The notes beneath the pieces are model-generated. The model did no database searches, was not told the origin of the DNA, and saw nothing but the letters and a program-made list of their open reading frames with translations. A stretch of DNA of 37,809 bases from Urechidicola sp. (GTDB lineage Bacteria > Bacteroidota > Bacteroidia > Flavobacteriales > Flavobacteriaceae). Positions within the stretch are counted from its first letter, which is position 1; each line of letters opens with the position of its first letter. The translations under genes and the position numbers were made by a program. The stretch lies in the NCBI GenBank assembly GCA_028599075.1, contig JAQRMW010000116.1, positions 1-37,809 of the forward strand, in the 5' to 3' direction. Positions 1 through 37,809 of this stretch are shown here, in pieces.

Positions 1-93
1 AGCTTTAAAATTTGTCTAAATTTCTTCTCAGAAATTCGGGAACGGAAAATATACTTGTTCTTCATTGTTTCTCAATAATTTACAAAGATATAA

Positions 94-432
94 ATTTCCC
101 TAAACTATCTTGAACCTTTATTATATACTAATTTTGAAACCTTAGATAGTTTGCACAGGCAAATGCCCTATTTAAAAGGCATTGCTAAAAACCATTTATT
201 GGTAGTTGTATTTTTTAAAAATACAGAATTAAATAGCTTAATTTTTGAATCTGCAAAAACTGCTCAGCAGGCTTACGATAAAGTAATTGCCGAGAAGTTT
301 GCCTTTGAAAAAAGATTGATAGTAAATGAATTAAAGAAATATGGTATCTATTCAATTTTAACGACGCCAGAAGATTTAACTATTGATACCATTAATAAGT
401 ATTTAGAAATTAAAGCACGTGGATTGATTTAG
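94..432 (+). pseudogene. 3' remnant of a DUF58-domain protein gene
   Basis: The translated region reads like the C-terminal end of flavobacterial DUF58 proteins (von Willebrand-like fold, usually over 400 residues and beside MoxR ATPases). It has a block around LPYLKGIAKNHLLVVVFF-type sequence, then IAEKFAFEKRLIV, and ends in TINKYLEIKARGLI. The homology runs upstream of any good start codon: in frame, LLYTNFETLDSL precedes the TTG at 151. An in-frame TAA at 91-93 then closes the frame, and I could not find the rest of the family in any frame of positions 1-93. I therefore read it as a degraded or truncated 3' fragment and not a 93-residue gene. Family assignment is from recalled conservation. 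The truncation is seen directly, but the window edge limits how far upstream can be judged. Confidence 0.6.
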
Positions 433-433
433 A

Positions 434-465
434 AATATAAAAGACCCAACCTAAGTTGAGCCTTT
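434..465 (-). terminator. Rho-independent terminator of secA
   Basis: Read on the minus strand, AAAGGCTCAAC and GTTGGGTCTTT pair over 11 bp with two G-U wobbles around a TTAG loop, followed by a T-rich stretch. On the plus strand the wobbles become A-C mismatches, so the hairpin is better for minus-strand transcripts. It lies 26 bp past the secA stop. Confidence 0.7.
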
Positions 466-490
466 CAATATTTAATATTCTAAAAGTATA

Positions 491-3400
491 TTAATCCTCA
501 GTTAAAACCCATTCACCTTTATTAATCAGTGGAATGGCTTGCTTGTATTTTACCACTTTGTTTTCGCCACTCATCACATTTTTAATAGTAACTCTGTCGT
601 TTCTCCCAATTTTACGTTCGGTACGTACAAAGGTTTCTACAGGTTGTTGAGCTTGTTGTTGATTAGTACTTGTTTGTGTTTGACTCGCATAGTCTTCTTT
701 AGTCAATTTTACCTTATCTCTTTTTGGCTCACGAGCAGCAGAAACTTGTTGTGCACTTTGTGATGGTAATTCTCCTTTAAATAAGAATGACAATACTTCC
801 TTATTTACTTTGTGCAACATGTTTTGAAACAGCTCAAACGATTCAAACTTATAAATCAGTAATGGATCTTTTTGTTCGTATTGCGCATTTCTTACTGACA
901 TTTTTAACTCATCCATTTGACGTAAATGGTCTTTCCAAGTATCATCGATAATAGCTAGAGCAACATTTTTTTCAAAATCAGAAATTAATATTTTTCCGTT
1001 TGATTCGTACGCTTCTTTTAGATTTGTAACAACTTGTATTGTTTTCGATCCATCAGTAAATGGAACTACAATACGCTCATATTGATCGCCTTGCTTTTCA
1101 TAAACATCTTTAATTACAGGATAAGCAGCAACTGCATTGCGTTCAATTTTATCTTGATAATGTTTGTAAATAGTGCTGTACAATTCATCTGTTAATTCTT
1201 CTACTGATTTATTTTTGAATTCTTCTTCAGTAAAAGGCGATGAAGTAGAAGAGAAGCGAATCAACTCAAATTCAAAGTTGTTATAATCATCATGAGCTTT
1301 GTTTTCAGTCACTAAGTTAGAGCATGTATCAAATACCATGTTTACAATATCAACTTGTAAACGCTCACCATACAGTGCATGACGACGACGTTTGTACACA
1401 ACTTCACGTTGTGAATTCATTACATCATCATATTCTAATAAGTTTTTACGAATCCCGAAGTTGTTCTCTTCAACTTTCTTTTGAGCTCTTTCGATAGATT
1501 TAGAAATCATAGAGTGCTGAATTACTTCACCTTCTCCTAACCCCATCTTATCCATCATTTTGGCAACACGTTCACTGTTAAACAAACGCATCAAATTATC
1601 CTCAAGAGATACATAAAACTGTGACGAACCAACATCTCCTTGACGACCGGCTCTACCACGTAATTGTCTATCTACACGACGCGAATCATGACGTTCGGTA
1701 CCAATAATTGCCAAACCACCTGCGGCTAAAACGTCGTCAGATAATTTAATATCCGTACCACGTCCTGCCATATTTGTTGCGATTGTTACCACTCCTGGGT
1801 CTCCAGCTTCTGCAACAATATCTGCTTCTTTTTTGTGGAGTTTTGCATTCAATACGTTGTGTCTTATTTTTCGCATTGACAACATACGTCCTAATAATTC
1901 CGAAATCTCAACAGAAGTAGTACCAACCAAAACAGGTCTTCCTTGTTCAACTAAATTGGTAACCTCATCAATTACGGCATTGTATTTTTCTCGTGCTGTT
2001 TTGTAAACTAAATCTTCACGATCATCACGAACCAATGGTCTGTTTGTTGGAATTTCGATAACATCTAATTTGTAAATCTCCCAAAACTCCCCAGCTTCCG
2101 TTACCGCAGTACCAGTCATACCAGATAATTTGCGATACATTCTAAAGTAATTCTGTAGAGTTACTGTTGCAAAAGTTTGTGTAGCAGCTTCAATTTTTAC
2201 ATTTTCTTTAGCCTCTAATGCTTGGTGCAATCCGTCAGAATAACGACGTCCATCCATGATACGACCCGTTTGTTCATCAACAATTAATATCTTGTTTTCC
2301 ATCACCACATACTCCACATCTTTTTCAAATAGGGTATAGGCCTTTAACAATTGATTCATCGTATGGATGCGTTCACTCTTTACACCATAATCGCGATAAA
2401 TTTCTTCTTTTCTTTTTGTTAAATCTTCTGGTGATAAATTCTCAGCATCTAATTTTCCGATGTCTGTACTTAAATCTGGCATGATAAAGAACTCGCTATC
2501 ATTTCTATCTTTTGATAAATTAATAACACCTTTATCTGTCAATTCAATCGAATTGTTTTTCTCCTCAATCGTAAAATATAATTCTTCATCAATTTCTGGC
2601 ATCATACGATTGTTGTCTGCCATATAAGTATTCTCTGTTTTTTGCAATAATTGCTTAACTCCATCTTGACTCAAAAACTTAATCAAGGCTTTGTTTTTTG
2701 GCAACCCACGATAGACTCTCAATAATTTAAATCCACCTACTTTGGTATCACCATCAGCAATTGCTTTTTTAGCTTCTGATAAAACGCCGAGTAAATATTT
2801 ACGCTGTAAATTTACTAAGGTATCTACACTTGGTTTTAATTCATTAAACTCATGGCGATCACCTTGCGGAATTGCACCAGAGATAATTAGTGGAGTTCTA
2901 GCATCATCAATTAAAACAGAATCTACCTCATCTACAATAGCGTAATTGTGTGGGCGTTGCACCAAATCTTTTGGAGAATGTGCCATGTTATCACGCAAAT
3001 AATCAAAACCAAATTCATTGTTGGTTCCGTAAGTAATGTCTGCATTATAGGCAGCTCTACGCGCATCAGAATTTGGTTGATGGTAATCGATACAGTCAAT
3101 CGACAATCCGTGGAATTCAAAAATTGGAGCCATCCACGCGGCATCACGTTTTGCTAAATAATCATTTACCGTTACAACGTGTACACCATTACCAGTAATG
3201 GCATTTAGATAAATTGGTAAGGTTGCTACCAAGGTTTTACCTTCACCCGTCATCATCTCAGCAATTTTACCTTGATGTAAAACAGAGCCACCAATTAATT
3301 GTACGTCGTAGTGAATCATGTCCCAAGTAATTTGCATTCCTGTAGCATCCCAAGTATTAAGATAAATTGCTTTGGTGTCGTTTAACTCTACATTATCCTT

Positions 3401-3826
3401 TTTTGCTGATAATTCTCTATCATATGGAGTTGCAACAACTTCGATAGTTTTATTGTTAGTAAACCTTTTGGCAGTTTCTTTAATCAAGGCAAAAGCTTCT
3501 GGTAGAATATCTTCTAAAGTTTTTTCTGATGCTTCGTAAGAATCATCTTGTAGCTTATCAATTTGATTGTAAATTTCTTCTTTACGATCTACATTTGCAG
3601 TTTTAGCCTCTTCTTCTAAACTCTGAATTTCATTTTGAAAAGGATCAATTGCCGCTTTAATTTTAGATTTAAACTCTAAGGTTTTGTCACGCAAACCATC
3701 ATTAGATAAAGCCCCAATAGCATTTTCGTAAGCAGTAACTTTTTCAACTATTGGTAGTAATAATTTAAGATCTTTTTTCGTCTTGTCTCCAACAAATATC
3801 TTTAAGACGGAATTCAATAAACTCAT
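491..3826 (-). CDS. secA: SecA, preprotein translocase ATPase
   Basis: Motor ATPase that drives unfolded preproteins through SecYEG at the inner membrane. At 1,111 residues it has the long form usual in Bacteroidota. Visible motifs are Walker A GEGKT (residues 194-198), the DEVD Walker B box (299-302), the NBD2 motifs around TNMAGRGTDIKL, and LRGRAGRQGDVGSSQF. The spacing between the DEVD box and the second half of the preprotein cross-linking region is longer than in E. coli, as in other Bacteroidota. The C-terminus ends GEWVLTED and lacks the zinc-binding CxCxSG motif of proteobacterial SecA. It has its own terminator at 434-465 and a candidate promoter octamer at 3851-3858, so it is probably transcribed alone. 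The start MSLLNSVLKIFVGDK matches the family N-terminus. Confidence 0.98.
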   Translation of the reverse strand: MSLLNSVLKIFVGDKTKKDLKLLLPIVEKVTAYENAIGALSNDGLRDKTLEFKSKIKAAIDPFQNEIQSLEEEAKTANVDRKEEIYNQIDKLQDDSYEASEKTLEDILPEAFALIKETAKRFTNNKTIEVVATPYDRELSAKKDNVELNDTKAIYLNTWDATGMQITWDMIHYDVQLIGGSVLHQGKIAEMMTGEGKTLVATLPIYLNAITGNGVHVVTVNDYLAKRDAAWMAPIFEFHGLSIDCIDYHQPNSDARRAAYNADITYGTNNEFGFDYLRDNMAHSPKDLVQRPHNYAIVDEVDSVLIDDARTPLIISGAIPQGDRHEFNELKPSVDTLVNLQRKYLLGVLSEAKKAIADGDTKVGGFKLLRVYRGLPKNKALIKFLSQDGVKQLLQKTENTYMADNNRMMPEIDEELYFTIEEKNNSIELTDKGVINLSKDRNDSEFFIMPDLSTDIGKLDAENLSPEDLTKRKEEIYRDYGVKSERIHTMNQLLKAYTLFEKDVEYVVMENKILIVDEQTGRIMDGRRYSDGLHQALEAKENVKIEAATQTFATVTLQNYFRMYRKLSGMTGTAVTEAGEFWEIYKLDVIEIPTNRPLVRDDREDLVYKTAREKYNAVIDEVTNLVEQGRPVLVGTTSVEISELLGRMLSMRKIRHNVLNAKLHKKEADIVAEAGDPGVVTIATNMAGRGTDIKLSDDVLAAGGLAIIGTERHDSRRVDRQLRGRAGRQGDVGSSQFYVSLEDNLMRLFNSERVAKMMDKMGLGEGEVIQHSMISKSIERAQKKVEENNFGIRKNLLEYDDVMNSQREVVYKRRRHALYGERLQVDIVNMVFDTCSNLVTENKAHDDYNNFEFELIRFSSTSSPFTEEEFKNKSVEELTDELYSTIYKHYQDKIERNAVAAYPVIKDVYEKQGDQYERIVVPFTDGSKTIQVVTNLKEAYESNGKILISDFEKNVALAIIDDTWKDHLRQMDELKMSVRNAQYEQKDPLLIYKFESFELFQNMLHKVNKEVLSFLFKGELPSQSAQQVSAAREPKRDKVKLTKEDYASQTQTSTNQQQAQQPVETFVRTERKIGRNDRVTIKNVMSGENKVVKYKQAIPLINKGEWVLTED

Positions 3827-3850
3827 AATATACTTTGTGTTTTAGATGTT

Positions 3851-3858
3851 CAAAATTA
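3851..3858 (-). promoter_or_regulatory. Candidate -7 element of secA
   Basis: On the minus strand this reads TAATTTTG, an exact match to the Bacteroidota TAnnTTTG element, 24 bp before the secA start codon. I see no clear -33 TTTG. The expected place overlaps the terminator hairpin of the upstream gene. Confidence 0.4.
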
Positions 3859-3861
3859 AGC

Positions 3862-3888
3862 AAAAAAAAAGCCTCAATTGAGACTTTT
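3862..3888 (-). terminator. Rho-independent terminator after the DUF2795 gene
   Basis: On the minus strand AGTCTC pairs with GAGGCT around an AATT loop (one T-G wobble), extended by A-T pairs and followed by a run of eight T. It separates the DUF2795 gene from secA. Confidence 0.75.
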
Positions 3889-3909
3889 AGATTATTTTTT
3901 CGTGTGTTT

Positions 3910-4131
3910 TTAGTATTCTTCTTCGTTCCAAAGATAATCATCTTCGGTCGGGTAATCTGGCCAAATCTCGATAATAGAATCATAAGATTCACCTTCATCT
4001 TCTAAATCCTGCAAGTTTTCGGCAACTTCTAAAGGTGCTCCAGTTCTAATTGCGTAATCTACAAGTTCGTCTTTGGTTGCTGGCCAAGGTGCATCAGCTA
4101 AATAAGATGCTAGTTCTAATGTCCAATACAT
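3910..4131 (-). CDS. DUF2795-family small protein
   Basis: A 73-residue acidic protein beginning MYWTLELASYLADAPWPATK. The pattern of a short helix, then PWPATKDELVDYAIRTGAP, then an acidic tail is the DUF2795 family, widespread and nearly always annotated as hypothetical. The start at 4131 is preferred over an ATG 19 codons upstream because the family begins at MYW and the upstream codons resemble non-coding sequence. The tail (EDEGESYDSIIEIWPDYPTEDDYLWNEEEY region) is strongly acidic. It has an octamer upstream at 4159-4166 and a terminator at 3862-3888, so it is probably monocistronic. No biochemical role is known to me. Confidence 0.85.
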   Translation of the reverse strand: MYWTLELASYLADAPWPATKDELVDYAIRTGAPLEVAENLQDLEDEGESYDSIIEIWPDYPTEDDYLWNEEEY

Positions 4132-4158
4132 AGTGAAATTTACTTTAGATATATTTTG

Positions 4159-4166
4159 CAAAAATA
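4159..4166 (-). promoter_or_regulatory. Candidate -7 element of the DUF2795 gene
   Basis: Minus strand TATTTTTG, matching TAnnTTTG, 27 bp before the ATG at 4131. No convincing -33 element was seen. Confidence 0.4.
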
Positions 4167-4223
4167 ATTTTTTTGCATAAATACCCAAGCTATTTCAACT
4201 ATTTTTTTCTAAATGTTAAGAAC

Positions 4224-4799
4224 TTATTTTTTGTGAGAAGGAATCCAAGGAATTTCTTCACATTGATTATCGTAGGTCAACTTCCGTGCCAGCACAAAGA
4301 GATAGTCAGATAGTCGGTTTAAATACATGATAATATGTGTGTCAATTTCTTCTAAATTATTAAGTGTTACACAGATGCGTTCAGCTCTGCGGCATATACA
4401 ACGTGCAATGTGACAATATGACACGGTTGTGTGTCCTCCAGGTAAAATGAAATGTTTCATGTCGGGAAGATCAACATTCATTTTATCAATTTTATTTTCT
4501 AAAAGAGAAATAGATTCCTCAGATATTTTTGGAATATTTAATCGCTCTTTTCCACTTTTTAAAACTTCTTTTTCTTTTGGAGTTGCTAACATTGCCCCAA
4601 GTGTAAATAAGTCATTTTGAATTTTAAGGAGATTCTCAGAAGTCTCACTGTCTATTTGTTGATCTCGTACTAAACCAATGTTTGCATTGAGTTCATCTAC
4701 CGTACCGTAGGCTTCAATGCGAATATGGTCTTTAGCTACACGTTGGCCACCATATAATGAAGTGTTACCTTTATCTCCTGTTTTTGTATAGATTTTCAT
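4224..4799 (-). CDS. ATP:cob(I)alamin adenosyltransferase, PduO/MMAB type
   Basis: Transfers the adenosyl group of ATP to cob(I)alamin to give adenosylcobalamin, the cofactor of methylmalonyl-CoA mutase and similar enzymes; cytosolic trimer. The N-terminus KIYTKTGDKGNTSLYGG is the ATP-binding signature of the family. The second signature appears as CHIARCICRRAERICV, with the conserved arginines of the active site, followed by DYLFVLARKL. At 191 residues it is the usual size for the single-domain form. It lies 16 bp downstream of the methyltransferase gene at 4816-5592 on the same strand, so the two are probably cotranscribed. No cobalamin synthesis genes are nearby, which fits salvage of imported corrinoid. 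Confidence 0.93.
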   Translation of the reverse strand: MKIYTKTGDKGNTSLYGGQRVAKDHIRIEAYGTVDELNANIGLVRDQQIDSETSENLLKIQNDLFTLGAMLATPKEKEVLKSGKERLNIPKISEESISLLENKIDKMNVDLPDMKHFILPGGHTTVSYCHIARCICRRAERICVTLNNLEEIDTHIIMYLNRLSDYLFVLARKLTYDNQCEEIPWIPSHKK

Positions 4800-4815
4800 T
4801 TTATAAAATTATGAA

Positions 4816-5592
4816 TTAAACCCGAATAGTAAAATGTTCTTTAGGTTGTTCTTTTCTAAAGAATACAAATCCCCAGAAATAAGTATCTATCGTAACAGAA
4901 ACTTTGGGATGTTTTTTTATTTCTTCCCAAGTTTCTGTCATTTCTTTAGACCAATGAATATCGTCAAATACAAAAACTGAATTGTTATGAATTGTATTTA
5001 AACATTGTTTAAAATAATCTAAAGTTGGTTGTTTTTGGTGGTTTCCATCAAAGTAAATTAGATCATAGGATGCATCCTTTAATAATTTAGGGAGTGTTGT
5101 TTTAAAATCTCCTTCAACAAAATCAACCGAATTAAACCTAAACTTTTCAAATAGATTTTTCGCTATTTGTAATGTTTTTGGACAACCCTCTAAAGTTGTA
5201 ATATTACTTTTAGGATTACCAATATACATACTTGCAGTTCCTATTCCTAGTGAGGTTCCTATTTCTAAGATATTGTTAGGTTTTAGGTATGCTACCAATC
5301 GTATAAGCAATTTAGACCTCTTTTTTGAGATGCCAGCAACTTTTGCAATTTTTGCAATTTCTCTAAAATTATTTTTAAATACTCTAGAGCCTTTGCCAAA
5401 ATCTGTTACTTCAATTTTTTGCTTGTTTAGCAATAAATCATTCCGATAATCAGTTATCAATTTGAGTTTGGCTCTGGCTGTTTTTTTATAAAAGCATTTT
5501 GTAATTAAATCAAACACAAAAGGAGAATGCACCCCATGTTGATTGGTAGATTTTTTTAAAAATTGCAGATATGATGTTATTTTAAAAATCAT
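4816..5592 (-). CDS. Class I SAM-dependent methyltransferase, O-methyltransferase-like
   Basis: A 258-residue protein with a Rossmann methyltransferase domain over about residues 85-245. Motif I is ILEIGTSLGIGTASMYIG, motif II is the acidic end of the second strand (TTLEG), followed by FVEGDFKTTLPKLL and DLIYFDGNHQKQPTLDYF. That last stretch and VFVFDDIHWSKEM resemble the Methyltransf_24 / catechol O-methyltransferase-like group. About 85 N-terminal residues (KKSTNQHGVHSPFVFDLITKCFY) form a separate helical region common to flavobacterial homologues. The substrate cannot be told from sequence. It is divergent from the exopolysaccharide operon at 5722, and its promoter would lie in the 129 bp between them. 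Confidence 0.85.
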   Translation of the reverse strand: MIFKITSYLQFLKKSTNQHGVHSPFVFDLITKCFYKKTARAKLKLITDYRNDLLLNKQKIEVTDFGKGSRVFKNNFREIAKIAKVAGISKKRSKLLIRLVAYLKPNNILEIGTSLGIGTASMYIGNPKSNITTLEGCPKTLQIAKNLFEKFRFNSVDFVEGDFKTTLPKLLKDASYDLIYFDGNHQKQPTLDYFKQCLNTIHNNSVFVFDDIHWSKEMTETWEEIKKHPKVSVTIDTYFWGFVFFRKEQPKEHFTIRV

Positions 5593-5651
5593 GGAGGCTC
5601 AAATTCTATGCGAAAATAATAGAAAAATTATTTTTGTTAGTGATTAAAAAT

Positions 5652-5659
5652 TATATTTG
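5652..5659 (+). promoter_or_regulatory. Candidate -7 element of the exopolysaccharide operon
   Basis: TATATTTG matches TAnnTTTG, 62 bp before the ATG at 5722. A TTTG at 5633-5636 could be the upstream element, although its spacing (15 bp) is shorter than usual. Confidence 0.45.
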
Positions 5660-5721
5660 CCATACTACTATTAATGTTTGCATGTAAATCAACATATTAA
5701 GCCAAATTAATTATTCTTGAA

Positions 5722-6504
5722 ATGAAGAAAATATATTTAGTTCTAATCCTTATAGTTATAAGTTTATCTTCTTGCTTGCCTACTAAAAAAACCAACTACT
5801 TTCAAGGAGAACCAACTTCTAAAGGAGAGATGTATAAGCTCAATAATGAGCCCTATCGTTTGCAGGTTAATGATGTGCTGTCTATCCAAATAAAATCTGA
5901 AAACCCTGAACTTGTATCATTATTCAGTGCTTCAAAAACCGAAGGTACAGTTTCGAATAAAGGAGATGGTTTGTATTTTGATGGATACACAATTAATACA
6001 CATGGTAATATAAGAATCCCATATATAGGTGAATTAAATGTGCTGGGATATACAGAAAGAGAAGTAAGAGAAAAAATTGAGTTTGAGCTGAAGAACTTCA
6101 TTAAAAACCCGGAGTCTATTTTTGTCACGGTAAAATTATCAGGAATAAAGTTTGTAGTTACTGGTGAAGTGAAATCACCTGGTACGTTAAATTTATTACA
6201 GAGTCAAGTAACAATAATAGAAGCAATTGCAAATGCAGGAGAAATATCGCAATTTGGAAACCGACAAAATGTAACAGTATTAAGAAAGACAATCAATGGG
6301 GTTGAGCGTTATACAATTGATATGACCGATATAGCTGTTTTTGATAATGAGCAATTTTTTGTTCAGCCAAATGATGTAATTTATGTAGAGGCATTACAAC
6401 GTAAGAGTTGGGGTTTTGGGACAACAGGCTTACAGACATTTACTACGATAGCTTCGGTTTTTGCAGTTTTGGTAAGTACCATCTTATTGGTTAAAACATT
6501 ATAA
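5722..6504 (+). CDS. Wza-like polysaccharide export lipoprotein
   Basis: Outer-membrane export protein of the Wza/KpsD family, expected to form the exit channel for a surface polysaccharide. It starts with a lipoprotein signal peptide whose lipobox is LSSC (Cys18). The polysaccharide export domain follows (YRLQVNDVLSIQIKSENPEL, about residues 45-135), then a SLBB domain (FVVTGEVKSPGTLNLLQSQVT, about 140-225), and a C-terminal hydrophobic helix (residues 240-258). At 260 residues it is shorter than E. coli Wza, as is usual in Bacteroidota. It is the first gene of an operon, 5 bp before the Wzc-like gene, and the pair is the standard export/length-control unit. Confidence 0.92.
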   Translation: MKKIYLVLILIVISLSSCLPTKKTNYFQGEPTSKGEMYKLNNEPYRLQVNDVLSIQIKSENPELVSLFSASKTEGTVSNKGDGLYFDGYTINTHGNIRIPYIGELNVLGYTEREVREKIEFELKNFIKNPESIFVTVKLSGIKFVVTGEVKSPGTLNLLQSQVTIIEAIANAGEISQFGNRQNVTVLRKTINGVERYTIDMTDIAVFDNEQFFVQPNDVIYVEALQRKSWGFGTTGLQTFTTIASVFAVLVSTILLVKTL

Positions 6505-6509
6505 TTGGT

Positions 6510-8939
6510 ATGGAAGAAGATTTTAACTTTATAAAAAATTCTGATGAGAGTATCTCTGATATCAAAGATTATTTGTTCAGAGTTTTAGCACATTGGAAAT
6601 GGTTCTTAGTGACTATTCCAATTGGTTTAGCAATTGCCTATTATATAAATATATCTACTCAAAAACAATTTGGCTTAAGCGCAACAATTTCTATTACCGA
6701 AAAGCAAAACCCTCTTTTTTCTAGCGGAACTAGCATTGCATTTAATTGGGGTGGTGTTAGTGATAAAGTTGAAGGTGTTAGAAGGTATTTAAGCTCTAGA
6801 ACACACAATGAGGCTGTTGTAAAAGAACTTCAATTTTATATTGAATATTTAAAAAAAGGCCAGTTCAGAAATGAAGATGTTTATGGTAAAACCCCATTTA
6901 AAGTAATTTTAGAACCAAACCAATATCAACTATTAAATACTTTAGTTAGAATTGATTTTACAGATGATCATAATTTTAATCTTACGGTCAATTTTGAAGA
7001 TAAATCATCTATTAAGTTGATTAATTATGATACAGATGAAATTTTAGATTATTCAATTTCAAATGCTACTTTCTCACAGCAATTTAGTTTAGATGAAGAA
7101 TTAAGACTTCCATTTTTGAATTTGGCATTGCAGTCAATTAGAGAAATGAAAGCAGTTGCAGGTTCTTCATATATGATCCGCTTTAAAAGTGTCAACTCTG
7201 TGGTGGGGAGTTATCAAAGAGTTAGAGCTACACCAATTAAAAACACATCATTGTTAAATGTAACCTTAGTAGGCCCAAATAAAAAACGCATTGTTGATTA
7301 TTTAAACAAAACTGTCGAAGTATTGTCTGAAAATCAATTAAAAGACAAAACAAACTACGCATATCAAACATTAGAGTTTATTGATCAGCAATTTGAAAAC
7401 ACTAAAGATAGCCTACGTTTGATAGAAGACGATCTTGGTGAGTATAAGCAAGAAAAAGGGATTTATAATCTGTCATCTGAAGGAGCGCAAATTTTTACAA
7501 ATACAGCTAGTTTAGATCAAAAATATTATGAGTTAGTAGATCAATTAGAGTATTATCAAAATCTTGAAAATTATATAAAAACACATCACAATTTTACAAG
7601 TATCCCTGCACCGGCTATGGTTAATGTTATTGACGGCTCTATTAGTTCAGAAGTAGGTGCATTGACGCAGTTATCTGCTGCCAAAATTAAATTAGAGTCA
7701 GAGGTTACTAGTAGCCATCCATCATTAGTGTCTTTGAATCAAGAAATTGTTACAGCTAAAAATGTTTTGCTAGAAAATATATCTTCACTTAAAAAGATTA
7801 TTGAATTAGATATAAAAAATAGTGAGCGTCGTTTAGATATTTATAATTCTCAGTTGCAAAAGCTTCCAGAAAAAGAACAGCAGTTATTGAATTATGAGCG
7901 TAAATATATAATGACCGAAAATAATTATAAGTATTTACTACAAAAGAGATATGAGGCTGATATTGCAATTGCGGCAAGTGTATCTGACATCACAATACTA
8001 GATAAAGCAAAAGACACAGGGCAGCAATCAAACAAACCCAGAACAGGCTTTAATTATATGGTAGGCATTTTGTTGAGCATCATACTACCTTTGTTTATTA
8101 TTGTTGCAAAAGAAATTTTTGATACTAAGATTCAGACTGTAGAAAATATCGAAAAATTATCTCCAATTCCAGTTTTAGGAGTTGTTGGTAGAAACGATGC
8201 AAAAAATAATTTGGCAGTAGTGTTAAAACCAAAATCTTCAGTTGCTGAAGCTTTTAGAGCATTGCGTTCTAACATTCACTTTTTATTTAGTAGAAGTAAA
8301 ATCGGACAAACTAAAACTGTAGTAATAACATCATCTGTTGGTGGTGAGGGTAAAACTTTTGTTTCTATTAATATGGCTACTGTTTTTGCAATGAGCGGAA
8401 AGAAAACAATATTGGTTGGCTTGGATTTGAGAAAACCAAAAATATTTGGAGATTTTGAATTAAAGAATGATGTTGGTGTGGTCAATTATTTAATTGGTCA
8501 AAAAACAAAAGAAGAAATCATTCAAAAAACTCATGTTGAAAATTTGGATATGATTTCAGCTGGCCCTATACCACCAAACCCTTCTGAGTTAATTATGAGT
8601 ACAGCTACTGATGAATTAATTGACTATTTAAAGGATAAATATGAGTACATTATTTTAGATACGCCACCTATTGGTTTAGTTGCCGATGCTTTTGAACTGG
8701 TAAAGTATGCTGATGTCACGCTTTATGTAGTACGTCAAAGTTTTACACAAAAAGGGATGCTTAAAATGATAAATGATAAATACATGAAGAAAGAAATTTC
8801 TAATGTTAGTATTGTTTTAAATGATTTCAAAGTCAAGGCTGGCTTTGGATACGGTTACGGTTATGGCTACGGCTACGGGCAAGGGTATCAAGAAGAAGAA
8901 AAGAAATCTTTTTTCAAAAGAATTTTTAAAAAATTATAA
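6510..8939 (+). CDS. Wzc-like polysaccharide co-polymerase and tyrosine autokinase
   Basis: Inner-membrane protein controlling chain length and export with the Wza-like partner. A Wzz-type N-terminal region begins with a membrane helix at about residues 31-50. A long coiled-coil periplasmic part follows, then a second membrane helix at about 516-536, then a cytoplasmic BY-kinase domain. The kinase has Walker A SVGGEGKT (near 610), the Walker A' region ILVGLDLRKPK, and Walker B YIILDTPPIG. The first Asp of the Walker A' box is Gly here, which I recall as common in flavobacterial homologues. The C-terminus carries a tyrosine cluster, GYGYGYGYGYGQGY (six Tyr), as expected for autophosphorylation in trans. 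At 809 residues it is full length. It is separated from the next gene by 2 bp. Confidence 0.93.
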   Translation: MEEDFNFIKNSDESISDIKDYLFRVLAHWKWFLVTIPIGLAIAYYINISTQKQFGLSATISITEKQNPLFSSGTSIAFNWGGVSDKVEGVRRYLSSRTHNEAVVKELQFYIEYLKKGQFRNEDVYGKTPFKVILEPNQYQLLNTLVRIDFTDDHNFNLTVNFEDKSSIKLINYDTDEILDYSISNATFSQQFSLDEELRLPFLNLALQSIREMKAVAGSSYMIRFKSVNSVVGSYQRVRATPIKNTSLLNVTLVGPNKKRIVDYLNKTVEVLSENQLKDKTNYAYQTLEFIDQQFENTKDSLRLIEDDLGEYKQEKGIYNLSSEGAQIFTNTASLDQKYYELVDQLEYYQNLENYIKTHHNFTSIPAPAMVNVIDGSISSEVGALTQLSAAKIKLESEVTSSHPSLVSLNQEIVTAKNVLLENISSLKKIIELDIKNSERRLDIYNSQLQKLPEKEQQLLNYERKYIMTENNYKYLLQKRYEADIAIAASVSDITILDKAKDTGQQSNKPRTGFNYMVGILLSIILPLFIIVAKEIFDTKIQTVENIEKLSPIPVLGVVGRNDAKNNLAVVLKPKSSVAEAFRALRSNIHFLFSRSKIGQTKTVVITSSVGGEGKTFVSINMATVFAMSGKKTILVGLDLRKPKIFGDFELKNDVGVVNYLIGQKTKEEIIQKTHVENLDMISAGPIPPNPSELIMSTATDELIDYLKDKYEYIILDTPPIGLVADAFELVKYADVTLYVVRQSFTQKGMLKMINDKYMKKEISNVSIVLNDFKVKAGFGYGYGYGYGYGQGYQEEEKKSFFKRIFKKL

Positions 8940-8941
8940 GA

Positions 8942-9961
8942 TTGAATCAGAATAAAAAAATAAGATTTGCCGTGGTTGGCTGTGGACATATTGGTAAGCG
9001 GCATGCAGAAATGATTAACCGAAATTCTAATGCAGAACTGGTTGCATTGATTGATGTAAAACCAAAAGAAGAACTGAATATTAGTCAATATGACCTTCCT
9101 TTTTTTGCCAGCTTAGAAGATTTTTTACTAAGCGATATTAAAACAGATGTTGTTACTGTAGCTACTCCTAACGGATTTCATGCATCACAAGCAATAAATG
9201 CTTTAGAAGCTGGAAATAATGTTGTAATAGAAAAACCATTGGCACTATCAAAAGCAGACGCTGAAGCTGTAATTTTTAAAGCCTTGAATGTTGGGAAACA
9301 AATTTTTGCTGTGATGCAAAATCGGTATTCACCTCCTTCGATTTGGATTAAAGGATTGATCGACAATAAAACTCTGGGCGATATTTATTCCGTTCATATC
9401 AATAGTTTTTGGAACCGTGATGAACGATATTACACAGAGGGTTCTTGGCACGGAGATAAAAAGCTAGATGGAGGTACATTGTTTACGCAGTTCTCTCATT
9501 TTATAGATATTATGTATTGGTTGTTTGGAGATGTAACAAATATCAAATCGGTAATTAAAGATTTTAAGCATCAAAAGCTAACAGATTTTGAAGATGCAGG
9601 AATCGTCAACTTTGAATTTGTAAATGGGGGAGTAGGGAGTTATAATTTCTCAACTGCATTGTGGAATAAGAACATGGAAAGCTCTATGACAATTATTGCT
9701 GAAAATGGAGCCGTAAAAATTGGTGGTCAATATATGAATGAGGTAGAATATTGTCATATCGAAAATTATGAAATGCCAATTTTAGAACCTACAAATCCAG
9801 GGAACGATTATGGAGACTATAAGGGTTCTGCCCAAAATCATCACTTTGTAATTCAGAATGTAGTAGATGTTTTACAGGGGAAGAAATCAATTACTACCAA
9901 TGCTTTGGAAGGGATGAAAATTGTTGATATTATTGAGCGTATTTATAAAAGTGCCAACTAA
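8942..9961 (+). CDS. Gfo/Idh/MocA-family NAD-dependent sugar dehydrogenase
   Basis: A 339-residue oxidoreductase expected to act on a nucleotide sugar for the polysaccharide, possibly like WbpB/WlbA that oxidise UDP-aminosugar uronates. The N-terminal Rossmann motif is FAVVGCGHIGKRH, the catalytic/cofactor motif EKP is at residues 97-99, and the C-terminal domain contains GGTLFTQFSHFIDIMYWLFG with the conserved catalytic-site His. The start is a TTG at 8942: no ATG is available, and the dinucleotide-binding strand begins only 8 residues in, so a later start would break the fold. It is 2 bp after wzc, and its stop overlaps the next start in TAATG, showing tight translational coupling. The substrate is inferred from context only. 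Confidence 0.88.
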   Translation: MNQNKKIRFAVVGCGHIGKRHAEMINRNSNAELVALIDVKPKEELNISQYDLPFFASLEDFLLSDIKTDVVTVATPNGFHASQAINALEAGNNVVIEKPLALSKADAEAVIFKALNVGKQIFAVMQNRYSPPSIWIKGLIDNKTLGDIYSVHINSFWNRDERYYTEGSWHGDKKLDGGTLFTQFSHFIDIMYWLFGDVTNIKSVIKDFKHQKLTDFEDAGIVNFEFVNGGVGSYNFSTALWNKNMESSMTIIAENGAVKIGGQYMNEVEYCHIENYEMPILEPTNPGNDYGDYKGSAQNHHFVIQNVVDVLQGKKSITTNALEGMKIVDIIERIYKSAN

Positions 9962-10566
9962 TGTTGTCTCAAAAACAGCAAATAAGCAAACGCCTTTTTG
10001 ATATTTCTTTGGGAATAATAGGTTTGATTATTTTTCTTCTCCCAATGATTTTCTTTATTATTATTGCTTCTTTCTCAACAAAATCTTTCGGAATATTTTC
10101 TCAAAATAGAGTAGGGAAGAATGCCAAGCTATTCAAACTATTTAAGATTAAATCGATGCGTGTAAATGATGCTACAAATCATATTACATCAGCAAATGAT
10201 TTACGGGTTACAAAATTCGGAAAATTTCTACGTAAAAGTAAAATGGACGAACTGCCACAGCTTTTTAACGTGTTAATTGGAGATATGAGTTTTGTGGGGC
10301 CAAGACCTGATGTTGAAGGGTATGCTGATAAGTTGATAGGTGATGACAGAATTATTTTATCTGTAAAGCCTGGAATTACAGGGCCTGCAACAATTAAATT
10401 TAATAATGAAGAAGAATTATTAGCACAACAAGAGAATCCTATAAAATATAATGATGAGGTTATTTGGCCTCAAAAAGTAAAAATAAATCTATTGTATATA
10501 GAAGAATGGAGTATGATGAATGATATTCGAAATATCTACATTACTGTGTTACGACTTTCCCAATAA
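9961..10566 (+). CDS. Initiating sugar-phosphate transferase (PglC/WcaJ superfamily)
   Basis: Transfers a sugar-1-phosphate from UDP-sugar to undecaprenyl phosphate, the first step of a polysaccharide repeat unit, at the cytoplasmic face of the inner membrane. At 201 residues it is the short monotopic form, with one N-terminal membrane region (residues 17-37), then FSQNRVGKNAKLFKLFKIKSM, the catalytic Asp-Glu pair in KMDELPQLFNV (D96-E97), and GDMSFVGPRPDVEGYA plus PGITGPATIKF. It begins inside the stop codon of the previous gene. Its 3' end overlaps the convergent hutI by 26 bp, so no terminator fits between them. No glycosyltransferase, flippase or polymerase follows. Confidence 0.92.
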   Translation: MLSQKQQISKRLFDISLGIIGLIIFLLPMIFFIIIASFSTKSFGIFSQNRVGKNAKLFKLFKIKSMRVNDATNHITSANDLRVTKFGKFLRKSKMDELPQLFNVLIGDMSFVGPRPDVEGYADKLIGDDRIILSVKPGITGPATIKFNNEEELLAQQENPIKYNDEVIWPQKVKINLLYIEEWSMMNDIRNIYITVLRLSQ

Positions 10567-11782
10567 TTAAAACAGTATCAATATTATTAGATCCAAAAGC
10601 ATAAGGTAAAAAGCCAATACTCGGAATTTCTTTTGTGATGATGAGATTTGCTTTTTTTCCTTTGGTGATACTACCGTGAGTATTTTGAAGGTTCATTGCA
10701 TAAGCTCCGTTAATTGTAGCGGCATTGATTGCTTCTTCCGGAGTCATTTTCATTTTAATACAAGCTTCTGAAACTACCTGATTCATATTACCTGAGGGTG
10801 TAGAGCCAGGGTTAAAATCTGTTGCTAGTGCTATTGGTAATCCAGCATCAATAATCTTGCGAGCAGGTGTATATGGAATACTTAAAAAATGTGAGCAGAG
10901 TGGTAATGCAACGGGCATAGTGTCAGAATTTTTTAATGCTTCAATATCTTCATCACGCATAACTTCTAAATGGTCTACAGATAAGGCTTTGTGTTTTACA
11001 CCTACTTGAACTCCACCGATTGCCGTAAATTGATTGACGTGGATTTTAGGAGTTAGTCCATGTATTTTTGCTGCAGTTAGCAACCTGTCAGTATCTTCTA
11101 CAGAAAAATAACCAGTTTCGCAAAAGACATCGATAAACTCAGCCAAGTTTTCTTCAGCGACCTTTGGCAGAATTGTTTCTATAACAAAATCTACATAGGC
11201 TGAAGAGTCTTTATTAAATTCAGTCGGAATCGCATGTGCCCCTAAAAAAGTCGCTTTGATTTCGATAGGATAATTTTCTTTTAGCTTTTTGATGACGCGT
11301 AACATTTTCAGTTCTGCATCTAAAGTCAAGCCATATCCTGATTTAATCTCTACAGCACCTGTCCCTAATTGCATCACTTCTTCCAATCGTTTTGATGATT
11401 GCTGATATAAACTATCTTCTGATGTTTCTTGTAGTTTTTTGGCAGAATTTAAAATTCCGCCACCATTATTCGCAATTTCTTCATAACTCGCTCCGTTGAT
11501 TCGCGCTACAAATTCTTGCTCACGATTACCTGCATAAACAATATGTGTATGTGAATCGCACCAAGAAGGCAATATTATTTTGCCCGATGCATCAATGGTT
11601 TTATCAGCATTGATTTTAGGTAGGTTTTCCATCAAACCAAAATCTATAATTAAATCATCTTCAATTAAAAGAAAAGCATTTTTAATACTTGGGAGTATTT
11701 TCATATTAGCTCCAGAAACTTTGTCTACAGACGTTTCTCTAACTTGTACTAATTCTTTTATGTTGATGATGAGTGTTTTCAT
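10541..11782 (-). CDS. hutI: Imidazolonepropionase
   Basis: Hydrolyses 4-imidazolone-5-propanoate to N-formimidoyl-glutamate, the third step of histidine degradation; cytosolic amidohydrolase with one bound metal. Visible ligands are the HxH pair in SWCDSHTHIVYAG (H78, H80), the His of FLGAHAIPTEF and of KIHVNQFTAIGG, and the Asp of ALATDFNPGSTPSGNM. 413 residues is the family length. It lies 11 bp downstream of the zinc-ribbon nuclease-like gene at 11794-12408 and probably shares its transcript. Other hut genes are absent here, so histidine use must rely on genes elsewhere. Its last 26 bp overlap the 3' end of the sugar transferase gene on the other strand. Confidence 0.95.
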   Translation of the reverse strand: MKTLIINIKELVQVRETSVDKVSGANMKILPSIKNAFLLIEDDLIIDFGLMENLPKINADKTIDASGKIILPSWCDSHTHIVYAGNREQEFVARINGASYEEIANNGGGILNSAKKLQETSEDSLYQQSSKRLEEVMQLGTGAVEIKSGYGLTLDAELKMLRVIKKLKENYPIEIKATFLGAHAIPTEFNKDSSAYVDFVIETILPKVAEENLAEFIDVFCETGYFSVEDTDRLLTAAKIHGLTPKIHVNQFTAIGGVQVGVKHKALSVDHLEVMRDEDIEALKNSDTMPVALPLCSHFLSIPYTPARKIIDAGLPIALATDFNPGSTPSGNMNQVVSEACIKMKMTPEEAINAATINGAYAMNLQNTHGSITKGKKANLIITKEIPSIGFLPYAFGSNNIDTVLIIGKVVTQ

Positions 11783-11793
11783 TAATTTATAGA

Positions 11794-12408
11794 TTAGGCA
11801 TTTTCAAAAAACTTAACAGCATAGCTACAGTATTCTATTATTTTATCTTTATCCGTATCAAACTCTTTTCTTTTCCCTAAGTAATTATGACATGTTGGAG
11901 TGATTTCTTTTCCTTTCTTTAATTCTTTATAGGAAATACATTTTATATGTTTTTTTGTTACTAAAACAAATAAAGCATTTTCAAAAGGATATTCACCATA
12001 TTTAGAAATATCTTTTAATTTAAATTCTCCACTTGTACGATATTTTACTTCAATAAAATGTGCTTGATTGTCTTTGAATACAACAAAATCAGGCATCTGT
12101 CTGATGTTTTTTGACACATCACCTCTAACACCTTTTAAGAGGTCTTTAATACCTGGAATTGAGTTTTCCATTCCATAACTAAATACTTGAAATCCTAAAG
12201 AACGAAATAACTCTTCAACAATTGTTTCTGCAATACGACCTTTTATAACTCCAGAAATCCAAGGATTTTCTTTTGTTGATTTAGAGGTAGTTTTGCTTAC
12301 ATTATTTTTAGTTGTATTTTTTTTTGAAGTAGTATCTTCTTTATAACATTTTAAACATAATCCACCATTAAACTTTGTGTAATCACCGCATTTAACACAT
12401 TCTGCCAT
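11794..12408 (-). CDS. Zinc-ribbon protein with a PD-(D/E)XK nuclease-like domain
   Basis: I do not recognise this 204-residue protein as a named family. The N-terminus holds a short zinc ribbon, CVKC and CLKC (Cys4, 7, 18, 21), then a Lys/Ser/Thr-rich linker to about residue 48. The rest fits a PD-(D/E)XK nuclease core: an acidic helix GRIAETIVEELFRSLGF (E61), then MPDFVVF (D107) and AHFIEVKYR (E120-x-K122). That order of E, D and ExK with the intervening lengths is typical of the fold. The domain could nick or cut nucleic acid, or be a binding relic. It is transcribed with hutI (11 bp gap). The upstream intergenic region is made of repeats, so it may be a recent arrival. Nuclease activity is inferred from the motif alone. 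Confidence 0.75.
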   Translation of the reverse strand: MAECVKCGDYTKFNGGLCLKCYKEDTTSKKNTTKNNVSKTTSKSTKENPWISGVIKGRIAETIVEELFRSLGFQVFSYGMENSIPGIKDLLKGVRGDVSKNIRQMPDFVVFKDNQAHFIEVKYRTSGEFKLKDISKYGEYPFENALFVLVTKKHIKCISYKELKKGKEITPTCHNYLGKRKEFDTDKDKIIEYCSYAVKFFENA

Positions 12409-12428
12409 ATTTATTACTTATATGAATA

Positions 12429-12455
12429 CCTACAAGGTTTTGGAAACCTTGCAGG
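12429..12455. repeat. Palindromic CCTACAAGGTTT repeat
   Basis: CCTACAAGGTTT and AAACCTTGCAGG form a 12-bp inverted repeat around TGG with one mismatch. Nearly identical palindromes are scattered between genes in many flavobacterial genomes (recalled, not searched), so it looks like a REP-type element. It could also act as a weak bidirectional terminator. Confidence 0.6.
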
Positions 12456-12493
12456 AGAGTTAATCAATTTTTTACAATCCAAGAGAAAAGAAA

Positions 12494-12639
12494 ACCGAAG
12501 AAGAAACATCAAGCTTCTGTCTTCGGTCATCAAATATAATTCTAATTACTAGAAATCAATTTTATTTACTAAAGACTAAAGACTAAAGACTGATGATAGT
12601 GATCTGGATACAAAAAATCCATCAATCTTTAGTCATCAG
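12494..12639. repeat. Intergenic repeat mosaic
   Basis: ACCGAAGA at 12494-12501 pairs with TCTTCGGT at 12520-12527. Then the heptamer ACTAAAG occurs three times in tandem (12568-12588), followed by ACTGATGA. An inverted counterpart, CTTTAGT then CATCAG, lies at 12627-12639. With the palindrome at 12429, nearly all the 240 bp between the nuclease-like gene and fumC is repeat-like, and I see no gene in it. Confidence 0.5.
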
Positions 12640-12648
12640 ACTTAAAAA

Positions 12649-14046
12649 CTATTTTAGACCGCCAGTCATATCTGCAGGAATTACCCATGCATCATATTCT
12701 TCTTCGGTAACATATCCTAAGCGTACAGCTTCAACTCTTAATGTTGTTCCGTTTGCATGTGCTGTATTTGCTATTTCAGCAGCTTTGTAATATCCAATTT
12801 TTGTATTTAAAGCCGTAACTAACATCAAAGAGTTATTTAATAATTCTTCAATTACTTTATGGTTTGGTTCAATTCCGACAGCACAATTATCATTAAACGA
12901 AACACAAGCATCACCAATCAATCTAGCTGATTGTAATAAGTTAGATGCCATCATTGGTTTAAAAACATTTAATTCATAATGCCCTTGAGTACCACCAACT
13001 GAAATCGCTACATCATTACCCATTACTTGTGCACAAACCATAGTCAATGCTTCAGACTGCGTAGGGTTTACTTTTCCTGGCATAATTGATGAACCTGGTT
13101 CGTTGGCAGGAATAATCAATTCTCCAATTCCTGATCGTGGTCCAGAGGCCATCATACGAATATCATTTGCAATTTTGTTTAAAGACACTGCTAATTGTTT
13201 TAAAGCCCCATGTGTTTCTACAATAGCATCGTGAGCAGCTAAGGCTTCAAATTTATTTGCAGCAGTGATAAAAGGATGCCCTGTAAATTCAGCAATGTAT
13301 TTAGCAACCAATACATCATAACCAGCAGGAGTATTTAATCCTGTTCCAACGGCTGTTCCGCCCAAAGCCAATTCAGATAAATGAGCTAAAGTGTTTTTTA
13401 AGGCTTTTATTCCGTGATTTAATTGTGAAACATATCCAGAGAATTCTTGGCCCACAGTTAGGGGGGTAGCATCCATTAAATGTGTGCGTCCTATTTTTAC
13501 AACATCTTTAAAATCTTCAGATTTTTTTTGCAATGTATCTCGCAATTTTTCAACTCCAGGAATGGTAGTTTCTACAACCATTTTATAACCTGCAATATGC
13601 ATCCCTGTTGGGAATGTGTCATTTGATGATTGTGATTTATTTACATCATCATTTGGCTGAATAGTTTTTTCACCTTCACCAATTACCTTACCAGCAATTT
13701 CGTGAGCTCTGTTTGCAATAACTTCGTTGGTATTCATATTGCTCTGAGTCCCAGAACCTGTTTGCCAAATAACTAAAGGGAATTGATCATCTAGTTTGCC
13801 ATCTAAAATTTCTTCGCAAACTTGCGCAATTAAATCTCTCTTATCAGCTGGTAAAACACCCAATTCGCAATTAGCAAATGCAGCAGCTTTTTTTAGATAT
13901 GCAAAACCATAAACTACCTCTAAAGGCATGGAAGCAGAAGCACCAATTTTAAAATTATTTTTTGAACGTTCTGTTTGTGCACCCCAGTATTTATCTGCTG
14001 GTACTTCTACGTTACCCATGGTATCTTTTTCTATTCTGAATTTCAT
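12649..14046 (-). CDS. fumC: Class II fumarate hydratase
   Basis: Iron-independent fumarase of the citric acid cycle, interconverting fumarate and malate in the cytosol. At 465 residues it is full length. Motifs include [18 protein letters not shown], the substrate-binding [19 protein letters not shown], and the family signature [16 protein letters not shown] with the mobile-loop catalytic Ser. The start [16 protein letters not shown] is the standard class II N-terminus. A good octamer, TAAATTTG, lies at 14069-14076 on the minus strand, giving a short leader. It appears monocistronic, with the repeat-rich gap 12409-12648 downstream. Confidence 0.97.
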
Positions 14047-14068
14047 GTTGATGAATTTTAATGAGTTA

Positions 14069-14076
14069 CAAATTTA
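14069..14076 (-). promoter_or_regulatory. Candidate -7 element of fumC
   Basis: Minus strand TAAATTTG, an exact TAnnTTTG match 22 bp before the fumC start. No clear -33 element was seen. Confidence 0.45.
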
Positions 14077-14187
14077 CGAATATGAAAATTATTTGCAGTC
14101 TTTTTATAAAGGATAATTAAGTATTTATTTGTGAGGGTCAAAACAAAAAAAATAAAAACTTGTTATTATTAAATAAAAAAATAATAG

Positions 14188-14195
14188 TAGATTTG
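14188..14195 (+). promoter_or_regulatory. Candidate -7 element of the small membrane protein gene
   Basis: TAGATTTG matches TAnnTTTG, 28 bp before the ATG at 14224. Together with the terminator at 14427 it defines a short monocistronic unit. Confidence 0.5.
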
Positions 14196-14223
14196 TGGCA
14201 ACTTATAAAAAACGAATAAAAAC

Positions 14224-14403
14224 ATGTTGGACTTTTCTCAATATTCAGGATTTTTACTTTTCTTAACCATATTTACTATGGGGTTTTGGTTAATGATTTT
14301 CTTAATCTCTTTTGTGATCCCTTATTGGATTATAGGATATTTTAGAGAAGAATGGAAATACAGAAAGCAAGAAAGAAAAGCTGATGCTGTATTTGAAGAA
14401 TAG
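14224..14403 (+). CDS. Small membrane protein, 59 residues
   Basis: An open frame of 59 codons begins MLDFSQYSGFLLFLTIFTMG and ends KADAVFEE. It has one long or two close hydrophobic segments (about residues 9-39), then a charged tail (REEWKYRKQERKADAVFEE) that would face the cytoplasm. I do not recognise a family. Support for it being a real gene is its position: a matching promoter octamer 28 bp upstream and a strong rho-independent terminator 23 bp after the stop, with nothing else between. The hydrophobic then charged pattern also does not look like random AT-rich translation. Function is unknown. Confidence 0.7.
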   Translation: MLDFSQYSGFLLFLTIFTMGFWLMIFLISFVIPYWIIGYFREEWKYRKQERKADAVFEE

Positions 14404-14426
14404 CAGCAACTTAAGAATACATAACG

Positions 14427-14456
14427 AAAGGCTCTGATTTTATCAGAGCCTTTTTT
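14427..14456 (+). terminator. Rho-independent terminator
   Basis: AAAGGCTCTGAT pairs perfectly with ATCAGAGCCTTT around a 3-base loop and runs into six T. It ends the small membrane protein transcript. Confidence 0.9.
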
Positions 14457-14535
14457 GTTGCTTCTTTTTTGATCTAACTATTTTCATCAGTATTTCTGAT
14501 TTATCCGTATTTTGCAATATCAATTTATATGCCTT

Positions 14536-15900
14536 ATGCAAAACCTCATACAAGCACAACGTAATTTTTTTAATAGTAACGCAACTAAAGATATAAAATT
14601 TAGAAAACAACAATTAAAAAAACTATTTAATGTACTCAAAGATAATGAGCAGTTAATGTATGATGCCATTTATACTGATTTTAAAAAATCAGCTTTTGAT
14701 ACTTATTCAACTGAATTGGCATTAGTTTACTCTGATATTAAAGAAGCGATTAAAAAAGTTGATGATTGGGCAAGTATTAAAAACAGGCCTACTAACCTTC
14801 TTAATTTACCTGCTATAAGTTATGTGATTCCAGAACCATTGGGAGTGTCTTTGGTTATTGGCGCTTGGAATTATCCGTATCAATTATCGTTTGCACCTGC
14901 TGTATCAGCAATTGTTGCAGGATGTACTGTGATTTTAAAACCAAGTGAGATTCCAGAGAATACAAGTAAGACCATAGCTAAGATAATCAATTCAAATTTT
15001 GACTCCGATTTTTTCAAAGTGGTAGAAGGTGGTATTGAAGAAACAACCGAACTACTAAAAGAAAAGTTTGATAAAATATTTTTTACAGGAAGTACTGCTG
15101 TTGGTAAAATTGTATATCAAGCAGCTGCAAAACATCTTACTCCTGTGACTCTAGAATTAGGAGGGAAAAGCCCCGCTTTTATTACTCCAAATGCAAATTT
15201 AAAAATCGCAGCAAAAAGATTGATTTGGTCTAAATTTTTAAATGCTGGACAAACATGTATAGCGCCAGATTATTTATTGGTTCATAAAAGTATTAAGGAT
15301 GATTTTTTGAACTTATTAAAAATCGAAATAGAAAATTCTCATTTTGACACGAAAAACGGTAACTATGTTCAAATTGTAAACAAAAGAAATGTTGAGCGGT
15401 TAATAAAATTGATTGATAAAGAAAAAGTGTACATAGGAGGTAATTACGACATTGAAAAAAGATTGATTGCCCCTACCATTTTAGATGATGTCAATTTTGA
15501 AGATAGCATTATGGAAGAAGAGATTTTTGGTCCCATACTGCCAATCATTTATTATGATAATTTGGAGGAAACTATTGCTAAGGTTAAAGAAATGCCAAAG
15601 CCATTATCTTGTTACGTATTTACAAAAAACAAGACATCAAAAAATAAAATTCTAAGTGAAATTTCTTTTGGTGGAGGCTGTGTCAACGAAGCGGTAATGC
15701 ATCTTTCAAATCCTAATTTTGGATTTGGAGGTGTTGGTGAAAGTGGTATGGGTTCATATCATGGCGAAGAAGGATTCAAAGCTTTTTCGCATTTCAAAAG
15801 CATTCTAGACAAACCTACTTGGATAGAACCTAATATTAAATACTATCCACACACTCCATTAAAATTAAAACTTTTGAAGTTCTTTTTTAGATTTAATTAA
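14536..15900 (+). CDS. Aldehyde dehydrogenase, class 3-like
   Basis: Oxidises an aldehyde to the acid with NAD(P). The chosen ATG at 14536 gives 454 residues, the normal length for the compact class 3 / YwdH-type enzymes. A TTG frame start 8 codons upstream is less likely because MQNLIQAQRNFF aligns with family N-termini. The catalytic Glu is in LELGGKSP (E207) and the catalytic Cys in LNAGQTCIAP (C241), 34 residues apart as expected. The nucleotide-binding FFTGSTAVGK and the EEIFGPILP motif are present. The C-terminus ends in a basic, aromatic stretch (LKLLKFFFRFN) that may touch the membrane, as in fatty-aldehyde dehydrogenases. The gene ends 4 bp from the convergent TPR gene. Substrate unknown. 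Confidence 0.93.
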   Translation: MQNLIQAQRNFFNSNATKDIKFRKQQLKKLFNVLKDNEQLMYDAIYTDFKKSAFDTYSTELALVYSDIKEAIKKVDDWASIKNRPTNLLNLPAISYVIPEPLGVSLVIGAWNYPYQLSFAPAVSAIVAGCTVILKPSEIPENTSKTIAKIINSNFDSDFFKVVEGGIEETTELLKEKFDKIFFTGSTAVGKIVYQAAAKHLTPVTLELGGKSPAFITPNANLKIAAKRLIWSKFLNAGQTCIAPDYLLVHKSIKDDFLNLLKIEIENSHFDTKNGNYVQIVNKRNVERLIKLIDKEKVYIGGNYDIEKRLIAPTILDDVNFEDSIMEEEIFGPILPIIYYDNLEETIAKVKEMPKPLSCYVFTKNKTSKNKILSEISFGGGCVNEAVMHLSNPNFGFGGVGESGMGSYHGEEGFKAFSHFKSILDKPTWIEPNIKYYPHTPLKLKLLKFFFRFN

Positions 15901-15904
15901 TAAC

Positions 15905-16588
15905 CTACTCAGTTAGTTTTACCTCTAAGTTAGATAAAACTTCTTTTGCCAATACAAAATCTGGAAACAATTGTATTGCCTTTTGCATACTTGCTTTTGT
16001 AGCAACCTTATCATCAAGATTTAACTCTGTCAATCCTTTAAGGTAAACAATAGCAGCTTTTAATGGAACAGGTTGATTGTAATTTTGGTTTACAGCGAAC
16101 GTGACATTTTCTGTACCACTATCAGGTAATGACTCTGCCTTTTTTATTGAGGCATAAGCTTCATCAAATTTTTTCAATTCAAATTGTAAAGAAGCTATTT
16201 TGTATGCATGATAATTATTGTTCGAGGTATTCAATAATTTTTTATAACTTTCAATTGCTTTGTCATAAGCCCCTAAAGCTTCTATAGAGAAAGCATTCAT
16301 TTCTAAAATCTCAATATTAGTAGGGTTGTTTTTTAAGGCATCTTCAGTGGCTAAAAAGCAAGATAAATAACTACGTCTATTAAAGTATAAATACGCCAAA
16401 CTATCTTTGTAAACACTTTTTTCTCCTTCTAATGCAATAATATTGTACATCATATTTGTAGCGGTAGATTGATCACCATAAATTAAGGCTTGTTTTAATT
16501 TTTGCTTCTCTAATTCAACTTGATTAGAGGTTTGAGCTATTGAAGAAACAGCAATAAAAAGGGCTAAGAAGAAAAATAATTTTTTCAT
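15905..16588 (-). CDS. Secreted tetratricopeptide-repeat protein
   Basis: A 227-residue protein with a cleavable signal peptide (MKKLFFFLALFIAVSSIAQ) and about four TPR-like helix pairs, recognisable in SYLSCFLATEDALKNNPTNIEILEM-type segments, AYDKAIESYKKLL, KFDEAYASIKKAE and ATKASMQKAIQLFPDFVLA. Such proteins act as periplasmic or outer-membrane scaffolds. No partner can be named from the context. It has its own octamer at 16617-16624 and lies 80 bp beyond the YceI gene, so the two may be separate units. Confidence 0.85.
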   Translation of the reverse strand: MKKLFFFLALFIAVSSIAQTSNQVELEKQKLKQALIYGDQSTATNMMYNIIALEGEKSVYKDSLAYLYFNRRSYLSCFLATEDALKNNPTNIEILEMNAFSIEALGAYDKAIESYKKLLNTSNNNYHAYKIASLQFELKKFDEAYASIKKAESLPDSGTENVTFAVNQNYNQPVPLKAAIVYLKGLTELNLDDKVATKASMQKAIQLFPDFVLAKEVLSNLEVKLTE

Positions 16589-16616
16589 TGTATTTGTATT
16601 TAATAATTTAGAATTG

Positions 16617-16624
16617 CAAAAATA
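16617..16624 (-). promoter_or_regulatory. Candidate -7 element of the TPR gene
   Basis: Minus strand TATTTTTG, matching TAnnTTTG, 28 bp before the start at 16588. Confidence 0.4.
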
Positions 16625-16668
16625 TCAAATTAAGTGAGTTTACTAGTTAAAGTTTTATAAAATAAAAA

Positions 16669-17229
16669 TCAATTTTCTCTAACTAATAAAGCATCAACAC
16701 CCATTTGATGCTCATCCTTAACTGTCATAAATGCTTTAGATGGCCTTTCTAAATTATAATCTGTGATTAATAAAGTCCAATTTGCATGAAGACGTAACCC
16801 ATCTAATTCAGAAGATAAATCAATTTCCAACTCAAGTTCTAGGGTAACTCCTACAAACGTAAAATGACCTTTTACTTTGAGAGTTTGTTTTTCTTTAAGT
16901 GATTCGTCATACAAATCGATTAAATTCCCTTTAAAAGAAACTGTGCTATTCTCTTCTACGTTTATAATCTCATACATGTGTTTATCTCTTTTTTTATTTG
17001 AAGTTTTAATTGAGTTAGCCGGAATAGAAAACTCTATTTCACCCGTTTCAAAATTGATAAATCCATTTAGTTGGTCTGAGGTACCCGTATAAGAATTAAT
17101 TGAAACTTTTGCTTTGAAAAAAGCGGTTCCATTATCAACCACATAAGTTTGGGCATTGATAAAGCTACTGCTTAAAAGAATAAATGTAAGACTAAGGATT
17201 AGAGTCGATGAATTTCTTTTAAATTTCAT
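16669..17229 (-). CDS. YceI-family periplasmic protein
   Basis: A 186-residue protein with a signal peptide ending near FINAQ, followed by a YceI beta-barrel domain. The domain is thought to bind isoprenoid or fatty-acid-like lipids in the periplasm. Family marks are TYVVDNGTAFFKAKVSI at the mature start, GFINFETGEIEFSIPANSIKTSNKKRDKHM (the KRD..M segment is the conserved YceI core), FKGNLIDLYDE, and a C-terminal MGVDALLVREN. It is divergent from the Crp/Fnr regulator across 216 bp that contain a perfect palindrome at 17294-17308. Whether it belongs to the sulfur island is unclear, since none of the shared operators lies in front of it. Confidence 0.9.
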   Translation of the reverse strand: MKFKRNSSTLILSLTFILLSSSFINAQTYVVDNGTAFFKAKVSINSYTGTSDQLNGFINFETGEIEFSIPANSIKTSNKKRDKHMYEIINVEENSTVSFKGNLIDLYDESLKEKQTLKVKGHFTFVGVTLELELEIDLSSELDGLRLHANWTLLITDYNLERPSKAFMTVKDEHQMGVDALLVREN

Positions 17230-17293
17230 AATTTTATTTTTTAAGTTATATTCAATAATTATTTAATTTTATTAGAATTCTAAAAATAGAAGT

Positions 17294-17308
17294 CTAGCTA
17301 TTAGCTAG
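17294..17308. promoter_or_regulatory. Perfect 15-bp palindrome between yceI-like gene and crp/fnr gene
   Basis: CTAGCTA-T-TAGCTAG is a perfect dyad in the divergent intergenic region. It is unlike the TGTAAC boxes of the island. It may be an operator for the YceI gene or the regulator, or chance. Confidence 0.35.
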
Positions 17309-17445
17309 CAATATTTTAAGACAATTCAATAAGAATAAGAGTATTTCTTATAAAATTTTAATTTGCTATAAAAATAATAAAAAATTAATTTGTTAATAGA
17401 ATCGAGAAATATTGATTTTATAATTTTAATGGTTATTTTTACATC

Positions 17446-18078
17446 ATGTTTAAAGAGATAAAAGTAAATTATGGCTCCCTTTTTGAAGAAGCTCTTTTAA
17501 AAGAGATTGAAGAAATAGGTGTATATAAAGAGGTTAGAAAGGATGATAAGTTAATCGAAATTGGTGCTTATGTTAAATCCATGCCATTATTGATAAGTGG
17601 AGCAATTAAAATTTTACGCGAAGATGATGATGGTAATGAGCTATTCTTATATTTTTTAGAAAAAGGAGATACCTGTGCTATGACACTTTCTTGTTGTATT
17701 GGACAGGGGCAAAGTAAAATTAGGGCAATTGCCGAAGTTGACTCTAGCCTATATATGATTCCCGTTCAAAAAATGGAAGAATGGACAAGTAAATATAAAT
17801 CATGGAGGAATTTCGTTTTTGCTAGTTATCATAATAGATTACTCGAGCTCTTAGACACTATTGATAATATTGCCTTTTTAAATTTAGACCAACGTTTATT
17901 AAAATATTTACAAGACAAATCTAAAATATCTGATAGTAATATTGTGTCTAGTACCCATCAAGAAATTGCCTATGACTTAAATACTTCAAGAGTAGTAATT
18001 TCTAGACTTTTAAAAACATTAGAAAATAAAAACATCATTGAATTGCAGCGAAATAAAATTATTTTGTTAGAATCATAA
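17446..18078 (+). CDS. Crp/Fnr-family transcriptional regulator of the sulfur island
   Basis: A 210-residue activator with a cyclic-nucleotide-binding-like sensory domain (about 10-110), the long dimer helix (about 112-145) and a C-terminal winged helix-turn-helix (about 165-208, THQEIAYDLNTSRVVISRLLKTLE). In the recognition helix SRVVISR, the position of FNR Glu209 is Val183, while Ser186 and Arg187 match FNR Ser212 and Arg213, so its DNA target should differ from TTGAT. The sensory domain has Cys77, Cys83 and Cys84 (GDTCAMTLSCC), with no N-terminal iron-sulfur cysteines. That suggests thiol or persulfide sensing (inference). It precedes the yeeE-like gene on the same strand. TGTAAC-N4-GTTACA boxes in four promoters downstream are its likely targets. 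A TAATTTTA octamer at 17421 may be its own promoter. Confidence 0.9.
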   Translation: MFKEIKVNYGSLFEEALLKEIEEIGVYKEVRKDDKLIEIGAYVKSMPLLISGAIKILREDDDGNELFLYFLEKGDTCAMTLSCCIGQGQSKIRAIAEVDSSLYMIPVQKMEEWTSKYKSWRNFVFASYHNRLLELLDTIDNIAFLNLDQRLLKYLQDKSKISDSNIVSSTHQEIAYDLNTSRVVISRLLKTLENKNIIELQRNKIILLES

Positions 18079-18103
18079 TTGTTTTTTTAGTTTTTTTTCA
18101 TGT

Positions 18104-18127
18104 AAAACATGATATTTATCATGTTTT
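18104..18127. promoter_or_regulatory. FNR-like palindrome upstream of the sulfur operon
   Basis: A perfect dyad with 10-bp arms around ATTT. Its core, ATGAT-N4-ATCAT (18109-18122), is one base per half off the FNR/DNR consensus TTGAT-N4-ATCAA. The centre (18115.5) is 19 bp upstream of the TGTAAC box, which would put it near -60.5. It lacks a following T-run, so it reads better as an operator than as the terminator of the regulator gene, although a hairpin role is not excluded. Confidence 0.6.
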
Positions 18128-18171
18128 GTAACATTTGTTACTGAGTAACATAAGTTGCATTTCTATATTTA
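18127..18171 (+). promoter_or_regulatory. Operator plus -7 octamer for the yeeE-soe operon
   Basis: TGTAAC-ATTT-GTTACT (18127-18142) matches the island operator with one mismatch. The octamer TATATTTA (18164-18171) lies downstream, and the operator centre is 36.5 bp before its last base. A third half-site, GTAAC (18145-18149), forms an overlapping dyad with the second. The octamer lacks the final G, consistent with an activator-dependent promoter. The gene starts 19 bp further on. Confidence 0.75.
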
Positions 18172-18189
18172 GCAATTAATATTTTAATT

Positions 18190-18747
18190 ATGGAAATCAT
18201 ACTTCAACCTTGGCCATGGTATGTGGCTGGCCCCTTAATAACCCTAGTGATGTTTTTGCTCTTTTATTTCGGAAAGAAATTTGGAGTATCTTCTAACCTA
18301 GAGACCATGTGTGCCATGGGAGGCGCAGGAAAATTTATTGGATTTTTTAATTTTGATTGGAAAAAAAACGGATGGAATTTAATGTTTCTCGGCGGTGCTG
18401 TGATAGGTGGGTTTGTTTCTTATCATTGGTTAACACCAGAAGTAGCTGTAGCTGTTAGCCAAGAAACAATTCAAGATTTATCCGAATTAGGATTTCAAAA
18501 TGCAGGGATGAAATACCTTCCTGATGAAATGTTTAGCATTGAGACTTTATTTACATTAAAAGGATTTTCAATTTTATTAATTGCAGGTGTATTGGTTGGA
18601 TTTGGTTCTCGCTACGCAGGAGGATGTACTTCTGGTCATGCAATTGTGGGTTTGAGTAATTTAGAAATGCCATCCTTAATATCTGTCATCGGATTTTTTA
18701 TTGGTGGATTGATTACAACATGGTTCATTTTACCTCTCATTTTTTAA
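18190..18747 (+). CDS. YeeE/YedE-family sulfur-compound transporter, part 1
   Basis: A 185-residue inner-membrane protein with about four to five membrane segments. It contains GFGSRYAGGCTSGHAIVGLSN near residues 140-160, where the cysteine-centred GGCxSGH motif is the hallmark of the YeeE/YedE (TsuA) family that carries thiosulfate or sulfane sulfur. A second conserved Cys is in LETMCAMGGAG. Proteins of this length occur as split pairs with a second small gene, as here: the partner starts 10 bp downstream. It is the first gene behind the double operator and is likely to bring reduced sulfur in, or sulfur products across the membrane. Direction and substrate are inferred. Confidence 0.9.
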   Translation: MEIILQPWPWYVAGPLITLVMFLLFYFGKKFGVSSNLETMCAMGGAGKFIGFFNFDWKKNGWNLMFLGGAVIGGFVSYHWLTPEVAVAVSQETIQDLSELGFQNAGMKYLPDEMFSIETLFTLKGFSILLIAGVLVGFGSRYAGGCTSGHAIVGLSNLEMPSLISVIGFFIGGLITTWFILPLIF

Positions 18748-18757
18748 AACGATACTT

Positions 18758-19171
18758 ATGAAGAATATTAAATTTTTAATCGTCGGGGTGTTGTTCGGAA
18801 TTGTACTAAGCAAAGCCGAAGTTATTTCTTGGTATCGTATTTACGAAATGTTTAAGTTCCAGTCTTTTCATATGTATGGAGTAATTGGTTCTTCAGTTGC
18901 ATTAGGTGTAATAGTCTTTTATTTTTTTAATAAAGGGATGATAAAATCATATGTAGGAAAACAAATAGAAATTGAGCCAAAAAAGAAAGGCTTCTCTAGG
19001 AATATTTTTGGAGGCATCATTTTTGGCTTAGGTTGGGGCTTAGCTGGTGCTTGTCCAGGACCTATGTTCATCTTGTTAGGAAGAGGGGCTTTACCTATAA
19101 TTGTTGTAATTTTTGGAGGACTTTTGGGAGTACTCTTATATCATGCGTTAAAAAGTAAACTACCACATTAA
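18758..19171 (+). CDS. YeeE/YedE-family (DUF6691) transporter, part 2
   Basis: A 137-residue membrane protein with about four helices, completing the split transporter. The signature GLGWGLAGACPGPMFILLGRG holds the conserved Cys in GACPGP, the counterpart of the GGCTSGH motif of part 1. Full-length homologues carry both halves in one chain, so the two probably form a heterodimer. It is 10 bp after part 1 and 32 bp before the Fe-S/NrfD gene, in one operon. Confidence 0.9.
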   Translation: MKNIKFLIVGVLFGIVLSKAEVISWYRIYEMFKFQSFHMYGVIGSSVALGVIVFYFFNKGMIKSYVGKQIEIEPKKKGFSRNIFGGIIFGLGWGLAGACPGPMFILLGRGALPIIVVIFGGLLGVLLYHALKSKLPH

Positions 19172-19203
19172 AATATAAATCAACTAAAAAAAACTTATAA
19201 AAT

Positions 19204-20820
19204 ATGAAGTACGGCTTTGTAATTGACAATCGAAAATGTATTGGTTGTCATGCTTGTACCACAGCTTGTAAATCGGAACACGACGTTCCCGTTGGCGTTA
19301 ACAGAACTTATGTTAAGCAAGTTGAAAAGGGAGTCTTTCCAGATACCCGAAGAATTTTTTCAGTAATGCGTTGTAACCATTGTACAGATGCACCTTGTGT
19401 GACCATCTGTCCTGTGGAAGCATTGTATACACGCGAAGATGGTATTGTAGATTTTGACAACAACCGATGTATTGGTTGTAAATCGTGTATGCAGGCTTGT
19501 CCTTATGACGCCTTGTATATCGACCCTGACACACAAACTGCTGCAAAATGTAATTATTGTGCGCACAGAGTAGATGTAGGGCGTGAGCCAGCGTGTGTTT
19601 CAGTTTGTCCAGAGCATGCGATTATTGCAGGTGATATGGAAAATCCGACTACGGAAATTTCACAATTACTAGCAAAACAACAAGTAAAAGTTCGGAAACC
19701 TGAAAAAGGAACCAATCCAAACCTCTTTTATATTGATGGTGATGATGCTTCTTTAAATCCAGAGGCTACAGAAAAATCAGGTTCTTGGTTATGGAATTCT
19801 CAAGCTCGTGGAGTAGGGCATTTTGCTAAGGCAGCTGAAAAAATGATGCATACCAATGAAGATGTCGATTTATTACAAATGACTATTGATAACGAAATTG
19901 AATCAGCATATCAAAGAAAAGAGACTGAAAATCCAAACTACATAGATGTTCTTACAGGGAAAGCACGTAGAGTATATGACACCCCAGATAAGGGAATTCT
20001 TTGGGGATGGGAAGTGTCTGCATATGTGACTACAAAAGCTGTGGCTGCAGGAGCATTTTTAATTCCGTTTTTAGCATTTATTATGGGCTATGAATTATCT
20101 GATGCAACCAAATTATGGTCGGCAGGAATATCATTAGTATTCTTATCATTAACAGGATTGTTCTTGGTAATGGACTTAGATAGACCAGACCGTTTCTTAA
20201 ATGTTTTATTAAGACCACAATGGAATTCTTGGTTAGTAAAAGGTGGATATACTATTACTATCTTCGGATTGTTAGTAACCATATGGGGAGCAATGACCTA
20301 TTTTGAAATTGAAACAGGAGAAACTGTTTTACTTTGGATTACAGCATTTTTTGCCGTAATGTTAGCTATTTATACAGCCTTCTTATTTGCACAAGCAAAA
20401 GGACGTGATTTCTGGCAAAGTCCATCATTAGCATTACACATGTTGGTGCATAGTGTTATGGCAGGAGCAGCAATATTTGCTTTAGTATTATTGGTTTCGG
20501 GAACTGAAGATTGGATGTCAATTTTAGGAATGGTGATGATTATTGCTTTATCTGTAAACTTATTTACAATGATTACTGAATTAACGATGACACATCCAAG
20601 TACGTCAGCACATTCTGTTGTAAAAATGATTACTAAAGGAAGATATAAAAACCTATTCTGGTTTGGAGTAGTTGCTGTTGGAAATGTTTTGCCATTAGTA
20701 TTATTAGTTTTAATACCAAGCGCAATGACATTGACTCTCGCAGCAGTACTCATATTATTAGGAATTTACGCAACTGAAAAAATCTGGGTAGAAGCTCCGC
20801 AAAGAGTGCCGTTAGCGTAA
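19204..20820 (+). CDS. Fe-S/NrfD fusion subunit of a Soe-like molybdoenzyme
   Basis: A 538-residue natural fusion. Residues 1-140 are a DmsB/NrfC-type ferredoxin with four cysteine sets: C12, C15, C18, C22; C57, C60, C65, C69; C89, C92, C95, C99; C116, C119, C131, C135. That is enough for four [4Fe-4S] clusters. After a linker (about 150-265), residues 268-530 form eight membrane helices of the NrfD/PsrC/SoeC type, the quinone-binding anchor. There is no Tat or Sec signal, so the clusters face the cytoplasm. In the known SoeABC sulfite dehydrogenase the Fe-S and membrane subunits are separate chains; here they are joined. The catalytic subunit follows at 21275. Electrons from sulfite should pass through this chain to menaquinone. 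It could alternatively serve a polysulfide or thiosulfate reductase. Confidence 0.9.
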   Translation: MKYGFVIDNRKCIGCHACTTACKSEHDVPVGVNRTYVKQVEKGVFPDTRRIFSVMRCNHCTDAPCVTICPVEALYTREDGIVDFDNNRCIGCKSCMQACPYDALYIDPDTQTAAKCNYCAHRVDVGREPACVSVCPEHAIIAGDMENPTTEISQLLAKQQVKVRKPEKGTNPNLFYIDGDDASLNPEATEKSGSWLWNSQARGVGHFAKAAEKMMHTNEDVDLLQMTIDNEIESAYQRKETENPNYIDVLTGKARRVYDTPDKGILWGWEVSAYVTTKAVAAGAFLIPFLAFIMGYELSDATKLWSAGISLVFLSLTGLFLVMDLDRPDRFLNVLLRPQWNSWLVKGGYTITIFGLLVTIWGAMTYFEIETGETVLLWITAFFAVMLAIYTAFLFAQAKGRDFWQSPSLALHMLVHSVMAGAAIFALVLLVSGTEDWMSILGMVMIIALSVNLFTMITELTMTHPSTSAHSVVKMITKGRYKNLFWFGVVAVGNVLPLVLLVLIPSAMTLTLAAVLILLGIYATEKIWVEAPQRVPLA

Positions 20821-20844
20821 TTTTAGATTAATCCCATTTAAGAT

Positions 20845-21245
20845 TTTTTCGATTGAAATATTCGAAATAAAAAAATACAAATGGAGAAAATATTAAAAAA
20901 AAAGAACAAAAAGCATTGCCGTAATGGTTTGGCAAAATTGTCAAAAAATTGATAATGAGTTTTATGATTATAAACGTCAACTAATTAGATGTTCTAGTTC
21001 CGTTGGAGCAAATTATAGAGCAGCTTGTAGGGCAAAGTCATCTAGAGATTTTTTAAATAAACTTAAAATTGTTGAAGAAGAATTAGATGAGACAATGTTT
21101 TTTATTGAATTAATAATTGAAATTAAACTTGAATTAAAATCGCTTTGGGACAAAGTTTATAACGAATCAGAAGAATTATTAAAAATAATAGTTAAATCAA
21201 TTGGTACCGTTAGAGCTAAATTAAATAAATAGAATAATCGAAAAA
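20845..21245. repeat. Short inverted repeats flanking the four-helix-bundle gene
   Basis: TTTTTCGATT at 20845-20854 and its exact complement AATCGAAAAA at 21236-21245 bracket a 401-bp segment that holds only the four-helix-bundle gene. They could be ends of an inserted cassette, but ten AT-rich bases may match by chance. Confidence 0.3.
20924..21232 (+). CDS. Four-helix-bundle (23S rRNA IVS-type) protein, probably frameshifted
   Basis: The 102-residue frame matches the four-helix-bundle family often encoded in 23S rRNA intervening sequences: RQLIRCSSSVGANYRAACRAKSSRDFLNKLKIVEEE and the amphipathic helices after it. The family's usual N-terminus (RTK.FA...) is missing from the ATG at 20924. 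An ATG at 20881 opens MEKILKKK, and after a run of nine A (20895-20903) the frame is lost. Removing one A gives MEKILKKRTKSIAVMVWQ and joins the rest, about 116 residues, the family length. So the gene is either broken, rescued by slippage on the A run, or affected by a sequencing error. It sits between the two subunits of the Soe-like enzyme, with which it has no known link. Confidence 0.7.
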   Translation: MVWQNCQKIDNEFYDYKRQLIRCSSSVGANYRAACRAKSSRDFLNKLKIVEEELDETMFFIELIIEIKLELKSLWDKVYNESEELLKIIVKSIGTVRAKLNK

Positions 21246-21274
21246 TTCGTAAATCGAATAAATCATAAATTATA

Positions 21275-24166
21275 ATGGGATATAAAAAACCGTCTTTTAT
21301 TGAAAACATTGCAGAGAAAATGGGAATCATTCCAAATCTGCACAAAGAAAAATATCAGGAATTTGATGGAGATATGCGTCAATTTACTGATGAGGAAGTT
21401 GCTCAGATGTATGAGAATTTTCCACCACCAGAAAAATGGGACAATTGGGAAGAATACGACCCTAAAGTATGGCCAAGAAAAAAGAAAACCACCTATCAAA
21501 TTGTACCAACAACGTGTTTTAACTGTGAGTCTGCTTGTGGGTTAACAGCCTTTATAGACAAAGAAACCCAAGAGGTTAAGAAGTTTGAAGGGAACCCACA
21601 TCACCCTGGAAGTAGAGGTAGGAATTGTGCTAAAGGTCCTGCAACTATCAATCAAATTACTGATCCTGACCGTATTTTATTTCCTTTAAAAAGAAAAGGA
21701 AAACGTGGCGAAGGAGAATGGGACCGCATTACTTGGGATGAAGCATTAGACACCATTGCTGCAAGAATTCGCAAAGCGATAAAAGAAGATAGACATAACG
21801 AGATCGCTTATCACGTTGGACGTCCAGGGCACGAAAAATTTATGAACTGGATTCTTCAAGGATGGGGAATTGATGGCCATAATTCACACACAAATATCTG
21901 TTCTTCAGGAGCGCGTTTTGGATATAACATTTGGTACGGTTACGACAGGCCATCTCCAGATCACTCTAATGCAAAATTCATTTTATTGATTTCTGCGCAT
22001 TTAGAATCTGGTCATTATTTCAATCCACATGCACAACGAATTATCGAAGGGAAAATGAAAGGAGCTAAGTTAGCTACTATGGACCCTCGATTATCGAATA
22101 CGGCTTCGATGTCAGATTATTGGATGCCGACTTATCCTGGAACTGAAGCTGCCGTTTTATTAGCAATGGCTTTGATTATTTTGGAAGAAGGATTGTACAA
22201 TAGAGACTATCTTGAAAATTGGACCAACTGGCAAGAATATTTAAAAGCATTGCATAGTGATAAGGAAGTTACTTTCGAAAACTATATCGCTGCAATGATT
22301 GAAGAGTACAAAGAATTCACTCCAGAATATGCAGAAAGCGAATCGGGTGTAAAAGCTGAAACCGTTGTTGAAATTGCAAGACTTATAGGTGATGCAGGTG
22401 AGCGTTTTGCATCTCATAACTGGCGTGCAGCTGGAGCTTCTAACTTAGGAGGTTGGGGAGTTGCCCGTTGTTTACATTTCTTAACGGTATTAACTGGAGC
22501 GGTCGGTGCAAAAGGAGGAACTTCTCCAAATTCTTGGAATAAGTTTAGTCCTACACAGCCTAATCCGCCAAAACCACAAAAGAAATGGAACGAACTTCAT
22601 TTTCCAAAAGAATATCCACTAGCATTTTTTGAAATGAGCCAGTTATTGCCTCATTTCTTAAAAGAAGGAAGAGGAAAAATGGATGTGTATTTTTCTAGAG
22701 TATTTAATCCTGTTTGGACATATCCTGACGGATTTACTTGGATGGAGATGTTTCAAGATGAAGATAAATTTGGATTACACACTGCACTAACTCCAACCTG
22801 GAATGAAACAGCTTTTTATGCAGATTTCGTACTACCAATGGGATTAGCTTCAGAAAGACACGATATAAATTCATACGCAACACACGGTGGAACTTGGGTA
22901 GCTTTTAGACAACCTGTTTTAAGAGAAGCGGCACGTAGAAATGGAAAAGATGTTGAATTTACTTATGAAGCAAACCCAGGAGAAGTTTGGGAAGAAGACG
23001 AATTCTGGATTGAATTGTCTTGGCGAATTGACCCTGACGGAAGTATGGGAATTCGCAAGCATTTTGAATCACCATACCGTCCTGGAGAAAAGATTAAAAT
23101 TGGAGAATACTACCAATATATATTCGAAAGAGTTCCGGGATTACCAAAAGCTGCTAAAGCAGAAGGAATTACCGAACTAGAATATATGCAGAAATATGGA
23201 ACCTTTGAAATTGAAAAAGGAGAATCTTATAAAAAGAACGAAACCATACTTACCAAAGAACAATTAGAAGGTTCGGAAGTAGATCCAACAAATGATGTTA
23301 TCCGTAAAAACGGAAAAGACATCGGAGTGATGATTAATGGACAAGCAATGGTTGGTTTCCCAACGCCATCTCGTAAAAACGAATTTTATTCACAAACGAT
23401 GGTGGATTGGAAATGGCCTGAATATGCAGTACCACAATATTTGAAGAGTCATATCCACAATGATAATTTAGATAAATCGAAAGGGGAATATGTTTTAGTA
23501 CCAACTTTTAGATTACCAACATTAATTCACTCACGTTCTGGTAACGCAAAGTGGTTAGTAGAAATTTCTAATAGAAATCCAATTTGGATGCATCCAGAAG
23601 ATGCTGCTAAATGGGGCTTCAAAACAGGAGATTTAGTAAAAATGAATACAGACATTGGGTATTTCATAGATAAAGTATGGGTTACTCAGGGAATGAAACC
23701 TGGTGTGGTAGCATGTTCACACCATATTGGTAGATGGAGAAGACCTCAAGATAAAACAGGAAACCGTTGGGCAACCAATACCGTAAATATTGAAGGCGAT
23801 GGAAACGGAGGTTGGAAAATGAATACGATTTCTGGTATTAAACCATTTGAATCTGATGATAAAGATTCGAAGCGTATTTTCTGGAAAGACGGTGGCGTGC
23901 ATCAAAATATTACACATGCTGTTCATCCAGATCCAATTAGTGGAATGCACTGTTGGCATCAACGTGTACGGATTGAAAAGCCAGGAGCGGATGAAAATTA
24001 TGGAGATATATTTGTAGATACTAACAAATCACACGAGATTTATAAAGAATGGATGAAAATGACACGACCTGCGCCAGGACCAAATGGAGAAAGAAGACCG
24101 CTTTGGTTTAAACGTGCTTTTACTCCAGATAAATCTACTTTTTATATTGACAAAAAAGATGAATAA
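21275..24166 (+). CDS. Molybdopterin oxidoreductase catalytic subunit, SoeA-like
   Basis: A 963-residue subunit of the DMSO-reductase superfamily. The N-terminal cluster motif is C81-x2-C84-x3-C88...C118 (TTCFNCESACG and NCAKG), so a [4Fe-4S] cluster is present. HTNICSSGARFG offers Cys209 as the likely molybdenum ligand. The C-terminal cofactor domain (VPTFRLPTLIHSRSGNAKW, then VACSHHIGRWR) is complete. There is no twin-arginine signal, which argues for a cytoplasmic enzyme like SoeABC and against periplasmic PsrA, PhsA or TtrA. The neighbours (SQR, persulfide dioxygenase, SulP, YeeE) favour sulfite to sulfate oxidation with quinone as acceptor. An acidic-aromatic N-terminal 75 residues (DNWEEYDPKVWPRKKK) precede the cluster. 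Assignment as SoeA is inference from topology and context. A polysulfide or tetrathionate enzyme is possible. Confidence 0.87.
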   Translation: MGYKKPSFIENIAEKMGIIPNLHKEKYQEFDGDMRQFTDEEVAQMYENFPPPEKWDNWEEYDPKVWPRKKKTTYQIVPTTCFNCESACGLTAFIDKETQEVKKFEGNPHHPGSRGRNCAKGPATINQITDPDRILFPLKRKGKRGEGEWDRITWDEALDTIAARIRKAIKEDRHNEIAYHVGRPGHEKFMNWILQGWGIDGHNSHTNICSSGARFGYNIWYGYDRPSPDHSNAKFILLISAHLESGHYFNPHAQRIIEGKMKGAKLATMDPRLSNTASMSDYWMPTYPGTEAAVLLAMALIILEEGLYNRDYLENWTNWQEYLKALHSDKEVTFENYIAAMIEEYKEFTPEYAESESGVKAETVVEIARLIGDAGERFASHNWRAAGASNLGGWGVARCLHFLTVLTGAVGAKGGTSPNSWNKFSPTQPNPPKPQKKWNELHFPKEYPLAFFEMSQLLPHFLKEGRGKMDVYFSRVFNPVWTYPDGFTWMEMFQDEDKFGLHTALTPTWNETAFYADFVLPMGLASERHDINSYATHGGTWVAFRQPVLREAARRNGKDVEFTYEANPGEVWEEDEFWIELSWRIDPDGSMGIRKHFESPYRPGEKIKIGEYYQYIFERVPGLPKAAKAEGITELEYMQKYGTFEIEKGESYKKNETILTKEQLEGSEVDPTNDVIRKNGKDIGVMINGQAMVGFPTPSRKNEFYSQTMVDWKWPEYAVPQYLKSHIHNDNLDKSKGEYVLVPTFRLPTLIHSRSGNAKWLVEISNRNPIWMHPEDAAKWGFKTGDLVKMNTDIGYFIDKVWVTQGMKPGVVACSHHIGRWRRPQDKTGNRWATNTVNIEGDGNGGWKMNTISGIKPFESDDKDSKRIFWKDGGVHQNITHAVHPDPISGMHCWHQRVRIEKPGADENYGDIFVDTNKSHEIYKEWMKMTRPAPGPNGERRPLWFKRAFTPDKSTFYIDKKDE

Positions 24167-24180
24167 TTAAAGTATATGTC

Positions 24181-24200
24181 ATTCCCGCGAAAGCGGGAAT
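24181..24200. repeat. Palindromic ATTCCCGC-GAAA-GCGGGAAT element
   Basis: A perfect 8-bp inverted repeat around GAAA, a stable tetraloop, 14 bp after the molybdenum subunit stop. The same core recurs in intergenic regions of many bacteria (recalled). It may weaken read-through into the SulP gene or protect the upstream mRNA end. There is no T-run, so it is not a standard terminator. Confidence 0.6.
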
Positions 24201-24234
24201 CTCATTTTAATTAACCAAATCACTAAATTTACAA

Positions 24235-25959
24235 ATGCTTCAAAAAATATTCCCATTTCTTACGTGGTTACCGCAAGCAAAAAAATCTTGGAAAGATGAT
24301 TTAATTGCGGGTATCACAGGAACTATTATTGTAATTCCACAGGCAGTTGCTTTTGCTATGATAGCAGGTTTGCCACCAATATATGGTTTTTATACAGCTA
24401 TGATAACTCCAATTGTTGCAGCGTTGTTTGGTTCGTCTTACCATTTAATTTCAGGGCCTACAACAGCAATATCTATTGTTGTCTATTCTACATTAATAAA
24501 GTTTGTGAGTCCAGAAACAGATATCGAAGTATTTGTATCCTTAGCATTAGTGCTGACTTTTTTAGCTGGATTTTTTCAATTTGTTATGGGATTATTAAAA
24601 ATGGGAAAATTAGTAAATTTTGTTTCTCATTCTGTTGTAATTGGGTTTACAGCTGGGGCAGGAATATTAATAGCTTTTAAGCAATTGAAACATGTTTTCG
24701 GAATAAAGGTTCCGCAGGGAAGTACTATTCCTGAAATTTTATCCTATATATTTAATCATATATCTGAAACAAATTGGTATGTCTTTTCGGTTGCCATCGG
24801 AACTTTGGGAATAGCCTTAGCCATTAAGTTTTTGATAAAACCACTGTCTAGATATTATATGTTAATAGCAATGGTTGCAGGTAGTGTATTCGCAATTTTG
24901 TTAGGAGGCGAAGTTAACGGAATCCAAACTGTTGGTGATATTCCATCAAATCTCCCTCCCTTTAGAGTTCCAGACCTTTCTTATGAGAATGTTGCCAAGT
25001 TAAGTTCTGGTGCAATGGTATTAGCTTTGTTAGGATTAATTGAAGCTGTTGCCATAGGTAGATCAATTGCACTTCATACACATCAAAAAATAAATGGGAA
25101 TCAAGAATTTATAGGCCAAGGATTATCTAATATGATCGCTAGCTTTTTCTCTAGTTACGCAGGTTCTGGATCATTTACCCGCTCAGGGGTTAATCATCAA
25201 GCAGGAGCAAAAACACCTTTAGCGGCAATATTTGCTTCCGTTTTTTTGATGGTTGTTTTGTTATTATTAGCTGGTTATGCTTCCTATTTACCAAAAGCAG
25301 CTATGGGTGGAATCATACTACTAGTAGGTTATAATTTAATTGATTTTCACCATATCAAACAAGTTTTTAAAAGTAGTGGTAGAGAGCTTATAGTTCTTGG
25401 AATTACTTTATTAGGAACTTTATTTTTCGATTTAGAGTTTGCTTTATTATCTGGGATTTTTGCTTCGTTTTTCTTTTATATGGAACGTACTTCAAAACCT
25501 AACATTGCTACCCTTGCTCTAGATGATAAAGGAAGGTTAATTAATACGATTAGAGATAGTAATGCAATAGAATGTTCTAGTATGAAAATCCTTCGAATTG
25601 ATGGATCACTCTATTTTGGTTCAATTGAAAAAATTTCTGATTACTTATCTAACCTATATGATCAAAATGATATACAGCATGTGTTAATTGCAGCTGATGG
25701 AATTAACTTTATCGATTTAGCTGCCGCTGAATGGTTGACTCATGAAATTATTAAATGGCAAGAGAAAAGAGGTGGAATTTACTTTTCGGGGCTTAAGCTT
25801 GTTAGTCAAGATGTAATACAAAAAGGAGGTTTTAAAGAAAAAGTTGGTGTAGAAATTTTTTACAAAGATAAAAAAGAAGCCATCACAGAAATTCATAAGA
25901 AAATTAAAACACCTTGCGCAATTAGAGCTTTTGAAGAGTGTAAAGAGATTGACGGATAA
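24235..25959 (+). CDS. SulP-family anion transporter 1
   Basis: A 574-residue inner-membrane transporter of the SulP/SLC26 family. The N-terminal signature is DLIAGITGTIIVIPQAVAFAMIAGLPPIYGFYTAM; about 12-14 helices run to residue 415, then a cytoplasmic STAS domain (about 440-560). The STAS signature, normally D-S/T-[ST], reads FIDLAAAEWL, so the usual serine/threonine site is replaced. In this sulfur-oxidising context it may export sulfate or sulfite, although most characterised SulP proteins are importers. It lies 68 bp after the molybdenum subunit with no operator of its own, so it is probably in the same operon, downstream of the palindrome at 24181. It is a diverged paralogue of the next gene. 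Confidence 0.92.
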   Translation: MLQKIFPFLTWLPQAKKSWKDDLIAGITGTIIVIPQAVAFAMIAGLPPIYGFYTAMITPIVAALFGSSYHLISGPTTAISIVVYSTLIKFVSPETDIEVFVSLALVLTFLAGFFQFVMGLLKMGKLVNFVSHSVVIGFTAGAGILIAFKQLKHVFGIKVPQGSTIPEILSYIFNHISETNWYVFSVAIGTLGIALAIKFLIKPLSRYYMLIAMVAGSVFAILLGGEVNGIQTVGDIPSNLPPFRVPDLSYENVAKLSSGAMVLALLGLIEAVAIGRSIALHTHQKINGNQEFIGQGLSNMIASFFSSYAGSGSFTRSGVNHQAGAKTPLAAIFASVFLMVVLLLLAGYASYLPKAAMGGIILLVGYNLIDFHHIKQVFKSSGRELIVLGITLLGTLFFDLEFALLSGIFASFFFYMERTSKPNIATLALDDKGRLINTIRDSNAIECSSMKILRIDGSLYFGSIEKISDYLSNLYDQNDIQHVLIAADGINFIDLAAAEWLTHEIIKWQEKRGGIYFSGLKLVSQDVIQKGGFKEKVGVEIFYKDKKEAITEIHKKIKTPCAIRAFEECKEIDG

Positions 25960-25966
25960 TTTTTTA

Positions 25967-26011
25967 TGTACTAAAAGTTACATAATAAACTTTCAAATTT
26001 AATTAATTTTG
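25967..26011 (+). promoter_or_regulatory. Operator plus -7 octamer for SulP gene 2
   Basis: TGTACT-AAAA-GTTACA (25967-25982) is the island operator with two changes in the left half. The octamer TAATTTTG (26004-26011) is an exact TAnnTTTG match, and the operator centre is 36.5 bp before its last base, as in the other three promoters. The site begins 8 bp after the stop of the upstream gene. Confidence 0.65.
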
Positions 26012-26045
26012 CACATCTTAAATCGAACCTATTACAAAACAATAA

Positions 26046-27764
26046 ATGGTTTTAAAAAAATTATTTCCAATTCTTGATTGGCTTCCTAATTATAAAAAAG
26101 ATTGGCTTAAAGGAGATATTGTTGCTGGATTAACCGTAGGAGTAATGTTAATTCCTCAAGGTATTGCTTACGCACTTATTGCAGGTTTACCACCAATTTA
26201 TGGTTTATATACAGCAATGATCCCGCAAATTGTATATGCAATTTTTGGTACATCTAGACAGTTAGCCGTAGGACCTGTAGCAATGGATTCTTTAATCGTA
26301 GCAGCAGGTGTTGCAACTTTAGCACAAATAGGAACAGATCAATTTGTAGAATTTGCAATTTTGTTGGCATTGATGATGGGCGTTTTACAAATTGCTTTCG
26401 GAATGTTTCGCCTTGGGTTTTTAGTCAACTTTTTATCAAAACCTGTGATTAGTGGATTTACTTCTGCAGCATCTTTAATTATTGGTTTGAGTCAATTAAA
26501 AAATTTATTAGGAGTTGATATTGCAAGAAATAATCGACTTCAAAATTTACTATCCGAAGCTTTTAGGCATATAAATGAAATTCATTGGATAACATTCATC
26601 ATAGGAGTCTTATCAATCATCACCATCATTTTAATAAAAAAATACGCAAAGCGAATTCCTGCCGCATTAATCGTTGTAATTATATCGATTGTTGTTGTAA
26701 AGTTTTTTCGTTTAGACCAAATGGGTGTAGCAATTATTGGTGAAATTCCTCAAGGGTTGCCAGAATTTAGATTGCCACATCTCAATATTCAGATTTTAAC
26801 TGATTTATTGCCAATTGCTTTTACCTTATCATTCATCGCATTTTTAGAAGCGATTTCAGTAGCAAAAGCTATTGAGGCAAAACATACAGAATATAAAGTG
26901 GTGCCAAATCAAGAATTAATTGCTTTGGGATTAGGAAATGTTGTTGGGTCATTTTTTCAAACATACCCTGCAACAGGAGGTTTTTCAAGAACAGCAGTGA
27001 ATGAGCAAGCTGAAGCTAAAACACCATTAGCTGCATTAATATCAGCACTCATTGTGGCGTATACATTATTGTTTTTGACCCCTTTGTTTTTCTATTTACC
27101 TAAAACTGTATTGGCAGCAATTATTATGGTGGCTGTTTTTGGTTTGCTAGATTTTAGTGTTCCCAAACAATTGTTGAAATACTCAAAAAGAGATTTGGTT
27201 ATTTTAAATGTTACTTTAATTACTACAGCAACTGTTGGAATTAAAGAAGGGATATTAGTAGGGGTAGTTTTATCTCTAGGGATGTTAATTTATAAAAGTA
27301 CAAAACCCCATATAGCTATTTTAGGAAGAATTCCAAACACTCATTTTTATAGAAATAGAAAGCGATTTAAAGATGTTGAAATTGAAGATGACCTTTTAAT
27401 AGTTCGTTTTGATTCACAATTACATTTTGCTAATACTACCTATTTTAAAGATAGACTTTTTGAGTTTGCCGCCTATAAAGGAAATAAATTAAAAATGTTA
27501 ATTATTGATGGTGAGAGTATCAATCAATTAGATTCTAGTGCTATTTATGCATTATTTGAAGTGTTAGATAATTTTAATCAAAAAAATGTAGAAATAGCAT
27601 TTACAGGTTTAAAGGGGCCAACTCGTGATAAAATGATTAAATCTGGATTTATGAAAAAAGCTGGTGCAGATCTGTTTTTTATGAGTATTCAAGAAGCTGT
27701 AGATTGGTATCGGACAGGAAATCAGAAGTCTAAGTTCAAAAAATATTTAAAACAAAAGAATTAA
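26046..27764 (+). CDS. SulP-family anion transporter 2
   Basis: A 572-residue SulP/SLC26 transporter: LKGDIVAGLTVGVMLIPQGIAYALIAGLPPIYGLYTAMI at the N-terminus, multiple helices to about residue 425, and a C-terminal STAS domain (about 445-560) with the standard site QLDSSAIYAL. It shares the fold with the preceding transporter but differs throughout, so the pair is not a recent duplication. The STAS site is intact here and altered in the other. It has its own operator-type promoter (25967-26011). Export of sulfate formed by the Soe-like enzyme is the role suggested by context. Confidence 0.92.
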   Translation: MVLKKLFPILDWLPNYKKDWLKGDIVAGLTVGVMLIPQGIAYALIAGLPPIYGLYTAMIPQIVYAIFGTSRQLAVGPVAMDSLIVAAGVATLAQIGTDQFVEFAILLALMMGVLQIAFGMFRLGFLVNFLSKPVISGFTSAASLIIGLSQLKNLLGVDIARNNRLQNLLSEAFRHINEIHWITFIIGVLSIITIILIKKYAKRIPAALIVVIISIVVVKFFRLDQMGVAIIGEIPQGLPEFRLPHLNIQILTDLLPIAFTLSFIAFLEAISVAKAIEAKHTEYKVVPNQELIALGLGNVVGSFFQTYPATGGFSRTAVNEQAEAKTPLAALISALIVAYTLLFLTPLFFYLPKTVLAAIIMVAVFGLLDFSVPKQLLKYSKRDLVILNVTLITTATVGIKEGILVGVVLSLGMLIYKSTKPHIAILGRIPNTHFYRNRKRFKDVEIEDDLLIVRFDSQLHFANTTYFKDRLFEFAAYKGNKLKMLIIDGESINQLDSSAIYALFEVLDNFNQKNVEIAFTGLKGPTRDKMIKSGFMKKAGADLFFMSIQEAVDWYRTGNQKSKFKKYLKQKN

Positions 27765-27786
27765 AAAAATCATAAAAAACAAGAAA

Positions 27787-27831
27787 TGTAACATTAGTTA
27801 CAATGCTTATTTAAAATAAATCTTAATTTTA
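27787..27831 (+). promoter_or_regulatory. Operator plus -7 octamer for the CstB-like gene
   Basis: TGTAAC-ATTA-GTTACA (27787-27802) is a perfect dyad. The octamer TAATTTTA (27824-27831) follows, with the centre of the operator 36.5 bp before its last base. The start codon is 41 bp after the octamer. Confidence 0.75.
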
Positions 27832-27871
27832 TAAAATTACAAATTAGTATTAACCTATATAAACACATAAG

Positions 27872-29293
27872 ATGAAAGTTGAACAATTATTTACAGGATG
27901 CCTCGCAGAGATGGCTTATTATGTCGAGTCGAATGGAGAAGCGGCAATTGTAGACCCTTTAAGAGAAACAGAACCCTATTTAAGAATGGCTGAAGCTGAT
28001 GGTGCAAAAATTAAATATATTTTTCTAACGCACTTTCATGCTGATTTCGTTTCAGGTCAATATGACTTAGCTCAAAAAACAGGAGCAAAAATTGTATTTG
28101 GTCCAAATGCTACAGCTGAATATGATATCTATAATGGAGCAGATGGTGAAGATTTTCCGCTGGGTGATGGCAAGTTAACTTTGATGCATACACCAGGGCA
28201 TACTATGGAATCTTCGTCTTATTTAATTACAGATGAAAATGGAAATACTCCTTGCGTTCTTACAGGAGATGCCTTATTTATTGGCGATGTTGGTCGTCCA
28301 GATTTAGCAGTAAAGCAAGGGACATTGACAGAAGCTGATTTAGCAGGACATTTATTCGATTCACTTCGAAATAAAATAATGAAACTTCCAGATGATATTA
28401 TTGTATATCCAAATCACGGTGCAGGATCAGCATGTGGTAAAAATATGAGCTCTGAAACTTTTGACACTTTAGGAAATCAAAAGAAAACAAATTATGCATT
28501 GAGAGCTGATATGACTAAAGAAGAATTTGTTGTAGAGGTAACTACTGGATTAAAACCACCACCACAATATTTCCCTAACAATGTTAGAATGAACAAAACA
28601 ATCAATACAAGTATTGATGAAATTTTGCATAAGGGAACTACTCCAATCGACCCAGTGACCTTTAAAGAAATGAGTGAGCAAAAGGATGTTTTGGTTATTG
28701 ATACACGATCAAAAGATGCATTTACTAATGAGGGAACAATTCCAGGAGCTTGGTATATTGGTATAGACGAAAGTTTTGCACCATGGGTAGGGGCATTAAT
28801 TTCCGATATCAATCAAAAAATAATTTTTATCTCTGATGATGAATTGCGTGTTAATGAAATTGCAACTCGTTTCTCTAGAGTGGGGTATGACAATACATTA
28901 GGATATTTAGCCGGAGGTATAAAAGACTGGATGGCACATGGTTTTGCTATCGATAAAATTGGATCTGTATCTGCAGCTAAATTTGTAAATATGTTAGCTG
29001 AAGGTAAAATTGAAAAACCAGTTGATGTTCGTAAAGAATCAGAATATAATTCTGAACACGTTATTGGAGTAGAAAATTTCCCATTAGATTTTATCCACTC
29101 TAATTTTGCTGAGATAGATGCTTCTAAAGAATATTTCTTGCATTGTGCATCAGGGTTTAGATCTTTAATCGCAGCCTCAATATTTATGGCAAATGGAGTA
29201 GAGAAAGTTACTGATGTAAGAGGAGGTTTTATTGATATTCAAGAAACAAACGCTCCTTTATCAGAGTTTGTTTGCCCAACAACAATGTTGTAA
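27872..29293 (+). CDS. CstB-like persulfide dioxygenase-rhodanese fusion
   Basis: A 473-residue cytosolic protein. Residues 1-245 are a metallo-beta-lactamase persulfide dioxygenase of the ETHE1/Blh type: THFHADF (H54, H56), MHTPGH (H110), LTGDALFIGDVGRPD (D133). Two rhodanese domains follow. The first (about 260-355, VLVIDTRSKDAF) lacks the catalytic Cys (IFISDDE at that place) and should be inactive. The second (about 365-465) has the active loop HCASGFR with Cys425. This MBL, dead rhodanese, live rhodanese order is that of staphylococcal CstB, which turns persulfides made by SQR into sulfite and thiosulfate. It has its own operator promoter upstream and a strong terminator downstream, so it is monocistronic. 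Confidence 0.93.
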   Translation: MKVEQLFTGCLAEMAYYVESNGEAAIVDPLRETEPYLRMAEADGAKIKYIFLTHFHADFVSGQYDLAQKTGAKIVFGPNATAEYDIYNGADGEDFPLGDGKLTLMHTPGHTMESSSYLITDENGNTPCVLTGDALFIGDVGRPDLAVKQGTLTEADLAGHLFDSLRNKIMKLPDDIIVYPNHGAGSACGKNMSSETFDTLGNQKKTNYALRADMTKEEFVVEVTTGLKPPPQYFPNNVRMNKTINTSIDEILHKGTTPIDPVTFKEMSEQKDVLVIDTRSKDAFTNEGTIPGAWYIGIDESFAPWVGALISDINQKIIFISDDELRVNEIATRFSRVGYDNTLGYLAGGIKDWMAHGFAIDKIGSVSAAKFVNMLAEGKIEKPVDVRKESEYNSEHVIGVENFPLDFIHSNFAEIDASKEYFLHCASGFRSLIAASIFMANGVEKVTDVRGGFIDIQETNAPLSEFVCPTTML

Positions 29294-29314
29294 TTTTAGT
29301 ATAATTTTAAATTT

Positions 29315-29344
29315 TAAAAGCGGCTTTTAGCCGCTTTTTTTATT
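29315..29344 (+). terminator. Rho-independent terminator of the CstB-like gene
   Basis: AAAAGCGGCT pairs perfectly with AGCCGCTTTT around TTT, followed by a T-run to 29341. Confidence 0.92.
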
Positions 29345-29388
29345 GATTAATAAGTAGAAAAAATAAAAAATACCAAATTATCGTTTAT

Positions 29389-29433
29389 TGTAACCTATGT
29401 TACTTATCTACATCAGAACAAGTGTTAATTTTG
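29389..29433 (+). promoter_or_regulatory. Operator plus -7 octamer for sqr
   Basis: TGTAAC-CTAT-GTTACT (29389-29404) has one mismatch from a perfect dyad. The octamer TAATTTTG (29426-29433) is exact, and the operator centre is 36.5 bp before its last base. The start codon is 145 bp after the octamer, so the transcript would carry a leader of about 140 bases, AT-rich and without an obvious hairpin or reading frame. Confidence 0.75.
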
Positions 29434-29577
29434 GGAATTATTAATAAAAAATACTATCTTTATTCGCAATAAATTTTTTATAAGACATAAGATTTATTTG
29501 CTTTTAATTAGGTTAGTAGAGATTGATTTTATTCTAATAATAAAAGAGAATTTTAAAAATAATTTAAATATATATTT

Positions 29578-30918
29578 ATGGCATTACATCATCAAATAGT
29601 AGTAATAGGTGGCGGGACTGGAGGTATTATGGTTGCAGCTCAGCTTAAAAAAGCGAAGAAGGGGCTTGATATAGCAATTATAGATCCTACTGAAACACAT
29701 TATTACCAACCGGCAAATACATTAGTTGGTGCTGGAATTATGGATTATGAAGACACACAAAAACCTGAAAAGAATTTTATTCCTTCGGGAGTTTCTTGGA
29801 TTAAAGAAAGGGTTGCTGATATTCAGCCAGATGACAATGAGGTGATTCTAGAAAATGGAGATAAAATAACCTATGATTATTTAGTGAATGCTACAGGTAT
29901 TCAAATAAATCTAGATGGTATAAAGGGACTTAAAGAAGCTTTCGGTAAGAACGGAGTTTGCTCTAACTATGTTGACCCTGAATATACTTGGGAGTTAATG
30001 CAAAAATTTAAAGGTGGTAACGCTTTATTTACCCAACCAGCTTCGCCTATTAAATGTCCGGGTGCTCCTCAAAAAATTATGTATTTAATGGGAGATTATG
30101 TTGCAAAGCATCAATTAGAAGAGCATACTAATATAATTTTTGCAACTCCAGGAACTATGATTTTTGGTGTGCAACCTTTTAGAGATGAACTTGAAAATTA
30201 CCTTATTAAATATCATATTAAACAACGTTATGGTTATAAACTTGTAGAAATTGATGGTGAGAAAAAAGAAGCACATTATGTGCGTTTGGAGTTGCCTAAT
30301 GGTAGCGATAATTATGTGGTAAACGATGAAAGGAATGCTGCAGGTTGTATTGGTCAAGTTTGGGAAGATGGTGTAAGACGTGAAGTGCAAGAAGTAAATT
30401 CTACTTTTAAAATGACAAAAGAAGGGACACATTATATTATTAAATATGATATGCTACATTTGGCACCACCACAATCAGCACCAACATGGTTCCAAAAAAC
30501 AAAATTGGCCAATGAGGATGGTCCTAATAAAGGTTGGATGGCTGTAGACAAACATTCAATGCAATCAAGAAAATATCCTAACGTATTTGGAGTTGGTGAT
30601 GTTACCGATTTACCAACTGCTCGTACCGGAGCTGCAATTAGAAAGCAAGCACCTGTTGTTGTAAAAAACATTTTGCGTTTAATGGGAGGTAAAGAAGCAG
30701 ACTGCAAAGAATATAATGGTTATTCTTCTTGTCCATTAGTAGTTTCTCCTAAAAAAATGTTACTAGCTGAATTTGGCTATGATGGTGTTAGAATGTCAGA
30801 CCCATTGTTGAGTAAATTTTTTAATACAGGTAAAGCAAGTTACCCAATGTGGATATTGAAAAGACACGGATTACCATTTATGTATTGGAACTTAATGCTA
30901 AAAGGATATAATTTTTAG
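29578..30918 (+). CDS. sqr: Sulfide:quinone oxidoreductase, type II-like
   Basis: FAD enzyme at the inner membrane that oxidises sulfide to a persulfide and passes electrons to quinone. The N-terminal FAD motif is IVVIGGGTGGIMVAAQL, and the second FAD-binding segment is NVFGVGDVTDLPTARTGAAIRKQAP. The two redox cysteines of the type II (SQRDL-like) group are Cys160 in SPIKCPGAPQK and Cys385 in YSSCPLVV. At 446 residues it has the usual length of this type. The amphipathic C-terminus (PMWILKRHGLPFMYWNLML) should hold it to the membrane. It is expressed alone from an island operator promoter. Its product persulfide is the natural substrate of the CstB-like enzyme just upstream. Confidence 0.95.
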   Translation: MALHHQIVVIGGGTGGIMVAAQLKKAKKGLDIAIIDPTETHYYQPANTLVGAGIMDYEDTQKPEKNFIPSGVSWIKERVADIQPDDNEVILENGDKITYDYLVNATGIQINLDGIKGLKEAFGKNGVCSNYVDPEYTWELMQKFKGGNALFTQPASPIKCPGAPQKIMYLMGDYVAKHQLEEHTNIIFATPGTMIFGVQPFRDELENYLIKYHIKQRYGYKLVEIDGEKKEAHYVRLELPNGSDNYVVNDERNAAGCIGQVWEDGVRREVQEVNSTFKMTKEGTHYIIKYDMLHLAPPQSAPTWFQKTKLANEDGPNKGWMAVDKHSMQSRKYPNVFGVGDVTDLPTARTGAAIRKQAPVVVKNILRLMGGKEADCKEYNGYSSCPLVVSPKKMLLAEFGYDGVRMSDPLLSKFFNTGKASYPMWILKRHGLPFMYWNLMLKGYNF

Positions 30919-30933
30919 TAATTAAAATAATAA

Positions 30934-30977
30934 GCCTAGTCTTTAATAATCTCTTTAGTTATTATCAAAGACTAGGC
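30934..30977 (-). terminator. Large hairpin between the convergent sqr and nrf units
   Basis: GCCTAGTCTTT and AAAGACTAGGC pair perfectly over 11 bp, with a further AATAAT/ATTAT pairing inside and a loop of about 10-16 bases. A T-rich tail (TTATTATTTT) follows on the minus strand, so it best fits the end of the nrf transcript. It could also stop sqr. Confidence 0.55.
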
Positions 30978-31019
30978 AATCATTAAAATAACCCTAATAA
31001 ATAAATTCAGGTTTATAAT

Positions 31020-31448
31020 CTATTCTATTTTACGTTGAATGTTTGAAGCAAACATTAGTTCTTCAAAATATCTATCTAAGGCTTTGCTAAAATAATCTTT
31101 AGTCACCAATTCTTTTTGAAATCGCACTTCATCACCTACTTCGACAGGAGTATTAGATACAACTACCCAAAAGTCAATACTTTCATGGTCCGCCTCAAAT
31201 GAGTGCCCTTTTATATTTTCTTTTATTTTTAGATAGGTATAACTTCCGGCATCTATAACCTCTTGTACTTCACCTTGATAAAAAGGTTTGTTTGGGTCAA
31301 CCTCAGTATCATGTGGGTTTAGCTTATTTAGAATTTCAATATTTTCCTTTTCTGTTTGATCAATTGGTTTGTACTTATCTTCCTTTTTGCATTGCACTAA
31401 TAAGGAAACTGTAATAAGTACTATAAAAATTTTATAAAGTGTTTTCAT
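31020..31448 (-). CDS. Small lipoprotein of the nrf operon
   Basis: A 142-residue lipoprotein with the lipobox LVQC (Cys20). After a charged linker, the segment FYQGEVQEVIDAGSYTYLKIKEN...FWVVVSNTPVEVGDEVRFQKE looks like a small beta-barrel of the OB-fold kind, by its repeated strands and the GDEV turn. I do not recognise a named family. It overlaps the ccsBA stop in ATGA and is the last gene of the nrf operon, so it may help cytochrome c maturation or the nitrite reductase in the periplasm (inference from position only). Confidence 0.75.
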   Translation of the reverse strand: MKTLYKIFIVLITVSLLVQCKKEDKYKPIDQTEKENIEILNKLNPHDTEVDPNKPFYQGEVQEVIDAGSYTYLKIKENIKGHSFEADHESIDFWVVVSNTPVEVGDEVRFQKELVTKDYFSKALDRYFEELMFASNIQRKIE

Positions 31449-33823
31449 ATTTTATTTTTAATAATTCTTTTATTATAACTTAAGATAATTGTAACTACTA
31501 TTATTCCTATCATAATATATAGCCATGTAGGCATTGGAGCAGGGTCTCCCGTTGCATAAGAATGTAAACCTGAGAGATAATAATTTACACCATAATAAGT
31601 CATTAAAATCGAAAAAAATGAAATTACAGTGCCCACATTAAAAATATAATGGGAATAAATATTTTTAATAAATCGTAAATGTAAAACTATGGTATATACG
31701 ATTATCGAAATGTAAGTCCAAGTTTCTTTTGGATCCCAACCCCAATATCTTCCCCAAGATTCATTTGCCCAAATACCACCTAAAAAATTTCCTATTGTTA
31801 AAAGGATTAATCCAATAATAACAGTCACTTCATTTATATAAGTAATGTTTTGGATATGAACATCTAAATGAGGTCTAGATGTATTTCTTAATAGATATAT
31901 AATCAAGGTTAAAAAACCTAATATAGCCGAAACACCAAAAAAGCCATAGCTCGCAGTAATCACTGAAACATGAATACTAAGCCAATATGATTTTAAAACA
32001 GGAACTAAGCTTGTTATTTGAGGATTGATTTCTCCTAAGTATGCTGAGAATACGAAAACACCTGCCATAATAAGTGCAGCACCTAAACCTATAATCGATT
32101 TTCTAAAAAACAGGATTCCCGCTAAAACAGAAGAGTATGCAATATAAACCATTGTTTCGTATGTGTTGCTAATAGGAGCATAGCCACCAATAAACCAACG
32201 TAGAGCTATTCCAAATGAATGAGATAAGAATAAAATTAAAACAACACTGTTCATTATTATCCTAACTTTAGGGTTTAACATCTTATTATAGAACATAGAA
32301 ATTAAACTATAAAAAACCAATAGTAAACCTATCAATAAGTAGGCTACAGATAGTTTTATAAAAATACGCATATCATTGTACCATAATTCTGCGTCAATTC
32401 TCGATTGTGAAGGGATAACTTCTTCACCATTATTTAGTTGATAGTTTTTAATATAGTTTAGATCAGTAATGGCTGATTGATAATCTCTTGCATATACTTT
32501 ATCTAAAAAGGACATTGATTTTTTTTGCAATTCGGATGTATCAAGTTCCATAAACAGCGCTGGTAAATTAACCCATTCGTTATTAGGGCTGTCAGGTTTT
32601 GGGAATACATTAATCAGCATGCCTCTAAAAGACATAAAAGCAATATTGAGTAATTCATCTACTTGGATTATATCTCTTTCAAAAGTTCCTCTTTTTGATG
32701 GAGCCATTTTGCTTGCTTTTTCTGCTTCTTCTGTAAATTTGAATTGACCTCTTTCATCGAAAAAAACATTAAAAGGAACAAGTTTTTGATTTTCATCAAC
32801 ATTAAGTAGCTTTCTAAGTTTAGGGGTTTTTACTCGAATTAAATAAACGTTTTTCCAAATTTCAGGTCTTGTAAACATTCCTAAAACAACTTGGTTAGCA
32901 TCCATTCCATTCCACTTTCCTTTTCCAGTAAGCTTGTAAAGAACCTCTTTGTTTTGGGTGTCTAGAGGTTTCATTCTACCAGTAGGCCCTTGAACTATAA
33001 TTTTACCTAACTCTTCAGCTAGCTCTTTAGAGTTCTCTTTATGTTCTACTAAATAATTGTCATAATTATATTGTTGTGAATACAAATTAGGAACTACACT
33101 AATAGTAAAAACTAAGATTGCAATAGGCATTTTATGAAGCTTTAGAAGTAAAAATCGAATTCGAGATTTTGGATCAAATAACGTAAGTATTAACCCCAAA
33201 AATAGCAACGCATAACCTATATAGGTTATAATAACACCAGGGTCTTTATTTACCGAAAGAAAAGTGCCTTTTTCATCTTCATCATAAGAGGTCTGAAAAA
33301 ACTTAAAGCCCTTATAAGTTAGAGTGTTATTCATATAGATTTTCGTTTCAAATTTTTGAGCATTTTCTACATCGATGACTGTAACATCTGAATTGAATTC
33401 TGAAGGGGCTCTACTACCTGGATATCTTTTTAAAGTAAAATCATTTAATTCAACAAAAAAAGGCAATACAATTTGTTTATTTTCTATTGTAAAAGTATTC
33501 GATTTCTGTCCTTCTCTAATATGCATTGTGCCTTCTATACCAAAATGATGTGTAATGAAAGCACCTATTAAAATTATTACAAAAGCAAAATGAAAAATAG
33601 GCCCAGGCTTTAAAATACTTTTTCTTAGTTGTACAAAAATTAGAATTAAATTAAATGCAGACAGAAATAATAATGTTTGATACCACCAACTGGTATAGAC
33701 AGTGTTTTTAGCATATGCATTGCCAAAATCATTTTCTAAGAATGTGCCAACTGCTGCTCCTATTGCTAAAATGATTAGCAACAAAAACATTGTTAAATAT
33801 GAGCTCAAAATTTTATAAATCAT
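31445..33823 (-). CDS. ccsBA: CcsBA (NrfI-like) cytochrome c heme-lyase fusion
   Basis: A 792-residue membrane protein joining ResB/CcsB (residues about 1-430, with helices at the N-terminus and near 195-245, and a large periplasmic part) to CcsA (about 470-785). The CcsA half has the tryptophan-rich heme-handling WWD motif ESWGRYWGWDPKETWTY and flanking His residues (SHSFGIALRW, IHVSVITASYG). Such fusions export heme and attach it to apocytochromes of system II. In epsilonproteobacteria the dedicated version, NrfI, serves the unusual CxxCK site of NrfA. Its position 84 bp after nrfA, whose first heme site is CWTCK, suggests the same job here. A strong hairpin lies in that gap. Confidence 0.93.
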   Translation of the reverse strand: MIYKILSSYLTMFLLLIILAIGAAVGTFLENDFGNAYAKNTVYTSWWYQTLLFLSAFNLILIFVQLRKSILKPGPIFHFAFVIILIGAFITHHFGIEGTMHIREGQKSNTFTIENKQIVLPFFVELNDFTLKRYPGSRAPSEFNSDVTVIDVENAQKFETKIYMNNTLTYKGFKFFQTSYDEDEKGTFLSVNKDPGVIITYIGYALLFLGLILTLFDPKSRIRFLLLKLHKMPIAILVFTISVVPNLYSQQYNYDNYLVEHKENSKELAEELGKIIVQGPTGRMKPLDTQNKEVLYKLTGKGKWNGMDANQVVLGMFTRPEIWKNVYLIRVKTPKLRKLLNVDENQKLVPFNVFFDERGQFKFTEEAEKASKMAPSKRGTFERDIIQVDELLNIAFMSFRGMLINVFPKPDSPNNEWVNLPALFMELDTSELQKKSMSFLDKVYARDYQSAITDLNYIKNYQLNNGEEVIPSQSRIDAELWYNDMRIFIKLSVAYLLIGLLLVFYSLISMFYNKMLNPKVRIIMNSVVLILFLSHSFGIALRWFIGGYAPISNTYETMVYIAYSSVLAGILFFRKSIIGLGAALIMAGVFVFSAYLGEINPQITSLVPVLKSYWLSIHVSVITASYGFFGVSAILGFLTLIIYLLRNTSRPHLDVHIQNITYINEVTVIIGLILLTIGNFLGGIWANESWGRYWGWDPKETWTYISIIVYTIVLHLRFIKNIYSHYIFNVGTVISFFSILMTYYGVNYYLSGLHSYATGDPAPMPTWLYIMIGIIVVTIILSYNKRIIKNKI

Positions 33824-33854
33824 AAAGCCAAATATAAGATGTAAAACTGTATTA

Positions 33855-33886
33855 AAAATCTCTTTCCTTTTAAGGAAAGAGATTTT
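33855..33886 (-). terminator. Long perfect hairpin between nrfA and ccsBA
   Basis: A 15-bp perfect stem with a 2-base centre: AAAATCTCTTTCCTT and AAGGAAAGAGATTTT. On the minus strand the stem ends in a short T-run. Inside a same-strand operon it probably acts as a partial terminator or an mRNA-stabilising end, keeping nrfHA product above ccsBA. Confidence 0.65.
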
Positions 33887-33907
33887 ATTTTAATAAATTC
33901 TAAATAT

Positions 33908-35458
33908 TTAATGAACTGATTTTTCTTTATCTTTTTCAAGACCAAAATAAGATGACTTGTTGTCAGCTTCTTCCGCTTCGTTCTTAATTTTTTCAGACCA
34001 ATTGCCTTTTTCAACAGCTAATTTATTCCATTCCTTTTCTAAGGTGTTTTTGAATTCTAATTTGGCCTCAGTAAGTTTTTGAAGAGGAACGCCAGCTAAT
34101 TTCTGAGCATTTTCTTTAGTTTCAAAATCAGGTGCTGCGTATTTCCAAACGCCCTTTTTAGCTAAGATTCCTACAATTTCTAATCTAGCTTGCATAGCAT
34201 AGTCATTTGCTACAGAAAGAAGTCTTAAAGTTTCTTCAGGTGCATGGAAAAAAGAAGGGTGAGAGGCTACTGCATAATCCCATCTCCATTGTCCTTTTCT
34301 TACTAAGTCTCTAACTCCCTTTAATTCTTCGTCTGTTGCACCAACTTCCATACATTTAGCTATTTCAAGATGAGCTTTAGCTAAGTTATCCATAGCTATT
34401 TCATGTAGCTGATCTTTTCTAACATATTTCTGACTTACAATACCTCTTAGCTTACTTTCACTTTCTCTATGACAAGGCATACAAGATCTATCCATTGTAT
34501 TTAATGGGTTTTGTAATTGGTGATCAGAATATTTAACCGACCCCTCTTGTGTATATGGCATATGACAATCTGCACAAGAAACACCTTTTTGACCATGAAT
34601 ACCAGTTAAATATAACTCATAGCCTGGGTGTTGTGTTTTTAATACAGGTACTTGAGAAATTTTATTTTTAAAATCTGTATGACCTACTTCATCATAATAC
34701 TTTTCAGCACCTTCGGCTGTTAAACCATTTTGCCAAGGGAATGTTACTACTTTTGCAATTTTTTCAACTCCATCTTTGTCTGTCCACTTTTCTTTTTTAA
34801 AGTAATACTCAGAGTGACATTGTGCACAGACTAAGCTTCTTTTTACTTGATGTGTTGACTCTTCAAAAGAAGGTTTTCCTGCAGCTTTTAATGCTCTATT
34901 CATATAAGGCACATGTATTGCTAACTCTGCAGTTTTATTATCGTGACAGTTGTAGCATCCAATAGGGTTTTTAATTTCACTACCATATTTTGCCCATTTT
35001 CCAGTAAAATATTCAAGTTCACCATCATCCTCAGTCATTCTTGGGACATCTGGCGATTTACATGTCCAACATGCTGTTGGCATTGGTCCTGTTTTATCAT
35101 CAACAGGAGCGCCAGTTCTAAGAGTATTGGTGTTATCTTGTACTGCATAATAATGTCCTCTAGGTGCATTATAATCTTTAGCAAATCCATACCCAGCCCA
35201 AAGAATAGCTAATTGCGATTTATCAGCAAGCATATCTGTGATATCATCACTTTCTTTGGTTTTTAACCAAGATCCATATTGTCTAGGGTAGTATCTAGAC
35301 CATTTTTCATTTTCAGCTCTGTCTTCATGAGCAATTTCTGGAGTCTCATTTAAGATAACTCTATCTTCATTATTCTTTTTTATATTTCTGGTTAATAGAA
35401 ATAAAGCTACTATAACTAGTATTAGTATAGATAACAAAATTTTGAAATTAATTTTCAT
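33908..35458 (-). CDS. nrfA: Cytochrome c nitrite reductase, catalytic subunit
   Basis: Periplasmic pentaheme enzyme reducing nitrite to ammonium with six electrons. Five heme sites are visible: CWTCK (130-134, the Lys-ligated catalytic heme), CYNCH (168-172), CAQCH (211-215), CADCH (295-299) and CMPCH (326-330). At 516 residues it is in the normal range. An N-terminal hydrophobic helix (residues 4-23) is a signal or an uncleaved anchor. It follows nrfH by 25 bp. Electrons come from menaquinol through NrfH. NrfA can also reduce NO and sulfite in other bacteria, which could matter beside a sulfite-forming pathway. Confidence 0.97.
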   Translation of the reverse strand: MKINFKILLSILILVIVALFLLTRNIKKNNEDRVILNETPEIAHEDRAENEKWSRYYPRQYGSWLKTKESDDITDMLADKSQLAILWAGYGFAKDYNAPRGHYYAVQDNTNTLRTGAPVDDKTGPMPTACWTCKSPDVPRMTEDDGELEYFTGKWAKYGSEIKNPIGCYNCHDNKTAELAIHVPYMNRALKAAGKPSFEESTHQVKRSLVCAQCHSEYYFKKEKWTDKDGVEKIAKVVTFPWQNGLTAEGAEKYYDEVGHTDFKNKISQVPVLKTQHPGYELYLTGIHGQKGVSCADCHMPYTQEGSVKYSDHQLQNPLNTMDRSCMPCHRESESKLRGIVSQKYVRKDQLHEIAMDNLAKAHLEIAKCMEVGATDEELKGVRDLVRKGQWRWDYAVASHPSFFHAPEETLRLLSVANDYAMQARLEIVGILAKKGVWKYAAPDFETKENAQKLAGVPLQKLTEAKLEFKNTLEKEWNKLAVEKGNWSEKIKNEAEEADNKSSYFGLEKDKEKSVH

Positions 35459-35483
35459 TTTTTTAAGTTTATTTATTATTGAT

Positions 35484-36014
35484 TTATTTTTCTTTTACGC
35501 CTAAATTATATGGTGTTGTTGTAATACCTCTAACTTTACCATGTGGTACACTTTTGTGGCATTCCCAACATTTACGTCCACCTTCAATATCACTTTGTTC
35601 ATCATAATTATGATACTTATCTGCACTCTCTACCAATGTAGATGTAACAGATTTATGACAACTAATACAATTCTTTTGAACGCGTTCTGCTCCATAATCA
35701 CTTATTTTTATTGTATTATCATAAGTCTTAAGGGTAAAAGCTACAGAATGATTCCAACCATCAATAGACTTAGCTACATATTTAGATATGTTGCTGTCAG
35801 TTGGTAGGTGACAATCTACACAAGTTGCTCTTTGCGCATGCGAACTGTGTTGCCAAGTTGCATATTGCGTATTCATTGCATGACAATTAATACATGCTTT
35901 AGGGTCACTTGATAAGTACGATGGCATTTTTGATTCGTATATAATATATACAAACATTGCAAATGCAATTGCTCCTACTAGAAGCGTAACCCTTTTTAAA
36001 TTAATGTTTTTCAT
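35484..36014 (-). CDS. nrfH: NrfH, tetraheme quinol dehydrogenase
   Basis: Membrane-anchored NapC/NirT-family cytochrome that takes electrons from menaquinol to NrfA. One N-terminal helix (residues 8-26) is followed by four heme sites: CINCH (41-45), CVDCH (65-69), CISCH (116-120) and CWECH (149-153). CINCHAM has the Met (47) that ligates the first heme in known NrfH. At 176 residues it is the compact four-heme form. It begins 5 bp after the porin stop and precedes nrfA by 25 bp. Confidence 0.95.
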   Translation of the reverse strand: MKNINLKRVTLLVGAIAFAMFVYIIYESKMPSYLSSDPKACINCHAMNTQYATWQHSSHAQRATCVDCHLPTDSNISKYVAKSIDGWNHSVAFTLKTYDNTIKISDYGAERVQKNCISCHKSVTSTLVESADKYHNYDEQSDIEGGRKCWECHKSVPHGKVRGITTTPYNLGVKEK

Positions 36015-36019
36015 TAATA

Positions 36020-37345
36020 TTATTGTTTTTGTTTTTCGGCTTTATAATTAAATAGATTAGGTTTAAAGGTAACCATTACCCATGCCCAACTGTTATGGAT
36101 ACTGCTATCACCTCCTTTAATTATTTCCATTGAATCTGTTGCCAACATTTGTGAATACCCTGCATTTAGGTTGATGCTTTTGGTTAATTTATAACCCAAT
36201 GCAAAATCAATTTCTGTACCTAAATAATTATCCGTTTTTTCACCTGATCCATTAATTATATCTGCAGCTGACGAAAATATATGTGGAATTATTTTTGCAG
36301 AAAATTTATCTTTAGTGTATGCTAAATTAAAATAAATATCTACTAAACCAACATTATTAGCATGGTTACCTACATAAAAATAATCCATCCAACCATTAAA
36401 TTTATGATTTGTACCAAATAGGGGAGCAAAAGATTTTAAATCTGTACTAGTATCGTCCATATCTTTACCAGAAAGATATTCACCTCCTATGCCAGCTTTA
36501 AAATTATCATTGATTTTATAACCGAAATTTCCTCCAAAATATGCTGAGCTTACACTTTTATCTAAAGATTTTCCAGTTTGAAAATAAATAGAAGCATCTG
36601 CACTTATTTTTCCAGCTTTATAGGTTACTCTTGGCCCTATGGTTTGCATAAAATCGATGGTTTTATCTTCGTCAATTGTCCCCACATTTTCAAGATATTC
36701 AATACCTGTATTTAATAGTAAGAAGCTAACTTTTACTTTATCAAATTTTCCATGATACCAACCATATTGAAAAGTCTTATACCCAGCTGCATTACTATAC
36801 AATGCATCAATTCCTGATTGAGAATCGGCATTATAAGCAAAACCTAAATCTACTCTGTGGTTACTAGTTGGTGTGAATTTTACTAAAAGGGCATCATGGC
36901 TACGAGCTTGTTGTGCCCAACCCACATTACCAAAAATTCTTGAATCGTCATATATGATTTCTTGACGACCAAATTTCATACTCCACTTTTCAGAAAGTAC
37001 TGCTTCTGCCCAAGCTTCATGAAAAGAAATTGCATTATCATCTGCTGCTAATGTGCTTACGTCTCCCCAAACTCTTACATTCTGAAGAGCAACTTTAAAA
37101 ATCATTTTACTTTTCTTAAAGTTGAAATTGATTCTTGTACGTTGCGAAATAAAGTTAGCTGCTTCATCACCATCAGTTCTAAGTGTTTTAAAACCATATT
37201 TGTTTTCGAAACGAGGTCTTAATTCACCAGAAAGATTAAATTCTTGAGCTGTCAAATTAAATGAGAACAGTACAAAAAATAAAAAAAGACATTTAAAAAT
37301 GATGCTTCTTTTTAACTGCGAAAAATTGTTGGTAATTGTATTCAT
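36020..37345 (-). CDS. Outer-membrane porin, alginate-export-like family
   Basis: A 441-residue outer-membrane beta-barrel. The N-terminal signal peptide ends at FNLTAQ, after which the mature chain starts EFNLSGELRPRFENKYG. The body alternates short polar and aromatic strands, with the motif WSMKFGRQEIIYDDSRIFG typical of the alginate-export porin family, and ends with strand NSWAWVMVTFKPNLF near the C-terminus. It is the first gene of the nrf operon, so it probably lets nitrite, formate or another small anion cross the outer membrane. The exact solute is unknown. The FNR-like promoter lies directly upstream. Confidence 0.85.
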   Translation of the reverse strand: MNTITNNFSQLKRSIIFKCLFLFFVLFSFNLTAQEFNLSGELRPRFENKYGFKTLRTDGDEAANFISQRTRINFNFKKSKMIFKVALQNVRVWGDVSTLAADDNAISFHEAWAEAVLSEKWSMKFGRQEIIYDDSRIFGNVGWAQQARSHDALLVKFTPTSNHRVDLGFAYNADSQSGIDALYSNAAGYKTFQYGWYHGKFDKVKVSFLLLNTGIEYLENVGTIDEDKTIDFMQTIGPRVTYKAGKISADASIYFQTGKSLDKSVSSAYFGGNFGYKINDNFKAGIGGEYLSGKDMDDTSTDLKSFAPLFGTNHKFNGWMDYFYVGNHANNVGLVDIYFNLAYTKDKFSAKIIPHIFSSAADIINGSGEKTDNYLGTEIDFALGYKLTKSINLNAGYSQMLATDSMEIIKGGDSSIHNSWAWVMVTFKPNLFNYKAEKQKQ

Positions 37346-37406
37346 TTGCTTGTGTTTTTATTAGATAATATTTAAAGTAATTGATGATTATATTTTATTT
37401 TCATAG

Positions 37407-37450
37407 CAAACATATTGCTAAAACAAGTGTGATTATATGATAAAAATCAT
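37407..37450 (-). promoter_or_regulatory. FNR-like operator plus -7 octamer for the nrf operon
   Basis: ATGAT-AAAA-ATCAT (37437-37450) is a perfect dyad, one base per half from the FNR consensus. On the minus strand the octamer TATGTTTG (37407-37414) matches TAnnTTTG exactly. The operator centre is 36.5 bp from the octamer's last base, the same geometry as the sulfur promoters. The start codon of the porin is about 60 bp further on. Confidence 0.75.
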
Positions 37451-37609
37451 TAAATAAAATAAATTTTCAAAGGAATTATTTTATTAAATAAAGAATGTAA
37501 GTAGCTGTAAATAAATAGGATATGTGTTGCTAAGTATCAATTTTATACCCTGCCCGTTTCTGTTAACTTGACTTTTAATAAAAAAAGAAATGCAGATTTT
37601 AAAATAGAT

Positions 37610-37625
37610 TGTAACAAAAGTTACA
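37610..37625. promoter_or_regulatory. Orphan TGTAAC-N4-GTTACA operator
   Basis: TGTAAC-AAAA-GTTACA is a perfect dyad of the island type. No TAnnTTTG octamer lies 36.5 bp away on either strand. It is 265 bp upstream of the nrf operon start codon, so it may act from a distance, serve a gene beyond the right edge, or be a relic. Confidence 0.55.
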
Positions 37626-37809
37626 AAAGCGAGTGATTTTGGAACTAAGAATGAGGACGAAACAGCAATTTTTATGATGCTGAAAGATGACAAATTAGAG
37701 AAAATTATTGTTTTATATTTCTTACCAAGTTGGGAGGATACATTGATCGTTTAATTTTTTTAATAATGGAGCAATTCCACCAACCAAACTTTCCTTCATA
37801 ATTTTTGAA

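Follow-up and report, generated by a model that had tools for sequence, protein, structure and literature searches.

A Crp/Fnr family with an invariant cysteine beside sulfide-oxidation genes: operator specificity at residue 183 and putative sensing of sulfane sulfur

The window analyzed here, a stretch of 37,809 nucleotides from a Urechidicola sp. contig (JAQRMW010000116.1), carries a Crp/Fnr regulator gene at the head of a group of sulfur genes, which raises the question of what signal such a protein would sense and which DNA it would read. Sulfide and thiosulfate oxidation genes are common in heterotrophic Bacteroidota and Rhodobacterales, and their local regulator is unnamed. The reading that we favor, and hold to be rather likely, is a Cys77-based sensor of sulfane sulfur (persulfide) that would act as class II activator of local sulfide oxidation, reading TGTAAC-N4-GTTACA through Val183. 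The protein belongs to a widespread and almost unstudied family of putative DNA-binding activators that head sulfide-oxidation operons in several phyla and probably sense reactive sulfur through one invariant cysteine, while a single residue determines the DNA box read by each version.

The regulator and the island it heads

The regulator gene and its relevant codons are as follows:

17446-18078, plus strand: Crp/Fnr-family regulator gene of the Cys77 family (ATG start, 210 aa; assigned by Pfam, alignment to CRP and orthologues)
17674-17697, plus strand: cysteine codons, Cys77 at 17674-17676 and Cys83-Cys84 at 17692-17697, in a short helix in place of the cyclic-nucleotide phosphate-binding cassette
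17989-18006, plus strand: recognition-helix codons Arg182-Val183 ... Ser186-Arg187 (position 183 is Val or Glu in the family)

The product is a member of the CRP/FNR superfamily, with a cNMP-binding beta-roll domain and a Crp-type helix-turn-helix. Pfam cNMP_binding (PF00027) and HTH_Crp_2 (PF13545) were both matched above cut-off, and CRP folds were matched in a fold comparison. The initial annotation had placed Val183 at the FNR Glu209 position with the Ser-Arg pair kept, and had described three cysteines with no N-terminal iron-sulfur cysteines. Alignment to CRP bears out the former, since Val183 falls on CRP Glu181 (FNR Glu209) in a recognition helix (...NTSRVVISRLLK) that retains Ser186-Arg187, and the 210-aa reading frame agrees with the latter, Cys77, Cys83 and Cys84 being its entire cysteine complement. 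In the same alignment the cassette residues Gly71-Glu72 and Arg82-Ser83 of cAMP-binding CRP are replaced by CAMTLSCC...QSKI, and the protein scores 58 with the NCBIfam CRP model against a cut-off of 266. It is likewise set apart from iron-sulfur FNR by having no Cys before position 77 and Val183 rather than the Glu209 equivalent. An AlphaFold2 model of good overall quality (pLDDT 85, pTM 0.62) contains a helix at residues 78-83 (local pLDDT 64-70), which would put Cys77 at the helix N-cap; the model is weak at residues 71-90, and no distances between cysteines are therefore claimed. The nearest solved structure by sequence and fold, the Crp/Fnr protein 3DV8 of Eubacterium rectale, has equivalents of Cys77 and Cys83, but carries Glu at position 183 and was solved without an assigned function.

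Downstream of the regulator gene lie the genes of the island:

18190-19171, plus strand: YeeE/YedE pair, TsuA-like (Sulf_transp 18190-18747; DUF6691 18758-19171)
19204-20820, plus strand: fused 4Fe-4S/NrfD subunit, PsrB-PsrC- or SoeB-SoeC-like
21275-24166, plus strand: molybdopterin oxidoreductase, PsrA/SoeA-like (no NCBIfam equivalog cut-off reached)
24235-27764, plus strand: two SulP-type anion transporters (24235-25959 with Sulfate_transp and STAS; 26046-27764 a similar protein)
27872-29293, plus strand: fusion of metallo-beta-lactamase (MBL) fold and rhodanese, probable persulfide dioxygenase (PDO)/sulfurtransferase
29578-30918, plus strand: sulfide:quinone oxidoreductase (SQR)-like flavoprotein (type III SQR model, E = 2.4×10−65, below its cut-off)

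We take this gene set to be a route from sulfide through persulfide and sulfite to sulfate. The molybdopterin subunit has no TAT-type start and is similar to SoeA, which is cytoplasmic, an assignment that we make tentatively. A gene of the 23S-rRNA-intervening-sequence type encoding a four-helix bundle (TIGR02436; 20924-21232) stands between the genes of the Fe-S/NrfD and molybdopterin subunits, where a close relative (L004) has no such insertion.

Residue 183, the operator and the promoter

The initial annotation had further tied Val183 to a TGTAAC operator, and comparison among homologous loci strongly supports this association. Among the Bacteroidota homologues, the box GTAAC-N4-GTTAC was observed at 25 of 54 V183 loci and 1 of 60 E183 loci, whereas GTGAY-N4-RTCAC was observed at 0 of 54 and 28 of 60, respectively (P = 5×10−9 and 3×10−10 for the two box types, Fisher's exact test), the box letter thus shifting with the residue. 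When all 5-bp inverted repeats in intergenic DNA were searched without prompting, GTAAC-N4-GTTAC was the top repeat in V183 loci (two CCx sets with 63/69 and 19/23 loci, and a CGG set with 5/25); several E183 sets gave repeats of GTGAT-N4-ATCAC, GTGAC-N4-GTCAC and TGTGA. Val and Glu are exchanged at least five times in a tree of 129 proteins, and among box-bearing loci there are three changes of box type, each at a change of residue; the independent Val/Glu pairs with box data are all concordant, and at two to three they are too few for a sign test. Both paralogues occur together with both box types in two clusters (L016, L133).

Classical CRP Glu181 mutants accept A:T in place of G:C, in agreement with this rule, and the replacement of Glu by Val183 would allow A to be read at the specificity base in place of G. 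The pairing of V183 with GTAAC and E183 with GTGAC is also in line with published work in which the residues at CRP positions 180/181 correlate with the operator bases, and in which HcpR2, having Pro for Glu, goes with GTAAC-N4-GTTAC (PMC1274295). If the rule is right, the family offers a natural series of one-residue switches in operator specificity (Glu with GTGAC, Val with GTAAC), and the natural paired operators, with both paralogues in some clusters, a ready system for changing specificity without cross-talk.

The following boxes and promoter elements were located in the window:

18128-18141, unstranded: box GTAACATTTGTTAC upstream of yeeE (TGTAAC starts at 18127)
18145-18158, unstranded: second box upstream of yeeE, one mismatch, GTAACATAAGTTGC, overlapping the first
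18164-18171, plus strand: -7-like element TATATTTA, 29 bp from the yeeE box centre
27788-27801, unstranded: box GTAACATTAGTTAC upstream of PDO-rhodanese, with -7-like TAATTTTA at 27824-27831
29390-29403, unstranded: box GTAACCTATGTTAC upstream of SQR, with -7-like TAATTTTG at 29426-29433
37611-37624, unstranded: box GTAACAAAAGTTAC upstream of the minus-strand genes porin-nrfH-nrfA, -7 element imperfect

In 85 of 241 box-gene pairs, TANNTTTG, the established Bacteroidetes -7 element, has its start exactly 29 bp downstream from the box centre, and no other offset accounts for more than 5 pairs. For V183 loci alone it is found at +29 in 83 of 224 pairs (138 with the last base relaxed), and E183 boxes with a visible -7 element have a spacing of +29/+30. 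The boxes before yeeE, PDO-rhodanese and SQR all obey this spacing, which puts the box near -41.5, where CRP and FNR bind as class II activators. We infer from this geometry that the regulator activates rather than represses: a bound dimer would recruit RNA polymerase, as in class II activation, to the transcription units of yeeE-psr-sulP, PDO-rhodanese and SQR.

The box occurs well beyond chance expectation and is concentrated in intergenic DNA, with 179 copies in 150 kb compared to 10 in 1.34 Mb of coding DNA across 82 related loci. The regulon in the organism's own genome was derived from pattern searches. The whole genome holds 16 exact boxes, of which 4 lie in the window although the window makes up 1.1% of the genome (binomial P about 3×10−5), and 3 of the 5 sites that combine a box with exact promoter spacing are in the window as well. 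Elsewhere, two exact boxes occur in a cluster encoding rhodanese-domain proteins, and further ones adjoin a rhodanese-OsmC-DUF2892 operon, precede napD-napA, or separate the gene of a molybdopterin oxidoreductase from that of a multiheme cytochrome; several more have no sulfur link. Should the favored reading hold, the regulon would be predictable from the 14-bp box and the fixed -7 spacing.

Further regulators are encoded in the same genome: a paralogue with Ile at position 183 (L002), one with Glu there that adjoins a YeeE pair of its own (L003), and an HcpR2-like protein with Pro (L299). Some of the boxes, in particular those before the nap and nrf genes, may therefore be targets of another protein. 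By the published rule L299 should read the same box, and not every GTAAC box must therefore be that of the Val183 regulator. Could the Val183 protein itself be an HcpR2-like regulator responding to NO or nitrite? The HcpR2 group (Bacteroides, Clostridia, Thermotogales) has the same GTAAC-N4-GTTAC box and has equally lost the CRP Glu181 equivalent (PMC1274295), and the boxes before the nap and porin-nrf genes would suit such a role. HcpR2, however, has Pro where the regulator has Val183, and controls hcp in an NO-linked manner with no tie to sulfide genes, whereas the neighbors in the window are sulfur genes and hcp is absent from the recurrent neighbors of the family. With a separate Pro-type regulator in the same genome, we regard this alternative as very improbable.

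Several smaller observations concern the boxes and paralogues. The exact box before porin-nrfH-nrfA (33908-37624, minus strand) suggests either that nitrite or sulfite reduction is placed under the sulfur box as well or that an HcpR2-like protein acts through this box. Tandem overlapping boxes 17 bp apart precede yeeE in the window (18128/18145) and in the closest relatives (L004, 10688/10705; L030, 10638/10655), and two exact boxes 22 bp apart are present at a rhodanese-domain protein cluster of the own genome (L089/L090, C39:1909-1944). The second YeeE pair of this genome (L003/L247, contig C95) has its own E183 regulator, in which C77 is present and C83 and C84 are absent.

Cysteine conservation, gene context and the candidate signal

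Homologues were collected in two ways. The first set comprises orthologues from 80 GTDB loci (62-94% identity), mostly beside PDO, rhodanese, YeeE or SQR genes; Val183, C77 and C83 are present in 80 of 80, but because one search pattern was EKGDTCAM, which contains a Cys, the set is biased and its Cys counts are not trusted. The second survey was a full-length protein search of 296 Bacteroidota genomes, which yielded about 120 regions and 118 aligned family members; 37 other Bacteroidota Crp/Fnr proteins from this survey, aligning to the family model at E values of 1×10−10 to 1×10−24, served as controls. C77 is present in all 118 members and in none of the 37 controls, and R182 and R187 are invariant in the family. 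C83 is found in 64 of 118 members and C84 in fewer; single-Cys members exist, and in many members no Cys other than C77 is conserved. At position 183, 62 members have Glu and 56 have Val, Ile or Ala, and Val does not occur there in any of the 37 controls, which have mostly Glu, a few Pro and one Gln.

The cysteines and residue 183 are found in every combination, among them E183 with CCC and V183 with CGG, and hence do not travel together. Of the co-variation expected among the three cysteines, Val183 and the TGTAAC box, the part that stands is that Val183 tracks the box; a strict coupling of the Cys trio to Val183 is rejected. Nor is the trio kept as a unit: C77 always is, C83 is missing in about half of the family, and C84 is Thr or Ser even in two first-set loci (L013, L015) with the same psr-type genes as the window.

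The placement of the regulator at the head of a sulfide-oxidation island, claimed by the initial annotation from the window, recurs across the family. MBL/rhodanese, YeeE or SQR genes are located within 6 kb of 78 of 116 family loci and of 1 of 37 controls (P = 4×10−13, Fisher's exact test), and TauE exporter genes accompany 29 of 116 family loci and 0 of 37 controls. The linkage holds in each subgroup (V-C83 21/25, V-other 20/31, E-C83 27/39, E-other 12/23), thus the sulfur link tracks C77 rather than the trio. A conserved Cys linked to sulfane-sulfur detoxification genes is the combination that marks sulfane-sulfur sensors, and the family has both. The further feature of two or more Cys for di- to tetrasulfide bridges extends only to the members with C83, and a two-Cys polysulfide bridge cannot be general. 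Taken as a whole, the earlier claim of a thiol-based sensor is partly supported, and on these comparisons thiol sensing of sulfane sulfur by the regulator is plausible. The invariance of C77 points to it as the sensor, and the gene context points to the sulfur ligand.

A mechanism may be proposed on this basis. In a sensory domain that has lost the cyclic-nucleotide cassette, the invariant Cys77 would start a short helix, with Cys83 often one helix length on. Sulfane sulfur made by SQR, as persulfide or polysulfide, would modify Cys77, perhaps bridging to Cys83 or Cys84, which could be optional resolving partners; the modification would alter the dimer toward an activator state that binds TGTAAC-N4-GTTACA boxes. 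If this is right, Cys77 alone marks a sulfide-responsive activator in many genomes.

A general thiol redox switch, in which C77 and C83 sense oxidants or disulfide stress and the sulfur genes are one output, appears rather unlikely. A peroxiredoxin gene follows the Paenibacillus member and another lies near the Chelativorans member, trxB adjoins the Pontibacter member, and a mutant of PgRsp from Porphyromonas gingivalis is peroxide-sensitive (PMC6955866). The neighbors are nevertheless mostly sulfane-sulfur enzymes and YeeE/TauE transporters, not peroxide defence, and C77 is the sole conserved Cys in many members.

PgRsp, which does not bind cAMP and was reported as a heme-binding redox regulator (PMC6955866), is probably a family member, judging from residue spacing rather than sequence: its Cys76, Met78 and His85, mutated by its authors, are spaced as C77, M79 and H86 of the CIMSFLGG-H subgroup. 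The spacing of Cys-x-Met and of a His at Cys+9 is matched by the CGG subgroup, but the window protein has Gly86. As a probable relative binds heme, a heme-based sensor (of H2S, O2, NO or redox state) using C77 and M79, like Cys75/His77 of CooA, is the main rival. The PgRsp single mutants C76A, M78A and H85A, however, retained heme and spectra, Met occupies position 79 in only 13% of E-C83 members, and besides C77 no Cys, His or Met of the sensory domain is invariant among the 118 members. CooA-type heme binding requires that the region of CRP residues 72-82 be absent (PMC12937710); in the alignment the regulator has this region, and its Cys at the equivalent place is accompanied by Met79 instead of His77. 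Heme is thus possible but less likely, and we consider it quite unlikely as the signal.

Known sensors offer few parallels within this fold. FisR, SqrR/BigR and CstR are likewise local regulators of sqr, pdo, rhodanese and YeeE-type genes with reactive Cys, but have unrelated folds (sigma-54 activator, ArsR and CsoR, respectively), and SqrR, BigR and CstR act by repression. The bacterial sensors of reactive sulfur listed in a review are CstR, SqrR/BigR/PigS, FisR and OxyR, and no CRP/FNR member is named in the passages retrieved. No CRP/FNR sensor of sulfane sulfur or persulfide was found in the literature searched, many subscription papers lying outside its scope. The nearest case is the Crp of Acinetobacter baumannii (A1S_1182), which is persulfidated in sulfide-treated cells but is a canonical CRP/Vfr relative (about 50% identical) not located at a sulfide operon (PMC7315123). 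RedB of Rhodobacter capsulatus was considered as a possible named member and rejected, as neither a Cys-based mechanism nor a sulfide operon is described for it and its motif is non-palindromic.

Members beyond Bacteroidota

The family also reaches Rhodobacterales, Thiothrix and Firmicutes, as seen in plasmid records, which do not give a frequency. Plasmid homologues with C77-x5-C83 and Glu183 were found in Ruegeria, Paracoccus, Pseudosulfitobacter, Thioclava, Chelativorans, Azospirillum and Thiothrix, and a Paenibacillus homologue keeps C77 and not C83. Several alphaproteobacterial members with C77-x5-C83 head operons of the DUF2892-YeeE-DUF6691-MBL-SQR-SulP type. That the subfamily as a whole (Bacteroidota, Alpha- and Gammaproteobacteria, Firmicutes) senses sulfane sulfur directly, through the invariant Cys that replaces the cAMP phosphate-binding cassette, has in our estimate about an even chance. 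If true, class II activators that persulfide switches on would be known from CRP/FNR for the first time, and this fold would join those known to sense it.

A GTGAC-N3-GTCAC-like palindrome was present in 9 of 9 non-Bacteroidota loci examined (three with one mismatch), shortly upstream of the next genes. At these loci (L327-L330, L334-L338) the palindrome is 13 bp long with a spacer of N3, compared to 14 bp with N4 in Bacteroidota, the spacer thus differing by one base in addition to the Glu/Val switch.
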